Assembly: GCA_002726205.1 (NCBI GenBank)
Contig: PBSL01000014.1
Span: forward strand, 58,920 to 122,919
Source of the DNA: Planctomycetaceae bacterium
GTDB taxonomy: Bacteria; Planctomycetota; Planctomycetia; Planctomycetales; Planctomycetaceae
Direction: 5' to 3'
DNA: 64,000 nt
In this document: piece by piece, positions 1-64,000 of the stretch
Layout: each line of letters opens with the position of its first letter
How positions within the stretch are numbered: position 1 is the stretch's first letter
The notes under the pieces: model-generated
What the model was told of the DNA's origin: nothing
Seen by the model: the letters and a program-made list of their open reading frames with translations, nothing else
The model's database searches: none
Translations under genes and position numbers: made by a program

Positions 1-1052
1 TTGCCGACCCGTGCCGGGTAGTGGATTTCGTGAATTTCTCCGTCGGTCGAGATCCGCCGACTCGACGAGGGGGCACGCTGTTTCTTGATCAAGGGAATCG
101 CCTGTTCCAGCAACTCGGCCGCCTTTTTCTCGGCCTGTTCGATCGGCAGTCCCTTGCGGACCCCCGGTCGCTTGTGGCCGATGGCCGAAAGATACGAGTC
201 GTGCAGCACGCTGGTCTTCTGCTGGAGGAGTCGCAGTAGTTTCGGATCGGGTTCGGTGATCGAGGGCATTCCCCAGGCCAACAATACGGTTTCACCAAGG
301 ATGCGATGGCCCAGCGGGTTGGGGTGAACCCCGTCCGGGGAGAGGGTGTAGGTCGGGTTTTTCTTTCGCTGCTCGGCAAGGTGCCTGGTGATTGGCGTGT
401 GCAGGTCGACAACCATTTCGACCCGGTTCTTTTGCTGCATGATCCACTTGGCGAATCGAGAGATCACGTCCCGATCGTAGTGCTCGTAGATCGCGAAGTA
501 CGCGAATTGTTTCGACCCGGCCGGTTTCAGGGCGCCTTTCCTTTTTTTCAACGGAACGGCATCAAACGGTGGTGGTGTCATCAAGACGAGCTTGGCGCCG
601 GTCGCGTGGACTTTCTTGATCAGTCGGTTGACCCCGTCCTTGTAGATCTGGAACCGCTTCTCGGAGAACGGGTGGTAGATGCCATCGTTCATCCCGTAGC
701 AGGCCACAACCAGGTCGGGCTTGATCTTTTTCAACGCCCGTTGCAGTCGTTCGTGGACGTCGGGTCGCGGAAAGGGATGAGCCGGTTCGGATTGCCCCGA
801 ACAGGTCTCGCTGGAAAGGCCCACGTTGTATAGGGCGGGCATGGGCGAGACACCCTGCAGTCGGCACTGGGTCTCGATCCATGCGATGAAACCGCCGGCG
901 TGAGTGATCGAATCGCCCAGGAAGAGGACTCGCCTGGCCTTGAGAGGAAAGGTGATGGGCACATCAGCCCGGATCACCCTGGCGGTAGTCGGCGCGGCCA
1001 GCAGGCAGGTGGCCAGGAGCAGGGTCGGGCGCAACGGCAAGAGGCGATTCAT
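1..1052 (-). CDS. SGNH/GDSL-type hydrolase, C-terminus cut by window edge
   Basis: The reverse frame is open from an ATG at 1052 to base 1, so at least 350 codons are visible and the stop lies outside the window. A hydrophobic signal peptide (about residues 5-24) is followed by LFLGDSITH (block I, nucleophile Ser48 in GDS), CYGMND (block III Asn) and DGVHPNPLGH (block V with the Asp and His of the triad). These are the hallmarks of SGNH hydrolases, which usually act as exported esterases or acetylesterases on carbohydrates. It diverges from the oxidoreductase starting at 1251; the 198 bp between them must hold both promoters. The natural substrate cannot be deduced. Confidence 0.88.
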   Translation of the reverse strand, partial: MNRLLPLRPTLLLATCLLAAPTTARVIRADVPITFPLKARRVLFLGDSITHAGGFIAWIETQCRLQGVSPMPALYNVGLSSETCSGQSEPAHPFPRPDVHERLQRALKKIKPDLVVACYGMNDGIYHPFSEKRFQIYKDGVNRLIKKVHATGAKLVLMTPPPFDAVPLKKRKGALKPAGSKQFAYFAIYEHYDRDVISRFAKWIMQQKNRVEMVVDLHTPITRHLAEQRKKNPTYTLSPDGVHPNPLGHRILGETVLLAWGMPSITEPDPKLLRLLQQKTSVLHDSYLSAIGHKRPGVRKGLPIEQAEKKAAELLEQAIPLIKKQRAPSSSRRISTDGEIHEIHYPARVG

Positions 1053-1250
1053 GGGGCACATTCCAGGTTGTGATTGCCAGGGAAAAGGCGGGTGCGGTGC
1101 CATCCTGTCGAAGAGGGGTGCGAGATGACATTGTAGTTGTGGATGTGGCTGACGCCATCGTAAGGGGTGGGCGAGACATGCGAAGCGACCTCTCGATCGA
1201 GTATGGTAACGGCCACACGAGTGGGTCCGATTGGTTCAAGGGAAAACACC

Positions 1251-2345
1251 ATGGCATCCGTTGATCGACGTACATTTCTGGCCGGTTCTGCTGCGGCGGG
1301 TCTGTCACTGGCAGCCAACTCGTCCCGGTCCGTAACGGCAGCACGCGTGGCCAGGGCAAAGAAGCCCCGGATCAAGATTGGCCAGATTGGCACCGGTCAC
1401 GCTCACGCTCGCGGCGTGTTCTCTCAACTCAAGCAGGTCACCGATGACTTCGAATTGGTGGGAATCGTCGAGAACGACCCAAAGCGTCGCAAGGCGATTG
1501 GTGACGCCTACCAGGGAGTGAAGGTGATCACCGAAGAACAACTGCTCAACACCAAGGGGTTGCAGGCGGTGGTTGTCGAGACCGAAGTGCAGGAACTGTT
1601 GCCAACGGCGGGTCGGTGCATTGACGCGGGAATGCACATCCACCTGGACAAACCGGCCGGCGAGAATCTCAAGGACTTCGCGTCATTGCTCGAGAAGGTT
1701 GGCAAGAAGAAACGCCACCTGCAGATGGGCTACATCTACCGTTATCACACGGCCTTCCAGTGGTGCTACCAGGCGGTTGCCGAGGGATTGCTTGGCGACG
1801 TGTTCGAGCTTCACGCGGTGATGAGCAAGAAGGTCGGTCCCTCGTCCCGCCAATACCTCTCGCGGTTTTCTGGTGGCTCGATGTTCGAGATCGGTTGCCA
1901 CGTGATTGACGCGATGATCCGCGTGTTGGGGCCACCAAAAAAGACGACACCGTTTGCCCGCAAGACGCATCCGGATCGGGATCCGCTGGTCGACAATCAG
2001 TTGGCGATCTTCGACTATCCCAACGCAATCGCCTCGATCCGTAGTGCGTTGGTCGAGTACCAGGGGGGATCCCGAAGGCAATTCACCGTGTGCGGTGAAT
2101 TCGGCACCTTCGATTTGCGGCCGCTTGGTGGACACACGTTTCGTTTGGCACTGGAACGGCCGCACAAGAAGTACAAGACCGGGTACCAGGACATCACGGT
2201 CGCGAAAGGATCGGGGATCTTCATGAGTGCCTTCCGTGACATGGCCGCCGTGATCCGAGGCGAGAAGGACAACGATTACGGACTCGACCACGAATTGGCC
2301 GTGCACGCCACGCTTCTGCGGGCCAGTGGCTACGACATTGACTAG
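1251..2345 (+). CDS. Tat-exported Gfo/Idh/MocA-family oxidoreductase
   Basis: 364 aa. The ATG at 1251 is preferred over an upstream in-frame start because it directly begins a twin-arginine signal (DRRTFLAG, residues 5-12, then a hydrophobic stretch). The Rossmann core starts with KIGQIGTGHAHARG, and the EKP-like catalytic segment reads HLDKPAGEN (Lys134), followed by the C-terminal dehydrogenase domain with a conserved His in FEIGCHVIDA. Proteins of this type use tightly bound NAD(P) to oxidise or epimerise sugars, and periplasmic ones abound in planctomycetes. The substrate is unknown. It ends 51 bp before the tail of the convergent DUF1501 gene. Confidence 0.92.
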   Translation: MASVDRRTFLAGSAAAGLSLAANSSRSVTAARVARAKKPRIKIGQIGTGHAHARGVFSQLKQVTDDFELVGIVENDPKRRKAIGDAYQGVKVITEEQLLNTKGLQAVVVETEVQELLPTAGRCIDAGMHIHLDKPAGENLKDFASLLEKVGKKKRHLQMGYIYRYHTAFQWCYQAVAEGLLGDVFELHAVMSKKVGPSSRQYLSRFSGGSMFEIGCHVIDAMIRVLGPPKKTTPFARKTHPDRDPLVDNQLAIFDYPNAIASIRSALVEYQGGSRRQFTVCGEFGTFDLRPLGGHTFRLALERPHKKYKTGYQDITVAKGSGIFMSAFRDMAAVIRGEKDNDYGLDHELAVHATLLRASGYDID

Positions 2346-2360
2346 TCGTCGAGGTTCTGG

Positions 2361-2395
2361 ACCAGCCGCAGACCAGGCTGCAGACCAGGCTGCAG
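2361..2395. repeat. Short tandem 12-bp repeat between convergent genes
   Basis: About three head-to-tail copies of ACCAGGCTGCAG; the last two (2372-2383 and 2384-2395) are identical and the first (2361-2371) is degenerate. They lie between the stop of the oxidoreductase at 2345 and the stop of the convergent DUF1501 gene at 2397. No protein-coding role is apparent. Confidence 0.7.
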
Positions 2396-2396
2396 A

Positions 2397-3836
2397 CTAG
2401 GAGAACAGGTCGGTCAGCGGGTCGGCGTTGTGGACCAACGCGGCCGGTCGACCCTGGCGATCGGCGATGCGGGTCTGTGGGTGGATTCCCATCGCATGAA
2501 AGATCGTCGCGGCCATCTGTTCCGGGCTGACCGGCTTGTCGATCGGATAGCCGGCCTGCTTGTCGGAGGTGCCGTAGGTGATGCCACCCCGGATGCCACC
2601 ACCGGCCAGGATGGCCGGGAAGCAGTAAGTCCAGTGGCTGCGTCCCCAGTTCCCGTACTTCTTGGGGGTTCTGCCCATCTCGCCACAGACGACAACCAGT
2701 GTTTCATCGAGCAGGCCGCGGTCCTGCATGTCGGTGAGCAGCGCGGAATAGGCTTGGTCGAATCCCGGGACGAGGTGGTTCTTCAGATCGGCACTGGAAC
2801 TGTGCGAGTCCCAACTGAGGCCATCGGGGGTATCCCAGGCCACTGTCACAAACCGCGAACCGGCTTCGAGCAAACGTCGCCCCATCAGGACTGACTGGCC
2901 GAAAAGATGGCGGCCGTAACGGTCTCGCAATGACGCCGATTCGCGACGAATGTCCAGGGCGGCCTGCATTCGCGGGGACGTGGCCAAGTCGATCGCCCGC
3001 TGGCGAACCCTGGCGTACTGGCCAACGACACCGGTGTTGTCGAGCGCTCGTCGCTGTGATTCGAATTGTTCGAGCAGCGAACGGCGACGATCGAGTCGGT
3101 CGATGCGGATCTCGTCGTGCGAGAGAATACCGCGGATGCGGAAGTCGAGTTCCGCGTCGGTGCATTCGCGGAAGTAGGGGTTGTCCTTCTTGTCGCGTTT
3201 GCGGATGTCGGTGGCCAACGCGTTGTAGGCACTGCCAAGCCAACCCGCGTATTGACCGGGGCGGTCGATTCCTTGCAGGGCACCCAGGCGATTGGGGACG
3301 TAGGTGTAATCGGGCATCGTTGTCTGCCGTTGCGGATCACGATGCAACGAGAGGTAGTTGACGACAGACCCCATCGACGGCCATTCGTCCGGGCCGACGG
3401 GTGCCTCGCCCGGTCGCGGACCAAATCGGCTTGGATGTGGATGTCCGGTCTGGATGTAATGCACCGAGCCGTGGTCGTTGTAGGGGTGGTTCATCGTGCG
3501 AATGACGGCGAACTTGTCCGACACCGCGGCCGTTCGCGAGAGGTGTTCGCAGATGTGAAGGCCAGGCGTGCGTGAGGCGATCGGTCGGAAAGGGCCGCGG
3601 ATGTCCGTCGGCGCCTCGGGTTTCATGTCGAAGGTTTCCAATTGGCTGGGGCCACCAAAGAGCAACAGAAAAATCACCTGCTTGGCCGAACCATTCCGGA
3701 ATGGGGCGACGGTTTCTTCAGCAGCCAGTACGCGGGGCAGGCTCACGCCGAAGAGCCCCATTCCACCGGCCTGAATCAACTCGCGGCGACTCCATCCCTG
3801 GCAGGCGAGGTTCTGGCAACCCTGGATTGTCAGCAT
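2397..3836 (-). CDS. DUF1501 family exported protein (unpaired)
   Basis: 479 aa. The N-terminus carries a twin-arginine-type signal (SRRELIQAGGMGLFGV). The DUF1501 body follows: LLLFGGPSQLETFDMKP, the HGSVHYIQTGHPHP region, the RDRYGRHLFGQSVLMGRRLLEAG block and the CGEMGRTPKKYGNWGRSHW block near the C-terminus. The fold is related to alkaline phosphatase/sulfatase, but no activity has been assigned to the family. Most planctomycete DUF1501 genes follow a cytochrome/DUF1549/DUF1553 gene. This one stands alone and diverges from such a gene at 4143, across 306 bp. Its closest relative in the window appears to be the gene at 37100. Confidence 0.93.
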   Translation of the reverse strand: MLTIQGCQNLACQGWSRRELIQAGGMGLFGVSLPRVLAAEETVAPFRNGSAKQVIFLLLFGGPSQLETFDMKPEAPTDIRGPFRPIASRTPGLHICEHLSRTAAVSDKFAVIRTMNHPYNDHGSVHYIQTGHPHPSRFGPRPGEAPVGPDEWPSMGSVVNYLSLHRDPQRQTTMPDYTYVPNRLGALQGIDRPGQYAGWLGSAYNALATDIRKRDKKDNPYFRECTDAELDFRIRGILSHDEIRIDRLDRRRSLLEQFESQRRALDNTGVVGQYARVRQRAIDLATSPRMQAALDIRRESASLRDRYGRHLFGQSVLMGRRLLEAGSRFVTVAWDTPDGLSWDSHSSSADLKNHLVPGFDQAYSALLTDMQDRGLLDETLVVVCGEMGRTPKKYGNWGRSHWTYCFPAILAGGGIRGGITYGTSDKQAGYPIDKPVSPEQMAATIFHAMGIHPQTRIADRQGRPAALVHNADPLTDLFS

Positions 3837-4142
3837 CTGGTCTTCCCCAAACCAAAAGGACGTTCGTTTTCACGGAACGCATTTCGACCGATCTTCCACA
3901 GTCTATGTCGGCAGGGATGGCATCTCAACTTCTCTTTCGTGGCTTTGCCCATGCTCTGCTGTGGAATTCCCAGCCGTTGCCCGCGGCGTGAAGCCGGATC
4001 CGCGTTCAAGGAGACCGGCAAGACGGTTACAATGGTCGGGCCGACCGGCGTGTCGCCAGGTGACCTCTCAAAGAGAGCCAGGGGCACGACGATGACCCGG
4101 TGGCAAGGTGTATCCGACCCGGTTTGACTCGACAGGAACCAT
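3837..4142. other. Intergenic region between divergent genes
   Basis: 306 bp separate the starts of the DUF1501 gene (-) and the cytochrome/DUF1549/DUF1553 gene (+). It must contain at least one promoter. I found no convincing -35/-10 pair, operator palindrome, small gene or RNA structure in it. Confidence 0.5.
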
Positions 4143-7100
4143 ATGCACGGTCGCAATCGAATCGCCGTCCTGGTCACTGCGTGTTGCAGTGGCATTTTGA
4201 CGTTCTCCTCGTTGGCCTTTGCGGCTGACCAGAAACCGCTGACCCTGGAACGTGATATCCGGTCGATCTTTCGGTTCCATTGCTTCGACTGCCATGGAGC
4301 CGGCAAGGAGAAAAAAGGCAAACTGGATCTTCGCCTGAGGCGGTTGATGATCGCCGGGGGTGAGAATGGTCCGGCGATTGTTCCCGGTTCATCGGCAAAG
4401 AGTTTTCTTTTGAAGCGGCTTCGTGAAGGCACGATGCCCCCCGGCGAAACGCATGTTGGTGCCGAGGAAATCGAGAAGATTGCCCGCTGGATCGACCAGG
4501 GCGCCAAGACCGCGCGTCCGGAACCCAAGACGATTGGGGAGGGGGTCGGGATCACGACCGAGGAGCGGGCCTGGTGGTCATTTCAGCCGATCTCGCGGCC
4601 GACGGTTCCCGGAACCGTGCCCAGTGGAAGGGTTCGGAACGAGATTGATGCGTTCGTGCTGGCGCGGTTGAAGGAAAAGAAACTCGCGTTTGCCGCCGAT
4701 GCCGACCGGTTGACACTGGTGCGGCGGGCCTACCTGGACCTGATCGGTCTGCCCCCGACGCACGAGCAGGCCAGGACATTCGTGGAAGACAAGCGGGATG
4801 ATGCTTATGAGCACCTGGTCGACGGATTGATGGACTCGCCTCACTATGGCGAGCGGTGGGGCCGGCACTGGCTGGACGTGGCCGGGTACGCCGATTCGGA
4901 AGGCTACACGAATGACGACCGCGTTCGCCCCTACGCTTACAAGTACCGCGATTACGTGATCCAGGCATTCAACAACGACATGCCCTTCGATCGGTTCATC
5001 CAGGAGCAACTGGCCGGCGATGAGATGATCGTCGGCCCGCTGGAAAATCTCGATAGCCAGCAGGTCCAGAAACTTGCCGCGACCGGGTTCTTGCGAATGG
5101 CGGCTGACGGGACGGCCGGCAGTCCTGCCGACGCCGCGGTGGCGAAGAACCAGGTCATTGCCGACACGATCAAGATTGTCGGGTCCGCGCTGCTGGGACT
5201 CTCGGTTGGTTGTGCGCAGTGCCACGACCACCGTTATGACCCGGTTTCCCAGGTCGACTACTACCGACTGCGGGCGGTCTTTGAGCCGGGTTACAACTGG
5301 AAGAAATGGCGATCACCGTCTCAGCGAAGGGTGTCACTTTACACCGACACCGAACGCGCCCGGCGTGCGGAGGTCCAGAAGGAGATCGCGGTCGTCAACA
5401 AGGAGAAAAACGCCAAGCAGCAAAAGTACATTCAGGAGGCGCTCGAGAAGGAGTACGCCCGCTATCCCGAGCCGCTGCGTGGCCAGTTGCGGGCGGCCAA
5501 GACGACGGCAGCCGGCAAGCGAACTGATGCGCAAAAAGCGTTGATCAAGAAGTACCCCAACCTCAACGTCAACGGCGGCAACCTCTACCAGTACAACTCG
5601 AAGCGGGCCGATGAGATCAAGGCCTACGCGCCCCGGATCGCCAAGATCAGCAAGAAGATTCCCGTCGAGGATTTCGTGCGGGCGATGACCGAGATCAAGG
5701 GAGAGCGACCCAAGACCGTTCTGTTTTACCGTGGCGATCATCGACAACCCCAGCATGAGGTCGCTCCGGGTGGCCTGATGGTCACCGCACCCGAGGGAGG
5801 ACAACTGGCCATTGCCGGGGACGATCCGCAACTGGAGAGCAGTGGACGCCGGATCGCCTTTGCTCGCTGGTTGACCAACGGTCGTCATCCGTTGGTCGCC
5901 CGCGTGCTGGTCAACCGGGTCTGGCTGCATCATTTCGGTCGTGGGATCGTCGGCACTCCCGATGAATTTGGAAGGCTCGGCATCGCGCCAACGCATCCAA
6001 AACTGCTGGACTGGCTTGCCTCACGGTTTGTTCAGAACGGTTGGAGCGTCAAGCAGTTGCACCGGTTGATCATGCAATCAACCACGTATCGCCAGGCCTC
6101 GTTGCGGCATGCCGCCGGTGATGCCCAGGACGGGGCCAACGCGTTGTACTGGCACAAGTCGGTGCGACGGTTGGATGCCGAGATTGTCCGTGACCGCATC
6201 CTCGCCGTCAGCGGGACGCTTGATCGCAAGATGTTCGGCGATCCCGTCGGTGTCAAGACCGACGACTCCGGACAGATTTCTGTCAGCGGGCCGGATCGTC
6301 GCAGCGTCTACATTCAGAATCGCCGGACGCAACCGGTTGCCTTGCTCCAGGTCTTCGATCAACCGGTGATGACGGTCAATTGCAGCAAACGGGAACAGTC
6401 GACCGTGGCGCTGCAGTCGCTGCTGATGATGAACAGCGAGTCGGTCCTGCGTTATTCCCGGGCGATGGCCGAACGCGTCAACAAGGAGACCAGTGGCAAG
6501 GTTTCGCCGAAGCTTGTCGAAGGACTCGCGGTGGCTTTTGACCTGAAGAGCTACATCCAGAGTTTAGACCCGTGGCGTTTCGGCTACGGGTTTGTCGACA
6601 AGTCGGTCGACGGAAAGGTCGCCCCCGTCCAGTTCACCCCGTTTTCGGTTTTCACGAAGGGGCGCTGGGCCAGTGACAAGGAACAGGGGAAGGGGCCGGC
6701 CGGATACTCGTTTCTGACGGCTACCGGAGGTCATCCCGAGGGCAAGACGACTCGTGCGATTCGTCGTTTTGTCGTTCCGGCCACGGGCAAGCTCTCGGTG
6801 AAGGGATCGCTCAGCCATCCTTCCAAGAACGGTGACGGGGTGGGCCTGACCATCTACAGCAGTCGTCACGGCAACAAGGGGCATTGGACGGCCAGGGCTG
6901 GCAGTACCGATTACGCCGTGGAATTCGACGTCCGCAAGGGAGATGTCGTCGACACGATTGTCGACGAGCAGTCGAAAAATACATCGGATTCTTTCGCAAA
7001 CTCTTTCACGTTGTCCCTGGCCAATCCGGCCAGCGGTACCGTGAAAACCTGGAAATCCAACGATGGGTTTCACGGTCCGCGCAAGCCCGGTGTGTACAGT

Positions 7101-7313
7101 GTGAAAGCACCAATTGCCCAACAACTGGTTTATGCCTGGCAACTTGCCTACGTGCGGCAACCAAGTCGCGAGGAAGCACAGTTGGCCGTGGAGTACTTCA
7201 AGGGGCAACTGGCATTGTTGGCCGAGCAGGGGAACGAGAATCCACTGCGGCAGGCGATGACCAACTTTTGCCAGGCGCTGATCAGTTCTAACGAATTCTT
7301 GTATTCAGACTGA
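4143..7313 (+). CDS. Cytochrome-c-like (PSCyt1) DUF1549/DUF1553 protein with inserted beta domain
   Basis: 1056 aa. A signal peptide (about 1-28) leads to a cytochrome-c-like domain with CFDCHG (Cys47, Cys50, His51). Next come DUF1549 ([28 protein letters not shown]) with a second motif CAQCHDHRYDP, a Lys/Glu-rich linker and DUF1553 (LVARVLVNRVWLHHFGRGIV, STTYRQAS, VALQSLLMMNSE). DUF1553 is interrupted at about residues 799-985 by a beta-rich stretch, after which the usual end (AYVRQPSREEAQLA, SNEFLYSD) resumes. The protein is probably periplasmic and heme-binding, of unknown activity. It is followed after 13 bp by its DUF1501 partner, in one operon with the sulfatase. Confidence 0.95.
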   Translation: MHGRNRIAVLVTACCSGILTFSSLAFAADQKPLTLERDIRSIFRFHCFDCHGAGKEKKGKLDLRLRRLMIAGGENGPAIVPGSSAKSFLLKRLREGTMPPGETHVGAEEIEKIARWIDQGAKTARPEPKTIGEGVGITTEERAWWSFQPISRPTVPGTVPSGRVRNEIDAFVLARLKEKKLAFAADADRLTLVRRAYLDLIGLPPTHEQARTFVEDKRDDAYEHLVDGLMDSPHYGERWGRHWLDVAGYADSEGYTNDDRVRPYAYKYRDYVIQAFNNDMPFDRFIQEQLAGDEMIVGPLENLDSQQVQKLAATGFLRMAADGTAGSPADAAVAKNQVIADTIKIVGSALLGLSVGCAQCHDHRYDPVSQVDYYRLRAVFEPGYNWKKWRSPSQRRVSLYTDTERARRAEVQKEIAVVNKEKNAKQQKYIQEALEKEYARYPEPLRGQLRAAKTTAAGKRTDAQKALIKKYPNLNVNGGNLYQYNSKRADEIKAYAPRIAKISKKIPVEDFVRAMTEIKGERPKTVLFYRGDHRQPQHEVAPGGLMVTAPEGGQLAIAGDDPQLESSGRRIAFARWLTNGRHPLVARVLVNRVWLHHFGRGIVGTPDEFGRLGIAPTHPKLLDWLASRFVQNGWSVKQLHRLIMQSTTYRQASLRHAAGDAQDGANALYWHKSVRRLDAEIVRDRILAVSGTLDRKMFGDPVGVKTDDSGQISVSGPDRRSVYIQNRRTQPVALLQVFDQPVMTVNCSKREQSTVALQSLLMMNSESVLRYSRAMAERVNKETSGKVSPKLVEGLAVAFDLKSYIQSLDPWRFGYGFVDKSVDGKVAPVQFTPFSVFTKGRWASDKEQGKGPAGYSFLTATGGHPEGKTTRAIRRFVVPATGKLSVKGSLSHPSKNGDGVGLTIYSSRHGNKGHWTARAGSTDYAVEFDVRKGDVVDTIVDEQSKNTSDSFANSFTLSLANPASGTVKTWKSNDGFHGPRKPGVYSVKAPIAQQLVYAWQLAYVRQPSREEAQLAVEYFKGQLALLAEQGNENPLRQAMTNFCQALISSNEFLYSD

Positions 7314-7326
7314 GGATGCGAGAGAT

Positions 7327-8793
7327 ATGACCGAGTCCACAACTGACAACCAGCCCGAACCATCAATCCAGACCCGCCGCGAGTTTCTGTCGCAGCACGC
7401 TCTGGGATTGGGCAGCGTGGCCCTGGCGACGCTGTTGAAGCAGGACAACCTGCTGGCCACGCCGGTCGATATCCCCCGGGGCCAGCAACGGTATGACCTG
7501 TTGCCGAAACAGCCGCACATCGCCCCGAAGGCGAAGTCGATGATCTCGCTGTTCATGCACGGCGGTCCGGCCCACATGGACTTGACCGATCCGAAGCCGG
7601 AACTCGAGAGGCTCAACGGAAAGACCTACCAGGGAGATATCTCCTACAGCTTCATCAAGCGGGCCAGCAAGCGGTTGTTGGGGTCCCGCTGGCGTTTTCG
7701 GCCCCACGGGGAGTGCGGAACACAACTCTCGGAATTGCTGCCCAATATTTCGGAAGTCGTCGATGACATCTGCCTGATCCGGTCGATGCACACCGGCTAC
7801 AACGGCCACGAGGTCTCGATCCGCTACATGCATTCGGGTATTCCGGCCGTCACGGGTCGTCCGACACTGGGATCGTGGCTGTTGTACGGCCTGGGTTCGG
7901 ACACGGAAAACCTGCCGGCCTACATGGTGATGACGGATCCGGGCGGGCATCCGGTGGATGGAATCCACAACTGGTCCAACGGCTGGATGCCGACCCTTTT
8001 CCAGGGAACCGTTCTCCGTCCCAAGGAACCCAGGATCCTCAACCTCGATGCGCCTCCCGTCCTTCGCGGCAAGGTCCAGGAACACAACCTCAAGTTCCTG
8101 GCCAAGCTCAACAAGCGGCACGCCGCCAAGCACCCGGGTGAAAATGACCTGGACGCGCGTATCGCCACTTACGAACTGGCGGCCCGGATGCAGACGTCCG
8201 CCAAGGAAGCACTGGATATTTCCCAGGAAACCAGGGCGACACACCAGATGTACGGCCTGGACGATCCCAAGACCCGCGAATATGGCACGCGGTGCCTGAT
8301 CGCCAGGCGGTTGGTCGAACGGGGAGTGCGGTTCGTGCAGTTGTTCCTCAATGGCCAGCCCTGGGACAACCACAACAACATCAAGGCGTCGCTGCCGGCA
8401 GCGTGCGGGCGGACCGACAAGCCGGCGGCGGCATTGGTCAAGGATCTCAAACGCAGCGGGCTGCTCGAGACGACCATCGTCCACTGGGGCGGAGAGATCG
8501 GCAGGTTGCCGGTGACCGAAGGGGATCCGGCCAGTGGTGGCCGCGACCATAACGGCCAGGGATTCAGTACCTGGCTGGCCGGGGGGGGAATCAAGGGAGG
8601 CATGACCTACGGCGAAACCGACGAGGTCGGCCACCGGGCCGCCGTCAACAAGGTGACGCCCAATGATTACCAGGCCACGCTGCTGCACCTTTTCGGGATC
8701 GACTACCAGAAGCTGTTCTTCTTTCACAACGGCCAGCAACAGCAGCTGACCAATGGTCGTAAGGCCCGGGTTGTTCACGACATTCTGGCCTGA
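7327..8793 (+). CDS. DUF1501 family exported protein, partner of the upstream cytochrome gene
   Basis: 488 aa. The Tat signal is TRREFLSQHALGLGS (residues 17-31). DUF1501 landmarks are SLFMHGGPAHMDLTDPKP, the ARRLVERGVRFVQLFLNG block, a WDNHNN segment and HWGGEIGRLPVTEGD followed by GRDHNGQGFSTWLAGGGIKG. It lies 13 bp after the cytochrome/DUF1549/DUF1553 gene and 32 bp before a sulfatase, so the three are probably cotranscribed. The partnership is conserved widely in planctomycetes, but its chemistry is not established. The shared fold with sulfatases suggests metal-dependent hydrolysis or a structural role. Confidence 0.95.
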   Translation: MTESTTDNQPEPSIQTRREFLSQHALGLGSVALATLLKQDNLLATPVDIPRGQQRYDLLPKQPHIAPKAKSMISLFMHGGPAHMDLTDPKPELERLNGKTYQGDISYSFIKRASKRLLGSRWRFRPHGECGTQLSELLPNISEVVDDICLIRSMHTGYNGHEVSIRYMHSGIPAVTGRPTLGSWLLYGLGSDTENLPAYMVMTDPGGHPVDGIHNWSNGWMPTLFQGTVLRPKEPRILNLDAPPVLRGKVQEHNLKFLAKLNKRHAAKHPGENDLDARIATYELAARMQTSAKEALDISQETRATHQMYGLDDPKTREYGTRCLIARRLVERGVRFVQLFLNGQPWDNHNNIKASLPAACGRTDKPAAALVKDLKRSGLLETTIVHWGGEIGRLPVTEGDPASGGRDHNGQGFSTWLAGGGIKGGMTYGETDEVGHRAAVNKVTPNDYQATLLHLFGIDYQKLFFFHNGQQQQLTNGRKARVVHDILA

Positions 8794-8825
8794 CCAGGGG
8801 CCGTACCAGGACAAGGCAGGCAGCA

Positions 8826-10313
8826 ATGAGAAGGAATGCCTCCTGGTTCTGGTTGATGATCGTTGTGTGTGCGAGCGGTTTGGATGCACGGGGCGATGAC
8901 GTTTCGTTGCGGCCACGACAAACCGCGTCAGAAAAGCCGCCCAACGTTTTGTTCATTGCGATAGACGACCTGCGGCCGGAACTGGGGGCATTTGGTGTTT
9001 CGTATGCCCCGACGCCGAATCTTGACCGGCTGGCCAGGCAGGGAGTGGCCTTCACCCGTCATTTCGTACAGGTTCCAACCTGTGGCGCCTCGCGCTATGC
9101 GTTGTTGACCGGTCGCAGTCCCGCCGAATCCGGGGTCACCCGATCCAACGCAGCGTGTTACCAGGGGAATTCGGCCCTCTCAGCCCAAGAACTGCCTGGG
9201 GCTCAGACGCTGCCCGAGTTGTTTCGCCGCAGTGGTTATCGCACGGTTCTGATCGGCAAGATTTCTCACACGCCGGACGGACGAGTGTTTTCCTACAACG
9301 GAAAAGGCGACGGGCGTCATGAACTGCCCAATGCGTGGGACGAACTGGCGACGCCTTTTGGATCCTGGAAGCGTGGATGGGGAACATTCTTCGCCTACCG
9401 AGGAGGACGCCATCGGGAAGACGGAGGAGGTCATCGCGACCTGATGGAGTTCACTGCCGAAAAGGACGAGGATCTGCCCGATGGCCTGATGGCCCAGACG
9501 GCGATCAGGACGCTCGAGAAATTCCGGGACACCGGGCGGCCCTTCTTCATGGGGCTGGGGTTCTTCAAACCCCACTTGCCGTTTGTTGCGACCCGTCGCG
9601 ACTGGGAGGCCATGGCCGATGTTGCGGTTCCGACGCCACGGCATCCGGACCCGGTCAAGTCTCCCAACTGGCATGCCAGCGGCGAATTCTACAAGTACAA
9701 GGCGGCGTTCAAGAAGACGCGACCATTGGCCGAAAAGGACAGCCTGGCGGCCCGGCGGGCCTACCTGGCCTGCGTGCGGTTCACCGACCGCCAGGTGGGG
9801 AAGGTGCTCGACGCACTGGAACGCCTCGACCTGGCTCGTGACACGATCGTGGTGGTCTGGGGCGATCATGGCTGGTTTTTGGGCGAGGTTGCTCTCTGGG
9901 GAAAACACACGGTGTTTGAGAGAGCATTGCGCAGCCCACTGATAATTCGGGCGCCGGGACGCATCAAGCGGGCCGGGCGACGCAGCGAAGCAATCGTGGA
10001 AACGCTCGATATTTATCCGACGTTGATCGACCTCTGCCGACCGTCTTTCCGGAAGACCCGTTATCGGCTCGACGGAAAGAGCCTGGGGCCGATTCTCAGG
10101 GACCAGGCCCGGTCGGTTCGGGTGGCGGCCACCAGTTACTGGGGCCGTGCAATCAGCCTGCGGACAAAGACTCATCGCCTGATCGCCAGGACCGGTCCCA
10201 AGGGCCTGTCCCGGGTGGAACTTTATGACCTTGGTGATGGACCCGACCCGGTTTCCAACGTGGCCAAAAGCCAGCCGGATGTCACCAGGGATCTGTTGAA
10301 ACTGCTTCGCTGA
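8826..10313 (+). CDS. Secreted sulfatase, iduronate-2-sulfatase type
   Basis: 495 aa with a signal peptide (about 1-22). NVLFIAIDDLRPELGAFG supplies the metal-binding Asp pair (Asp47/48). VPTCGASRYALLTGR contains the C-x-A-x-R formylglycine site at Cys86, so activity would need a formylglycine-generating enzyme, not present in this window. GFFKPHLPF and VVWGDHGWFLGE are the other conserved blocks. The DDLRPELGAFG/GFFKPHLPF signature matches iduronate-2-sulfatase-like (S1_7-type) enzymes that desulfate polysaccharides. It is the last gene of a three-gene operon and ends 10 bp before a convergent DUF1501 gene. Confidence 0.95.
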   Translation: MRRNASWFWLMIVVCASGLDARGDDVSLRPRQTASEKPPNVLFIAIDDLRPELGAFGVSYAPTPNLDRLARQGVAFTRHFVQVPTCGASRYALLTGRSPAESGVTRSNAACYQGNSALSAQELPGAQTLPELFRRSGYRTVLIGKISHTPDGRVFSYNGKGDGRHELPNAWDELATPFGSWKRGWGTFFAYRGGRHREDGGGHRDLMEFTAEKDEDLPDGLMAQTAIRTLEKFRDTGRPFFMGLGFFKPHLPFVATRRDWEAMADVAVPTPRHPDPVKSPNWHASGEFYKYKAAFKKTRPLAEKDSLAARRAYLACVRFTDRQVGKVLDALERLDLARDTIVVVWGDHGWFLGEVALWGKHTVFERALRSPLIIRAPGRIKRAGRRSEAIVETLDIYPTLIDLCRPSFRKTRYRLDGKSLGPILRDQARSVRVAATSYWGRAISLRTKTHRLIARTGPKGLSRVELYDLGDGPDPVSNVAKSQPDVTRDLLKLLR

Positions 10314-10323
10314 CGATCGGGGG

Positions 10324-11820
10324 TCAGGACGATGCCACCGCATGGCGAGGACGGGCGAGGATGTCCTCGACGACCTTGCCGCCCAGGTTGGTCAGCCGCA
10401 CGTTGAGGCCACGATGGTTGATCGACAACGTTTCGTGGTCGAGTCCAAACAGGTGAAGCAGCGTGGCCTGGAAATCGTTGACGTGGACAGGGTTTTCGGC
10501 CGGGGCCCAGCCCAGCTCGTCGGTCTTGCCGTAAACAGTTCCGCCCTTCACTCCGCCGCCGGCCATCCAGACACTGAAGGCATACGGGTGGTGATCGCGT
10601 CCGTCGTTGCCCTGCCCCAGGGGCGTGCGGCCGAATTCGCTGGCCCAGACCACCAGTGTCTCGTCGAGCAGGCCCCGTTGCTTGAGGTCCTTGAGTAATG
10701 CGGCGATCGGCCGGTCGGCCATTTCGCAGTTCCAGGCCAGGTCGTGTTTCAGGCGGCTGTGCTGGTCCCAGGACGCGTGCACGATATTCACGAAACGTAC
10801 GCCCCGTTCGACCAGTCGCCGGGCCAGCAGGCAGTTGGTCGAAAAGCGGTGGTAGGTGTCGCCGATCTGCATCGACGCGGTCGGTCGCGGGGAAACACGG
10901 CCAACACCGTAGGCGTCGAGTGTCTGGCGGGTTTCTGTCGAGAGGTCGGTCAACTCCGGTGCCGCCGTTTGCATGCGGAAGGCCAGTTCGTACTGGGCAA
11001 TGCGACTGATGATTTCCGGATCGCGGATCTGACGATGTCTCAAGTCGTTGAGTTGCCGAATCGCGTTAAGAGTTCGCCGCTGATTTCCGGAACCAATACC
11101 ATCGGGATTGGAGAGATAAAGGACCGGGTCGCCACGGTCGCGGAAGGGGACACCCTGGTAGGTCGAGGGCAGAAAACCACTGGACCAGTTGGTCGATCCG
11201 CCACTGGCACCTCGCCCGGCCGTCAGCACCACGTAACCGGGCAGGTTGTTCGATTCGCTGCCGAGACCATAGACGAGCCATGATCCAATCGTGGGTCGGC
11301 CCATGGCGGCCTTGCCGCAACTGAGGAGCAACTGCCCGGGATGGTGATTGAATTGTTCGCCGTGAACGGTACGGATCAACGCGATGTCGTCAGCGCAGTC
11401 CCCGATGCGACCGATCATGTCAGAGTACTCGATCCCACACTCGCCACGTTGATGGAACCGGGCCGGGGAACCTTTCAGGACGGCCTTGTCTTTTTTGATG
11501 AAGGCAAACTCGGCGGATTTCAGCAGCGAGTCGGGCAGCCGTTTGCCATCCCTGCGGTTGAGAATCGGTTTGGGGTCGAAGAGATCAACATGGCTGGGGC
11601 CGCCGGCCATGAAGAAAAAGATGCAGCGCTTGGCCGTGGGGGCAAAGTGTGTGGCCCTGGGCGCCAGTGATCCGGAGGATGCCGCCGGCAGGTCCTGCTG
11701 CAGAAGCGAGGCCAGCGCTGCACCACCGAGTCCGCTGGCCGAACTGGCCAGGAAATCACGTCGGGTGGCTCGTTGGTTCGCTGTGGGCAGCGGGTGTTGA
11801 TGAGGCATGTTGGTCGGCAA
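10324..11820 (-). CDS. DUF1501 family exported protein, partner of the cytochrome gene at 11833
   Basis: 498 aa from the ATG at 11820; a second in-frame ATG at 11808 is possible. The Tat signal is TRRDFLASSASGLGG. DUF1501 blocks include FFFMAGGPSHVDLFDPKP, LSCGKAAMGRPTIGSWL, LARRLVERGVRFVNIVH and VVWASEFGRTPLGQGNDGRD. It lies 12 bp downstream of a cytochrome/DUF1549/DUF1553 gene, the usual pairing. Of the six DUF1501 proteins here it looks most like the one at 7327, which also ends in a LLHLFGLDHE-type helix. No catalytic activity can be assigned. Confidence 0.95.
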   Translation of the reverse strand: MPTNMPHQHPLPTANQRATRRDFLASSASGLGGAALASLLQQDLPAASSGSLAPRATHFAPTAKRCIFFFMAGGPSHVDLFDPKPILNRRDGKRLPDSLLKSAEFAFIKKDKAVLKGSPARFHQRGECGIEYSDMIGRIGDCADDIALIRTVHGEQFNHHPGQLLLSCGKAAMGRPTIGSWLVYGLGSESNNLPGYVVLTAGRGASGGSTNWSSGFLPSTYQGVPFRDRGDPVLYLSNPDGIGSGNQRRTLNAIRQLNDLRHRQIRDPEIISRIAQYELAFRMQTAAPELTDLSTETRQTLDAYGVGRVSPRPTASMQIGDTYHRFSTNCLLARRLVERGVRFVNIVHASWDQHSRLKHDLAWNCEMADRPIAALLKDLKQRGLLDETLVVWASEFGRTPLGQGNDGRDHHPYAFSVWMAGGGVKGGTVYGKTDELGWAPAENPVHVNDFQATLLHLFGLDHETLSINHRGLNVRLTNLGGKVVEDILARPRHAVASS

Positions 11821-11832
11821 TCTGCGAGAAAA

Positions 11833-14361
11833 CTATTCCCGGGTGACGAACTCGTCGAGGTTCAGGATGGCCCGGGCCACGGCAATCCAGGCCGCCGTTG
11901 TGCCATGGTCGGTGTCGGGTGCCGGGTATTCCCCGATCATGCGAATGGCCTCGGAGGCGTGCTCGCGATACCAGTTGTGTTCGGCGACAAACAGCGATTC
12001 AAGAACCCGTGTTTCCTGCCTGGTGAATGGTCGCGAAATGGTCCGTTCACCCACTCTGCGGATGCGTGTCTTGCGGTGGCCCTTGGCCAGGGCCAGGTCG
12101 CGGCCCAGTGCCTGGGCACACTCGAAGAAGACGGGATCGTTCAACGTCACCAGGGCCTGCAGTGGGGTGTTGGAGCGGGTCCGAGTGGCCTGACAAATGT
12201 TGCTTTCCGGGCCGTCAAACATCACCAGACTCGGATAGGGGTTGGTGCGTTTGAAGTGAATGTACATGCCGCGACGGTAGCGCTGAGGCCGATTCGAGAC
12301 GATCCAGCGGGTCTTGTACTTGTAGGCCAGGTCCCTGGTGGCCGCTGGTGCCTGGGGATGGATGGTTGGCCCGCCGACCTGGTGGTGGATCAGCCCCCCG
12401 GCATCAAGGAAAAGGTCCCGGACGATTTCTGCCTCAACCCGGAAACGTGACTGCCGGGCCAGCAGCCGGTTGTCCGGGTCGATCGTCAGGAGCCGTGGCG
12501 ATTGACGGGACGACTGCCGGTAGGTGGCGGACATGAGGATTGTCTTGACCACGTGTTTGCGATCCCAGCCGGAGTCCATCAACTCGACCGCCAGCCAGTC
12601 CAGCAGGCGGGGATGAGTGGGAGGTTGTCCCTGCGATCCAAAGTCGTCGACGGTGCTGACGATCGGGGCTCCGAAGAGATGTTTCCAGAAATGGTTGACC
12701 GCCACCCGCGCCGCCAGGGGGTTGTCGCGGCGGACCATCCAGCGGGCCAGGTCGAGCCGGTCCGCGTTCTTCTGACGAGGCTTCAACGCAGGAAACACCG
12801 CGGGGGTGGAGGCGGCGACCTGTTCTCCCTTCTGTTTGAAATCACCTCGCAGCAACAAGTGTGTCGCTTGTCGGTTCTTGGGCTTTTCCCGCAGGGTCAT
12901 GATGTAGGGGCGGGGCAGGTGCCGTTTCTGGACCGAGAGTTGTGCGATGGCCTTGTCGGTGTCGTCGGAGCGAGCGGAGAGTGTTTTCCAGAATGACGAG
13001 ACGATTTCGCGTTGCCCGGCGGAGAGGTCGGCGGCGGGGCGAGCCAGACTTTCTCGTAGCGGTTTGGCAACATCCAGAGGTTGTAGCTTGCCCGCGACGG
13101 CCTTGAGGTCGTTCTTCAGCGAGGCCTGCCAATGCGAAAGGTCCCGGTGCTTCTTCATTGTCGCCAGGGTGGCTTTGCGAGACTTCAGGCGTTTGCTGTG
13201 GGCGTCGAAAGTGGCACGGGCCTGCTGGTGGCGGGCCTGGTCGGCAGGAGTGCCCTTGATGTCGATGTCGTGCTCCTCGACGTTATTGAAGAACGAGTAG
13301 ACCTGGTAGAACTCCTTCAACGTGATCGGGTCATACTTGTGGGAATGGCATTGCACGCAACCAAGCGTGATTCCCAGGACGGACGTCGCTGTTGTGTTGA
13401 CCCGATCCACCGTCTCGCGATTGCGATAATCTTCACGATTAATGCCCGATTCGTTGTTCTTGATGTTCATTCGATGCAGGCCGGTGGCGATCCGCTGGTC
13501 GATCGTGGCCGCAGGCAGCAAGTCGCCGGCGAGTTGCTCGATGATGAATCGATCGTAGGGCTGGTTGCTGTTGATCGAGTTGATGACCCAGTCGCGATAT
13601 CGCCAGGCATTGGGCCGCACGTCGTCGCGTTCGTAGCCGAAGCTGTCGGCATAGCGGGCGAGGTCCAGCCAGTGGCGGCCCCAGCGTTCGCCGAAGTGGT
13701 CCGACGTGAGCAACTCATCGACGAGTTTCCCGTAGGCATCTTCGGAGCGGTCCTCGAGAAATCGGTCGATCTGTTTCCTGGAAGGCAACAGCCCGAGCAG
13801 GTCGATCGAGAGCCGGCGGATCAGCGTGTGTCGCTCGGCTTCAGGTGCCGGTTGCAGGCCGGCTCGCTGCAGGCGGTCAGTAATGAAATGGTCGATCGGG
13901 GAGAGGCCGGGATCACCTTTTGTCGGTGTCGCAGGCCGTTTCGGGGCAACGAATGCCCAGTGCCGCGAATAGACGGCGCCTTCGTCGATCCATTTTCGCA
14001 GAATGGCGATTTCCTGTTTGCTGAGAGCGGGAGCCTCCAGCGGCATCCGCAGTTCCTTGTCGGTCGAGAGCACACGGAGCAACAGGTGACTGGCGGCTGA
14101 CTGGCCCGGAACGATTGCTCTGTTGCCCGAGTCGGCGTTGGCCGTGGCGGCGGTGCGGGTGTGCAATGCCAGGCCGGCCTTCTGGTCGGACGGGCCGTGA
14201 CAAACGAAACACCGCCTTGCCAGCAGGGGCTGGATGTCCCGGCTGAAGCTGACCTTGCCCGGGGAGTCTTCGCCGAGGGCCGTCAGTGCCAGCGAGATCA
14301 CGGTGACCAGGCCGGCGACGGAAACGCGCACAAATCGTTGATCGCGAGGCTGCGGGGCCAT
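11833..14361 (-). CDS. Cytochrome-c-like (PSCyt1) DUF1549/DUF1553 protein
   Basis: 842 aa with a signal anchor at about residues 12-30. The cytochrome-like part has [18 protein letters not shown] (Cys51, Cys54, His55). DUF1549 follows ([36 protein letters not shown]) with a second motif [13 protein letters not shown]. The DUF1553 part ([45 protein letters not shown]) ends near [13 protein letters not shown]. It is the middle gene of a reverse-strand operon: esterase (20 bp upstream), this gene, DUF1501 (12 bp downstream). Unlike the paralogue at 4143 it has no inserted beta domain, which explains its usual length. Confidence 0.95.
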
Positions 14362-14380
14362 GTTTGTCTTCGTGGTCGTG

Positions 14381-15334
14381 CTAGCGGCGTGGTTTCGCCA
14401 AGCGGTTCTTGATCAGCCAATCCACAAAGGCGTGTCGCCACTTGTTGATCGGTGTTCCCAGGTCACGGATACCGTAACCGTGTCCTCCTTTATCGCGGAT
14501 AAACGTAGTGCAGGGTACCCCGGCTTGTCGGCAGGCCTTGGCAAACAGTTCGGTGTTGGTCACGCGGACGGCGCGATCATCGCGTGCGTGAGCCAGAAAA
14601 CTGGGCGGGGTATGGCGGGTCACATTTTGTTCACTCGAATACCGCAGCAGCTGGCTGGCACTCGGTGAAGGACCAAACAGCAGTTCCTGGTAACGGGGGC
14701 CGACGACCGATGTCTTCATCGTGAGCATCGGGTAGGCTCCCGCGAAAAAGTCGGGGCGACAACTCTGTCTTTCGACAGGATCTCGGTTGTCGGCATCCCC
14801 GCGATCAAATCGCGTGGCGACGGTGGCCGCCAGAATGCCACCGGCAGAAAAACCCAGAACACCGACGCGTTGAGGGTCGATCTGCCAGCGTTTCGCGTTG
14901 TGACGCACCAGTCTCATGGCTCGTCGCACGTCGGCTTCCATCGGAGTCATGCCATAGAAGTGCGACGTCGTCTTGGCGGTGCGGAATTTCAGGACGATGC
15001 CGATGACGGCGTGCCGTGACAGGAACCGGGCCACGTCGTTGCCCTCCTTGTCGATCACCACGCGGGTCAGCCCTCCTCCCGGACAGATCACCACCGCGGC
15101 CAGTGGCCGCCGGGGTGTTTCCCCGGGCAGGTGCACCGTCAGGGTGGGGCGATGTACGTCGTGGATGCTGCGGTCGATGACCCGTTTTCCGTCGCCTCGC
15201 TCGACCACCTTTTCTGTTTCGGTGATGCCCTGAGAACCCGGTGCCACGCCGGGCCAGAGTGGGACCTGGAGTGTTCCGGCGCGAGCGGACGGCGCCGTGG
15301 CAATAATTAGCGAGAGAAAAACCAGGTGTTTCAT
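14381..15334 (-). CDS. Exported alpha/beta-hydrolase, esterase/acetyl-xylan-esterase-like
   Basis: 317 aa from the ATG at 15334, chosen because it starts a compact signal peptide (KHLVFLSLIIATAPSARA); starts at 15346 and 15343 are also in frame. VVICPGGGLTRVV provides the oxyanion region (HGGG-like), VGVLGFSAGGILAATVA the nucleophile Ser, and LAHARDDRAV and GGHGYG the Asp and His. This combination is typical of small BD-FAE/Axe-type carbohydrate esterases that remove acyl groups from plant or algal polysaccharides. It is the first gene of a reverse operon with the cytochrome/DUF1549/DUF1553 and DUF1501 genes. The substrate is inferred, not shown. Confidence 0.92.
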   Translation of the reverse strand: MKHLVFLSLIIATAPSARAGTLQVPLWPGVAPGSQGITETEKVVERGDGKRVIDRSIHDVHRPTLTVHLPGETPRRPLAAVVICPGGGLTRVVIDKEGNDVARFLSRHAVIGIVLKFRTAKTTSHFYGMTPMEADVRRAMRLVRHNAKRWQIDPQRVGVLGFSAGGILAATVATRFDRGDADNRDPVERQSCRPDFFAGAYPMLTMKTSVVGPRYQELLFGPSPSASQLLRYSSEQNVTRHTPPSFLAHARDDRAVRVTNTELFAKACRQAGVPCTTFIRDKGGHGYGIRDLGTPINKWRHAFVDWLIKNRLAKPRR

Positions 15335-15713
15335 CGGGATCATCATCGTGTCCAGAGGGCGGGATCAATTCAGGTACGACGAGAGACAGGTTGGCGTGGT
15401 CTTGGTCTCACGCTCGGTGATTTCAGTCGGCATTGCCGGGTGAGGGGCGATGGCCGGGACGTGTTCGTCAGGGCGAACCAGTGCTCCCGGTGACGGCTGT
15501 CCTCGGCCAGCTATTGTATTGCAGCGGTTCCATTTGATTCTTGGCGACATCCGTTGATTTTGGTAGGCAACCCGGCGAGATGTCGTTCAACCTGCCGCTG
15601 GTCTGGCGTTCGATCCGCCCGGAATGTCTTGCAGCAAAAAGCAGTCGCGGGCGTTTGTGATGAGGTGGCGGGGGAGCCATAATCCGATTGATCACAAGGG
15701 CAGGGAGCAGACG
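15335..15713. other. Intergenic region between divergent genes
   Basis: 379 bp lie between the esterase start (-) and the Gfo/Idh/MocA start (+). On the reverse strand AATACAAT around 15510-15520 could be part of a -10 box for the esterase operon, but no matching -35 is clear. A GGGAG at about 15705 is a plausible ribosome binding site for the downstream gene. I see no small gene, RNA or repeat. Confidence 0.4.
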
Positions 15714-16991
15714 ATGTCTGAGAGCCGCCGGAAATTCCTGAAAGAATCCACTCTCTTCACCAGTGCGTTGTTGTTGCCTTCGACGGTGTCTGCAGCCAAC
15801 GAACGGCTCAATATCGGTGTGATCGGAGTGGCCGGACGGGGTGGCAGCAACCTGGCTGCGATGGCCGGCGAGAACATCGTGGCGCTGTGCGATGTCGACG
15901 CGAATCGACTGGGAGCCGCTTCGAAGTCGCACCCGCGTGCCCAAGGTTATGCCGATTACCGGAAACTGCTCGACCGCAAGGACCTGGACGCCGTGGTCGT
16001 CTCGACACCGGATCATCATCATGCGCCGGCCACCATCCGGGCCCTGGAACGCGGCCTGCACGTCTACTGCGAAAAACCCCTGACACACACCGTCCGCGAA
16101 GCACGCGTGATTGCCCGCGAGGCCGCCAAGCAGAAGGTGGCCACACAGATGGGGACCCAGAATCACGAGCACCCGGGCTACCTGAGATTGGTCGAGTTGC
16201 TCGAGACCAGGTCGATCGGTGATGTTCGGGAAGCTCACGTCATCACCGATCGTCCCGGACGCTGGTGGCCCCAGGGCCAGCAGTCGCCGGCCGGGAAAAA
16301 CAAGGTGCCCGGTCACCTGTCCTGGGACTTGTGGCTGGGGCCGGCCCGACCGCGGGATTTTCATCCGGCCTATGTCCCGTTTCGCTGGCGGGGCTGGTGG
16401 GATTTCGGCTGCGGGGCGATCGGCGACATGGCCATCCACCTGATGGACCCGAGCTTCTGGGGCCTGAAACTTGGCGGGAAGGTCCGGGTGACATCGATGG
16501 GGCCGCGGCCGCAGCCAGCCAGTGGGCCGACGTGGATGATCACCAAGTTCGAGTTCGGGCAACGTGGCGATCTGCCTCCGGTGGATGTGTTCTGGTACGA
16601 AGGCACCGCGCGTCCGGCGGCACCGATTGCCGCGGAACTGCCGATGAACGGTTCGTTGTTTGTCGGTGACAGGGGGCGGATTGCCATCGCCCACGGCGGA
16701 GACCCGAAGCTGTTGCCCGAGGAAAAGTTTGCCGACTTTTCCGGGCCCAAGCCCTACCTGCCCAAGTCGCCCGGTCATCACAGGCAGTGGATCAACGCCT
16801 GCAAGACCGGTAGCCCGACCGGGAGTCATTTCGGTTATGCCGGGCCGTTTACCGAAATCGTGCTGCTGGGCAACGTGGCCTACCGGGCGGGCCAGACCAT
16901 CGAGTACGACCCCGAAAAGATGAAGATTACCAACGTGCCCGACGCCAACGCGTTGCTGACCAAGACATACCGCAAGGGGTGGAAGGTCTAG
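15714..16991 (+). CDS. Tat-exported Gfo/Idh/MocA-family oxidoreductase
   Basis: 425 aa. The ATG at 15714 follows AGGGAGCAG and begins the Tat signal SRRKFLKESTLFTSA; an upstream in-frame start would bury it. The Rossmann motif is NIGVIGVAGRGGSN, followed by VVVSTPDHHHAPA and YCEKPLTH (Lys121 of EKP). The C-terminal domain has WWDFGCGAIGDMAIHLMDPS with the conserved His. This WW-DF-CG-GDMG/AIH signature marks the large planctomycete subgroup related to inositol 2-dehydrogenase-like exported proteins. The sugar substrate is unknown. The TAG stop is 39 bp before the amidohydrolase start, suggesting cotranscription. Confidence 0.94.
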   Translation: MSESRRKFLKESTLFTSALLLPSTVSAANERLNIGVIGVAGRGGSNLAAMAGENIVALCDVDANRLGAASKSHPRAQGYADYRKLLDRKDLDAVVVSTPDHHHAPATIRALERGLHVYCEKPLTHTVREARVIAREAAKQKVATQMGTQNHEHPGYLRLVELLETRSIGDVREAHVITDRPGRWWPQGQQSPAGKNKVPGHLSWDLWLGPARPRDFHPAYVPFRWRGWWDFGCGAIGDMAIHLMDPSFWGLKLGGKVRVTSMGPRPQPASGPTWMITKFEFGQRGDLPPVDVFWYEGTARPAAPIAAELPMNGSLFVGDRGRIAIAHGGDPKLLPEEKFADFSGPKPYLPKSPGHHRQWINACKTGSPTGSHFGYAGPFTEIVLLGNVAYRAGQTIEYDPEKMKITNVPDANALLTKTYRKGWKV

Positions 16992-17030
16992 TTGGCCGGA
17001 ACCCGACGAGATCGATTGCCGAGGAAAAAC

Positions 17031-17909
17031 ATGCCTGTTGCTCAGCTGGACATCATCGACTGTCATACGCATTTCTATGACCCCACGCGACCCGAGGGGA
17101 TTCCCTGGCCGCGGAAGGGGTCGTCGCTTTACCGCCAGGTCCTGCCCAAGCACCTGCGGGCGCTGGACCATGGAAAGCCGGTAACCGGGACGCTGATCAT
17201 CGAGGCCAGCAACCGGCTGGAAGACAACCAGTGGTTGCTCGACATCGCCGATGCGGATCCCTACGTCGTGGGCGTCGTCGGACATCTCGATCCCGGCCAC
17301 AAGAACTTTGCGGCTCACGTCAGGCGGTTCGCTCAGCACAGGTTGTTCCGCGGGATTCGCGTGGGCGAGGGGCTGGTGGCCGGGATGCTCAAGGCCGGTC
17401 GCGCGGAGACGCTGGACTTACTGGCCCGCTACGACCTGGCACTCGACGTCAACGGGGGGCCGACGATGCCCGCCGTGGTGGCCCGGTTGGCCAAGGTCCT
17501 GCCGTTGCTGCGGATCGTGATCAATCACCTCGGCAACGTGAAGCTCGACCGAAATCCTCCGTCAAAGGACTGGGTGGCGAACATGCAGGCGGCCGCCGCC
17601 CAGCCCAACGTGTTTTGCAAGGTCTCGGCGTTGGTCCAGGGAGCGACACGCGAGGGCGGCAAGGCACCGACGGATGCCGCCTTCTATCGGCCATACCTGG
17701 ATGTGGTCTGGAAGGCGTTCGGTGATGACCGGCTGATCTATGGCAGCGACTGGCCGGTGTCGGAAGGGGCGGCGACCTACAAACAACAGCAGAAGGTCGT
17801 GCTGGATTACGTCTCGGCCCGGGGTGAGGCGGCCTTGCGGGGGTTTTTCTCGTTGAATGCCAGAAAAGCCTACAAATGGGTCGAACGCGAGGGGCGTTTG
17901 AAGACGTGA
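17031..17909 (+). CDS. Amidohydrolase 2 family (TIM-barrel metallohydrolase)
   Basis: 292 aa. The ATG at 17031 is preceded by GAGGAAA; a TTG at 16992 would overlap the previous stop. IIDCHTHFYDP gives the H-x-H metal site (His12, His14), IVINHLGNVKLD a third His, FCKVSALVQ a conserved segment, and LIYGSDWPVSEG the catalytic Asp near the C-terminus. This is the Amidohydro_2 pattern (2-pyrone-4,6-dicarboxylate lactonase / L-fucono- or L-rhamnono-lactonase group). Next to a sugar oxidoreductase, a role opening the sugar lactone that enzyme makes is a reasonable inference. No signal peptide is visible, so it is probably cytoplasmic while its neighbour is exported. Confidence 0.92.
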   Translation: MPVAQLDIIDCHTHFYDPTRPEGIPWPRKGSSLYRQVLPKHLRALDHGKPVTGTLIIEASNRLEDNQWLLDIADADPYVVGVVGHLDPGHKNFAAHVRRFAQHRLFRGIRVGEGLVAGMLKAGRAETLDLLARYDLALDVNGGPTMPAVVARLAKVLPLLRIVINHLGNVKLDRNPPSKDWVANMQAAAAQPNVFCKVSALVQGATREGGKAPTDAAFYRPYLDVVWKAFGDDRLIYGSDWPVSEGAATYKQQQKVVLDYVSARGEAALRGFFSLNARKAYKWVEREGRLKT

Positions 17910-17944
17910 TCCCACCAGGAACCGGTGGCTACGACTCTCTGGGG

Positions 17945-19429
17945 CTAGGGCTTGCCGGCGACCGAGAGGGTCTTGTCCAGAAACCTGGTCAACGTGGGAA
18001 CCAATGACGGTTCCAGCGGGAGTTTGGGGTTGGAGTAGGACGGCAATTGCTCGGCGTCGGTGGCGATGTGACGTAGCACGTGGTTCATGTCGTTGACCAC
18101 GGCCAGTTCTGCCGAGGGCAGGGCCGTTTTCAGTGCCCGCGCTGCGGACACCTCGACCTGGATGTCCCGTGTTCCCTGGACGATCAGAATGGGAACTTTC
18201 AAGGTGGCGATGATCCTGGCAGGGTTGTGTTTCATCCAGGAAATCAGGAAGTCCTGGACCGACCGGCGAAACAGCGACTGGAGCAGGGCGGGCACCTCCT
18301 CGACGGTCTGGCCGGCCGCCAGCTTGTCGATGATGGCCGTCGACTGGTCCTTCAGTTTGGGCTGGGCAGCCAGGTTTCTGGCGAGTTGCGTGCGGATCAC
18401 CTTGTCGATCGAGCGGGCGGGGCCGGCAATCGAAACGATGGCGTCGAGGGGGACACGTTGGGCTGTCAGCATCGCGACCAACGATCCCTGGCTGTGTCCG
18501 ATGATGCCAATCCGAGAGAACCGCTTGTCCTTGCGGAGCAGCGAGATCCAGCCGATTGCATCCTCGACCATCACCTGGAAGCGAAAGTCCTTCTCACCCT
18601 CGGCGGCAAACATGCTCTTGCCACTGCCTCGCTTGTCGAACCTCAGTACGGCAATTCCCTTTCTGGCCAGGGCGGTTCCCAGTTTTCTGAGGTAATCGGA
18701 CTTGAGAGCGGGCTGGTTGCCGTGGCGGTCGTTGGGGCCCGAACCGGAGATGACCAGCACGGCCGGGAACGGTCCGTCGCCACTGGGCAGATCGATGCTG
18801 CCATGCAGCGTCCCAAACTCGGTCTCGAGTTGAACGTCCGGTGGGCCGGTGTCGGAGGAGTTGTCGCCGGGTGATTTCGGGTCGGGTGAAGGTGGAGCGG
18901 GCAGGAAAAACAGGCCGGCCACCTGGTGCTCGGCGTCATAGCTCACGCGGAAGATCAGCGACGATTTCTCGAAGGTGCACAGCAGGTCAACGACCTGGTG
19001 TGGGCCCACAACTGTCTGCTTGGCCGCCTTCGCTGTGGACTGGTAGTTGCCCGCCTGCAATTGCACCGTCTGCCAGGTGGTCTCGAGTTTGTCGGCGGGC
19101 AGTGCCTCTTTGACCTTCTCACCGAACGTGTCGGCCGCCGTGGAAAACTCGCCTGCGACGAGCATTGACAGCAAAGCTCGTGCAGCCGACTGCGGAGTCC
19201 AGTCGGTCTGGGCTACGCCCACCTTGTCTTCGACGGACCTTGTTTTCGCCGGCGGTGCGACCGGTTTGGCTTTTGGTTTGGCTGTGGCGGGAGTGGCAAC
19301 TGTGGGTGTGGTCGGGCTTACCGGTGTTGGTGTGACGGCAGGCCCCTGGTCGGTGCAGCCGGTTGTGACCGGGATCAGGACCAGGCAGGCCAGCAGGCCG
19401 GTACCAGCGCAGAAAATACGACGTTTCAT
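17945..19429 (-). CDS. Lipoprotein with DUF3887-like domain and alpha/beta-hydrolase domain
   Basis: 494 aa. An N-terminal signal ends in VTTGC (Cys25), a probable lipobox, followed by a Pro/Thr/Ala-rich tether (about 28-70). Residues about 78-175 resemble DUF3887 (ARALLSMLVAGEFSTAADTF), a domain often found before secreted hydrolases. The rest is an alpha/beta-hydrolase with AVLVISGSGPNDRHGN, RFDKRGSGKS, the nucleophile elbow IGIIGHSQGSLVA and VQGTRDIQVE. It is probably a membrane-anchored esterase or acyl hydrolase facing the periplasm. It lies 38 bp downstream of a sulfatase and is the last gene of the reverse-strand cluster. Confidence 0.92.
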   Translation of the reverse strand: MKRRIFCAGTGLLACLVLIPVTTGCTDQGPAVTPTPVSPTTPTVATPATAKPKAKPVAPPAKTRSVEDKVGVAQTDWTPQSAARALLSMLVAGEFSTAADTFGEKVKEALPADKLETTWQTVQLQAGNYQSTAKAAKQTVVGPHQVVDLLCTFEKSSLIFRVSYDAEHQVAGLFFLPAPPSPDPKSPGDNSSDTGPPDVQLETEFGTLHGSIDLPSGDGPFPAVLVISGSGPNDRHGNQPALKSDYLRKLGTALARKGIAVLRFDKRGSGKSMFAAEGEKDFRFQVMVEDAIGWISLLRKDKRFSRIGIIGHSQGSLVAMLTAQRVPLDAIVSIAGPARSIDKVIRTQLARNLAAQPKLKDQSTAIIDKLAAGQTVEEVPALLQSLFRRSVQDFLISWMKHNPARIIATLKVPILIVQGTRDIQVEVSAARALKTALPSAELAVVNDMNHVLRHIATDAEQLPSYSNPKLPLEPSLVPTLTRFLDKTLSVAGKP

Positions 19430-19467
19430 GAAAGTGTTACTGGTCCTTGGGCGTGATCGGTGTGCCT

Positions 19468-20961
19468 TCAGTCGAGTGGTTTGATCGGATAAGCCTGAGA
19501 CGGCTGATGTTCGCGGGTCATCAGCGTGCGGATGCGGGCTACGATTTCGGGATGGGCAGCAGCGACGTCTCTTGATTCGGAGACGTCTGACTCAAGATCG
19601 AACAACTCGATCTTCAATGGTGCCGGATTGTTTCGCCGGAGGATTTTCTGGCGGACTCCCTTCCATCGCCCCATCCACACTGCCTGCTGGCCGCCGTAGC
19701 CGGAGAACTCCCGGTAGAGGAATGGCCGCGGACGCTGGTTGTTGCCCAACAGGGTCGGGGCAATGCTGACACCGTCGATTCCCTCGGGCAGCGGTTTGCG
19801 GGAACCGATGATGTCGACCAGGGTGGGGACCCAGTCCTCGAGCCCGGTGACCAGGTTGGAGACGCTGCCGGCCTTGACCTGGCCGGGCCAGCGGACGATC
19901 AGCGGCACACGAATCCCGCCCTCGTACAGCGATCCCTTGAGACCGCGCAGCGGCCTGACGCTGGCAAAGAAATCGTAGTCGACCTGTTGCTTGAGATGCG
20001 TGGTGCCGTTGTCAGAGGTAAAAATGACGATCGTGTTGTTTTCCAGTCCGAGTTGTTTGAGCAGTTCGAGCACGCGACCGACGTAACGGTCCATCCGCGT
20101 GATCATCGCGGCGTAGGCGGCCCGGGGGGTGAAGTGGGGCGTGTAGCCCCCACCCTGGAGCTTGGTGAAGGGGGGGTCGTTCCATTTCAGGTCGAGGTAG
20201 GGTTTCAGTTCCTCGTCGGGGACGTGCAGTGCCACGTGGGGGATGACCGTTGGATAGTAAAGAAAGAAAGGACGGTGCCTGTTCTGGCGGATGAAGGCGA
20301 GGGCCTGCTTGTTGATGCGGTCGGGGGCGTAGTCCTGGCCCTTGAACTGTTCGTAGCTGGCCGGATCGGCCGGATCGGCATCCTTGGCCAGCCTGGCGTG
20401 TCCGGGGACCGGCGGCTTGTTGTCCAGTGGGATCCGTTTGTCGTCGCTCCAGAGGTAGGACGGGTAATAGCTGTGGGCATGACGCTGGCAGTTGTAGCCG
20501 AAGAACCGGTCGAAGCCCTGGTTGAGGGGATCGCCCTCGGAACCGGGAAACCCGAGTCCCCACTTGCCGAAGGCACCGGTCACGTAGCGTTCTTCCTTGA
20601 GTAGTTCGGCGAGCGTGATTTCGGTTTCCGGGATTGGTCGTTGTCCCTCGGGCCGAACTTCCCCATTGTTGCGGACATAGGCATGGCCGGGGTGTTTGCC
20701 GGTCATCAGCACACAGCGGGAGGGGGCACACACGGCGTTGCCGGCGTAGTTCCGTGTGAATCGCATGCCCTGCCGGGCCAGGCGGTCCAGATTCGGGGTG
20801 CGGATCTTCTTTTGTCCGTACGACCCCAGTTCGCCATAGCCGAGGTCATCGGCCATGATCAGGACGATGTTGGGCCGGCGGCGTTGTGCGGCCATGACGG
20901 GGTCGGTTGGAGTCAACAGGATGCCCAGCAGGACCGCGGCCAGCAGTTGTCGTGAGTGCAT
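19468..20961 (-). CDS. Secreted arylsulfatase-type sulfatase
   Basis: 497 aa from the ATG at 20961, which starts a signal peptide (RQLLAAVLLGILL) after AAGGAACAC. The reading frame stays open upstream to 21186, but that part would overlap the DUF6817-like gene. NIVLIMADDLGYGELGSYGQ gives the metal Asp pair, and AVCAPSRCVLMTGKHPGH contains the C-x-P-S-R formylglycine site (Cys78). VIFTSDNGTTHL and GLKGSLYEGGIRVPLIVRWPG are typical of arylsulfatase A-like (S1_16-type) enzymes. It sits in the operon containing GH109-like and NeuB-like genes, suggesting a sulfated amino-sugar polymer as substrate (inference). Confidence 0.95.
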   Translation of the reverse strand: MHSRQLLAAVLLGILLTPTDPVMAAQRRRPNIVLIMADDLGYGELGSYGQKKIRTPNLDRLARQGMRFTRNYAGNAVCAPSRCVLMTGKHPGHAYVRNNGEVRPEGQRPIPETEITLAELLKEERYVTGAFGKWGLGFPGSEGDPLNQGFDRFFGYNCQRHAHSYYPSYLWSDDKRIPLDNKPPVPGHARLAKDADPADPASYEQFKGQDYAPDRINKQALAFIRQNRHRPFFLYYPTVIPHVALHVPDEELKPYLDLKWNDPPFTKLQGGGYTPHFTPRAAYAAMITRMDRYVGRVLELLKQLGLENNTIVIFTSDNGTTHLKQQVDYDFFASVRPLRGLKGSLYEGGIRVPLIVRWPGQVKAGSVSNLVTGLEDWVPTLVDIIGSRKPLPEGIDGVSIAPTLLGNNQRPRPFLYREFSGYGGQQAVWMGRWKGVRQKILRRNNPAPLKIELFDLESDVSESRDVAAAHPEIVARIRTLMTREHQPSQAYPIKPLD

Positions 20962-21023
20962 TGGGTGTGTTCCTTGTTCCTTGCCGGTGTCGATGTCGAG
21001 ATCGTGATCAGGGCCTGGGTGGG

Positions 21024-21578
21024 TCAGGTGGTCGATTGCGTGTCCGCCGACGCATAGACCCGATCGTAGGATTCCCGAGCGATGCCCCCAAGCCGCTCGG
21101 CCAGCGCGAGGAATGCGGCGGGGCGGTAATCCCATTTCTGCAGGCGAGGCAATTGCTCGAGCCAGTCGCACAGATGCACCGTGCACAGGTCGGTGAACTG
21201 TGCCTCGTCGAGTGTGATCATCTCACCGGTCAGCCGGTCGCGGATTGCATAGGGGGCCTCGGCGCCGATTTGCTGGTCAAACGTTGAACGGTCCATCACG
21301 CAGTTGACCCACGCCACGAACTCGGCCCGTTCTCCGATCAACGCCTTGATCTCGTCGCGGCGTTCGAGCGGGAAGGAGAACGCCTGGAACATTTCGGTGC
21401 CATAGATCGAGTGGAACATGCCGGCTCGACAGACCGGGGTGTCGGCGTCCCAGACTTCGAGATCGTTGAAGACTCCGACGAGGTGCGCGAGGAACACGGT
21501 CCCGGTGTGCGGGACGTCCTCGGTGCCGAGATCAACCAGAAATCGGGTCATGGCCTTGTATTGGGGGTCGCGGGACAT
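21024..21578 (-). CDS. DUF6817-like protein, possibly HD-superfamily
   Basis: 184 aa, no signal peptide, probably cytoplasmic. DVPHTGTVFLAHLVGVFNDL followed by CRAGMFHSIYGTE (His24, His32, His56) resembles proteins annotated DUF6817; the assignment is from memory. The AGMFHSIYGTE segment is reminiscent of the AALLHDIGK motif of HD metal-dependent phosphohydrolases, but the canonical HD pair is not present. It starts 42 bp after the stop of the NeuB-like gene and ends 62 bp before the sulfatase start, so it probably belongs to the same transcript. No function is known; a role with the sugar-acid synthase is suggested only by position. Confidence 0.85.
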   Translation of the reverse strand: MSRDPQYKAMTRFLVDLGTEDVPHTGTVFLAHLVGVFNDLEVWDADTPVCRAGMFHSIYGTEMFQAFSFPLERRDEIKALIGERAEFVAWVNCVMDRSTFDQQIGAEAPYAIRDRLTGEMITLDEAQFTDLCTVHLCDWLEQLPRLQKWDYRPAAFLALAERLGGIARESYDRVYASADTQSTT

Positions 21579-21620
21579 CGCTGTTTCCTTCGATCGTGGC
21601 TTGGTGGCACTCGGGCGAGA

Positions 21621-22445
21621 CTAGTCGAAATCGACCTCGCGCAAGGCGCCCCGCAGGTGTTCGAGTGCCTTTTGTTCATCCGGGACCGGGCCCTTGTGGT
21701 CGCTACCGAGCATCACTTCGAGCCGGGTGACCTGGTCGACCAGGCCGGCCAGAGTCTCGGGTGTCAATGCCCCTTCGTGATCGTCGCCGGGCATGCGGGT
21801 GTGGAAGCTGAAGTGTTTTTCCAGGACCTCGGCTCCCAGGGCCACGGCGGCCAGGCAGGCCTGGATGCCGCGACTGTGGTCGCTGTAGCCGATCCTGTGA
21901 TCGGGGAATTCGGCCCGCATCGTCGAGATCGCCCGCAGGTTGACGTTGATGTCCTCGGTGGGATACTGGCTGATGCAATGCAGCAGCGTCAGGTTCTGGA
22001 TGTCTGCCAGGCAGGCGACCCCCTCGCGGATTTCCTCGATCGTGGCGCCACCGGTCGAGAGGTAGACGGTCGTGAGGCGATCGGCCCGTTCGTTGACGTA
22101 GCGGAGCAGGTCGTGGTCGGTGATGCGACTGGAGGCGAGTTTCAGGGACTGCAATCCCATCTTGTCGACCAGGAAGTCAGTCGATCGTCGGGTGAAGGTG
22201 GAGCTGAGGAACTCGATGCCCAGGTCGCCACAGAGTTCCTGCATCTGGAAGTGGACCGCCTCGGGCATCTCGACACCCTTGAACCAGTCGTGCCACGGGT
22301 GATCCTTGCCGAACTGGTCGGCCGTGTAAGTCTGAAACTTCGCGATGGTCCCGCCCGCGGCGGCGACTTCCTCGACCATCCCCCGGCAGACGTCCCACCG
22401 TCCGTAGTGGTTTTCGCCGATCTCGGCGATGATGATCGTCTTCAC
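21621..22445 (-). CDS. NeuB/SpsE-like sialic-acid-synthase-family TIM barrel, lacking the SAF domain
   Basis: 274 aa from a GTG at 22445, supported by GGAGAGG five bases upstream and by the immediate start of the barrel strand IIIAEIGENHYG. Family landmarks are IAKFQTY (Lys36), LSSTFTRRS, LKLAS (Lys102), LLHCISQYP (His156), IGYSDHS (His190) and LEKHFSF (His211), the last two matching the metal-binding His pair of NeuB. Known enzymes condense a hexosamine with phosphoenolpyruvate to make nonulosonic acids. Two oddities: the usual C-terminal antifreeze-like (SAF) domain is absent, and the acidic residue five positions after the second Lys (KxxSGE in NeuB) is Arg107. Catalysis may therefore differ. 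Confidence 0.88.
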   Translation of the reverse strand: MKTIIIAEIGENHYGRWDVCRGMVEEVAAAGGTIAKFQTYTADQFGKDHPWHDWFKGVEMPEAVHFQMQELCGDLGIEFLSSTFTRRSTDFLVDKMGLQSLKLASSRITDHDLLRYVNERADRLTTVYLSTGGATIEEIREGVACLADIQNLTLLHCISQYPTEDINVNLRAISTMRAEFPDHRIGYSDHSRGIQACLAAVALGAEVLEKHFSFHTRMPGDDHEGALTPETLAGLVDQVTRLEVMLGSDHKGPVPDEQKALEHLRGALREVDFD

Positions 22446-22482
22446 CGCTGCCTCTCCGGGTGGTTTGCGGGGGTGGGGAGTG

Positions 22483-23826
22483 TCAGGCTCCGATGATTCC
22501 CAGGGGCTGGTTGGTCTTCCAGCGACCGCGAGTGAAATCGGGGACATCGACCGGTTTGCTGCGGTGGCTCACCGATTTTTCGCTGACGTGAGAAATGACA
22601 CTCCAGGCGGCGGCATCGTAGACGTCCATGTCCGGTTCGGTGCCGGTGTGCAGGCACTCGATCAGCCGGTAGATTTCCATGAAGTCCATTCCCCCGTGCC
22701 CCTTGCCCTGGGCCTCGCGGGTCAACTTCCGCCAGAGCGGGTGGTCGAATTTCTCCAGGTAATTGTCGATCGACTCCCACTTGTGGCCGTGGGCGTTGGT
22801 TTCCAGGGCGATGCGATCGGGATAACCCCGGACGATTCCCTTCGTGCCCTGGACCATGTTGATCCGACTGTAGGGCCTTGGCAGTTGAGTACCGTGGCCG
22901 ACGGTGATCGTGCGCCCCTGCTTGGTCCGGATCATCGTCGTGTTGACATCGCCCAGGGCGTACTTGCGGGTGGCCAGGGGATGGTCCTTGCCGAAACGGT
23001 TGCCGTAGTGGATGTTCAATCCTCGCGAGATGCTGCTCATCGAGACCAGGTAATCGAACTGGTCGCCGCGGTTGATATTCATGCACTGGGCAACCGGGCC
23101 CAGGCCGTGGGTGGGGTAGAGGTTTCCATCGCGGCGAATCATGTTTTCCAGTCGCCAGCGAACATCGCCATCGGGACTGATCAACTCGCGATCCTCGCGA
23201 AGTTCGTGCATGTATCCGGCCTCGCCGTGAATCAACTCTCCGAGGAATCCCTGGCGAACCATGTTCAGGACCATCATTTCGGTCCGACCGTAGCAGCAGT
23301 TCTCGAGCATGACGCAATGCCGGTGATATTTTTCGGCCGTCTCGACCATTTCCCAGCATTCGTCGATCGTTACCGCCGCGGGCACTTCGGTCACCGCGTG
23401 GTGCCCGGACTTCATGGCCGAAACACAGACGGGGACGTGCCAGCGCCAGGGTGTGGCCGTCAGCACCATGTCCAGGTCGTCTCGTTCGCAGAGGCGTTCG
23501 AAGTCGCGTTCGTCGGGGAAATACCCGTCGGGCTTGGCCTGGCCGGCCTTGACGGTGGCTTCCTGTGCCAGGCGGACACGATCCTCCAGCAGATCACACA
23601 CGGCACGGACTTCGACATGTTCCTGGTCCAGCAGCAGTCGTAACAGCGACGCGCCGCGGCCGCCGATGCCCACCACGCCAATACGGACACGGGGAATCGG
23701 AGTCAGCCGCTGTTGGTTTTTCTTGCTGGCGGCCTGGGCCGGTTCGGACATTCCGCCCAGGGCCAGGCCGGCGCCGACAGTGGCTCCAAGTTTCATGGCG
23801 TCGCGTCGGTCAACCGTGTCGTTCAT
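22483..23826 (-). CDS. GH109-like alpha-N-acetylgalactosaminidase (Gfo/Idh/MocA fold), Tat-exported
   Basis: 447 aa. GAGGAG lies six bases before the ATG at 23826. A Tat signal (DRRDAMKLGATVGAG) leads to VRIGVVGIGGRGASLL, the NAD-binding motif. The middle region is strongly GH109-like: MLENCCYGRTEMMVLNMVRQG, NLYPTHGLGPVAQCMNINRG, PRPYSRINMVQGTKG, GHGGMDFMEIYRLIECLH and VYDAAAWS. The Tyr237-Pro-Thr-His240 element matches the active-site YPTH of characterised GH109 enzymes, which release N-acetylgalactosamine by an NAD-dependent oxidation-elimination mechanism. It is the likely first gene of a five-gene reverse operon and faces the ceramidase-like gene across 186 bp. Substrate specificity within GH109 cannot be read from the sequence. 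Confidence 0.92.
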   Translation of the reverse strand: MNDTVDRRDAMKLGATVGAGLALGGMSEPAQAASKKNQQRLTPIPRVRIGVVGIGGRGASLLRLLLDQEHVEVRAVCDLLEDRVRLAQEATVKAGQAKPDGYFPDERDFERLCERDDLDMVLTATPWRWHVPVCVSAMKSGHHAVTEVPAAVTIDECWEMVETAEKYHRHCVMLENCCYGRTEMMVLNMVRQGFLGELIHGEAGYMHELREDRELISPDGDVRWRLENMIRRDGNLYPTHGLGPVAQCMNINRGDQFDYLVSMSSISRGLNIHYGNRFGKDHPLATRKYALGDVNTTMIRTKQGRTITVGHGTQLPRPYSRINMVQGTKGIVRGYPDRIALETNAHGHKWESIDNYLEKFDHPLWRKLTREAQGKGHGGMDFMEIYRLIECLHTGTEPDMDVYDAAAWSVISHVSEKSVSHRSKPVDVPDFTRGRWKTNQPLGIIGA

Positions 23827-24012
23827 CTGTGGCTCCTCACCGGTCGGGAAGGTGGTGTGGACAGGATTGTTGTGTCGTGATCAATCTCACGGTGCAATCG
23901 AGTGAGTGTCACTGGCAATTGCCGTGGACATCCGTGATTCTAGCCACTTTCCTTACCGTCATGCACGGGAAGTCGCCGTGTTCGGGATCTGATTGATCGA
24001 GGTCAAGTTGCC

Positions 24013-25461
24013 ATGCAGGTTGCCGCTGCGTCATTCAACAACACGATTCCACAGGGTTCACCGACGGGTAGCCATACCGGCGCCGTCGTCGAAGAGTCGC
24101 ATGGATTTCAGCAGACCCGGATCCTGCTGTTGCATGAAGCCGGCCGGGACATCTGCATTGTCTCCAGCGACTTTCCGACCAACACGGTGCCCATCTCCGA
24201 CCGCATCCGGGACACCCTGGCCGAGATCCTGAAGATGCCCCGCTCGCACGTCGTCAACTGTTCCAGTCACAACCACTGTTCGACATCGTTGGCCGAAAAC
24301 ACGTTCGAACCGTACCAGGCTGGTCGTTTTCGCAGGTACCGTCGTAAGAAGGTCTGTCGGCTGACAAAGGTGGGCCGGGTGTTCATGAAGGACCTGAAAT
24401 CGGCGGCGAGAAAACTCCGACGAGAGTTGATCGATGCCACGACCTGGTGGGCCGAGGGGCAAGAAGCGCGGATCAGCTATCACCGCAAGGCCCGGCGTGC
24501 CGATGGCAGTTCGTATTTCATGCGCGAGGCCGATCGCGTGGCCGTCGGCCGCGATTACCATGGCGACATTGAAACCCGGGCGCCGGTTGTCACTTTTCGG
24601 CGTGACGATGGATCGACCGTGGCGGCGTTGGCGCAGTTCGCAGCTCATCCGGTGACGGCCTACCATCCCGAGAAGCCTTTGGCACACGGCGAGTATCCGT
24701 CGGTTGCCGTCAATCTGCTCTCCGAACATCTGGCCAGCGATGGGAGCGGCCCACCGGTGGCGTTCTTGCAGGGATGCTGCGGGGACATCAACACCAAGAA
24801 GATGTTCGTCGGAGGGGTGGAAACCGCCGAACGGCATGGTCGTCTGCTGGGGAAATCCTACATCTCGGCCACCAGGAGACTTCAACGCAGTGAAACGGAA
24901 AAACTGGATCTGGCTGTTGTGACGGCGCCGGTTCCACTGGCCGAGTTGCCGTCGGTGCGGACACTCGAGCGGGAACGCGCCGAAATGGAAGATTTCGTGC
25001 AACGAGCCATCGAGGGCGATGAGGACACGTTGACGTGCGTGGGCCTGAACTTTCCCCGTCGACTGTCTCCTTTGTACCGGGCCAGGCTGGTGGAAATGCC
25101 GCTTGCCTGGAACCACTGGGCCCTGTCGCAGCATCGTCGCGGACGAGCCGACCGTGTTGCCAGGACTCTCGATCTCGAAATGCAGGTCCTGCGGATCGGT
25201 GACGTCGGAATCGTCGGCATGCCCTGCGAGCCGTTTCAGGGCATCGGACGACAGATCGTAGGCGAGTCACCGTTTCCGTTGACGATCCCGGTCGGCTACG
25301 CCAACTACAGTTACGGCTACATCACCGATTCTCCCAACACCGGTGATGGAGAATACATGAGCAGTTTTTACCGGTACTCGCGGTTCCGGGCCCCATTGAA
25401 ACGCCCGGCCGGCGACGTGTTGGCCCGGGTTGGTGTCAGGACCCTCAAGAGCCTGATCTGA
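24013..25461 (+). CDS. Neutral/alkaline ceramidase-like metallohydrolase, nucleophile Ser missing
   Basis: 482 aa with no signal peptide. GAGG at 23999-24002 supports the ATG at 24013. The architecture follows neutral/alkaline ceramidases: VNCSSHNHCS (His86/88) for the first zinc His motif, LAQFAAHPVTAYH (His212), FLQGCCGDINT at 252-261, MPCEPFQ (Glu406) and VGYANYSYGYITDS with the zinc-site Tyr. In ceramidases the third block reads QSNxGD with Ser as nucleophile; here that residue is Gly254. The zinc ligands look intact but the hydrolase is probably not a ceramidase. It is followed after 26 bp by an acyltransferase gene and diverges from the GH109-like gene. Confidence 0.85.
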   Translation: MQVAAASFNNTIPQGSPTGSHTGAVVEESHGFQQTRILLLHEAGRDICIVSSDFPTNTVPISDRIRDTLAEILKMPRSHVVNCSSHNHCSTSLAENTFEPYQAGRFRRYRRKKVCRLTKVGRVFMKDLKSAARKLRRELIDATTWWAEGQEARISYHRKARRADGSSYFMREADRVAVGRDYHGDIETRAPVVTFRRDDGSTVAALAQFAAHPVTAYHPEKPLAHGEYPSVAVNLLSEHLASDGSGPPVAFLQGCCGDINTKKMFVGGVETAERHGRLLGKSYISATRRLQRSETEKLDLAVVTAPVPLAELPSVRTLERERAEMEDFVQRAIEGDEDTLTCVGLNFPRRLSPLYRARLVEMPLAWNHWALSQHRRGRADRVARTLDLEMQVLRIGDVGIVGMPCEPFQGIGRQIVGESPFPLTIPVGYANYSYGYITDSPNTGDGEYMSSFYRYSRFRAPLKRPAGDVLARVGVRTLKSLI

Positions 25462-25487
25462 TCGAGGATCGGGCGGGAGAGATTTCA

Positions 25488-26195
25488 ATGAGCGAATCCG
25501 AACGGATCGAGCAGGAGTTTCCTTTCGCCGAGATCGGCGAGGGAACAATCGTCGAACCCGATGTGATCGTCGGATTTCAGTACCACGCCGACTGCGGAAC
25601 GGCCCGTGTCGGACGCAACGGAATCCTGCGGCGAGGGACACTCATCTATGGCGATGTGGAACTGGGCGACTACTTCCAGACCGGGCACAACACGGTCATC
25701 CGGGCCAAGGTTCGGGCCGGAGATTATTGCACGCTCTGTAACCAGTCGACGCTGGAAGGCGTGGTCCGCATGGGCACCGGCGTCCGGATCATGTCCCATG
25801 TCTATGTTCCCACCAGGACCTGGTTTGGTGATCACGTGTTTGTCGGCCCGGGCGTCAATTTCCTGAACAGCCGCTACCCGGGGCGACTTCCCGATCTGCC
25901 GACACCACGAGGGGCGACCGTCGAGGATGAAGTGATGATCGGGGGCGGTGTGACGGTGATGGCAGGAATCACGATTGGCCGGCGAAGCTTCATTGCCGCC
26001 GGGGCGGTAGTGACCTGCGACATTCCGCCGGAGAGTTTCGTGAGAGGATGTCCCGGTCGGATCGAGCCGCTGCCCGAGAAGCTCGATGTGAAGATGGAAC
26101 GGTCGCTGGCCATCCAGTCGCTGGACCTGTGGCATCCGGGCATGCCCGACCTGGGTGCGGTGGATTGGCCGCCCGACTGGCCCGAGGTGTGGTAG
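25488..26195 (+). CDS. Left-handed beta-helix (hexapeptide) acyltransferase, WbpD/NeuD-like
   Basis: 235 aa. GGGAGAGA precedes the ATG. From about residue 15 to 195 there are many imperfect [LIV]-G-x4 hexapeptide turns (VELGDYF, VRAGDYC, VRMGTGV, TWFGDHV, GGGVTVMAGITIGRRSFIAA), ending in AGAVVTCDIPPESFVRGCPG, the standard end of sugar N- or O-acetyltransferases. The insertion NSRYPGRLPDLPTPRGATV resembles the loop in WbpD-type UDP-sugar N-acetyltransferases. A tail of about 45 residues follows the helix. It is probably cytoplasmic, acetyl-CoA dependent, and in an operon with the ceramidase-like gene. Confidence 0.92.
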   Translation: MSESERIEQEFPFAEIGEGTIVEPDVIVGFQYHADCGTARVGRNGILRRGTLIYGDVELGDYFQTGHNTVIRAKVRAGDYCTLCNQSTLEGVVRMGTGVRIMSHVYVPTRTWFGDHVFVGPGVNFLNSRYPGRLPDLPTPRGATVEDEVMIGGGVTVMAGITIGRRSFIAAGAVVTCDIPPESFVRGCPGRIEPLPEKLDVKMERSLAIQSLDLWHPGMPDLGAVDWPPDWPEVW

Positions 26196-26291
26196 GGTGT
26201 CGGCACGAATCACCGACAACGAAATTGACCGCTCCTGCTGTCTGCGGTCAAAATAGAGGGTCGGCCGAGGTTCTGGCGAGGCGAGAGGGTG

Positions 26292-28796
26292 ATGTTGTTG
26301 TTTCCACCACGCGGTCTGCTCGGCGGCCTGGCGGTGTTGCTGCTGCCGTTGATGGCCGTGGCCGCCGACTCGTTGGTGGTCAGCCCGGAACGAGCCGCGC
26401 TTTCGAGTCACCTGGACCAGGTCCAGCTCGTGGTGACGTTGCACAACGAGAAAAGTGGGGACCGCGACGAAACGCGGACGGCGGTCTACGAGAGCCTGCG
26501 GCCGGATGTTGTTGACGTCGATCGGCAGGGGCGTGTCTTTGCCGTCGCCGCCGGTACGGGCCGGATTCGTGTTCGGCATCGCGGGCTCAGCCAGGATGTG
26601 CCGGTTGTTGTTTCGGGTGATCTGGAGGGTCGTTCGGCGAGGTTTGTTGACCACGTCCAGCCGGTGCTCAGTCGTGCCGGCTGTAACCGGGGAGCCTGTC
26701 ACGCGTCCCAGTTTGGCAAGGGAGGCTTCAAGCTTTCGGTCTTCGCTTTTGCTCCCGAACGGGACCACGTGGCCTTGACCCGTGAATGGGACGGTCGCCG
26801 CCTCTCGGTGGTTCGACCCGACGACAGTCTTGTCCTGCGAAAGGCCATGCTGCAGGTCGGTCACGGGGGCGGTCGTCGTTTCGGCACCGGAAGTTACGAA
26901 CACGCGGTGCTGCGGACGTGGATCGCCGAAGGGGCACGCGGGGATGGCCTGTCGAAGGCGACCAGCATCGTGGGGCTCGACGTTTTTCCTCGAGAACGGG
27001 TCTACAGGCAGAAACAAACGCAGCAGTTGAGGGTCGAGGCCGAGTATCAGGACGGCAGTCGGCGCGACGTGACCCGCCGTGCGGGATTCGACAGCCTTGA
27101 ACACGGGATTGCTGATGTCGATGCCGAGGGACTTGTCACGGTGTCGGGTACCGGGCAGGCTGCCATCATGGTGCGGTACCGGGGCCAGACGGCCGTCTCG
27201 CAGATCATCTCACCATTGAGTGTGCCGGCAGCTCAGGTGGGATTCGTCGCCCACAACCTCGTCGACGAACATGTGGCCAGTCGCTGGAAACTTCTGGGGC
27301 TGCGACCGTCGCCTGGATGCAGCGACGCCGAGTTCATCCGTCGGGTCTTTCTGGATTGCCTGGGCACGTTGCCTCAACCCGATGAGCTAGTGGCATTTCT
27401 CGACTCGAAGAGGCCGGACAAGCGGCAGCGATTGATCGATGAGGTCCTGGGAATCACCGGGGACCTGGAGCGTGACCGTCACGTTGACGTGTGGAGCACG
27501 TTCTGGACGTTGAAGTTTGGCGATATTCTCAGGAACAACCGCAAGACGTCCGGCGACGCCGGCATGTGGGCCTTCCACAACTGGATCAAGCAATCGTTGC
27601 GAGAGAACAAGCCCTACGACCGGTTCACCCGCGAGTTGATCACCGCCCAGGGCTCGATTTTCGAGCATGGGCCGGCCAACTTCATCGCCGCCTCACGCCG
27701 CCCCACTGATGTGGCGACCATCTCGGATCCGGCCGACCTGGCCGAGACCACCGCGCAGGTCTTCTTGGGAATTCGCCTGATGTGTGCCCGGTGTCATCAT
27801 CATCCGTTCGAGACCTACAGTCAGGCGGACTTCTACGGGCTGGCCGCGTTTTTCACGAGGCTCGACAGCAAGTCCAGCGCGACGTTCGGTGAACTGGGTT
27901 TCGATGCCGTCGTCAGTCTGGCGCCGCTCGGCGAAAAACGAACGATCAAGCATCCGCGGACCGGCCGGGTTGTTGCTCCGCGACCACTGGGTGGTGGTGC
28001 GGTTGCGACAGCCGGTGTCCTTGACCTCCGCCAGCCACTTGCTGACTGGCTGACGTCGGGAAAAAATCGCCTGTTTTCCCGCAACATCGTCAACCGGATC
28101 TGGGGTCACTACATGGGCACGGGAATCGTTGAACCGGTCGACGATCTGCGTTCGACCAATCCGCCGTCCAATCCCCAGTTACTCGATGCCTTGGCCGACG
28201 ATTTCGTCGCGCACAAGTTCGACCTGAAACACCTGATGCGGCGGATCATGTCGTCGGCGACCTATCAACTGTCGTCGGCGCCGCGAGCGGAAAACACAGA
28301 GGAGCGTCGTTTCTACTCGCACTACAACATCAGGCGGTTGTCGGCCGAAGTGTTGCTCGATGCAATCGACCAGGCCTGTGGCACTCACGAGCGGTTCCCC
28401 GGCGTACCGCCTGGCACACGAGCCGTCGCCTTGCCGGATCCGAACTTCGAATCCTATTTTCTGGACACGCTGGGTCGACCCCGGCGATTGACCAACTGCG
28501 AGTGCGAGCGAACCTCCGAGCCGAACATGGCGCAGGTGTTGCACCTGGCAAACGGGAAGAAGTTCGAGGAGAAACTGACCGACAAGAAAGGTCGCCTGGC
28601 CCGGTTTGAAGCCGACGCAGTCAAGACCGACGAGGCAATTCGTCAACTGTACATGGCGACGTTCAGCCGTCGGCCGAAGCCCGACGAGTTGGCGACCTGT
28701 CACGACCTGATCAAACGATCCAAGAATCGCCGGCGTGGGCTGGAGAACATCCTCTGGGCCCTGTGCAACAGCCGCGAGTTTCTGTTCAACCACTAG
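26292..28796 (+). CDS. Big2-domain, cytochrome-like DUF1549/DUF1553 protein with CX4CH motif
   Basis: 834 aa; a GTG at 26289 is directly adjacent and also possible. After the signal peptide (about 1-25), residues 28-110 form a bacterial Ig-like (Big2) domain (VVDVDRQGRVFAVAAGTGRI). FVDHVQPVLSRAGCNRGACHA follows: the heme-like motif is C-x4-C-H (Cys131, Cys136, His137), not CxxCH. A second Big2 stretch lies near 225-300. DUF1549 (RRVFLDCLGTLPQPDELVAF) has a canonical MCARCHHHPFE, and DUF1553 (NIVNRIWGHYMGTGIVEPVD, SATYQLSS, SRRPKPDE) follows. It lies 34 bp before its DUF1501 partner and represents a different subfamily from the genes at 4143 and 11833. Confidence 0.94.
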   Translation: MLLFPPRGLLGGLAVLLLPLMAVAADSLVVSPERAALSSHLDQVQLVVTLHNEKSGDRDETRTAVYESLRPDVVDVDRQGRVFAVAAGTGRIRVRHRGLSQDVPVVVSGDLEGRSARFVDHVQPVLSRAGCNRGACHASQFGKGGFKLSVFAFAPERDHVALTREWDGRRLSVVRPDDSLVLRKAMLQVGHGGGRRFGTGSYEHAVLRTWIAEGARGDGLSKATSIVGLDVFPRERVYRQKQTQQLRVEAEYQDGSRRDVTRRAGFDSLEHGIADVDAEGLVTVSGTGQAAIMVRYRGQTAVSQIISPLSVPAAQVGFVAHNLVDEHVASRWKLLGLRPSPGCSDAEFIRRVFLDCLGTLPQPDELVAFLDSKRPDKRQRLIDEVLGITGDLERDRHVDVWSTFWTLKFGDILRNNRKTSGDAGMWAFHNWIKQSLRENKPYDRFTRELITAQGSIFEHGPANFIAASRRPTDVATISDPADLAETTAQVFLGIRLMCARCHHHPFETYSQADFYGLAAFFTRLDSKSSATFGELGFDAVVSLAPLGEKRTIKHPRTGRVVAPRPLGGGAVATAGVLDLRQPLADWLTSGKNRLFSRNIVNRIWGHYMGTGIVEPVDDLRSTNPPSNPQLLDALADDFVAHKFDLKHLMRRIMSSATYQLSSAPRAENTEERRFYSHYNIRRLSAEVLLDAIDQACGTHERFPGVPPGTRAVALPDPNFESYFLDTLGRPRRLTNCECERTSEPNMAQVLHLANGKKFEEKLTDKKGRLARFEADAVKTDEAIRQLYMATFSRRPKPDELATCHDLIKRSKNRRRGLENILWALCNSREFLFNH

Positions 28797-28830
28797 AGAG
28801 CGGTTTGTCACATCGTCGAAGGAACGCGAC

Positions 28831-30156
28831 ATGATCAATCTCCAAGCTCAATCTTCCGGTGACTGCCGTTCCGGGAACCGGCGGGGATTTCTGCTGCAAG
28901 TCGGTGCGCTGGGTGGTCTCGGGCTGACCCTGGATCAACTGTTGCGGTCCCGGCAGGCCATGGCCGATGCCCCGACGAAAAGCCGTGATGTGAATTGCAT
29001 CCTGATCTGGACGCGTGGCGGGACCAGTCATCACGACACGTTGGACCCGAAACCCGAGGCCCGCGCAGAAATCCGCGGTGAATTCGGCACCGTCGACACG
29101 GCGATTCCCGGCGAGCGGTTTTCCGACCAGGTTCCAGGTTTCGCGCGACGGGCCAACCTGTTTTCGGTCGTGAGGAATCTTAACTCCGTCAACGGGGCCC
29201 ATGGTGCGGCCGATGCAATCATGTTGTCGGGATGGCCTCTGAACCCCGCTGTGACCTATCCAAGTTATGGGTCGGTGGTGTCACGGGTCCGCGGCAAACG
29301 CAGGGACATGCCGGCCTTCGTTCAACTGGGCAACGAAGTCGACCGCAAGTTCCTGGGGGGAACGGCCGGTTACCTGGGGATCACTCACAACCCGTTCGAA
29401 GTATTCGAGGATCCCAATGCCGAGAAGTTCACGGTGCGGGATCTGTCACTTCCAGGCGGCGTCAGTCCCAAGAGGGTTTCATTGCGCCGCGAGGCACTGG
29501 CCCGTATCGACAGGCTGCAACGTGGCCTGGACCGACGGCCCTCGACGCTGGCAGCAATCGATACCTACTATGACGACGCCTTTCGCATGATCACGTCGGT
29601 CAACACGCAGCGTGCCTTTCAACTCGAAAGCGAATCCAGCAAGATTCGCGACGCATACGGCCGGACCACGTTCGGGCAGAGTTGCCTGCTGGCGCGTCGG
29701 TTGATCGAAGCGGGCAGCCGTTTCGTGACGGTCAGCAACGGGGGCTGGGACACCCATAGCAAGAACTTTTCTCAGTTGAAGACCCTGCTTCCGCCGCTCG
29801 ACCAGGCTTTGCCGATGCTGGTCGCTGACTTGAAGCAGCGTGGCTTACTCGACTCGACACTCGTTGTCTGGCTGACCGATTTCGGGCGGACGCCGAAGGT
29901 CAACACCGCCTCGGGACGTGATCACTGGGCCTCGGCGGGCCTGGCCTGCTTTGCCGGGGCCGGTACACCCCCGGGCACAATTGTCGGCCAGACCGATGCC
30001 GAGGGCGGCCGAGCCGTCGGCGAGGAATACTATCCCAAGGACATTGCCGCCACCATTTATTCCCGGCTGGGCATTCCGCTCGACACGACCCACGTGATCA
30101 GCGACGGTCGTCCGATGCGGTTGTGCGAAGGACGACCTATTCGGGAGCTGTCATGA
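28831..30156 (+). CDS. DUF1501 family exported protein
   Basis: 441 aa. The ATG at 28831 follows AAGGAACGCG; an open frame extends upstream into the previous gene and is not used here. The signal is NRRGFLLQVGALGGLGLTL. DUF1501 blocks are LIWTRGGTSHHDTLDPKP, NGAHGAADAIMLSGWPL, RTTFGQSCLLARRLIEAG, GGWDTHSKNF and VVWLTDFGRTPKVN followed by GRDHW. The TGA overlaps the ATG of the PPC gene by four bases (ATGA), so translation is probably coupled. No enzymatic activity is established for the family. Confidence 0.94.
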   Translation: MINLQAQSSGDCRSGNRRGFLLQVGALGGLGLTLDQLLRSRQAMADAPTKSRDVNCILIWTRGGTSHHDTLDPKPEARAEIRGEFGTVDTAIPGERFSDQVPGFARRANLFSVVRNLNSVNGAHGAADAIMLSGWPLNPAVTYPSYGSVVSRVRGKRRDMPAFVQLGNEVDRKFLGGTAGYLGITHNPFEVFEDPNAEKFTVRDLSLPGGVSPKRVSLRREALARIDRLQRGLDRRPSTLAAIDTYYDDAFRMITSVNTQRAFQLESESSKIRDAYGRTTFGQSCLLARRLIEAGSRFVTVSNGGWDTHSKNFSQLKTLLPPLDQALPMLVADLKQRGLLDSTLVVWLTDFGRTPKVNTASGRDHWASAGLACFAGAGTPPGTIVGQTDAEGGRAVGEEYYPKDIAATIYSRLGIPLDTTHVISDGRPMRLCEGRPIRELS

Positions 30157-32336
30157 ATTGTCCGCCACCGTGGTTTCGCTGTGGCCTGGCCGGACTGCTG
30201 GTCCTGGCGGTCCTGGGAGGCCAGGCAAAGGCCGAGTCGAAGATCAGCTTTCGCCAGATAACGCGGACGCACCCGGTGGCCGTTCAACGCGGACAATCGA
30301 GGACGGTCCGCGTGTCGGCCAATTTCTCGCTGAACCAATCCCACTCGACCTTCTTTCTGCCGGCCGGAGTCAAGATGACACAGGCCAAGGAGGCCCGTCG
30401 GAAGATCGAGTGGAAGGACCCGATGGAAAGCGACATCGGCGAGGACTATGGGTTCTTGGTTGACGTACCGGCCGGGCAGTTGCCCGGAGTCCGAGAATTT
30501 CGCATTGCAACCGAACAGTCCGTCAGCAGTGTTGGACACCTGCTCGTGACCGAATTTCCCGTGGTCGTCGAGACCGGCAAGGACAACAGCACGCAGGCCG
30601 GTGCCCAGGTGGTTCCGGTGCCGTCGGCGGTCTGCGGAGTGATCGAGGCATTCGAGGATGTTGATCATTTCCGGATCCATGGTCGTGCCGGGCAGGAGTT
30701 GGTTTGCCAGATCTACGCCCAGCGGGTAACGCGGACGATCCACTGCATGGCGATCCAGTATCCGAAGATTCACCTGATGGATGCCTACCTGACGCTGCGT
30801 GACGCACGCGGTCGCGTGGTGGCCGAAAACGACAACTTTGTCGGTGGTGATGCGTTGTTGCATTGCCGGCTCCCGGCGTCTGGGGACTACGATCTCGAGG
30901 TGCGGGATTCCCGCTATGCCGGTGATCCTCGCTATGTCTATTGCGTGGAGATTTCCGAGAGTCCGCTGCCGCTTGCCGCTTTCCCGCTTGCCGTGCAGCA
31001 GGGAAAGCGCGTCGATGTCGAGTTGATCACGTCCGATCCAACGAACGTGAAAGATCCTCGAGCCGGGACTCCGCGACTGACCACAACCTGGGATGTTGCG
31101 GCCGACGCGACACCGGGCTGGGGGATGGTTCAGGTGACAGCCGCGGGAAAAAAGAAGCTGTCCAACCCCGTGCCAAGGCTGGTGACCGGGTATCCCCAAC
31201 TCGTCGCCGACGGCAAGAACAATTCTCTCGAACGGGCCAGGCCGCTGGTTTTGCCCGTTGGTGTCAACGGACGATTTCAGCGGCCAGGACAGACACATTA
31301 TTACCGGTTCACCGCGGCCAAGGATGCCGTGACATATTTCGATGTCCAGTCGCAGCGCCGTGGCCTGGCCGTCGACAGCGTGTTGATCGTGATGGACGCC
31401 AAGGGCCGCGTACTCGCCACAGGTGACGACGGTCACTTCACCAAGGACGCGAGTCTGTACTTTCGTGCACCCGCCGACGGGGAATATGTCGTCGCCGTCC
31501 GGGACCTGAACCGGCGGGCGGGCGGGCGTTTCGTTTATCACCTGGCGGTAACACCCAGCGGGCCGGACTTCGAAGTTCACGGGGAATTCTATTACGGCAT
31601 GTTGGCTCCGGGCCGGCACGCGATCTGGTTTGTCCGGCTGAAACGGCTCAATGGTTTCAACGGACCGGTGACAATGACGGTGGAAGGACTGCCTCGCGGT
31701 GTGCAGTTTCAACCGGTGACGATTCCGGCCGGAATGGATCATTGCTCGCTGATCTTCTCGGCCGATCCCAAGGCACCGGTCAACGCGTCGCTGGTGCGAG
31801 TGCGTGGCAGGGCCAACCTGCCGCGAGGTGACCGTCGGCAGATCGAGGCCGTTCGCGATGCCCACGTGTTGTGTGAATTGCGTCGAGCGGGAGCCAGCCG
31901 GTTTGTCCGGGCTCCGATCCGAAGCCAGTTGCTGGGTGTGACCAAACCGCTGGATATTCGCGGTGTCGAGGTGGTTCCTCGTGAACTGTCACTGCGGCCC
32001 GGCGGCAAGGCAACGATCACGGTTCGGATCAAGCGAAGTCCGGAGTACAGCGAACAGGTGTTGTTGAACATGGCCCTGTTGTTTTTTAACAAGAAAGTGG
32101 GTCAACAATTGCCGCCGGGTGTCACAATCGTCGAGGAGACCACCAGGAAGCTGACCGGGGATCAGCTCGAGTCGACGTTCACGTTGGCAGCCGGGCCGAA
32201 GGTCAAACCGATCAAGCGATTTCCAATCGCCGTGGTGGCCCGTGTGCCGATTACCTACACGATCATGACCAGCTACGCCTCGAACCCGATCTTTCTGTCG
32301 ATCACAACCGGTACGGCCGCTGCGGCACAGAAGTGA
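30153..32336 (+). CDS. Exported pre-peptidase C-terminal (PPC) domain protein
   Basis: 727 aa. It starts at the ATGA overlap with the DUF1501 stop. A signal peptide (about 1-30, ending near GGQAKA) is followed by an N-terminal beta domain. Two PPC-type beta sandwiches follow: AFEDVDHFRIHGRAGQELVC with SGDYDLEVRDSRYAGDPRYV, and PGQTHYYRFTAAKDAVTYFD with DGEYVVAVRDLNRRAGGRFV. The remaining beta-rich tail (FNGPVTMTVEGLPRGV, then LRPGGKATITVRI) looks like further Ig-type domains. No catalytic residues are evident; it probably acts as a surface-exposed binding or structural subunit for the DUF1501/cytochrome pair before it. Confidence 0.92.
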   Translation: MNCPPPWFRCGLAGLLVLAVLGGQAKAESKISFRQITRTHPVAVQRGQSRTVRVSANFSLNQSHSTFFLPAGVKMTQAKEARRKIEWKDPMESDIGEDYGFLVDVPAGQLPGVREFRIATEQSVSSVGHLLVTEFPVVVETGKDNSTQAGAQVVPVPSAVCGVIEAFEDVDHFRIHGRAGQELVCQIYAQRVTRTIHCMAIQYPKIHLMDAYLTLRDARGRVVAENDNFVGGDALLHCRLPASGDYDLEVRDSRYAGDPRYVYCVEISESPLPLAAFPLAVQQGKRVDVELITSDPTNVKDPRAGTPRLTTTWDVAADATPGWGMVQVTAAGKKKLSNPVPRLVTGYPQLVADGKNNSLERARPLVLPVGVNGRFQRPGQTHYYRFTAAKDAVTYFDVQSQRRGLAVDSVLIVMDAKGRVLATGDDGHFTKDASLYFRAPADGEYVVAVRDLNRRAGGRFVYHLAVTPSGPDFEVHGEFYYGMLAPGRHAIWFVRLKRLNGFNGPVTMTVEGLPRGVQFQPVTIPAGMDHCSLIFSADPKAPVNASLVRVRGRANLPRGDRRQIEAVRDAHVLCELRRAGASRFVRAPIRSQLLGVTKPLDIRGVEVVPRELSLRPGGKATITVRIKRSPEYSEQVLLNMALLFFNKKVGQQLPPGVTIVEETTRKLTGDQLESTFTLAAGPKVKPIKRFPIAVVARVPITYTIMTSYASNPIFLSITTGTAAAAQK

Positions 32337-32387
32337 TCTGGCTGCGACAACGGCGAGGGGCTGGGGATGAGTGGGAGGGAAGGTCTG

Positions 32388-33695
32388 ATGAAGATGATGG
32401 GTGTGTTGTTGTTTTGCCTGGCCGGACCCGTGTTTGCCGGCCAGGTCCTCGACGGCGGAAAAACCGAGCGTGTCGGCAACCTGCCGATTCCCGCAATCGA
32501 GGATCTGCTCCGGGTGGACCGAAAAATCCGGCCGAGCCGGGAGGCGATGCGGAATTCGGCCTTCGTGCTCAAGACCAGCTCTCATCCGGTGACCGGTGAG
32601 CGATATGTCATATTGACCGACCACACATCGACCGGTTGCCTGGCTGCCCTGGACCGACTGGCCATGGTCCGCAAGGGAGTGGTGCTGCGGGTCAAGGATC
32701 TGGCGCTGATCCACCGGCGGCCCGAACGGATGGAACAACTCAGAGACCAACTACGACAGTCCCGCGTTCGCTACCTGGCGGTCGCACCACGATTGGAGTC
32801 GTTTCGCGAGAACATGGTCCTGGGTATATGGGAGTTGGCATCGACCCTGGATGACGATCCCCAGTTGGACCTGTTCCCCGGGTTCCTGGTGGCTTCGGAC
32901 GAAAAACGGTTCGTGTCGCTGGTGGAACGCTCGATCAACCATCGGCCGACCAGGAACAAGGCGCTACGTCCGGTGGCGATCAGCCAGGTTCGAACCGCCG
33001 GGGAACTGCGGTCTCTGCAGAAGGCTGCGGTTTTGCGGAAACTGTTTGTCCGCTCGAGTATTTCGATGCCCATCGTCGCCATCTACGGCGCCAGGGCCAA
33101 GAATGCGGCAACGCTTTCGGGAACCGGAATCTGGAACCTGCGAGCCAACCCCGGAGAGCGGTTTCTGAAGCAATTTCCGCCGTCGGCAGCCAGGGCGCTC
33201 GAAGAGGCCTCGCTGATCGTCATGCATGGCCATGGCGCTCCGGGCATGTCCTGCGGCGTGGATGTGGCCGGGCTCCCCAAGAGCCTCAACGGAAAATTCG
33301 TTTTGACGGGATCCTGCTTTGCGGCTTCGCCCGTGCGGTCGGATCTTCCCAGCCTGAGACAGGCCCCCGGTGGTTACCGTGTCGAGGCCCGTGATGCTTT
33401 TGCGCTGCGGGCCATCGACCAGGGAGCGACGGCCGTTTTCGGTCACATGCGACTCAGCATGGGGTTCCCCCACCTGTTTCCGGTACTCGAGTCGTGGATG
33501 AAGGGGCAGACACTTGGCGAGTCATACCAGCAGTTGATCAACGGGCTGATCGAGATCTACGGGTTTCGATCGGGGCGATTCGTGGTGCCGGCCGACGTGC
33601 CGTCCGGTCGCCGCCTGCCGCAAAACCGGTTGCTGTATGTCGTGTTCGGTGACCCGGCGCTCCAGCCATTCGAGCCCCTGGTCAAGCGTCGCTAA
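32388..33695 (+). CDS. Secreted caspase-fold cysteine peptidase, C25 (gingipain)-like
   Basis: 435 aa. The ATG at 32388 follows GGGAGGGAAGG and opens the signal peptide KMMGVLLFCLAGPVFAG; an upstream ATG at 32367 lacks these. The catalytic His is in IVMHGHGAPG (His280 or His282) and the Cys in FVLTGSCFAAS (Cys310), spaced as in C25/caspase-like peptidases. The end has LLYVVFGDPALQPF, equivalent to the GDP(T/A)L motif that closes gingipain catalytic domains. Residues 55-175 would be the first subdomain (VRYLAVAPRLE, LFPGFLVAS). No separate C-terminal sorting domain is seen. It is the fourth gene of the operon that starts at 26292. Confidence 0.85.
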   Translation: MKMMGVLLFCLAGPVFAGQVLDGGKTERVGNLPIPAIEDLLRVDRKIRPSREAMRNSAFVLKTSSHPVTGERYVILTDHTSTGCLAALDRLAMVRKGVVLRVKDLALIHRRPERMEQLRDQLRQSRVRYLAVAPRLESFRENMVLGIWELASTLDDDPQLDLFPGFLVASDEKRFVSLVERSINHRPTRNKALRPVAISQVRTAGELRSLQKAAVLRKLFVRSSISMPIVAIYGARAKNAATLSGTGIWNLRANPGERFLKQFPPSAARALEEASLIVMHGHGAPGMSCGVDVAGLPKSLNGKFVLTGSCFAASPVRSDLPSLRQAPGGYRVEARDAFALRAIDQGATAVFGHMRLSMGFPHLFPVLESWMKGQTLGESYQQLINGLIEIYGFRSGRFVVPADVPSGRRLPQNRLLYVVFGDPALQPFEPLVKRR

Positions 33696-33727
33696 ACAGC
33701 GATGCCGCTTCCACAGTCGCGGCGAGA

Positions 33728-36169
33728 TCATTCGACGATCTTCAGTTGCAGGAAGTGGCTGCCGTGAAACAGAGCCTCGTCCTCGAGTACCCCGACGGCA
33801 TACAGTCGCAGGAAAGGCTGCTGACCCAGGAGGGCGTCGTCATTGGCAATGATCTGGATCGAGCCGGTTTCGGTCTGGCCGACGGAGGTGACTCCTCGAC
33901 CTCGTAGACCACGCACCTTGGTCACGTGACCGGGGGCCGCCAGTTCGGTGTGGATCTTGTTGATGAAGCCGTTGGCGCGACGAACCGAGTACTTGATCTG
34001 AACGATCTGGCCGCGTTTGATCGTCTTCGGGTTGTAGGGGTCCAGTGCGACGTGGAACATCGGCGGGTGCACGTCAAAAACCACCGGGTTACTGAAAACG
34101 GCAACGGATTCCGTCTTCTTGCCGTCGGCGGTTGGGACGGTGGTGGTCGCTTTCACTCCCAGGGTGTAACGGCCCAACGGCAGGCCGGCCGGCAGGTAGA
34201 AGCTGATGTGCCCCTTGGTCTTTGCTGCGGGGATGGTCGTCGTCTGGTTGGCGATGCTTGCGGGAACCCCAACACCGATCAGCTGGACGTCGGCCAGGTG
34301 CGACGGGTCCTTGCGCTCCACCTCGATGGCGACATCCAGGACACAGCCCGGGGCGTGCCGCACCTTGAGTTCCCCATAAAGGTGATGGATACGGGTTTGG
34401 TGGCCGTCTGCGGTGATCCGCAGGGGAGCCGAACCGGCGATTCCCAGCGGTATCTGCTGCGAGAGGCGTGACCAACCGTTGGGTCGGCCGCCTCGCACCA
34501 CCGTTGTGGCTCTGACCGGTCGCCGTGTCGTTCCGCTGGCAGATGTCGACAGGGTGATCGATCCAGCGAAGGGATCAGCACCGTTGGCAGCACTGAGTAC
34601 AAGTTGGCCACGTGACACGCCGGGGCCGAGAAAGACGTCGGGACAATCGACACCGATGGGAAGGTTCTCGGCGAAGATCCGGACCGCGCCGTTACACCCA
34701 CGGCGTCGAAACGCCACGACATCGAGTACGGTTCTCCCACCACGCTCGACATTGATACCCATCGGGCCCGCGCTGGTTGGTACGATCGCGACGTCGACGA
34801 CGGGGACTTCCCTTTGCAGCGAGAGACGGTAAATCCGTCGAGGATCCGGGTGAACACTGCTTGTCCGGTTGCGGATCACCACCAGGAAGCGGCCGTCGGC
34901 TGGTGCAACAAATCGCCCGGTCGGATCGGCGTGCCGCGTGGGCAGTGCCAGGCCGCCGAGGTTTCGCGGGTCCTGGCGACAGCGAAAGAGCTCGGACCGG
35001 CCGGTCGAGTCCATGACCGACACCGCCAGGTCGACCGGCGCACCGATCCGCTCACCAAAGGCCTCCAGGTAGATCACCTCGCCCTGCCGGGCATCAAAGG
35101 CAAACCAGTCGCGTTCGTCGGGTTCGCTCAACTGACCGCTGACCTCACAGGGGATCACCAGTGAGTGGGCGGATTTCGGGAGTCGGTTGTCGAGAGCACC
35201 AACGATTACCGGAGTGTCGGTGACACCGATCAGCACTGGTGCATGTGCCCCGGGCAACTGCCAGGCCAGTCCATCGACGGGAGTCTGCGACGGTGCAAGT
35301 CGCAGTGGCAGTGGCCACGACACACGGGCCTGCCCGGCGGGGATCTCGACCTCCACACTGTCCAACCCCGGGGCGGCGACACGGTTGGCCAGGTTCCAGC
35401 CATACAACCGCAGGCGGGACTTCCGGCCCTGCCGGATGACCGCAGGAACGGCAAAGGCCACTCGCGGTCCGGTGTCGATGTCGAGGCGATAGATGTGGTT
35501 GGCTCCGCCGGTATAGGTCAGGTCGTGAAGTCGGACGACGTACTCGCCATCCCGGGTGATCGGGAAGTCGATCAGCGGGTCGATACCGAAATACCCACGG
35601 CTGACCTTCAGCAAGCGGCCCTTCGCGTCGAACAACTGCAGGATCGGATGCAGCAGCGACCCGATCCGCTCTGCCCAGCATTCGATGACAACGCGTTGCC
35701 CCGTCTTGGCAGAAAAGCGGAAACAATCCTGATCACCGGCCTCACCGAGTCGGCCATTGAGTACCGCGTTAAGCGGGACGGGCTGGGGTTTTGCCAGGGT
35801 GTTGTTCGGATCGACCTCGGAAAGTTCTCTGCGATTACCCACCTGGAACAGTCGCGGTGAACTCAACCCATTCCTGCCGGCCACTCGCAGGTCATAAAGT
35901 CCGGGCGGTGTGCTGTTGGGGATCGTGATCCGGTACCGACCGTCCTTGGCATTGTCGATCGCTTCTGTCTCGACACCGGGCGCGGTGCAGTCAAGCCTGG
36001 CGGGTCCTTCGAGTCCACTACCGGTGACGGTCACCTCGAGAGAGGTTCCGAGTTGACCACCGGCCGGTGTGACGGTCGTGATCACGGGATTGGCAGCCGC
36101 CACGACTGTTGACGGGCAAGCCGTGGCCAGGGTCAGCAACAGCACGCAGGAGACGGAAAAACGGAGCAT
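33728..36169 (-). CDS. Exported TIG/IPT and PPC-domain protein
   Basis: 813 aa. The signal peptide (about 1-25) is followed by an IPT/TIG-like Ig domain (ITTVTPAGGQLGTSLEVTVT, residues 30-110). Three PPC-like beta sandwiches follow (GEAGDQDCFRFSAKTGQRVV; EPDERDWFAFDARQGEVIYL; DGRFLVVIRNRTSSVHPDPRR). The C-terminal half is beta-rich and includes GVKATTTVPTADGKKTESVA and RRANGFINKIHTELAAPGHV. It is organised like the PPC protein at 30153 but stands alone, convergent with the peptidase gene (32 bp between stops). It is probably a cell-surface or periplasmic scaffold; no active site is visible. Confidence 0.9.
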   Translation of the reverse strand: MLRFSVSCVLLLTLATACPSTVVAAANPVITTVTPAGGQLGTSLEVTVTGSGLEGPARLDCTAPGVETEAIDNAKDGRYRITIPNSTPPGLYDLRVAGRNGLSSPRLFQVGNRRELSEVDPNNTLAKPQPVPLNAVLNGRLGEAGDQDCFRFSAKTGQRVVIECWAERIGSLLHPILQLFDAKGRLLKVSRGYFGIDPLIDFPITRDGEYVVRLHDLTYTGGANHIYRLDIDTGPRVAFAVPAVIRQGRKSRLRLYGWNLANRVAAPGLDSVEVEIPAGQARVSWPLPLRLAPSQTPVDGLAWQLPGAHAPVLIGVTDTPVIVGALDNRLPKSAHSLVIPCEVSGQLSEPDERDWFAFDARQGEVIYLEAFGERIGAPVDLAVSVMDSTGRSELFRCRQDPRNLGGLALPTRHADPTGRFVAPADGRFLVVIRNRTSSVHPDPRRIYRLSLQREVPVVDVAIVPTSAGPMGINVERGGRTVLDVVAFRRRGCNGAVRIFAENLPIGVDCPDVFLGPGVSRGQLVLSAANGADPFAGSITLSTSASGTTRRPVRATTVVRGGRPNGWSRLSQQIPLGIAGSAPLRITADGHQTRIHHLYGELKVRHAPGCVLDVAIEVERKDPSHLADVQLIGVGVPASIANQTTTIPAAKTKGHISFYLPAGLPLGRYTLGVKATTTVPTADGKKTESVAVFSNPVVFDVHPPMFHVALDPYNPKTIKRGQIVQIKYSVRRANGFINKIHTELAAPGHVTKVRGLRGRGVTSVGQTETGSIQIIANDDALLGQQPFLRLYAVGVLEDEALFHGSHFLQLKIVE

Positions 36170-36283
36170 GATGATCGGGATCCCCGCGAGGCATTCGTTG
36201 ACTCTAGTCTAACCCCCAATGTCGGGGTGGCTCAATTGCGCTCGGTCAACTGGTATTGCCGAAAGGCAGGTGTCCGACGGCGA

Positions 36284-36955
36284 TCAGGGGCAAAAGGACA
36301 GCGTGGTGTCGTGACCCTCGGCGAGGGCCTGGAGATGTTCGTCGAGATTCATCATGTCGGTCAGGCTGCGTCCGGCAGCCATCTGGTCGACCAGTTGTCG
36401 TTCGGTGTCCTGGATCCTTTCGGCGACCGGCAGCAGTTCAGCCATCAGCGAGGCCGATGCGATCACGATGCCGTCGTCGTCACCAAAGACGATGTCGCCG
36501 GGATGGACCGTGACGCCTCCACAGTGGACCGGGATGCCTGTTTCTCCCAGGGTCGTGGTCGAACCGGCCCGGCAATGAACACTTCTGGCGTAGTAGGGTA
36601 AACCCAGTGTCCTGACGACGGCCGTGTCTCGACAGGGGCCGTCGTTGATGATGCCGGCCAGTCCTTTTCGCAGGGCCTCGGTCGGAAACAGACTTCCAGA
36701 AACGGCGAGATCGGAGTTCTGCGAGTCGATCACGAGCACGTCTCCGGTCTTGGCTTGCTGCAATCCGTGGAGTACGGCGAGGAAATCGTTGTGGCAACGC
36801 ACCGTGTGGGCACGACCGACCATCTTCAATCCGGTCACCAGGGGACGTATCGACGGATCGACGATTCCCAGGCCCAGCGAGAGTGATTTTTCGGCGTCAC
36901 AGATGGCCGGAGTATCGAGGGGGGCGAGTCGTGCGAGCAGTGATTCAGGTTCCAT
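36284..36955 (-). CDS. RraA / HMG-CHA aldolase-like protein
   Basis: 223 aa, no signal peptide. The RraA-like fold is shown by AHTVRCHNDFLAVLHGL, AKTGDVLVIDSQNS, KGLAGIINDGPCRDTAVV (the Arg-Asp pair that binds substrate carboxylate and metal in 4-hydroxy-4-methyl-2-oxoglutarate aldolases) and VHPGDIVFGDDDGIVIAS. Such proteins act either as divalent-metal class II pyruvate aldolases or as RNase E regulators; sequence alone does not separate the two, though isolated planctomycete copies are usually thought to be aldolases or oxaloacetate decarboxylases. It diverges from the DUF1501 gene at 37100. Confidence 0.9.
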   Translation of the reverse strand: MEPESLLARLAPLDTPAICDAEKSLSLGLGIVDPSIRPLVTGLKMVGRAHTVRCHNDFLAVLHGLQQAKTGDVLVIDSQNSDLAVSGSLFPTEALRKGLAGIINDGPCRDTAVVRTLGLPYYARSVHCRAGSTTTLGETGIPVHCGGVTVHPGDIVFGDDDGIVIASASLMAELLPVAERIQDTERQLVDQMAAGRSLTDMMNLDEHLQALAEGHDTTLSFCP

Positions 36956-37099
36956 GTGTTGACTCCTGTTTTGTCAGCCGGCGGCGACTGTTGATGGAAA
37001 GGTCCGAGATGACTCTTCGATGTCGACACGATCGGGAATGGCGTTGCCGATGACCCGAGTGTGCCGATAGGATGCCGGGGGGGCAATTGGGGTATCTTG

Positions 37100-38557
37100 A
37101 TGCTGCAGATTCTCGGTCGATCGCAACGCGTCTGCAATGGCCTGAGCCGCCGGCAATTGCTGGAGGTGGGTGGGGCCGGGTTGTTGGGTGTGGGAGCGGA
37201 AAACTGGACGGCTGCTGAGGCGGCCGGTGCCAATCGCCTGGAGCCTCGGGCCAAGGCAGTGATCTTCCTGTATCTCTTCGGAGGTCCCAGCCAGCTTGAG
37301 ACGTTTGACATGAAGCCCGAGGCGGCGAGTACGGTCCGCGGGCCTTTCGGAGCAATCTCGGCACGGACCCCGGAAATGCGAATCTGCGAGCACCTGCCCG
37401 GACTGGCACAACGCTCGGATCGGTTCTGTGTCATTCGCACGGTCAATCACACCCAGAACGACCACAACGCGGCGCACATCATCCAGACGGGGCGGCCGAT
37501 GCCGCCGGCCGAACGTGGCCCTGCCCGGGTCAATGCCGCGCCGAACGACTGGCCGGCGATGGGGTCGGTTGTCGAATATCTCGACCGTCGCCACGGGCAA
37601 CCACGATCGGTTCCCGGTTACGTGTATCTCCCAAACCGTCATGGCGAGATCCAGCTGGGGGGCCGCTACGATCGACTGGGGCAATATGCCGGCTGGTTGG
37701 GTCCGGAATATAACGCGTTGTCGACCCGAATCCGCAAGCGGGCGCACCTGGACAATCCGTATTTCCGGGATTGCACGGAAAAGGAACTTCAGTTCCAGTT
37801 TCGCGGACTGGAACTTGCCGGGGGCGTCACGCTGGATCGATTGAATCGTCGACAGGGCCTGTTGGCTCAATTCGAATCGCAAAGAAAGGCACTCGAACGT
37901 TCGATGCCGATTGCTGCCTACGACGGCCAGAGGCAGGCGGCGCTGGACATGGTGAGTTCCGACACGCTACGGACGGCCCTGGACATCCGCCGCGAGTCAC
38001 CTCGGCTCCGCGACCGCTACGGGCGCCACCTGTTTGGGCAATCACTGATCGTGGCACGGCGGATGGTCGAAACCGGTTCGCGGTTCGTGACAGTTGTCTG
38101 GGACATGCCCGATGGCGCCCCCTCGGGATGGGATTCCCATGAAGGCATGACCAAGAGTCTGCGCGACCACCTGCTGCCGGGACTGGACCAGGGGGTTTCG
38201 GCACTGCTTGACGACATGGGGGATCGCGGTCTGTTGGACGAGACCCTGGTCGTGTGCCTGGGCGAGATCGGCCGTACGCCGAAGTTCGAGAACCGGGGCA
38301 GTGCCGATGGGCGTGATCACTGGAGCTTTTGCTTTCCCGCCCTGTTGGCCGGCGCCGGGGTCAGCGGTGGCAGGGTTCATGGCCGTTCGGACCGCGCGGC
38401 CGGTTATCCGCTTGATCACCCCGTCAGCCCCGCGGACCTTTCGGCGACGATCTTCGAATCCCTGGGCATTGATCCGCATTCCAAGATCAATGACAAACAG
38501 GGTCGACCCGCGGCGCTGGTCGAGGGGGGCCGGGTCCTCGACGAACTCTATGCCTGA
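37100..38557 (+). CDS. DUF1501 family exported protein (unpaired)
   Basis: 485 aa from the ATG at 37100, which sets the signal SRRQLLEVGGAGLLGVGA near the N-terminus; an upstream ATG at 37061 is in frame but adds 13 unlikely residues. The body has FLYLFGGPSQLETFDMKP, NHTQNDHNAAHIIQTGRPMP, RDRYGRHLFGQSLIVARRMV and CLGEIGRTPKFENRGSADGRD. The sequence is clearly closest to the DUF1501 at 2397 (same FGGPSQLETFDMKP and RYGRHLFGQS blocks). No cytochrome/DUF1549 gene adjoins it. It converges with the sugar isomerase gene across 120 bp in which I see no gene. Confidence 0.93.
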   Translation: MLQILGRSQRVCNGLSRRQLLEVGGAGLLGVGAENWTAAEAAGANRLEPRAKAVIFLYLFGGPSQLETFDMKPEAASTVRGPFGAISARTPEMRICEHLPGLAQRSDRFCVIRTVNHTQNDHNAAHIIQTGRPMPPAERGPARVNAAPNDWPAMGSVVEYLDRRHGQPRSVPGYVYLPNRHGEIQLGGRYDRLGQYAGWLGPEYNALSTRIRKRAHLDNPYFRDCTEKELQFQFRGLELAGGVTLDRLNRRQGLLAQFESQRKALERSMPIAAYDGQRQAALDMVSSDTLRTALDIRRESPRLRDRYGRHLFGQSLIVARRMVETGSRFVTVVWDMPDGAPSGWDSHEGMTKSLRDHLLPGLDQGVSALLDDMGDRGLLDETLVVCLGEIGRTPKFENRGSADGRDHWSFCFPALLAGAGVSGGRVHGRSDRAAGYPLDHPVSPADLSATIFESLGIDPHSKINDKQGRPAALVEGGRVLDELYA

Positions 38558-38677
38558 GCCCGCGACCGCCGTCGTTTTCGGGCCTCGCTGGCAATTCAAC
38601 GGTTCGGGTGATTGGCTGGCCTGCTGGCGAGTGTGGCCGACGAGGTCTCGGAGGACTCTTGGCGCTGCTGCTGACCT

Positions 38678-39616
38678 TCACGAGTCGAGTTGGCCAAGAC
38701 ACTCGCGGAGGTGTGTGTGGCTTTGCCGGAGTGCGTCGAGGCGGGACTGGTTTGATGTCTCGAACTCTCGATCCTCGACTTCCACACACACCGGCCCGCG
38801 GTATCCGGTGTCGGCCAACGCCTGGAAAAAAACGCGCCAGTTGATGCTGCCGCGACCGGGAAGCCTGGGCGTGTGGAACTCCAACGGCGTGGCAAGGATT
38901 CCGACCGCGTCCAGTCGTTGGCGGTCGATCGACACGTCCTTGGCGTGAACGTGGACCAGGCGGTCGGCGAACTCGTCCAGCGGAGCGATCGGGTCCATCT
39001 GCTGCCAGACGAGGTGAGAGGGGTCGTAGTTGAGGCCGAGGGTCGTGCCGGGCAGGTCGGTGAACAATCGTCGCCAGACGGCCGGGCTGACTGCGAGGTT
39101 GTGTCCGCCGGGCCATTCATCGGCAGTGAAGAGCATGGGGCAATTCTCAATACCAATCCGGATCCCGTGCGCGGTTGCCCATTCAACGATCGGACCCCAT
39201 GTGTCCAGACATCGACTCCAGTTGTCGTCGATCGACAGTGACGGGTCACGGCCGATGAAGGTGTTCATGATCGGGACACCGAGTTGGGCGCAGGCCGAGA
39301 TCACACGACGGATGTGCTCGACAGCGGCCCGGGCCTGGTCGCGGTCGGCCGCGAGTGGATTGGGATAATAACCCAGGCCACTGATCGTCACGCCGGAATT
39401 CTCGATGCGGCTCGCCAGGTCCTGACACGCAGCCCCGTCGATCGCGACGACGTCGATGTGAGTGACACCGGCATACCGCCGGTCGGCCTTGCCGGCCGGC
39501 CAGCACATGAGCTCGACGCACTCGAAGTTCAACCTCGACGCCGTCTGCAAAACCTCGTCCAACGATGCATCGGGCAGGATGGCACTGACAAAGCCCAGTG
39601 GAAACGGAGGGGTCAT
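38678..39616 (-). CDS. Sugar-phosphate isomerase/epimerase (AP endonuclease 2-type TIM barrel)
   Basis: 312 aa from the ATG at 39616 (MTPPFPLGFVSAILPD); the frame is open far upstream but that part overlaps the neighbouring divergent gene. The xylose-isomerase-like TIM barrel is seen in FECVELMCWPAG, VTISGLGYYPNPLA, IRIGIENCPM (metal Glu), LGLNYDPSHLVWQQMDP (Asp-x2-His), RLVHVHAKDVSID and GPVCVEVEDREFE (final Glu). These supply the metal ligands of IolE/IolI- and epimerase-type enzymes. It is probably a cytoplasmic keto-sugar isomerase or epimerase. It diverges from the propeller protein at 39713 with 96 bp between starts. Confidence 0.93.
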   Translation of the reverse strand: MTPPFPLGFVSAILPDASLDEVLQTASRLNFECVELMCWPAGKADRRYAGVTHIDVVAIDGAACQDLASRIENSGVTISGLGYYPNPLAADRDQARAAVEHIRRVISACAQLGVPIMNTFIGRDPSLSIDDNWSRCLDTWGPIVEWATAHGIRIGIENCPMLFTADEWPGGHNLAVSPAVWRRLFTDLPGTTLGLNYDPSHLVWQQMDPIAPLDEFADRLVHVHAKDVSIDRQRLDAVGILATPLEFHTPRLPGRGSINWRVFFQALADTGYRGPVCVEVEDREFETSNQSRLDALRQSHTHLRECLGQLDS

Positions 39617-39712
39617 GGCCTGGTCAATCCTGGTGCTGTCATCGTCGAGTGAATTGCCTTCCGACGCGCGTCGTGGTGAGATGTTTGCGATCGACTTCCC
39701 GGAGGACTCCTG

Positions 39713-41152
39713 ATGCGTTGGATGGTGTGGGCAATCGTTTGTGGGACGGCCTGGGCCGGCGGACAGGCCCAGGCCGGGGAGTTCGCGGTACCAACTGGGC
39801 AGCGGCAGTTGTTTCTTGATGACCACGGTATCGAGAAGATCAAGAATCTGAAACGCACGATGCATCGGCCACGGAAGCTGGGTGCGGTGATTCGTTCGCG
39901 GTACATCGCGACCAAGGAACAATCGATTCAAACGCGAAGCGGTCCGCAGTGGGACGCGAAGCGGGGTGTTTACCGGATCTGGTTGATTTCGGCGGATTGT
40001 TACGAGAGCCGGGATGGCCTGCACTGGGTGCCGACGGCTCGAAAGCCCAACCAGGCGGTAATCAGCGCCGTTATCGATCCCGACGATCCGGATCCCGCTC
40101 GCCGTTACAAGGGCCTGGTCTCAGGCGGAGGGGTTCGCAAGCCGGTCGTCAGTTCCGACGGACTGGACTGGAAGTTCCTGGATGTGCCGCCGATTCCGTC
40201 GCAGGACGAGTCGAACTTGAGCTATGACGAGATCACCCGGACCTTCATCGCCACGGTCAAGCACAGCGGGCCCTTTGGGCGGACGGTGTGGCTGTCGACG
40301 AGCAAGGATTTCCGGGCCTGGACCAAGCCGGAACTGATTTTTCATCCCGACGACCGCGACCAGGAACGGGCCAAGGAGGTCATCGAGTGGCGGTTGGCCA
40401 ACAAGTCGCTGCAACCGATGTTCCAGAACCATCCGGAGGTCTACAACGTCCAGGTCTACAACATGGGAGCCTTTCGATACGAGGGGCTGTACGTCGGCAT
40501 GCCGGCGATGTTCCATTCGACCGGCCGGATTCCCAATTACCCCAATACCGACGGATTTCATGTGATCCAGCTGGTGTGCAGTCGCGACCTGAAGACGTGG
40601 CGGCGACTGGGTGAACGCGAGATCTTTATTGGGCCGTCGCCATTGGGTGCTGGTGCCTTCGACCTGACACAGATCCTGCCCCCTTCGCGGCCGATCATCC
40701 GGGGCAACGAGTTGTGGTTCTACTACACGGGACTCAAGTACCGGGGCAATTACCGATTTGAAGGCAAGTATCCCAAGGGAAAACTGGTTCGACTGCCCGG
40801 CTTCGAGGGGCCCACCGGCGCGATTTGCCTGGCCGTGTTGCGGCGGGACGGGTTCGTTTCGCTGGACTCGGGGCCGACCACCGGCCACCTGCAGACACAG
40901 GCCTTCCAGATGCCGACGGGAAGGCTCCACGTCAACGCCAGCCTGAAGCAGAAAGGGCAACTGGTGGTCGAGGCAATTGATGCCAAGGGCCAAGTGATCG
41001 CCACCTCCGCGGCGATCACCGGTGACCAGCCGTCGGTCGCCGTGGCGTGGAAGACACCCGGTAAGCCCGACCTGGCCGGAAAGCGGGTCGCCCTGCGATT
41101 CCGGGTCAACCGGGGCAGCCTGTATTCGTACTGGATTGCGGAGAAGAAGTGA
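39713..41152 (+). CDS. Exported glycosidase-like beta-propeller protein
   Basis: 479 aa. GGAGGACTCCTG precedes the ATG. The signal peptide ends near AGGQAQA. RQLFLDDHGIEKIKNLKRTM is followed by blade-like repeats with SRDGLHW, SSDGLDWKF, STSKDFRAWTKPELIF and CSRDLKTWRRLGEREIF, the S-x-D-x-x-x-W pattern of GH32/43/130-related five-bladed propellers. A C-terminal beta sandwich (VNASLKQKGQLVVEAID) resembles the module in GH32-like proteins. No family-defining catalytic acids could be assigned by eye. The gene at 59976 encodes a protein with the same layout. Likely role: binding or cleaving a polysaccharide outside the cytoplasm. Confidence 0.88.
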   Translation: MRWMVWAIVCGTAWAGGQAQAGEFAVPTGQRQLFLDDHGIEKIKNLKRTMHRPRKLGAVIRSRYIATKEQSIQTRSGPQWDAKRGVYRIWLISADCYESRDGLHWVPTARKPNQAVISAVIDPDDPDPARRYKGLVSGGGVRKPVVSSDGLDWKFLDVPPIPSQDESNLSYDEITRTFIATVKHSGPFGRTVWLSTSKDFRAWTKPELIFHPDDRDQERAKEVIEWRLANKSLQPMFQNHPEVYNVQVYNMGAFRYEGLYVGMPAMFHSTGRIPNYPNTDGFHVIQLVCSRDLKTWRRLGEREIFIGPSPLGAGAFDLTQILPPSRPIIRGNELWFYYTGLKYRGNYRFEGKYPKGKLVRLPGFEGPTGAICLAVLRRDGFVSLDSGPTTGHLQTQAFQMPTGRLHVNASLKQKGQLVVEAIDAKGQVIATSAAITGDQPSVAVAWKTPGKPDLAGKRVALRFRVNRGSLYSYWIAEKK

Positions 41153-41195
41153 TCCGCGTTGACGGGCAGGTTGGTGCGTAGAGACTTTGTGACTA

Positions 41196-42794
41196 TCAGG
41201 CCGTGAAACGGCGAATCACGTTGGCCGTGATCTGGCCGACGGCCTGGTCAACCAGGATCGATGCCGGCCAGGTGATCGATCCCACCGAGAAGACCTCGCC
41301 CCCTGATGGCGTGTCGAAGTGCACGATGTCGGCGCCGCCGTCCCCGGGGTTGATCCCCTTGGCAACAAGGTGGACGTTGTCGGGAGACTGGACCGAGATC
41401 TTGTCGGTTTCATGTCCGGATGCCCCACCGGGCACTCGCATGTGGAGGCTGTTGGTACCGAACGTGTCGCCGTTGGAGAGGCCGGTGCCGTCGAGTGTCC
41501 AGTGGTCGGCATCGATTACCCGGTAAGGCGCGGCGGTCATGATTCCGGAGTTGGAGAAAACCACGCCCAGCAGGTTTGCTTCCGATTCCACCCGCTTGTC
41601 GAACCGGCTTTCGAGTTCGCCACCATCATCCTTGAGTTGGGTCTCGGAGTGGCTCCAATCAGTGTTGTGGTAGACGATGCGATGTTCGTCGAGGAACTCG
41701 ACTTCGCAGTTGATCCCGTTGCCGCCCAGGTACATCAACCGCCCGCCACGCTCGAAGACCCACTCCTTGACCCGAAAATACATCTCACGGGACCAGTACT
41801 CGGGATGCGTGCTGATGATCAGCACCTTGTAGTTGTCCAACTCGACCTGGTCGAAGTGCAGTTGGGTTTCGCTGTAGTAGTCGTAGTCAAACCCCTGCTG
41901 TTCCATCCAGCCAAGCAACCGCCATTCGGCCGAAGCGAGGTGGCAGCCCTGCCGGCCAGCGATCGGGTCAGTCAGTCCTTCCTCGAGGTCGATGTGGTTG
42001 TAAGGTTCGGGGCGGTCGAGTGTGAGTGGCGCGTACTCGTTCTTGTCATATGTGCGATGCTCGACCTGGGTGTAGCGTTTCAGCTCGAGTCGGGAATTGA
42101 CCGTCGGTGTCACGGGGAAACAGTCGGCGTGGATGTAGTTGCTGCGCCCACCGAAACTGTTGTAGGCGTTCCAGGTGAGGTCGGAGGCGAGGACAGCGAT
42201 TTGTGATTGTGGTGTCGAGGGGGCGACCACCCAGGGAAAAGAAAAGAACGAACCGGACTTGCCGTGGGCATGCAGATAATACAGGCCACTGCGGTCCGGG
42301 GCCTCGACGAACTGCGTCAGCGCCTTGCTGTGATAACCGTGCTTGTTCCATTCGATGCCCGTCTGGGTATAGTCGCCGTCGGGTGTGATCTGCATGGTTG
42401 CCCGGGGTCCGTGTTCGTCGAATGTGCCGATGCGGCGAATGAACTCCTTCTCCTGGCCATACCGCCACAGCTGCAACTCATATTCTTCGACCGCGTGCAC
42501 CCGGAACTCGGAAGTGTCGCCGCTACGGACGCACCTCGGCCACATGTAGCCGAGCAGGCAGTCCGAGAGCAGACGGAAGTGATAGGGAGTGTCGTCCGCG
42601 GCAGCCATCGTGACAATCTTCGAACCGAATCCCTCCCGTCCGAGCACCACTTCATATTCACCCGGTTCGATGTCGGCGTAAACTGCTCCGGAGATCGTCG
42701 AGCGGACCGTGACGACGGCACCGGAACGGCGAAATTCCAGGAGAACATCCGGAATGGCGACGTAGCGTTCGCTGCTGACATAACCGACGAGCAT
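41196..42794 (-). CDS. N,N-dimethylformamidase large-subunit-like protein
   Basis: 532 aa from the ATG at 42794, no signal peptide. The protein starts with an Ig/DMFase-A2-like domain (GEYEVVLGREGFGSKIV), then a segment with SGLYYLHAHGKSGSFFSFPW. The large C-terminal domain matches the dimethylformamidase beta-subunit type: LTWNAYNSFGGRSNYIHAD, WMEQQGFDYDYYSE, VLIISTHPEYWSREM and GGRLMYLGGNG. His330-Pro-Glu332 fits the H-x-E pair that, with a Tyr, binds the single ferric iron of N,N-dimethylformamidase. No small subunit gene adjoins it. The actual amide substrate is unknown. It diverges from the TolC-like gene. Confidence 0.85.
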   Translation of the reverse strand: MLVGYVSSERYVAIPDVLLEFRRSGAVVTVRSTISGAVYADIEPGEYEVVLGREGFGSKIVTMAAADDTPYHFRLLSDCLLGYMWPRCVRSGDTSEFRVHAVEEYELQLWRYGQEKEFIRRIGTFDEHGPRATMQITPDGDYTQTGIEWNKHGYHSKALTQFVEAPDRSGLYYLHAHGKSGSFFSFPWVVAPSTPQSQIAVLASDLTWNAYNSFGGRSNYIHADCFPVTPTVNSRLELKRYTQVEHRTYDKNEYAPLTLDRPEPYNHIDLEEGLTDPIAGRQGCHLASAEWRLLGWMEQQGFDYDYYSETQLHFDQVELDNYKVLIISTHPEYWSREMYFRVKEWVFERGGRLMYLGGNGINCEVEFLDEHRIVYHNTDWSHSETQLKDDGGELESRFDKRVESEANLLGVVFSNSGIMTAAPYRVIDADHWTLDGTGLSNGDTFGTNSLHMRVPGGASGHETDKISVQSPDNVHLVAKGINPGDGGADIVHFDTPSGGEVFSVGSITWPASILVDQAVGQITANVIRRFTA

Positions 42795-42999
42795 GGCTTC
42801 CCTAACTGTTTGGCAGTTGACGAGACGACAAACGGGATGGGTCGGAGGCCCATCATGTCGACACCACCGGCGCCCGTCCAGCATGTGGCAGGTCGACGTT
42901 TCTGCCGTGATGCCGTGGAAGCCTGGAGGAAGTTGGGAACTTGACGGGGCAGTGAGGATTCTGGCGATCCTGAGGGCTAAACAGGCCGATAACGATGAT

Positions 43000-44364
43000 G
43001 TGCAGTACTCTTGCTGGATCATTGTTCTGATGGGGTTGGTCTCCAGTCTGGAGGCTGCGGAACCGCTGCGCTGGCGGCCACGTCGAGAGCCTGAAACCCC
43101 GGTCTCGGTCTCACCAATTGATGGACCAACATCCCGGGCGAAAGCACGGTCGGGCTCCAATGTGCCAGTGGTCTTCCGGTCCGGGTCAACCGCGGCAAGG
43201 ACAGTTGTCGAACTCGAGACCATGGCCCTGGAGCAGCATCCTTCCCTGGGAATCGCCAAGGCGAGTGTCGAGGCCGAGCGGGGGCGTCAGCGGCAGGCCG
43301 GTTTGTTCCCGAACCCGGTCATCGGTTACCGCGGTGACGAGATGGGGAACCGTGGAACGCCCGGAATGCAGGGCGGCTTCATTCGCCAGAGGATCGTGAT
43401 GGGAAACAAATTGAGCCTGGCTGCAGACGTGGCAGGCCGCCGGGTACTGGAGAGACAGTACCAGGCCGAGGCAATACGCAAACGTGTGGTCAGTGACGTG
43501 CGGGTTCAATTCTACGAGACCCTGGTGGTGCAACAGCGCGTGGAACTGGCCGCCCAACTGGTTCGGCTGGGTGATGAATTGGCCAGGGCGACCGCAAAAC
43601 TGGTCGAGGGTGAACAGGTGGCTGCGAACTCGCTACTGCAGGCGGAAATCGAAGCCGAACAGGCCAGAACACTTCTTGAGAATGCCAGGAACGAGTTGGT
43701 CGAGGCGACAAGAAAGCTGGCGGCAACCGTTGGCGACGTCAGCCTGGACGTGGGCCGGTTGGAGGGAAATGTCACCTCGGGAATGTCGGACATGGACTGG
43801 GACGACTGTCGGCGGCTGATTCTCGAAAAGCACCCTCAACGGCAGGCCGCTCGCGCGCGGGTGGCCACGACCGAGCTGGCCATCCTCCGGGCCCGTCGCC
43901 AGGTGGTGCCAGATCTTGACGTGCGAGTGGGGATCGGGCACATGTACTCGACCGGGAGCGATGTGACCGGTGTGATGGTCGGAGTTCCGTTGCCGATCTT
44001 CGACAGGAACCAGGGCAACGTGGCACGAGCCGAAGCCGAACTGGTACAGGCGCGGTACGAGTTGGAACGCCTGGATGTCGACCTGTTTCATCGCGCGGCG
44101 ACGGCATTTCGAAAATACGCCAACGCGCGGCAACAGGCCCGACGGTACGCAGAACAGATTCTTCCCCGCGCGAGCAAGTCACTGGAACTTGTTCGAAATG
44201 GATACCGGCAGGGACAGGTCCGTTATCTGGTCCTGTTGACCACGCAGCGGAAATACGTCGAGGTCAACCTGTCCTATCTTGAATCGATTCGCCGTTTGCG
44301 TGAAGCCGTGACGATAATCGAATCGCAGTTGTTGACCGGGGCGGCGGTATCGGTACGGCGATGA
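43000..44364 (+). CDS. TolC-like outer-membrane efflux protein (OMF)
   Basis: 454 aa from a GTG at 43000, chosen because it starts a signal peptide (QYSCWIIVLMGLVSSLEA); the next in-frame start is ATG 43030. The body has two repeats of the OEP domain: AEAERGRQRQAGLFPNPVIG and later ARRQVVPDLDVRVGIGHMYS with VGVPLPIFDRNQGNVARAEA. Both are followed by long coiled-coil helices (EIEAEQARTLLENARNELVE; RYELERLDVDLFHRAATAF). This is the CusC/CzcC/TolC pattern of trimeric outer-membrane channels. It is the first gene of an export operon with adaptor, ATPase and two permeases downstream. Confidence 0.93.
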   Translation: MQYSCWIIVLMGLVSSLEAAEPLRWRPRREPETPVSVSPIDGPTSRAKARSGSNVPVVFRSGSTAARTVVELETMALEQHPSLGIAKASVEAERGRQRQAGLFPNPVIGYRGDEMGNRGTPGMQGGFIRQRIVMGNKLSLAADVAGRRVLERQYQAEAIRKRVVSDVRVQFYETLVVQQRVELAAQLVRLGDELARATAKLVEGEQVAANSLLQAEIEAEQARTLLENARNELVEATRKLAATVGDVSLDVGRLEGNVTSGMSDMDWDDCRRLILEKHPQRQAARARVATTELAILRARRQVVPDLDVRVGIGHMYSTGSDVTGVMVGVPLPIFDRNQGNVARAEAELVQARYELERLDVDLFHRAATAFRKYANARQQARRYAEQILPRASKSLELVRNGYRQGQVRYLVLLTTQRKYVEVNLSYLESIRRLREAVTIIESQLLTGAAVSVRR

Positions 44365-44422
44365 CCGTCGCGGCAGGTTCGCAAAAAGTCGTTGTCAACG
44401 GGCCTGGCACGACCTAAACTGC

Positions 44423-44453
44423 TGGTATCTGGTATCTGGTATCTGGTACCTGG
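44423..44453. repeat. Heptanucleotide tandem repeat
   Basis: Three exact copies of TGGTATC (44423-44443), a fourth with one change (TGGTACC, 44444-44450) and the first three bases of a fifth. They lie in the 103-bp gap between the TolC-like gene and the Cys-rich small protein, ending about 15 bp before its start codon. Unit number could change by slippage and so alter the spacing of a promoter or translation signal; this is inference. Confidence 0.85.
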
Positions 44454-44467
44454 AGACGTGCCGAAGC

Positions 44468-44875
44468 ATGCGGATTGACCGGTTAGGATCTGTGATTTGC
44501 GGCCTGTTGGCCGTCGCGATGGTCGTGGGGCCGGCCTGGTGTCGGGCTGGCGCGTGTTGCAGTGTATCGGTGATGGCAGACCGTATGGAGGACGTCGGAT
44601 CGACGATCTGTCCTCACTGCACACATGAGGGGAGCTTGCCCGATGTGCCGGCAGGACCGGGCGACCGCGATCGCTGCAATTGCTCACAGACACCGGTGGT
44701 CTGCGTGACGACGTCGGGATGGCGTTTGACCGAGAGTCAGGTGGCCATCGGCGTGGCGGATGTCGCTACGGTCGGTGTACTACCGTCTGCGAAGGCCAAC
44801 GATGGGCAGCCACGACTGTGGCGGGCAACCCCGGGGCGGCTGTTGTGTTACAGCAATGGGGTTCTGCGCTGCTAG
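44468..44875 (+). CDS. Small Cys-rich secreted protein
   Basis: 135 aa. The signal peptide runs over about 1-25 (GSVICGLLAVAMVVGPAWCRA). The mature part has a compact Cys/His cluster: ACCSVS, STICPHCTHEG (CxxC plus His) and RDRCNCSQTPVVC, then a Cys-poor tail with a last Cys at the C-terminus. I do not recognise the family. The CxxC and CNC spacing suggests metal binding or disulfide-stabilised structure in the periplasm. It lies between the outer-membrane factor and a permease in an export operon, so it may bind the substrate or sense metal; that is inference. Whether it is real rests on signal peptide, position and codon pattern. Confidence 0.72.
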   Translation: MRIDRLGSVICGLLAVAMVVGPAWCRAGACCSVSVMADRMEDVGSTICPHCTHEGSLPDVPAGPGDRDRCNCSQTPVVCVTTSGWRLTESQVAIGVADVATVGVLPSAKANDGQPRLWRATPGRLLCYSNGVLRC

Positions 44876-44947
44876 GCCGGTTGATTCCGGTAGACGAACC
44901 GTTTCGTCACCGGTTGTTGTGCTGGCCCTGCCCCGTATCAGGAAGCT

Positions 44948-46126
44948 GTGGTTGTGCTTGTTTTCCGATTGCTCCCGTGGGAGTACTCCGTCCGGAACCT
45001 GTTTCGACGTCCGTTGCGTACCGGCCTGACGCTGGTGGGTCTGACGACGGTGCTGGTGCTGGTACTGGTCGTCATCGGTTTCATCCGGGGGCTCGAGGTT
45101 TCTCTGGCGCGCAGCGGCGATCCTGACACGGCGATCGTCTTTGCCCTGGGAATGGGAGAGAACCTCGAATACTCGTCGATTCCAATGAGGACGGCCGATC
45201 TGGTTTCAGCGAACATCCCGGGGATCGGCGAACGCTATGGACGCAAGTACGTGTCAGCGGAACTGTACCTTGGTACCGAGGTTTACGTGGGGAATCGTGA
45301 CCGACCGTCGCTGGGGTTGGTACGTGGTGTCACACCGGATATCGTCCGCGTCCGGCGGGGTGCGCAATTGGAATCGGGTCGTTGGCCCGGTCCCGGAGAA
45401 GTGCTGGTCGGGACATTGGTGGCGACAAAACTGGGAGTGGATCGTGAGGAATTGCAGTCAGGAGCGGGGCTGAAGTTTGAAGGAAAGACCTGGCGTGTGA
45501 GTGGAGAATTTTCCGCCGCCGGAGCGGCTTTCGAGTCGGAAGTCTGGTGCGGGCTCGACGATCTGCAACAGGCGATGCAGCGGCAGGATCTGAGCATGGT
45601 GGCAATGACGTTTGCGACCAGTGACGGATTTGCCGATCTGCAGATGTTCTGCAAGGAACGCACCACCGACCTGCGATTGCAGACGATCCGAGAAAACGAC
45701 TACTACGCGTTGCTGCAGAAGGACTATGGACCGATCCGGATGTTGGCTTGGTTGGTTGTCGCACTGGTATCGGGCGCGGGAGTGTTTGCCGGCCTCAACA
45801 CGATGTATGCCGCGGCACTGGGCCGGGCCCGGGAGATGGCCGTATTGCAGACGATCGGCTTTGCGCGACCGGCACTGGTCGTGGGATTGGTGCAGGAAGG
45901 GGTCTTGTTGTCGGCGGCGGCAGGTCTGCTGGCGACATTGATTACCGCGGTGGGACTCCAGGGTGCGGCGGTTCGTTTCACGATGGGAGCATTTGCGCTG
46001 GCAATTGATGGCAAAACGGTACTGATCGGTTGTGCCCTGGCAGTGTTACTGGGGGTGCTGGGAACGATTCCGCCGGCAATTCGGACAATGAGAATGCCGA
46101 TTGTCGAGGGGTTGAAGGCGGTCTGA
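44948..46126 (+). CDS. FtsX/MacB-type ABC transporter permease (first)
   Basis: 392 aa from a GTG at 44948 with AGGA five bases upstream; GTG 44954 is also possible. An N-terminal membrane helix (TGLTLVGLTTVLVLVLVVIGF) is followed by a large periplasmic MacB-PCD-like domain (about 50-265). Three C-terminal helices (MLAWLVVALVSGAGVFAGL; GLVQEGVLLSAAAGLLATL; VLIGCALAVLLGVLGTIPPA) end in the FtsX pattern AAALGRAREMAVLQTIGF. The domain couples cytoplasmic ATP hydrolysis to periplasmic movements, as in MacB. It is likely a partner of the second permease at 49149 and the ATPase at 48391. Confidence 0.93.
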   Translation: MVVLVFRLLPWEYSVRNLFRRPLRTGLTLVGLTTVLVLVLVVIGFIRGLEVSLARSGDPDTAIVFALGMGENLEYSSIPMRTADLVSANIPGIGERYGRKYVSAELYLGTEVYVGNRDRPSLGLVRGVTPDIVRVRRGAQLESGRWPGPGEVLVGTLVATKLGVDREELQSGAGLKFEGKTWRVSGEFSAAGAAFESEVWCGLDDLQQAMQRQDLSMVAMTFATSDGFADLQMFCKERTTDLRLQTIRENDYYALLQKDYGPIRMLAWLVVALVSGAGVFAGLNTMYAAALGRAREMAVLQTIGFARPALVVGLVQEGVLLSAAAGLLATLITAVGLQGAAVRFTMGAFALAIDGKTVLIGCALAVLLGVLGTIPPAIRTMRMPIVEGLKAV

Positions 46127-46207
46127 GAAAGGTGTTGAGAAGAATTGCTGTCCGAAATGACGATTTGGTAACCAGACAGGTTCGCGGCAAGCGAATTGGG
46201 AGAATCG

Positions 46208-46756
46208 ATGATGAGAAGCGTTTCAGAGAATCCGTGGCGGATGATGCCGCGGTGCGTGTTGCAGGGAGTGATCATGCTGGCACTGCTGCCGGGCTGCGGT
46301 GAGGAGGAGTCGACACCGAGTGCCTCAGCCCCGATCGACGTCTCGAAGTATCTCCTTAATGAGCTGCCCGAGGGAATCCAGAGCGTGAAGGCAATCTACG
46401 AATCGTCCACCGACAAGCAGGACGTTGTGGTCGAAGGAAAGATCGGCGGGAGAGTGGATCCCTGGGTCGAAGGACGCGCCGCTTTCGAGATCGTCGACAT
46501 CTCATTGAAGTCGTGTTCCGATATTCCCGGCGATGGTTGTCCAACACCGTGGGACTTCTGCTGTGCCCGGGACGAGTTGGTCGAGGCCAGGGCGCTGGTC
46601 AAGGTCGTGGGCGCAGACGGGAAACCACTGGCCGGAGGCGCGAAGAGCCTGTTCCAGGTCCGGGAATTGCAGACGGTCGTCGTGCGGGGGACGGTTCGAC
46701 GCGACGACAAGGGAAACCTGACGGTGTTGGCCAATGGCCTGTTTGTCCGGGAGTGA
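46208..46756 (+). CDS. Cys-rich lipoprotein of the export operon
   Basis: 182 aa. GGGAG five bases before the ATG at 46208 decides the start. The signal ends in the lipobox LLPGC, so the mature protein is probably membrane-anchored. After a short Ser/Pro linker the domain has VVVEGKIGGRVDPWVEGRAA and DGCPTPWDFCCARDEL; with CSD upstream this gives four closely spaced cysteines. The C-terminal strand (LQTVVVRGTVRRDDKGNLTV) suggests an OB-fold-like barrel. I cannot name a family with certainty; similar TPWD(F/Y)CC proteins occur near planctomycete efflux systems. A role in binding metal or substrate for the exporter is inference. Confidence 0.85.
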   Translation: MMRSVSENPWRMMPRCVLQGVIMLALLPGCGEEESTPSASAPIDVSKYLLNELPEGIQSVKAIYESSTDKQDVVVEGKIGGRVDPWVEGRAAFEIVDISLKSCSDIPGDGCPTPWDFCCARDELVEARALVKVVGADGKPLAGGAKSLFQVRELQTVVVRGTVRRDDKGNLTVLANGLFVRE

Positions 46757-46771
46757 TGGAATTGCGCGGCC

Positions 46772-48391
46772 ATGAGTGACGTCGACCTGCAACAACTGGT
46801 GATCGAACGCGACCAGCCGGACTCGACGGGTTCAGGCGGCCGGCGTCATCTGTGGACACGGTATCTTCTGCCGGGTGTGCTGCTGGTCGGCTTTCTGACA
46901 TTGATCGTCTGGTACGGTTGGGACGTGATGTTCCCGCCGCGTCCGGTCACGGTGGTTCCCGTGTTGACGACCAGCCGAGCCCCGCAGGGGGAGGGGCAGG
47001 TGGTCTTCCAGGCGAGTGGCTGGATCGAGCCTCGTCCAACGGCCGTGCGTGTCGCTGCCCTGGCAACGGGCGTCATCGACAAGTTGCTGGTGGTCGAGGA
47101 TCAGCTTGTCGAGCGTGACGAGCCGGTGGCCGAGCTGGTCAGGGATGACGCAGAATTGGCCAGCCGGGTGGCCGTGGCCGACCTGGCCTTGCGAGAGGCG
47201 GAATTGGCTGACGCGCGAGGCCAACAAAAGGCGGCCGACCTTCGATTCAAGCGACCGGTCCACCTGGAAGCTCCACTGGGCCTGGCGGAAGCCGAATTGG
47301 CGAAGATCGTGACACAACTGAGGTTGCTACCGTTTCAGCGCAAGCGGGCCGAGGCGGACCTGCAATTCGCGAGGAAGGATCACGCGGGTAAGGTGGCCGC
47401 CAAGGGAGTGGTGGCCCGAGTCGATGTCGAGCGTTCTCGTGCCCAGCTGCAGCGTGTCGAAGCGAAGGTTTCTGAGTTGACCGATCAGGCCAAGGCACTT
47501 CAAGTCGAACAGGCGGCCGGCAGGCGACGTTGTGATGCTCTTCGTGAGCAATTGAAACTGTTGGTCGATGAGACCGAGGCGCGAGAACGGGCGAGGGCGC
47601 GGGTGAAGGCTGGCGAGGCGAGGGTCGAGAGATCCCGCGTCGGGGTCGCAAAAGCGAAGTTGAGGCTCGAGCGGATGACCGTCGTGGCGCCCATGGCCGG
47701 ACGCGTTTTCCGGTTGATTAGTGAGCCGGGCGCGAGGATCGGATCGGGCATGACCCAAATGGCCGGGCACGACGGCAGCACGGTTGTGACCATGTACCGG
47801 CCCGAGTCGTTGCAGGTAAGAGTGGATGTTCGTTTCGAGAATCTCCCCGAAGTTCGTTTGCAGCAGCCCGTGCGGATCAACAATCCGGCTCTCGAAGTCC
47901 CCATCGCAGGCCGCGTGTTGTTTATCAGTTCGATGGCCGACATCCAGAAGAACACGCTCGAAGTGAAGGTTGAAATTGATGCACCAGCGAAGGTCTTCCG
48001 CCCGGAGATGCTGGTTGACATCACGTTTCTTTCGACCGGCAACGACGCCGATGGCCGTAGCCGGAATGAGGTCTCGCGGCATTACCTGCCGCGGTCACTG
48101 ATTCGCCAGGATGCCGCCGGGCAATTCGTTTGGCTTGCCGACCAGGCAAATAATACGGCTCGAAGAGTGTCGGTCAGTGTCGAAGGGGCGGCGGCGGGTG
48201 GACTCGTGGAAATCCGCGGCGAATTGGCCATGGGAGCGAGAGTGATTGCTGGTGGCGGGGAAGGATTGGTCGATGGAGAGCGGATTCGTATCGTCGGCGA
48301 AGATCACGCGGCAACCTACATGGGTGAGGGGCCGACATCGTCTGGTCCGGCCGCCAGCGATGGGAGCGACGGTCAAGGGAAGGGGGACTGA
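46772..48391 (+). CDS. HlyD/MacA-type periplasmic adaptor protein
   Basis: 539 aa. A cytoplasmic N-tail of about 30 residues precedes one membrane helix ([20 protein letters not shown], about 31-50). The first biotinyl-lipoyl half is around [21 protein letters not shown] very long Glu/Ala/Arg-rich coiled-coil hairpin spans about 125-300. The second lipoyl half follows ([20 protein letters not shown]), then a beta-barrel region ([19 protein letters not shown]) and a membrane-proximal domain ending in a Gly/Ser-rich tail. This is the membrane-fusion protein linking the FtsX permeases to the TolC-like channel. It ends in a TGATG overlap with the ATPase gene. Confidence 0.94.
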
Positions 48392-49152
48392 TGTCGCTGG
48401 TCGAGATCCGGGACGTGTCACGGCGATTTCATAAGGGGGGAGAGACGATCACGCCCCTGGACTCGGTCTCAGTCAACATTGAATCCGGCGAGTTCGTCTC
48501 GTTGATGGGAGCCAGCGGGACCGGAAAGTCGACACTCCTGAATCTGCTGGCCGGGATTGACCAACCCGACGAGGGGTCAATCGTGGTCGGTGGCAGGGAG
48601 ATCACGAAGCTGTCACGAGGAGAATTGGCGAGGTGGCGTTCCGAGCACGTCGGATACATCTTCCAGGACCATAACCTCGTTCCCGTGCTGACCGCCTGGG
48701 AGAATGTCGAGTTGCCCCTGCTGTTGTTGAAGATGAACAGGGGCGAACGTCGGCGACGGGTCGATGTGGCCTTACAGGCGGTCGATCTGGGCGACCGGGT
48801 GGATCACTTTCCTCGTCAACTCTCCGGAGGCCAGGAGCAGCGTGTTGGGATTGCGCGGGCTATCGTTGCCCATCCGACGCTTGTCGTTGCCGACGAACCC
48901 ACCGGAGACCTTGATTCGGAAACTTCGACCCAGATACTCGAACTCCTTTGTCGACTGAACCGGGAACTGGGAGTGACGTTGATGATGGTCACGCACGATC
49001 TGGAAGCCGCCGCGATCGCGGGTCGGCAGATGCGGCTCGATCGTGGAAAACTGTTGCTGTTGGACGAGACAGATCGTCGCGATGACGGTCAAGTCCGGGC
49101 CGGTGAGAGTGGTTCGGTCGAAGCAGGTGGACCAGGAGGGGCAGACTCGTGA
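48391..49152 (+). CDS. ABC transporter ATP-binding protein, MacB/LolD type
   Basis: 253 aa. The start overlaps the previous stop by one base (TGATG). Walker A is [12 protein letters not shown] (40-51), the Q-loop is [14 protein letters not shown], the signature is [14 protein letters not shown] (144-157), Walker B is [12 protein letters not shown] with Glu169, and the H-loop is [10 protein letters not shown]. The group with MacB, LolD and FtsE typically energises FtsX-type permeases. A tail of about 25 residues rich in Gly/Asp follows the domain. Coupling by overlap with both neighbours indicates stoichiometric production of adaptor, ATPase and permease. Confidence 0.97.
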
Positions 49153-50285
49153 CGCGACTGCTGCCTTACGTGCTGAAGACGCTCTGGCGGCATCGTTCGC
49201 GGACCATACTCACGGTGGTCGGGTCGGCGATTGCGTTGTTCGTGTTCTGTTTCGTCGGAGCGGTTCAGGAAGGGATGGACGATCTGCGCCACAGGCAGGT
49301 GGCCCAGCGGAGCCTGGTGGTGTTCCAGGCCCACAAATTCTGCCCGGCGACAAGCCACCTTCCCGAGGACTACGTGGGGAAGATCAGGGGCTTGCCAGGT
49401 GTGACTCAGGTCGTGCCGATCCAGGTCTTCACAAACAACTGCCGGGCGAGCCTGGACGTGGTTGTGTTCTACGGTTTGCCGGCAAACAGGCTCCGCGGAA
49501 TTCGTGATTTCCGGTTGCTGCAAGGCTCGTGGGACGAGTTCGAAGAGAACCAGGATGCCGCCGTGGTCGGTCGAGCCGTCGCCAAACGGCGTGGCGTCAA
49601 GAAATCACTCTCGATTGGTGGTGTAACCGTGCGGGTGGCGGGGGTGTTCGCCTCGGATGACCCGGCCGAGGAAAACTACGTCTACACGCACCTGGCATTC
49701 CTGCAGCGGCGGCATGGGGGCGACTTGCAGGGCACGGTGACACAGATCGAAGTTCAACTCGACAAGCAAGTCGATGCGGTAAGCGCCTGTTCAGCGATCG
49801 ACACGTTGTTCGAGTCGGGACCGACTGAAACCGATACGCGGCCCAAGGGGGCGTTTCAACTCAAGAGTCTTGGCGACCTCTCGCAGTTGATCGAGATGTC
49901 CCGTTACCTGGGCCTGGCATGTGTCGGCCTGGTCCTGGCGCTGATAGCCACGACGACGGTGATGTCGGTGCAGGATCGAGTCAAGGAATATGCGGTGCTG
50001 CAGACCCTGGGGTTTTCGTGTGGGCGGGTTTTCGGGTTGGTCCTGGTCGAGAGCACGGTCCTGAGTGCACTGGGTGGGCTGTTAGGCGTGGCTGCGGCCA
50101 TGGTGGGCCTGAAGGTCAGTCGCCTGTCGGTCGGAGCCGAAGCGGTGACAATTGCGTTCCAGTCGTCGGCCAGCCTCGCGATCACGGGGGTCGGCGTTTC
50201 ACTGCTGGCGGGACTGATCGCGGGGATCGTGCCCGCCTGGCTGGCCGCCCGTACCGAAATCGTGCCGGCCTTGAGACAGGCGTAA
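49149..50285 (+). CDS. FtsX/MacB-type ABC transporter permease (second)
   Basis: 378 aa from a GTG within a GTGA overlap with the ATPase stop. The topology is as in MacB: first helix [20 protein letters not shown], a periplasmic domain (about 45-275, with [20 protein letters not shown]), and three C-terminal helices ([59 protein letters not shown]). The FtsX motif is [15 protein letters not shown]. It is distinct in sequence from the first permease, so the transporter is probably a heterodimer or the operon carries two alternative permeases. Confidence 0.94.
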
Positions 50286-50357
50286 CCGGCTGGGTCGATT
50301 GACCAGCGAGTCGCTCGTACAGAGAATGGCCGGCTTGTCTGTCTGGCGAGCGGCCCC

Positions 50358-51530
50358 ATGTTGTATCTGATTGCGTGGCTGACCGACTGCGCGCTGATCC
50401 TTTTCGTCTTCAGCAGTACCCGGGTGCTGGCCGACGCGCAGGCCGACGCCATGACCCTTGGCACGCTCGGCGCCGCATTTTTCCTGGCCAGTGCCATCAG
50501 CAACGCGGTGTCGGGACGGCTGTCGGATCGTATCGGCCGCCGGATTGTCGCGATCAGCGGTGCGGGCTGTCTTGTCGTCAGCCTCTCGGTGGTGGTCGTG
50601 TTCGACCAGGGAGGCTGGGCGTTTTATGTTGCCTATACCTGCGTGGGGCTTTCTGTCGGGCAGGTGTATCCCCCAGTGATCTCGCTGCTGAGCCTGGGAT
50701 CCGGGCACCGCTCGGCCAGTCGCCGGTTCTTGTTGTTCGGATTGGCGTTCAATTGCGGAATTCTCTGTGGGCAGGTCGGTGGGGGCTGGTTGTATGACAA
50801 CATCGATCACCGCGCGCCCCTGCTTGTGGCCGTGGCGCTTGCGGTGGTGACGTTGTTGTGTCTGCTGTCGTTCCACGAACCGGATCCCGGGACTGATGAC
50901 AACGTCGGTTCGGCCCCGGTGCCCGAGTCTGATCGGGCCAGTGCCCGCTGTTTCACTCAGCTGGCCTGGTTGGCCAACTTCGCCGGCATGTTCTCGATGA
51001 GTACACTGTGGTTTCTGTTCCCGAAGCTGGCCGTCGCGCTGAAGATTCCAGCAGACAATCACGGCGTTGTGCTGGGTGTCGGGCGGGCCACGGTCATGGC
51101 GGTCTACATCCTGATGCATGTCGCCACCGAGTGGCAGCACAGATTTCGTTTCTCGGTGATCGTGCAGTTGTTGGGCCTGCTGGGAATGGTCCTGGTTTAT
51201 GTTTCTTCGACAGCCGTTGCATTGGCAACCGGGGTCGTACTCCTGTCCTTGCTATTGGGCTACAACTACTTTGCCAGCTTGTTCTACAACCGCGAGGCGA
51301 ACGACGATCGTCAGAAGGGCAAGGCGTTTGGATTGAACGAGGCCTTCCTGGGACTCGGAGCGGCCGGGGGGGCACTGTTGGGAGGTTGGGCGGCTTCGGA
51401 CTGGGGTGAACGAGCTCCTTTCCAGATGTCGGCAGTATTGATCGCCGTTTCGCTGGTCGTCCAACTGGCCTGGTTTACCAGTCAACGCCGTTCACCAAAG
51501 GAGGCTTCGACGACCGGTGACCACGGTTGA
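50358..51530 (+). CDS. Major facilitator superfamily transporter
   Basis: 390 aa, about twelve predicted membrane helices. The MFS motif between helices 2 and 3 is SGRLSDRIGRRIVA, and a weaker copy follows the central loop after helix 6 (PDPGTDDNVGSAPVPESD region). The C-terminal half ends in FGLNEAFLGLGAAGGALLGG, a typical packing helix. It lacks the first helix of the usual N-terminus or starts directly in it; no better upstream start with a ribosome site is seen. The substrate is unknown. It is 72 bp after the second permease and may or may not share its transcript. Its stop is two bases from that of the convergent dipeptidase gene. Confidence 0.9.
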   Translation: MLYLIAWLTDCALILFVFSSTRVLADAQADAMTLGTLGAAFFLASAISNAVSGRLSDRIGRRIVAISGAGCLVVSLSVVVVFDQGGWAFYVAYTCVGLSVGQVYPPVISLLSLGSGHRSASRRFLLFGLAFNCGILCGQVGGGWLYDNIDHRAPLLVAVALAVVTLLCLLSFHEPDPGTDDNVGSAPVPESDRASARCFTQLAWLANFAGMFSMSTLWFLFPKLAVALKIPADNHGVVLGVGRATVMAVYILMHVATEWQHRFRFSVIVQLLGLLGMVLVYVSSTAVALATGVVLLSLLLGYNYFASLFYNREANDDRQKGKAFGLNEAFLGLGAAGGALLGGWAASDWGERAPFQMSAVLIAVSLVVQLAWFTSQRRSPKEASTTGDHG

Positions 51531-51532
51531 TT

Positions 51533-52849
51533 TCAGGAGACTCCGACCAGCGTTTCTCGTGCCACCCGCATGACATTGCCGCCAATGATCTTGCGGATGT
51601 CGTCGTCGCGGTAACCACGCTTGACCAGGCCGACGGTAAACAGTGGCCAGTTGGTCCAGGCAATGCTCTGCGAAGCCTGAGCGGTTGCTCGGAAATTATC
51701 AGCCGGCCACAGTGACCGGAATCCCTTGCGACTGCGCGGTCGGGAAGGGATCTTTTTTTGTTCGGCGGCCGCGTTTTGTGACGTGTAGGCCACATCGGTG
51801 CCCAGTGTCACGTGATCCACGCCAACCGTTTTGACGACGTGGTCGATATGAGACAGCAGGGCATTGATGTCGCCATCGCCCCGCAGGAATCGTGGGATAC
51901 AACAGATGCCGACATATCCACCCGTCTGAGCGATCGCCTTGATCACCGCGTCGGGTTTGCTGCGGATATGGGGGTGAATCGCAGCGCAGGTGGTGTGACT
52001 GGCGACGACGGGCTTTTGGGACACCAGGGCGGATTCGAGACTGGTCTGCCACCCGGAATGAGCACAGTCGGGAATGACGCCGACGCGGTTCATCTCGGCA
52101 ATGGCCGATCGGCCGAAGTCGCTGAGTCCGGCATTGGCCTTTTCGGCACAGCCGTCGCCGATCATGTTGCGGCGCTGGTAGGTCAGGTGCATCATGCGGA
52201 TGCCGAGCTGAAAGAAGACGCGGAGGTATCTCAGTTCGTCTGAAACCGAGACCCACTGTTGAGTCAACGGAACACCATTGCCGGTGAAATACAGGCAGTG
52301 CCGGTGGTCCTTCTTGGCCGAGAGGACGTCATCGGGAACGGCCGCCTTGGCAACGATGTTGGGCAGCATGTCGGTGGCGAAGGTGAATCGTGCCAATCGC
52401 TTGATCAATCTCAGGGGGTCCTGACCCTCCTCGCCCGCGTTCTGAAAGATACAGGTCACCCCCGCGGCCCTCCACGCATCGCGGTATTCGCGTTGCTCGG
52501 CCGGTTCCGTGACGTAACGCGTCATCGACATCTCCTCCCGCAGATCCTTCAGTTCAATCGACGAGGCCCCATCCTTGATCGCCGCGGCCATGGCGTCACC
52601 GTCGAGTGCGGCCCGGGGTGAAAAACCGTAGCCGTCAAACACGAGTGATTCTGCGTGCAGTCTCAGCCCTCGCTCGAGTGTCTTCGCGTCGGGCTTGAGC
52701 ATCGCCAGGCCTGCCTGCCGGGCAGCGGCGATGCGGGGATTGAGTGCACGGGTGAGTTCGCGGACGGCATCACGTGGTTGGGCAGCTGTGGCCAACGCAG
52801 CGGCGGCGGTCAGGCCGGTGCTGCCGACAAGAAACTTGCGACGATCCAT
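51533..52849 (-). CDS. Membrane-dipeptidase-like (M19) protein, N-terminal metal ligands altered
   Basis: 438 aa. The ATG at 52849 starts a Tat signal (DRRKFLVGSTGLTAAAAL). M19 features are QLGIRMMHLTYQRRN, GLSDFGRSAIAEMNRVGVIP, DCAHSG (metal His), PVVASHTTCAA (second metal His), HIDHVVKTVGVDHVTLGTDV and IIGGNVMRV. The family's N-terminal DGHND motif, which supplies a His and an Asp to the binuclear site, reads VFDGYGFSP, and the EGG segment carrying the bridging Glu is CIFQNAGEEGQ. So the second metal site seems kept and the first changed. It is probably periplasmic. It diverges from the DUF1501 operon at 53020. Confidence 0.88.
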   Translation of the reverse strand: MDRRKFLVGSTGLTAAAALATAAQPRDAVRELTRALNPRIAAARQAGLAMLKPDAKTLERGLRLHAESLVFDGYGFSPRAALDGDAMAAAIKDGASSIELKDLREEMSMTRYVTEPAEQREYRDAWRAAGVTCIFQNAGEEGQDPLRLIKRLARFTFATDMLPNIVAKAAVPDDVLSAKKDHRHCLYFTGNGVPLTQQWVSVSDELRYLRVFFQLGIRMMHLTYQRRNMIGDGCAEKANAGLSDFGRSAIAEMNRVGVIPDCAHSGWQTSLESALVSQKPVVASHTTCAAIHPHIRSKPDAVIKAIAQTGGYVGICCIPRFLRGDGDINALLSHIDHVVKTVGVDHVTLGTDVAYTSQNAAAEQKKIPSRPRSRKGFRSLWPADNFRATAQASQSIAWTNWPLFTVGLVKRGYRDDDIRKIIGGNVMRVARETLVGVS

Positions 52850-53019
52850 GGTCGGGTTCTCCGGATGAGTGGTGCCAGGGTGTGGGGCTGTGCATCCTCG
52901 CGGAATTGTCAGGGAAATCAACGAGGGCGATCTCCGAGACGGGAATCACAGGTCCGGGGCTCCGGCGTCTGGGCGTTTCGAGTATAGTGAGAGCCGGGAA
53001 CTCGGGGAGACCGTCGAAG

Positions 53020-54369
53020 ATGTTTGACGTCGGATCGTTTCGGAGCCGTGAGTGCCAGGGAGTCTCCCGGCGGTCCCTGCTGCGTTTTGGCGCCGGTCTT
53101 CCGTTGCTGGCGGCAGCCGGTCAGCGGAAGGTGATTTCCGCGGCCGGACCGGATGGTCCGGCGCGATCGGTGCTGCTGCTGTGGCTCTGGGGTGGTCCCA
53201 GCCACCTTGACACGTTCGACCCGAAACCGTTGGCTCCGCAGGAAATCCGCGGGCCCTTCTCAACGCTATCGACACGCACGCCGGGATTGAGGGTGACAGA
53301 ACTGTTTCCCCGCCTGGCGGCTCGCAGTGATCGGTTCTCGATTGTTCGCTCGCACAAGAACCACACCGCCGTGCACCGGGTGGCCGGTTCGATCACCCTT
53401 TCCGGCGGAAAAGGCGAGACCGGTGACGACAACTATGGGCCGACGGTTGGGTCGATTGTCCAGAAACAAAGAACCCGCAATGCCGACCTTCCTCCCTTTG
53501 TCTCGGTGACACCCGGGCCGTTGAAGACGGCACTGGGAGTCGTGAAAGGGGCAGGTGGCGGTCGCTGGGGGAAGGCATTCGACCCGGTGGCCGTTCGGTG
53601 TTCCGATACGGGGCGAGTCGATATTCCCGCCTTGAAGTTGCTGGAAGGACTGAAGCCTGAACGCCTGTCGGATCGTCGGCTCCTGTTAGGATTGCTCGAT
53701 CAAGCAACCGCCCGGGCCGATGATGCGCGGTCTGCGACCTGGTCGGACAACTTCCGCAGGGCCTATCGTCTGTTGATTTCCCCGGAGGGGCGCCGGGCCT
53801 TCGACCTGTCCCGCGAGTCCGCGGCAACCCGCGGCCGCTACGGCCGCAGCGTCTTCGGCCAGAGTTGCCTGCTGGCACGCCGCCTGGTCGAAGCCGAAGT
53901 GCCTTTTGTCCAGGTCAACTGGAGCCAGTACGTTGAGAATCTCTATGGCAACCGCACGGACTTCGGGTGGGATCTGCACTGGCTGAACTTCGAACACATG
54001 ACCGACCGCCATGGACCAATCCTGGATCGAGCGTTGTCGGCCCTGCTCGACGATCTGCGCGATCGCGGGCTGCTGGACCAGACGCTGGTGATCGCCATCG
54101 GTGAATTCGGACGAACACCGAAGATCTCCGCGAATGGCGGTCGCGACCACTGGCCGGCCGTCTACAGTTCGTTGTGGGCCGGTGGCGGGGTGATTCCCGG
54201 ACGAGTGATCGGCCGCAGCGACGAGCGAGCCTACGACTCGGTGACGGCTCCGGTCACGCCCGATATGGTCGTTACCACGATCCTGCAGCAGGCCGGGATC
54301 GGAGCGGAAGACCGCGTGCGTTTGCGGGTGTTCGAAGAAAGCCAGGTGATCGAGGGGCTTGTGTCGTGA
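53020..54369 (+). CDS. DUF1501 family exported protein, first gene of a propeller operon
   Basis: 449 aa. The ATG at 53020 (after GAAGATG context) sets the signal SRRSLLRFGAGLPLLAAAGQ within the first 40 residues; the frame is open upstream but would overlap the dipeptidase gene's promoter. The body has LLLWLWGGPSHLDTFDPKP, a RSHKNHTAVHRVAGSITLSG segment, RYGRSVFGQSCLLARRLVEA and AIGEFGRTPKISANGGRDHW. The stop overlaps the GTG of the TolB-like gene (GTGA). Here the usual cytochrome partner is replaced by three propeller proteins downstream. Confidence 0.94.
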   Translation: MFDVGSFRSRECQGVSRRSLLRFGAGLPLLAAAGQRKVISAAGPDGPARSVLLLWLWGGPSHLDTFDPKPLAPQEIRGPFSTLSTRTPGLRVTELFPRLAARSDRFSIVRSHKNHTAVHRVAGSITLSGGKGETGDDNYGPTVGSIVQKQRTRNADLPPFVSVTPGPLKTALGVVKGAGGGRWGKAFDPVAVRCSDTGRVDIPALKLLEGLKPERLSDRRLLLGLLDQATARADDARSATWSDNFRRAYRLLISPEGRRAFDLSRESAATRGRYGRSVFGQSCLLARRLVEAEVPFVQVNWSQYVENLYGNRTDFGWDLHWLNFEHMTDRHGPILDRALSALLDDLRDRGLLDQTLVIAIGEFGRTPKISANGGRDHWPAVYSSLWAGGGVIPGRVIGRSDERAYDSVTAPVTPDMVVTTILQQAGIGAEDRVRLRVFEESQVIEGLVS

Positions 54370-55238
54370 GCAGGGGCCAGGCCCTGGTGATGGTCACCGC
54401 CTGCTGCGGGCTGCTGGTCCTGGAAGCGGGAGCGGCCGGGCCGCAGCCACTGACGACCGATGGCCGAATCAAGCGTGATCCGGTCTTTGTTGATCGGGGC
54501 CGGCGAATCGTCTATACCGTCCAGGCCGATGCACCCCGACTGGTGTTGATGACGCTGGATCGCAGGACCGGCCGCAGTCAACGATGGGCTCCCGATGCCA
54601 CGCTACCGGAATTGAAAGCCGTATTTTCGGCGACTGGAAACGCCGTGGCCTGGCTGCGAATCACCGGCAACGACCAGGTGGCGTTGCTCGTTCGTTCCGG
54701 CAAGAAGGATGTGGCCCGTGTTGTGAAGACCAGTAAGAGTGTGGCATGGAGTCCCGCGATCACCCCCAAGGGGGGGCACGTTGTCTTCAACCAGGCGGGT
54801 CAACTGCTGGTTCACGACATTTCCTCGGGGCGAAAACGACCGTTGGCGAAGTCGTCGGGCCGCAACGATTGGCCAGCGGTCTCCGCTGATGGACGCCGGG
54901 TGGCATTCGGCTCGAGCCGGGACGGCAATATGGAAATCTACGTTGTTGGGTGGGACGGTGAGGTCGCTCAACGACTGACAAACCGGGAAGGCCTGGACAT
55001 CCGACCGGCCTGGTCCCCCGACGGGAAACGGATTGCCTTCACGTCGGTGCGGGCGGGAAATTACGAGGTGGCCGTGATTCATGCCGACGGCACCCGGATG
55101 ATCAACGTCTCGCGGCACTCCGAACGCGACGACTATCCGGTCTGGCACCCCGACGGGCAACGGTTGGTCTGGGTGGCCGAACGGGATGGCCGCTACGACC
55201 TGGTGGAATTGTCGCTGTCTTCATCCGGCGATCGCTAA
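54366..55238 (+). CDS. TolB-like beta-propeller protein, exported
   Basis: 290 aa from the GTG at 54366 in the overlap with the DUF1501 stop; the frame is open further upstream but within that gene. The signal peptide is about 1-24 (ALVMVTACCGLLVLEAGAAG). Six WD40-like blades follow with PD40 motifs: AWSPAITPKGGHVVFN, WPAVSADGRRVAFGSSRDGN, RPAWSPDGKRIAFTSVRAGN and YPVWHPDGQRLVWVAERDGR, each with the following E-I-Y/V-V strand. This is the TolB/PD40 propeller, a protein-binding scaffold. No catalytic site is seen. Partner proteins in the operon are probably its ligands. Confidence 0.93.
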   Translation: MSRGQALVMVTACCGLLVLEAGAAGPQPLTTDGRIKRDPVFVDRGRRIVYTVQADAPRLVLMTLDRRTGRSQRWAPDATLPELKAVFSATGNAVAWLRITGNDQVALLVRSGKKDVARVVKTSKSVAWSPAITPKGGHVVFNQAGQLLVHDISSGRKRPLAKSSGRNDWPAVSADGRRVAFGSSRDGNMEIYVVGWDGEVAQRLTNREGLDIRPAWSPDGKRIAFTSVRAGNYEVAVIHADGTRMINVSRHSERDDYPVWHPDGQRLVWVAERDGRYDLVELSLSSSGDR

Positions 55239-55322
55239 GCGGGCGACACGCCTCGCTGGACACTCGCTGCGGGTTTGCCGATGCTGGCGCTGACCGAACT
55301 GTTTTCTTGAGGAGCCCATGTG

Positions 55323-56426
55323 ATGGAACCGGTGACCCGACGCGAATTCCTGGCAGCCTCGGCAACCACGATGGCCGTGACAGCAGTTGGCAGTCGGAAC
55401 CTCGGCCTGGCTGCTCCCGCGGTGCGTGGCAGCAACAAGTCAGGATCGAGCCAGGTGACCGGTCAAGGGGAATATCGCTTTCGTGTCGATCATGCCTGGG
55501 CACAATTGCCGGAGAGGTTCCGTTGGCAGACGACGCACAACGTGGCTGTTGATGCCGACAATTTCGTCTACGTGATCCACGAGGGCCGCGCTAATCTCAA
55601 GGACCATCCATCGATTTTCGTGTTCGATCCCGAGGGGCGATATGTTCGATCGTTCGGGAAGCAATTCCAGGGAGGTGGACATGGGATCGAGGTCCGCAGG
55701 GAAGGCAACCGGCAATTCCTGTATGTCTGTGCATACCAGCACCTCAAGACGTTCGCCAAGCTGGACCTGAAGGGCGAAACCGTCTGGCAGAAGTACGCGC
55801 CGGTTGATTCCGGTGTCTATGCCAAGGACGAAGATCGAAATCCGAAGAAAATCTGGGGCCGAAATCGTTTCATGCCCACCAACTTCGCTTTCATCCCCGG
55901 AGGCGACTTCTTCCTGGTCGACGGCTATGGCTCCTACTACATCCACCGTTACGACAAGGATGGGAACTGGAAGGCCTGTTTCGGCGGACCCGGCAAGGGC
56001 AAGGGTAAGTTCAACCTGCCCCATGGGATCTGGCTGGACACCCGCCATCCCGGCGAGGCGACGATTGTCGTGTGTGATCGGGCAAACAATACCGTGCAGC
56101 GATTGAAGATGGACGGGTCGCACCTGGAAACACTGCCTGGATACGGACTTCCCGCCAACGCGGATACGTGGAAGGGACTGATGGTGATTCCCGAACTGGT
56201 GGCGCGGGTCACCTTGCTGGGACCCGGCAACAAGGTCGTGGCCCGTTTGGGCGATGACATCCAGCGGGTGTCGGCCGACAAGAAGCGGTCAATCCGCAGC
56301 AACGAGAATCTGTGGCGGAACGGAAAGTTCGTACATCCTCACGACGCTTGTTTCGATGGACAGGGAAACATCTTCGTAGCCGAGTGGGTGGGAAGCGGGA
56401 GAGTGACGAAGTTGACGCGTGTCTGA
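55323..56426 (+). CDS. NHL-repeat beta-propeller protein, Tat-exported
   Basis: 367 aa. GAGGAG eight bases before the ATG at 55323 decides the start; GTG 55320 is adjacent. The Tat signal is TRREFLAASATTMAVTAVG. NHL/PAL-like repeats are seen in AVDADNFVYVIHEGRAN, FVFDPEGRYVRSFGKQFQGG, PGGDFFLVDGYGSYYIHRYD, GKGKFNLPHGIWLDTRHPGE and PHDACFDGQGNIFVAEWVGS. Proteins of this kind resemble the lyase domain of peptidylglycine amidating enzymes, but the planctomycete ones are uncharacterised. It is the third gene of the operon, 84 bp after the TolB-like gene. Confidence 0.92.
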   Translation: MEPVTRREFLAASATTMAVTAVGSRNLGLAAPAVRGSNKSGSSQVTGQGEYRFRVDHAWAQLPERFRWQTTHNVAVDADNFVYVIHEGRANLKDHPSIFVFDPEGRYVRSFGKQFQGGGHGIEVRREGNRQFLYVCAYQHLKTFAKLDLKGETVWQKYAPVDSGVYAKDEDRNPKKIWGRNRFMPTNFAFIPGGDFFLVDGYGSYYIHRYDKDGNWKACFGGPGKGKGKFNLPHGIWLDTRHPGEATIVVCDRANNTVQRLKMDGSHLETLPGYGLPANADTWKGLMVIPELVARVTLLGPGNKVVARLGDDIQRVSADKKRSIRSNENLWRNGKFVHPHDACFDGQGNIFVAEWVGSGRVTKLTRV

Positions 56427-56453
56427 GAGAACGAGGATCGAGGAGTCAACGGG

Positions 56454-57671
56454 ATGAGCAACAGGTGGATCGCTGGAGTCGTGGGAACGAGTGCCCTTGT
56501 GGCCGTGGTCGGATTGGCTGCCGAGCCCGCCGTGACCGTGACCAGTGGTCCGTTGCGCTTTGAGGAGCGGTTGTTGATGAAGGGATTCACCTACTCGTTT
56601 GGCGTGGCGGCCGGGGATATTGATGGTGACGGCGACCTGGATCTGACTGCAGCCGATGCGTTGCCGAACAACTCGCTGTACCTGTTCACCAATGACGGCA
56701 ACCGCGGTTTTCAGCGGTCGTTGATCCAGAAGAACGACCCACAACGCCTGGAGCGTCACCAACTGGGGGACATCGATGGCGATGGCCGGCTGGATCTTGT
56801 GATCGTCAAGAATCTTTTCGGCGACGTGCTCTGGTTTCGCAACGATGGGTCGCCGAAAGCCTCACTGTGGAAACGCCACGTGATTGTCAGCAAGAAACTG
56901 AAGGGGGCCTACGACGTTGCCCTGGCCGACTTCGACGGGGACGGTGACCTCGACGTGGCGGCGTCGAGCTGGCGACTCAGCAACAACTATGTCTGGTTCG
57001 AGAACGACGGTTCGCCGGCCGATGGCGAGTGGACGATGCGAATCATTGACGAAAATGTGGCTGAAACGCGGATGATCCGCCAGGCGGACATCGATGGCGA
57101 CAAGGATCTGGACCTGGTCTGTACGGCCCGCCGGGCCCCGTTGGTGGCGTGGTATGAAAACACCGGGAATCCGCGCGCTGGCTGGAAGAAACATGTCATT
57201 GACGACAAAACAGTACAGCCGATCCACGGGATGCCCGTCGACATGGATCGCGACGGAGATATCGACGTGGTGCTGGCGTGTGGGATGACGTTTTCGGGTT
57301 CACCGGCCAGCGAGCAGGTCGTCTGGTACGAGAACGCTGATGGTGGACGGAACTGGAAACGTCACACGGTTGCCCGGTCGTTTCATGGCGCCTTCGAAGC
57401 AATCGCGGTGGACCTCGATGGTGACAAGGATATGGATGTCGTCGCCACGAGTTGGGATCTGGCGGGCTCGGTGACCTGGTTCGAGAACACCGGTGATCCG
57501 AAGAGCGGTTGGAAGCGTCACGCAATCAAAACAAAATGGGCCCGGGCGAACCAGTTGATCAGCGGCGATTTTGACGGCGATGGGCGGCCGGATCTCGCCG
57601 CGGGAGCTGAGCGGGGAAGTAACGAGGTGAGGTGGTGGCGCAACGCAGGGCCGGTCAATTCGCCGCGTTGA
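56454..57671 (+). CDS. FG-GAP/VCBS-repeat beta-propeller protein
   Basis: 405 aa. The signal peptide is about 1-23 (WIAGVVGTSALVAVVGLAA). Seven repeats each carry a calcium-loop-like D-x-D-G-D-x-D core: GDIDGDGDLDLTAAD, GDIDGDGRLDLVIV, ADFDGDGDLDVAAS, ADIDGDKDLDLVCTA, VDMDRDGDIDVVLA, VDLDGDKDMDVVATS and GDFDGDGRPDLAAG, each followed by a WFEN or WYEN strand. This describes an integrin-alpha-like, probably calcium-binding, seven-bladed propeller exposed outside the cytoplasm. No catalytic residues are visible. It ends 39 bp from the convergent transglutaminase-esterase gene. Confidence 0.94.
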   Translation: MSNRWIAGVVGTSALVAVVGLAAEPAVTVTSGPLRFEERLLMKGFTYSFGVAAGDIDGDGDLDLTAADALPNNSLYLFTNDGNRGFQRSLIQKNDPQRLERHQLGDIDGDGRLDLVIVKNLFGDVLWFRNDGSPKASLWKRHVIVSKKLKGAYDVALADFDGDGDLDVAASSWRLSNNYVWFENDGSPADGEWTMRIIDENVAETRMIRQADIDGDKDLDLVCTARRAPLVAWYENTGNPRAGWKKHVIDDKTVQPIHGMPVDMDRDGDIDVVLACGMTFSGSPASEQVVWYENADGGRNWKRHTVARSFHGAFEAIAVDLDGDKDMDVVATSWDLAGSVTWFENTGDPKSGWKRHAIKTKWARANQLISGDFDGDGRPDLAAGAERGSNEVRWWRNAGPVNSPR

Positions 57672-57710
57672 GAGCTGATCCGGGAGAGATCCGACCGCGT
57701 GTGACGGGTT

Positions 57711-59798
57711 TCACTTGGCGGCCGGGATATCAAGACTGAGCTCGGCGGCGAAGACACCCCGTGGGTCGCCTCGTTCGGTCAGCGTCGTGGCCAGTGTGCC
57801 CAGGGTGCGGGCGAGCATTCCTTCGTGCAGCTTGGACTTTCCGTTGAAGACGCGGATCGGCTGGTCGAGGTTGACCATCTGGTCGTCGAGTCGAATTCGC
57901 AACTTGCGGAGAGGACCGGGTTGAATGTGGATCGTCTGGCCTTTCCTCGAGGCGATCACCGTGGAGCGGCCCTTACGTTGTCCGTTTTCGACGGCGAGCC
58001 AGTAGAAACGCACGTGGGTAACGTCGTCCTGATGCCAGACGATGCGGCTGGGGCGAGGGTTACGTCGGAACTTCGCCATCCAGGGAACCGCGGCGGCGTC
58101 GAGCCGATCCATCCAGTGGCCCTTGTTGGGATAGATCTTGACCAGGTGGTTGTAGCCGGCGGGGTCACCCTTGCGGAGGGAATCGAGTTGCTGGCCCCAG
58201 GCGGCAGCAACCTTGTTGCGATTGTAGGCGCTGTCGCGGCCTCCCATGTGGATCGTGAACCCGATATTGCGGAGAGAGAGTGGGGAGGAATCGTTTGGGT
58301 GGCCGGCCATCATGGCGGCGGCCGCCAGGCGATCGGCCATCCGTGGTGCCACCTGGTAAACACCATCCCCACCAGCCGAGTAGCCCATCAGGTAAACCTT
58401 GTCGGGGTCAACATCTTCGAAGACTACGAGGTTTTCGATGAGCCGGTCGAATAGTGGGTCGATGTGGCCCTGGTGCCAGAGATTCCAGGTGTTGGTCGGG
58501 GCCCGTGGTGCGAGGTAGACACCCTCGGCCGGACGGTAGAGTCGCTTCTGGTTGTTCCACTGCGAGTCGTTGACGGCCTGGGTGGTGCCCCCACCACCGT
58601 GCAGAGAGATATAGAGACTGCGTCCGGTTCTCGGTTTCTTGCCAAAGATCGTGTAATGAAACGGCATCTTCAACGAGCCCAGCGTAAGCACGCGGGCCTT
58701 CATCTCCGCAGCACGTTCGGTTCGAATGTTCCGGGCATGGTCCTTCCAGAGCAGGTCTGCGGCCCGTCCGGCGTCAGCTTTCGTGAGAGCGGCCCGCGCA
58801 TAGTCCTGTTTCTGCAGGGGGGGGCGCTTGTCGCGAGGTTGTTTGAGCCAGGTCACCAGCGAGGCCACCGCCGTGGCCGAAACCGCCTTGTCCGGTCCGG
58901 GGGCCGTGGTCAGTTTTCGAGGCAGATAGTGTCGGGTCGCGTTGACGGCATGGACAAAACGGGCCTCGGGTTTCCAGACCATCGGAAAGGCCGTGCCGGT
59001 CGGTTTGAAGCTGGTTGCGAAGATGGCGTGCCGCGGATCTTTAATGAGGGCTTTCGAGGCGCGTCCCTGAAACCAGGCCCGGTCGAGGGCGTTTCCGGTC
59101 GGTTCGGCGGCACCGGTAAAGTGCCAACCCTTGTCGTTCCAGACCTCAACCCATGAGTGGTTACCGGAACGGTCGGCCCAAAGCGGGGTGCCGACGAGCC
59201 GGGCCGGAACACCGACCGCTCGGCACGCATCAATCAGAAGAACCGAGAGGCCGGTGCAACTGGCCAGGCCGGCCTTGATCGATTCGTAGGGGCTCTGGTC
59301 GGCTTTGGGGCGTTTCGTGGAATAACGGACCTTGGTGATCTTGAAAATCGCACGGTTGAGCAGCGTGGCGGCTTCTCCGGGCGTCTTGGCGTTCTTGACG
59401 ATCGGGCCGAACCGTTTGTAGAAATCTTCTCGCCAGTTGTCTCGCCGCTCGTTGATACTTGCATAGGGCAGGACATCGTTGAGGAAGACGGCGTTGGGGA
59501 CCTGGTCTTTCCAGGGGGCCGCTCGAAAGGCTTTGTAGGCCCAGCGGGTCTGGTCGACCAGGAATTCGGCTGTCAGGCCCTGCAGGTCATGTGAGGGCAT
59601 GTAGGCGACCAGGAAACGCATGCCGGCCAGTTCGTCGGCAGGAATTCCGTCGAGTGCCGCCTGAATGGCGGGTCGATTGTCACCGGCCCGTTTCAAAGCC
59701 TCGGCGATCTGTTTGTCGGTGACGGCGGCCGTGGCCGCGGTTGTGGCCAGGCACAGGGAGACGAAAAACAACAGGAGTTGGCTGCGGGGTGAAGACAT
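57711..59798 (-). CDS. Transglutaminase-like domain fused to alpha/beta-hydrolase (esterase)
   Basis: 695 aa from the ATG at 59798, which begins a signal peptide (about 1-25). Residues about 120-235 are transglutaminase-like: LASCTGLSVLLIDACRAVGV with Cys181, NHSWVEVW with His214 and a later Asp/Glu region (GAAEPTGNALDR). Residues about 380-600 are an alpha/beta-hydrolase of the dienelactone-hydrolase/PHB-depolymerase type: SLYISLHGGGGTTQ for the oxyanion hole, VYLMGYSAGGDGVYQVAP with Ser474, then IHMGGRDSAYN and YPNKGHWMD for Asp and His. The C-terminal 80 residues are beta-rich. It is exported and stands alone; its substrate is unknown. Confidence 0.92.
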   Translation of the reverse strand: MSSPRSQLLLFFVSLCLATTAATAAVTDKQIAEALKRAGDNRPAIQAALDGIPADELAGMRFLVAYMPSHDLQGLTAEFLVDQTRWAYKAFRAAPWKDQVPNAVFLNDVLPYASINERRDNWREDFYKRFGPIVKNAKTPGEAATLLNRAIFKITKVRYSTKRPKADQSPYESIKAGLASCTGLSVLLIDACRAVGVPARLVGTPLWADRSGNHSWVEVWNDKGWHFTGAAEPTGNALDRAWFQGRASKALIKDPRHAIFATSFKPTGTAFPMVWKPEARFVHAVNATRHYLPRKLTTAPGPDKAVSATAVASLVTWLKQPRDKRPPLQKQDYARAALTKADAGRAADLLWKDHARNIRTERAAEMKARVLTLGSLKMPFHYTIFGKKPRTGRSLYISLHGGGGTTQAVNDSQWNNQKRLYRPAEGVYLAPRAPTNTWNLWHQGHIDPLFDRLIENLVVFEDVDPDKVYLMGYSAGGDGVYQVAPRMADRLAAAAMMAGHPNDSSPLSLRNIGFTIHMGGRDSAYNRNKVAAAWGQQLDSLRKGDPAGYNHLVKIYPNKGHWMDRLDAAAVPWMAKFRRNPRPSRIVWHQDDVTHVRFYWLAVENGQRKGRSTVIASRKGQTIHIQPGPLRKLRIRLDDQMVNLDQPIRVFNGKSKLHEGMLARTLGTLATTLTERGDPRGVFAAELSLDIPAAK

Positions 59799-59975
59799 GG
59801 CAATCTCACGAGTGTCACGGGCAATCAAATCGCAAGGATGATTCTACGATTGTCAGATTCGTTGTGCCACGTGTGATGAAAAGACGGCCGTTGTTGGCCA
59901 CAATGCGGACGTGATGTGCTCGTGTTGCCGGGTGTGACGCGAGAAACGCAAGTTGGTGTTCAATGATGAGGACGT

Positions 59976-61502
59976 ATGAAGATGATGAGGCGAGAGTCGT
60001 GCTGCAAGTTCCTGGTCGGGCTGATCCTGATGGGTGGCATCGGTCATGCCGAGGAAGTGATCAATCTGGGCTCGCGCCGCGAGTTGATGCTCGACGGCTT
60101 CCTGTTCAATTCGATACGTCATCTCAGTTTTCGACAGCACCAACCGGTAGAACGTGAGCAGGTACTGGATTTTTCGGCACCATGGGAGGGGCGAAAGTAC
60201 TTCGGCTTTTCCGTGACCGGATACGCGACGGTCATCCCGGATGCAGGGCAGTACAGGATGTACTACGCCTCCTACTTCGGTCACCGGCTGAAACCGGGCG
60301 ATCCCACGAAACAGTACACCGGCTACTGTGTCAGCAAGGATGGGATTCACTGGACGCGTCCGCTACTGGGGCGCGTTGCATTTGAAGGCAGCAAACAGAA
60401 CAACATCCTGCGGCAGGGTGGTCGAACGTCCCACAATTTTGCCCCGTTCATCGACAGCCGCCCTGGAGTGCCTGCCGACGAGAGGTACAAGGCGGTGGGA
60501 GGCAACGGAAAGGCCTTCGGGTTCGTGTCGGCTGATGGCCTGGATTGGCGGAAGTTTCGGGAGAAGCCAATTGTCGATGGGAGCGACCCGGCGTTTGACC
60601 GGTTTGGTGCTGTCCACTGGGGCAACAATCCCACCAAGCCGCGAGCGATTCTCGACTCGATGAACATTGCCTTCTGGGATGCGGCCCGAAAACGGTACGT
60701 GTTCTACTTCCGGGCCCACCTGCCGGCGCTCGATCGGGAAGGCAAGAAGATCGAGAAGCCGATCAGGTCGGTGATGATGTGTACCTCGCAGAACTTCCGT
60801 GATTGGTCGGGGATCAAGCCGATCGATCTGGGAGAACCTCGTCAACTCTGGCGCAACGAACTCTACACGTCGATGTTGCAGCCTTATCCGCGCGCGCCAC
60901 ATCTGCTGGTCGGAATTCCGTTGCGGACGGTTCCCAGGCGTCCCTTCCGGGGCGGCAGTTTTGGGATGAGTGAGAGTGTATTGATGTACAGTCGCGATGG
61001 AGAACGGTTCAGAATTGCCGAGGAACCATTCATGCGTCCGGGCCGCGACGTGCGTAACTGGAGCAAGCATGGCAATCTGTTCGGATGGGGAATCGTCCAA
61101 ACCAGTGAGGACGAGTTGAGCCTGTATTACCAGCAGCACGATCACCAGAAGACGGCCCATCTGAAGCGGGCGACCTTGCGGCTGGACGGATTCATGTCGC
61201 TGCATGCCGGGCGTTATCCCGGGGGTGTGGCCATCAGTAGGCCGATTGTCTTCAGTGGTGGGGAACTGGAATTGAATGTCGCGACCGGGGCCGGCGGCGG
61301 TGTACGAATCGGATTGATCGACGCCGAAACCGGCCAGGTGATCGAGGGTTTCGAGGAAAGTGATGAGTTTTTTGGGGACCAGATTGCCACGGTGGTGCAC
61401 TGGAAAGGGGCAGCCGATATCGCCAAATTGGCCGGCCGTCGTATTCGAATGAAAATTTCGATGTATGAAGCCGACCTGTACTCGTTGCGTTTCCGTCCCT
61501 GA
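59976..61502 (+). CDS. Exported glycosidase-like beta-propeller protein
   Basis: 508 aa from ATG 59976; ATG 59982 has a better distance (nine bases) from GAGGA and may be the true start. The signal peptide ends near GGIGHA. RRELMLDGFLFNSIRHLSFR is followed by propeller segments with QYRMYYASYFGH, YCVSKDGIHWTRPLLG, GFVSADGLDWRKF, CTSQNFRDWSG and MYSRDGERFRIAE, as in GH32/43/130-related five-bladed propellers. A final beta-sandwich is seen in GGELELNVATGAGGGVRIGL. It has the same layout as the protein at 39713 but low identity. Catalytic residues are not assignable by eye. Confidence 0.88.
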   Translation: MKMMRRESCCKFLVGLILMGGIGHAEEVINLGSRRELMLDGFLFNSIRHLSFRQHQPVEREQVLDFSAPWEGRKYFGFSVTGYATVIPDAGQYRMYYASYFGHRLKPGDPTKQYTGYCVSKDGIHWTRPLLGRVAFEGSKQNNILRQGGRTSHNFAPFIDSRPGVPADERYKAVGGNGKAFGFVSADGLDWRKFREKPIVDGSDPAFDRFGAVHWGNNPTKPRAILDSMNIAFWDAARKRYVFYFRAHLPALDREGKKIEKPIRSVMMCTSQNFRDWSGIKPIDLGEPRQLWRNELYTSMLQPYPRAPHLLVGIPLRTVPRRPFRGGSFGMSESVLMYSRDGERFRIAEEPFMRPGRDVRNWSKHGNLFGWGIVQTSEDELSLYYQQHDHQKTAHLKRATLRLDGFMSLHAGRYPGGVAISRPIVFSGGELELNVATGAGGGVRIGLIDAETGQVIEGFEESDEFFGDQIATVVHWKGAADIAKLAGRRIRMKISMYEADLYSLRFRP

Positions 61503-61568
61503 CCGGGGCAGTTGCGGCAGGCGGTGACTCATCGGACAAGAGGAAAGTCGCGGTGGAGTGGAGTCTCG

Positions 61569-62354
61569 ATGGAGTTTTTCGACCTGTTGCTGCTGGCGGT
61601 TGTGCAGGGGGTGACCGAGTTTCTTCCGGTCAGTTCCTCGGGACATCTGGTCATCCTCGGCTCCTTGCTGGATGACGACTCGATGACCGGACATCAAATG
61701 GCCGGTGTCACCATCGCACTCCACGTCGGTACGTTGCTGTCTATTGTCGTGTTCTATTTCCGGGAGCTGATCCGCCTGGTCGGTCGCGATCGTCGACAGT
61801 TGGGGTTGCTGCTACTGGCAAGCCTGCCGGCTGCAGCCGTTGGCATCCCGTTGAAGCTCCTGCACTGGGATGAACGGCTTCATGATGCGCGTGTGGCCTC
61901 GGCCAGTTTGATAGTGACCGGGCTGGTGCTGCTGGTCGGTGGCAGGGCAAGTCGCAGGCAGTCGACGGCTACCGAGATGTCGGCAGCCACGGCGGCCTGG
62001 ATCGGGTTGGCGCAGGCCCTGGCGATCGTCCCCGGTTTGTCACGCAGCGGTTTGACGATTACCGCGGCCATCATCGGTGGCGTCGCCTCCCGGGAAGCCG
62101 CCCGATTTTCGTTCTTGCTGGCAATACCCGCGATTGCCGGAGCCGGGTTGTTGCAGCTGATGGAATTGTCCAGCGGGAAGGCCGGGGGGTCTGCATTTGA
62201 CGCCTGGCAGTTGTGCGTCGGGGCGGCGGTCGCGGCTGCAGTGGGATGGTTGTCGTTGTCTGGACTGTTGCTGATGCTGGGGCGGGGCCGGTTTGCGTGG
62301 TTTGCCGTCTGGTGTCTTCCGGTCGGAACGCTGATGTTGATCCGCAGCCTTTGA
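61569..62354 (+). CDS. uppP: Undecaprenyl-diphosphatase (UppP/BacA)
   Basis: 261 aa, about eight membrane helices. The ATG at 61569 is placed directly before the first helix; the frame is open upstream by 19 codons without a signal. Catalytic motifs are VVQGVTEFLPVSSSGHLVIL (Glu17 region) and IVPGLSRSGLTITAAI (Arg159), both needed for dephosphorylating undecaprenyl diphosphate at the membrane surface to recycle the carrier of peptidoglycan and other glycan precursors. It is 66 bp after the glycosidase-like gene and 19 bp before a MoaD-like gene, an unusual neighbour. Loss of the carrier step confers bacitracin sensitivity in other bacteria. Confidence 0.96.
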   Translation: MEFFDLLLLAVVQGVTEFLPVSSSGHLVILGSLLDDDSMTGHQMAGVTIALHVGTLLSIVVFYFRELIRLVGRDRRQLGLLLLASLPAAAVGIPLKLLHWDERLHDARVASASLIVTGLVLLVGGRASRRQSTATEMSAATAAWIGLAQALAIVPGLSRSGLTITAAIIGGVASREAARFSFLLAIPAIAGAGLLQLMELSSGKAGGSAFDAWQLCVGAAVAAAVGWLSLSGLLLMLGRGRFAWFAVWCLPVGTLMLIRSL

Positions 62355-62373
62355 TCGGGAGGAAGACGGCCTC

Positions 62374-62646
62374 GTGACGACCACGATTCGCTTACCTTCG
62401 CCTCTGGCGGGACATTGTGACGGGACACGCGAGCACCAGGTCGAAGGTCTGACGGCCGAGACTGCGGTCACGGATCTGGTGCGCCGGTTTCCGCAACTGG
62501 GGCCTCTCGTGCTCGAGGAAGGTCGCTTGCGGTCTCATCTGATGGTCATGCGCAACGGCACAAGGATGGAGACTGCAGCCGTGCCCGACGAACCCCTGGG
62601 CGACGGCGACGTGCTGACGCTGCTCTTTCTGGCCGGGGGTGGTTAG
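62374..62646 (+). CDS. MoaD/ThiS-family sulfur-carrier-like protein
   Basis: 90 aa from a GTG at 62374. The beta-grasp fold is suggested by TTIRLPSPLAG, VTDLVRRFPQLGPLVL, VMRNGTRMETA and LGDGDVLTLLFLAGGG, the last with the Gly-Gly C-terminus that is adenylated and thiocarboxylated in MoaD and ThiS. It ends 17 bp before the convergent aldehyde:ferredoxin oxidoreductase gene. MoaD-like proteins are often encoded next to AOR genes and supply sulfur for the dithiolene of the tungsten cofactor. An extra Gly is present at the end (GGG). It could equally serve molybdopterin synthesis generally. Confidence 0.9.
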   Translation: MTTTIRLPSPLAGHCDGTREHQVEGLTAETAVTDLVRRFPQLGPLVLEEGRLRSHLMVMRNGTRMETAAVPDEPLGDGDVLTLLFLAGGG

Positions 62647-62663
62647 CGAGGTCCCATGAACGA

Positions 62664-64000
62664 CTAGGCCGCCGACGCAGGTTCGGGGCCAATGTCGATT
62701 TCGGCCAGCATCGTGTCGAAGATCGTCATCACCTTCTCCTGCAGTTCCGAGAAGAACTCCTCGGTCACGAAATAAGGCAGGTCGATGTTCGGGTATTCGC
62801 GATGTGATTCCCCGGGCAGGACATAATCGTCTCGGGTCATCCCCTGCAGTTTTTCGAGTCGGTAACCCCGCAGGAAGGTCCGGACGGTCATTTCCGAGAT
62901 CGTCTCGGGAGTGACTTCCAGTCCGGTCAATTCGCTGACGGCGGTGGCCATCTGTGGGGCACCAACGCCGGCGAACTTGCAGATGCCGACCATGTCGAAT
63001 GGAAGTTGTACGAGGCCGCGATTGGGTTCGGTGATCGCCCCAACCCAGTAGTCCATGCTGGTCTCTCCTTCGAAGAGCAGGAGCAGGAAGGTCCGCATGG
63101 ACATGTGGCCGCCGGCCAGGGCCCAGGGGTAGCCCGGGTTGGTCTGAGGCAGATACGCAGGCAATTCGAGACCCTTGCAGTGCATTGCGTAGCCGGGTTC
63201 GCCAAGCCGTTCGCTCATCCTCAGCACACCCTGGCCGATCAGGTCGTCTTGTCCGGCACCGAGGCTGTTGACGGCCGTCAGGATACTCTCGAAATCTCCA
63301 AACCACGGGCCTGCGGCGAGTGCCTGACCGTCATCGGCGTGGCGGCGGTTGAATTCCATGGCGTAGGAGAGTGAAACGCCACAGGAGATCGAGTCCATCC
63401 CGAGTTCGTCGACGAGTTCGACAATCGTACAGGCCTGATCGGCGTCGTAGATTCCCAGGTTGCTGGCCAGCAGATTCAGCGGTTCGTAGTCAAGTTTGCC
63501 GCGGAACTTGCCCGCCTGGCCATCGACGGCGTCGTAGATGTTCTTGTGGCACTTGATCCCGCACCGGTAGCAGGACTCGTCTTTGACGATGAATTGTCCG
63601 CTTTCCTGGACGCTTTGTCGGTGGAGAGCGAAAGAGGCTTCGGTGCCGGTGGGGTTGAAGTTCAGCTCCGGTAAAGCGTGTTTCTGGTTCAGTGGGACGT
63701 AATTGGCCCAGGTGCCCCCCAGTCGATCCGTGGCGTCGTCCCGAAAGCGGGCGGAGCCTTCACCGCGGGCGATTTCCTTGTTGAATTCCGTGAAACCGGG
63801 TGCGTCGGCATCACGGACATCCGGCGTGTCGGCGACGATTGCCAGCAGATTCTTCGAACCCATCAGTCCGCCCATGCCTCCACGTCCACAGTAGCGGGCC
63901 TTGGGATCGCCGCTCTTGAGTTGGTTTTCGGTTGAAAGAGCGACGGCGGCATAACGGACCGTCTCGGGATGCTCGCCGGCGGGGCCGATGACGGCAAAGT
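62664..64000 (-). CDS. Aldehyde:ferredoxin oxidoreductase (tungsten AOR family), N-terminus cut by window edge
   Basis: The reverse frame is open from base 64000 to the TAG at 62664, about 445 codons; family members are around 600 aa, so the first 150-200 are missing. VIGPAGEHPETVRYA and YCGRGGMGGLMGSKNLLAI are the typical pterin-binding N-domain segments. Four cluster cysteines appear: CYRCGIKCHKN (C-x2-C-x3-C, coded around 63549-63572) and a later one in DMVGICKFAG. VELVDELGMDSISCGVSLSY is the second conserved pterin loop. It would oxidise aldehydes to acids with a tungsten-bispterin and ferredoxin. The MoaD-like gene is convergent and adjacent. Confidence 0.93.
   Translation of the reverse strand, partial: FAVIGPAGEHPETVRYAAVALSTENQLKSGDPKARYCGRGGMGGLMGSKNLLAIVADTPDVRDADAPGFTEFNKEIARGEGSARFRDDATDRLGGTWANYVPLNQKHALPELNFNPTGTEASFALHRQSVQESGQFIVKDESCYRCGIKCHKNIYDAVDGQAGKFRGKLDYEPLNLLASNLGIYDADQACTIVELVDELGMDSISCGVSLSYAMEFNRRHADDGQALAAGPWFGDFESILTAVNSLGAGQDDLIGQGVLRMSERLGEPGYAMHCKGLELPAYLPQTNPGYPWALAGGHMSMRTFLLLLFEGETSMDYWVGAITEPNRGLVQLPFDMVGICKFAGVGAPQMATAVSELTGLEVTPETISEMTVRTFLRGYRLEKLQGMTRDDYVLPGESHREYPNIDLPYFVTEEFFSELQEKVMTIFDTMLAEIDIGPEPASAA

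Follow-up and report, generated by a model that had tools for sequence, protein, structure and literature searches.

A gene for a C25-like, gingipain-fold protein beside a PSCyt2/PSD1-DUF1501-PPC-like gene trio in a planctomycete genome

Known gene neighbourhoods and layout of the locus

Among the described systems closest to the locus studied here are the gingipains, which carry Ig-like and C-terminal sorting domains, and the PSCyt/PSD and DUF1501 genes, which are highly expanded in planctomycetes. Passages of one source (PMC5615132) state that a member of either of two uncharacterised gene families is usually found next to PSCyt2 genes, and that PSCyt genes of Verrucomicrobia lie near sulfatase genes, with carbohydrate-binding modules in some. 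They add that nothing is known of PSCyt functions and that the products are predicted to be periplasmic or cytoplasmic, a location that does not favour a surface role. Passages of another source (PMC2754498) suggest redox reactions and report 41 copies each of the PSD1 and PSC2 domains in Rhodopirellula baltica.

The window, meaning the whole stretch of 64,000 nt that was analysed (G000:C14:58920-122919), belongs to a genome of 4.86 Mb in 76 contigs. It contains a unit of four + strand genes, g1 to g4, at 26292-33695. Gene positions and intergenic distances were re-measured (34 bp for g1/g2, a 4-bp overlap (-4) for g2/g3 and 51 bp for g3/g4) and were the same as in an earlier note, which had described an operon whose last product, a peptidase, might mature exported surface proteins. 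The present analysis upholds an operon-like set of genes for probably exported products, the last of them a gingipain-fold peptidase, and does not support a general maturation role. Order and strand of g1-g4 were the same in three further genomes, at 62-83% protein identity, and this recurrence indicates that the arrangement is more than chance. Candidate g4 starts were located at most about 65 bp from the g3 stop in 4/4 operon loci. Scans found one promoter-like site, against 1.2 expected by chance, and six terminator-like sites, against 6.8 expected, so that it is the spacing and its conservation that point to cotranscription of g1-g4. Within the portions of the literature on these DUF families that were at hand, no description of the g1-g4 unit was met, which is no proof of its absence from print.

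The first gene, g1 (26292..28796, +), encodes a probably exported protein with Pfam matches to PSCyt2 (DUF1549, E 7e-44), PSD1 (DUF1553, E 1.7e-49) and Ig-like domains; it is the protein previously called cytochrome-like. It has two putative haem-binding motifs, CNRGACH (CX4CH; 26682..26702, +) and CARCH (CXXCH; 27783..27797, +), and motifs of the CX4CH and CXXCH forms were both present in 16/16 g1 sequences, window included. The second gene, g2 (28831..30156, +; placed from Pfam, start and gap, and motif), encodes a DUF1501 protein (E 3.4e-94) with a twin-arginine motif, RRGFL, of the RRxF form found in 16/16 g2 sequences, window included. PSCyt2/PSD1 and DUF1501 genes are adjacent in the unit. 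We take DUF1501 to be the family that adjoins PSCyt2 genes and that the passages cited above leave unnamed. The third gene, g3 (30153..32336, +), encodes a large, probably exported protein with weak similarity to the PPC domain (E 0.0053; 18 bits, below the Pfam cut-off of 25.9 bits). NCBIfam added no match above its cut-offs for any of the four proteins. Sec-type signal-like N-termini were recognised on g1, g3 and g4 by hydropathy and by eye rather than by a dedicated signal-peptide program, so the view that all four products are exported, which signal-like N-termini on all four support, stands as a prediction, with g2 probably using the Tat route and the others Sec.

DUF1501 is abundant in this genome, with at least 127 matches (222 first-look candidates, of which 127 were scored), five of them in the window (2406-3686, 7531-8787, 10357-11634, 28993-30150 and 37250-38548). 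Chance proximity to such genes was considered as the origin of the unit and rejected, given the order kept in three further genomes. Downstream, only 32 bp (33696-33727) separate g4 from g5 (33728..36169, -), a convergent gene for a TIG/PPC protein (Pfam) that is a neighbour outside the operon and is also found at loci L004 and L005. At these two loci an extra DUF1501 gene is located between g4 and g5; either the window has lost it or the other two loci have acquired it.

Identity and distribution of g4

The last gene, g4 (32388..33695, +), encodes a probably exported protein of 435 aa with the predicted fold of a C25-like (gingipain-fold) cysteine peptidase. In Pfam it gave one meaningless match (E 0.16); Peptidase_C25 (PF01364) does not recognise it, and neither the window's g4 nor any other protein of the genome passed the curated PF01364 cut-off. 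A sequence search of the PDB with g4 returned nothing useful. The g4 profile began with 6 sequences and was extended first to 14 and then to 40 (alignment A3 excludes L135 and L110, the latter being the window itself). A first structure from six sequences was poor (pLDDT 52.1) and was replaced by an AlphaFold2 model from 40 sequences with a mean pLDDT of 92.6. The top four Foldseek matches of this model were gingipain entries (RgpB and Kgp), the first with E 6e-10. VIA-align gave Z 23.5 for RgpB (rmsd 3.7 over 303 residues) and Z 22.2 for Kgp, followed by separases (Z 10-15) and the CHAT proteases of Craspase (11-13), and unrelated folds began at Z about 6. The model has the caspase-like alpha/beta fold seen in gingipain.

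The alignment also places a predicted catalytic His-Gly and Cys, as in C25-like clan CD peptidases. Counted from the start at 32388, these are His282 (33231..33233, +), invariant in the 14 sequences of alignment A2 and present in at least 90% of the 40 aligned relatives, and Cys310 (33315..33317, +), kept in 40/40. Catalytic activity of g4 is thus predicted from fold and residues. Given this fold, the Foldseek and VIA-align rankings and the Pfam miss, g4 is, by its model, a C25-like clan CD protein that the current Pfam model is unable to detect, and the C25-like label first given to it from sequence is borne out by the RgpB-like fold and the conserved Cys and His; the alternative that the label is wrong was discarded on the predicted fold. 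Among the 40 wider relatives, 10 match Peptidase_C25 at E values up to 0.1 (best 7.4e-7). Some wider C25-like relatives (L119, L134, L139) lie inside very large open frames, and L119 has two copies of the domain.

The gene is present as a single copy in its own genome (one match at E <= 10), which rules out a family of g4 paralogues there. With the own genome counted in every distribution figure, g4 was found by single-sequence search in 3/99 genomes. Profile searches found it in 6/170 genomes of the family (five strong matches and a weak one in G119) and in 13/397 genomes of the class, of which two are weak (G119 and G090) and the rest include families f5 and f7. The 14-sequence profile matched proteins in 73/392 genomes of the phylum at E <= 0.001; most of these matches are distant and split into two separate stretches. 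Because the first look in these searches is loose, distant peptidases may escape them: a wider profile detected C25-like proteins of about 20% identity in the trio-bearing genomes G113, G118 and G119, which the family search had missed or scored weakly, and whose genes are either megabases distant from the trio or on the opposite side of the chromosome. Canonical PF01364 proteins were present in 14/170 family genomes at E <= 0.001 (12 over the cut-off), which serve as a positive control, and in 0/14 control genomes; the own genome has none.

The g1-g3 trio and the history of the arrangement

We compared 39 loci around g3 homologues, window included, picked by hand as the best-scoring matches plus a spread of weaker ones. 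Genes g1, g2 and g3 occur together in 24 of these loci, in three arrangements: seven co-directional, 13 with g1 divergent and four with g2 divergent. The second trio of the own genome (contig C38, L079) has g2 divergent and no g4. A g3 homologue stands without g1 or g2 at L057, L060, L061, L073 and L078, g1 is missing at L049, and g2 at L072, L077 and L082, matches below 50% identity not being counted as g2. Six of the 39 loci are short or at contig ends (L046, L051, L058, L063, L071 and L074), and missing genes there say little. Two genomes of genus g38 (L047 and L053) have a DUF1570 gene and a gene for an AI-2E-type transporter after the trio. The first three genes are best read as a recurrent unit and as one among several paralogous, extracytoplasmic modules of the PSCyt2/PSD1-DUF1501-PPC-like type in planctomycetes.

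Only four of the 24 trios carry g4, all of them co-directional (the window, L007, L065 and L066), a fraction that does not come from a random sample, since the loci were hand-picked. L065 (G206) and L066 (G207) were taken as the same records as L005 and L004, and L092 as the same as L006, each counted once. The family counts offer a wider comparison: five strong g4 matches in 170 genomes against g3 homologues at E <= 1e-60 in 111/170. A widely conserved four-gene unit was excluded as a description by the 4/24 figure. Conservation of all four genes in order, which the earlier note had proposed to look for, is thus real in three further genomes and does not extend to most trios.

The peptidase also occurs elsewhere without the other three genes, a finding that the earlier note had named as counting against its own reading. 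Within the flanking DNA covered, close g4 homologues without a trio were found at L008, in the same family, and at six loci of two other families (L092-L096 and L098); a further stand-alone candidate, L097, is cut by a contig end. The homologue lies amid carbohydrate and transport genes at L092 and L093, as judged by eye, and near other DUF1501 genes with 30-34% identity to g2 at L094. A metallo-beta-lactamase-fold gene, possibly another partner, directly follows the g4 homologue at L008 (10072-11112) and L096 (5043-5987). EF-hand-like N-termini, all under the Pfam cut-offs, were seen in 5/10 proteins scanned, and the Pfam scan found none in g4 of the window or of L007.

Trees of g3 and g2 were built for 21/24 trio loci, with L048, L050 and L055 left out as near-copies. 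The co-directional trios form one clade (support 100/100 for g3 and 100/99 for g2), inside which the four peptidase-bearing loci form another (100/100 in both trees). In the tree of g4, the peptidases of the four operon loci group together as a clade (98/97), with L008 next at weaker support (81/90) and with L099 and L100 on very long branches of unsure placement. The trees fit a single recruitment of g4 behind a co-directional trio; repeated loss of an old link between g4 and the trio would require more events. The event was probably a gain rather than many losses. The gene looks like a late add-on to an exported trio in few relatives. Between L007 and L065, dN/dS was 0.154 for g4, 0.050 for g1, 0.042 for g2 and 0.107 for g3, so g4 is maintained under purifying selection, yet is the fastest-changing of the four.

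Possible roles of g4 and comparison with known systems

We assign a probability of about 0.5 to the reading in which g4 would be an optional secreted cysteine endopeptidase, encoded beside a widespread PSCyt2/PSD1-DUF1501-PPC-like module and acting on the same external or periplasmic material without maturing the module. It would descend from a gene encoding a secreted cysteine endopeptidase of the C25-like kind that stands alone elsewhere in the class, often with an EF-hand-like N-terminus. In an ancestor of two genera this gene would have ended up downstream of a co-directional module copy and been retained there. The peptidase would be made together with the g1-g3 module and would work beside it; for example, it could remove the protein part of a matrix of glycoprotein or polymer, leaving the remainder to the redox- or hydrolase-like module. 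From the sulfatase and carbohydrate context and the redox reactions in the PSCyt literature, we infer that g4 degrades protein in the module's material, and an attack on shared external substrates appears more likely than maturation of the module.

A possible but rather doubtful alternative is that g4, cotranscribed or merely adjacent, has no functional link to the trio and that the order reflects the shared ancestry of two genera. One event suffices for a single clade of linked peptidases, and DUF1501 genes are common enough for many other genes to have one nearby. Compared with L004 and L005, the window is syntenic beyond g4, through g5 (65-67%) and a further DUF1501 gene (79%), so shared ancestry by itself may maintain the order, and part of it may be plain inheritance. 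However, the genes at 24013-26195 are unmatched upstream in L004/L005 (about 3.5 kb compared) while the unit is intact, and the DUF1501 gene next to g4 in L004/L005 is absent from the window while g3 and g4 are still together.

Unlikely, and somewhat more so, is a lineage-specific maturation in which g4 would cut g1 and/or g3 at the surface in the two genera, so as to trim or release them. The short distance from g3 in all four operon loci, the predicted co-export and the gingipain fold would suit it, as would the Arg/Lys positions found specifically where the peptidase is present (8 in g1, 5 in g2 and 12 in g3, against 1, 2 and 1 in a three-sequence control clade). However, the same four sequences have 11 specific Ala/Gly and 10 Ser/Thr positions in g1 and 14 Ile/Leu/Val/Met positions in g3; Arg/Lys showed no excess over other residue groups, and its positions are therefore no evidence of cleavage sites. 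Two of those in g3 precede its likely start, and no insertion beyond three residues (in g1) is specific to the peptidase-bearing g1-g3 proteins. Under maturation, trios should require the peptidase, and its clients should contain processing sites. Neither expectation was borne out: 20/24 trios lack g4, including the second trio of the own genome, and g4 homologues occur without a trio, so the general maturation of surface proteins put forward in the earlier note mostly fails. As an apparent late add-on in few relatives, g4 is unlikely to be needed for processing the other three proteins.

The reading that g4 is C25-like but lacks protease activity, and is retained for binding or regulation, has the Pfam miss in its favour but is highly improbable against the conserved Cys and His, the gingipain-like predicted fold and the purifying selection.

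Beyond the shared-substrate reading preferred here, one may speculate, with little confidence, that g4 belongs to a large unnamed C25-like family of Planctomycetota, mostly missed by Pfam and hitched to varied exported modules. Here a putative dihaem PSCyt protein, a DUF1501 enzyme and a PPC-like scaffold would join the peptidase in a machine for processing or degradation at the surface. The wider C25-like family represents a pool of possible secreted proteases, largely without annotation, and a three-gene unit that recurs across the family of the host in three arrangements, one with a peptidase, is a defined target for knock-outs.

Compared with known systems, g1 shares its domain make-up with the PSCyt2/PSD1 genes of Planctomycetes and Verrucomicrobia, and the unit differs from their known neighbourhoods by the added third gene, g3, and, in few genomes, by the peptidase. 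The canonical PF01364 proteins found in this planctomycete family share the C25 family and a similar short motif region with g4, but they are different genes, and a profile comparison with g4 was weak (29 columns aligned, probability 71). With RgpB and Kgp (family C25, PF01364), g4 has in common a fold of about 300 residues, the conserved His and Cys and a signal-like N-terminus. It differs from them in its low identity (10-12%), in being missed by the Pfam model, in a host outside the Bacteroidota, in the presence of the peptidase with its would-be client genes in only 4/24 trios, and in a chain that ends right after the catalytic domain, leaving no room for gingipain-type Ig-like and C-terminal sorting domains.
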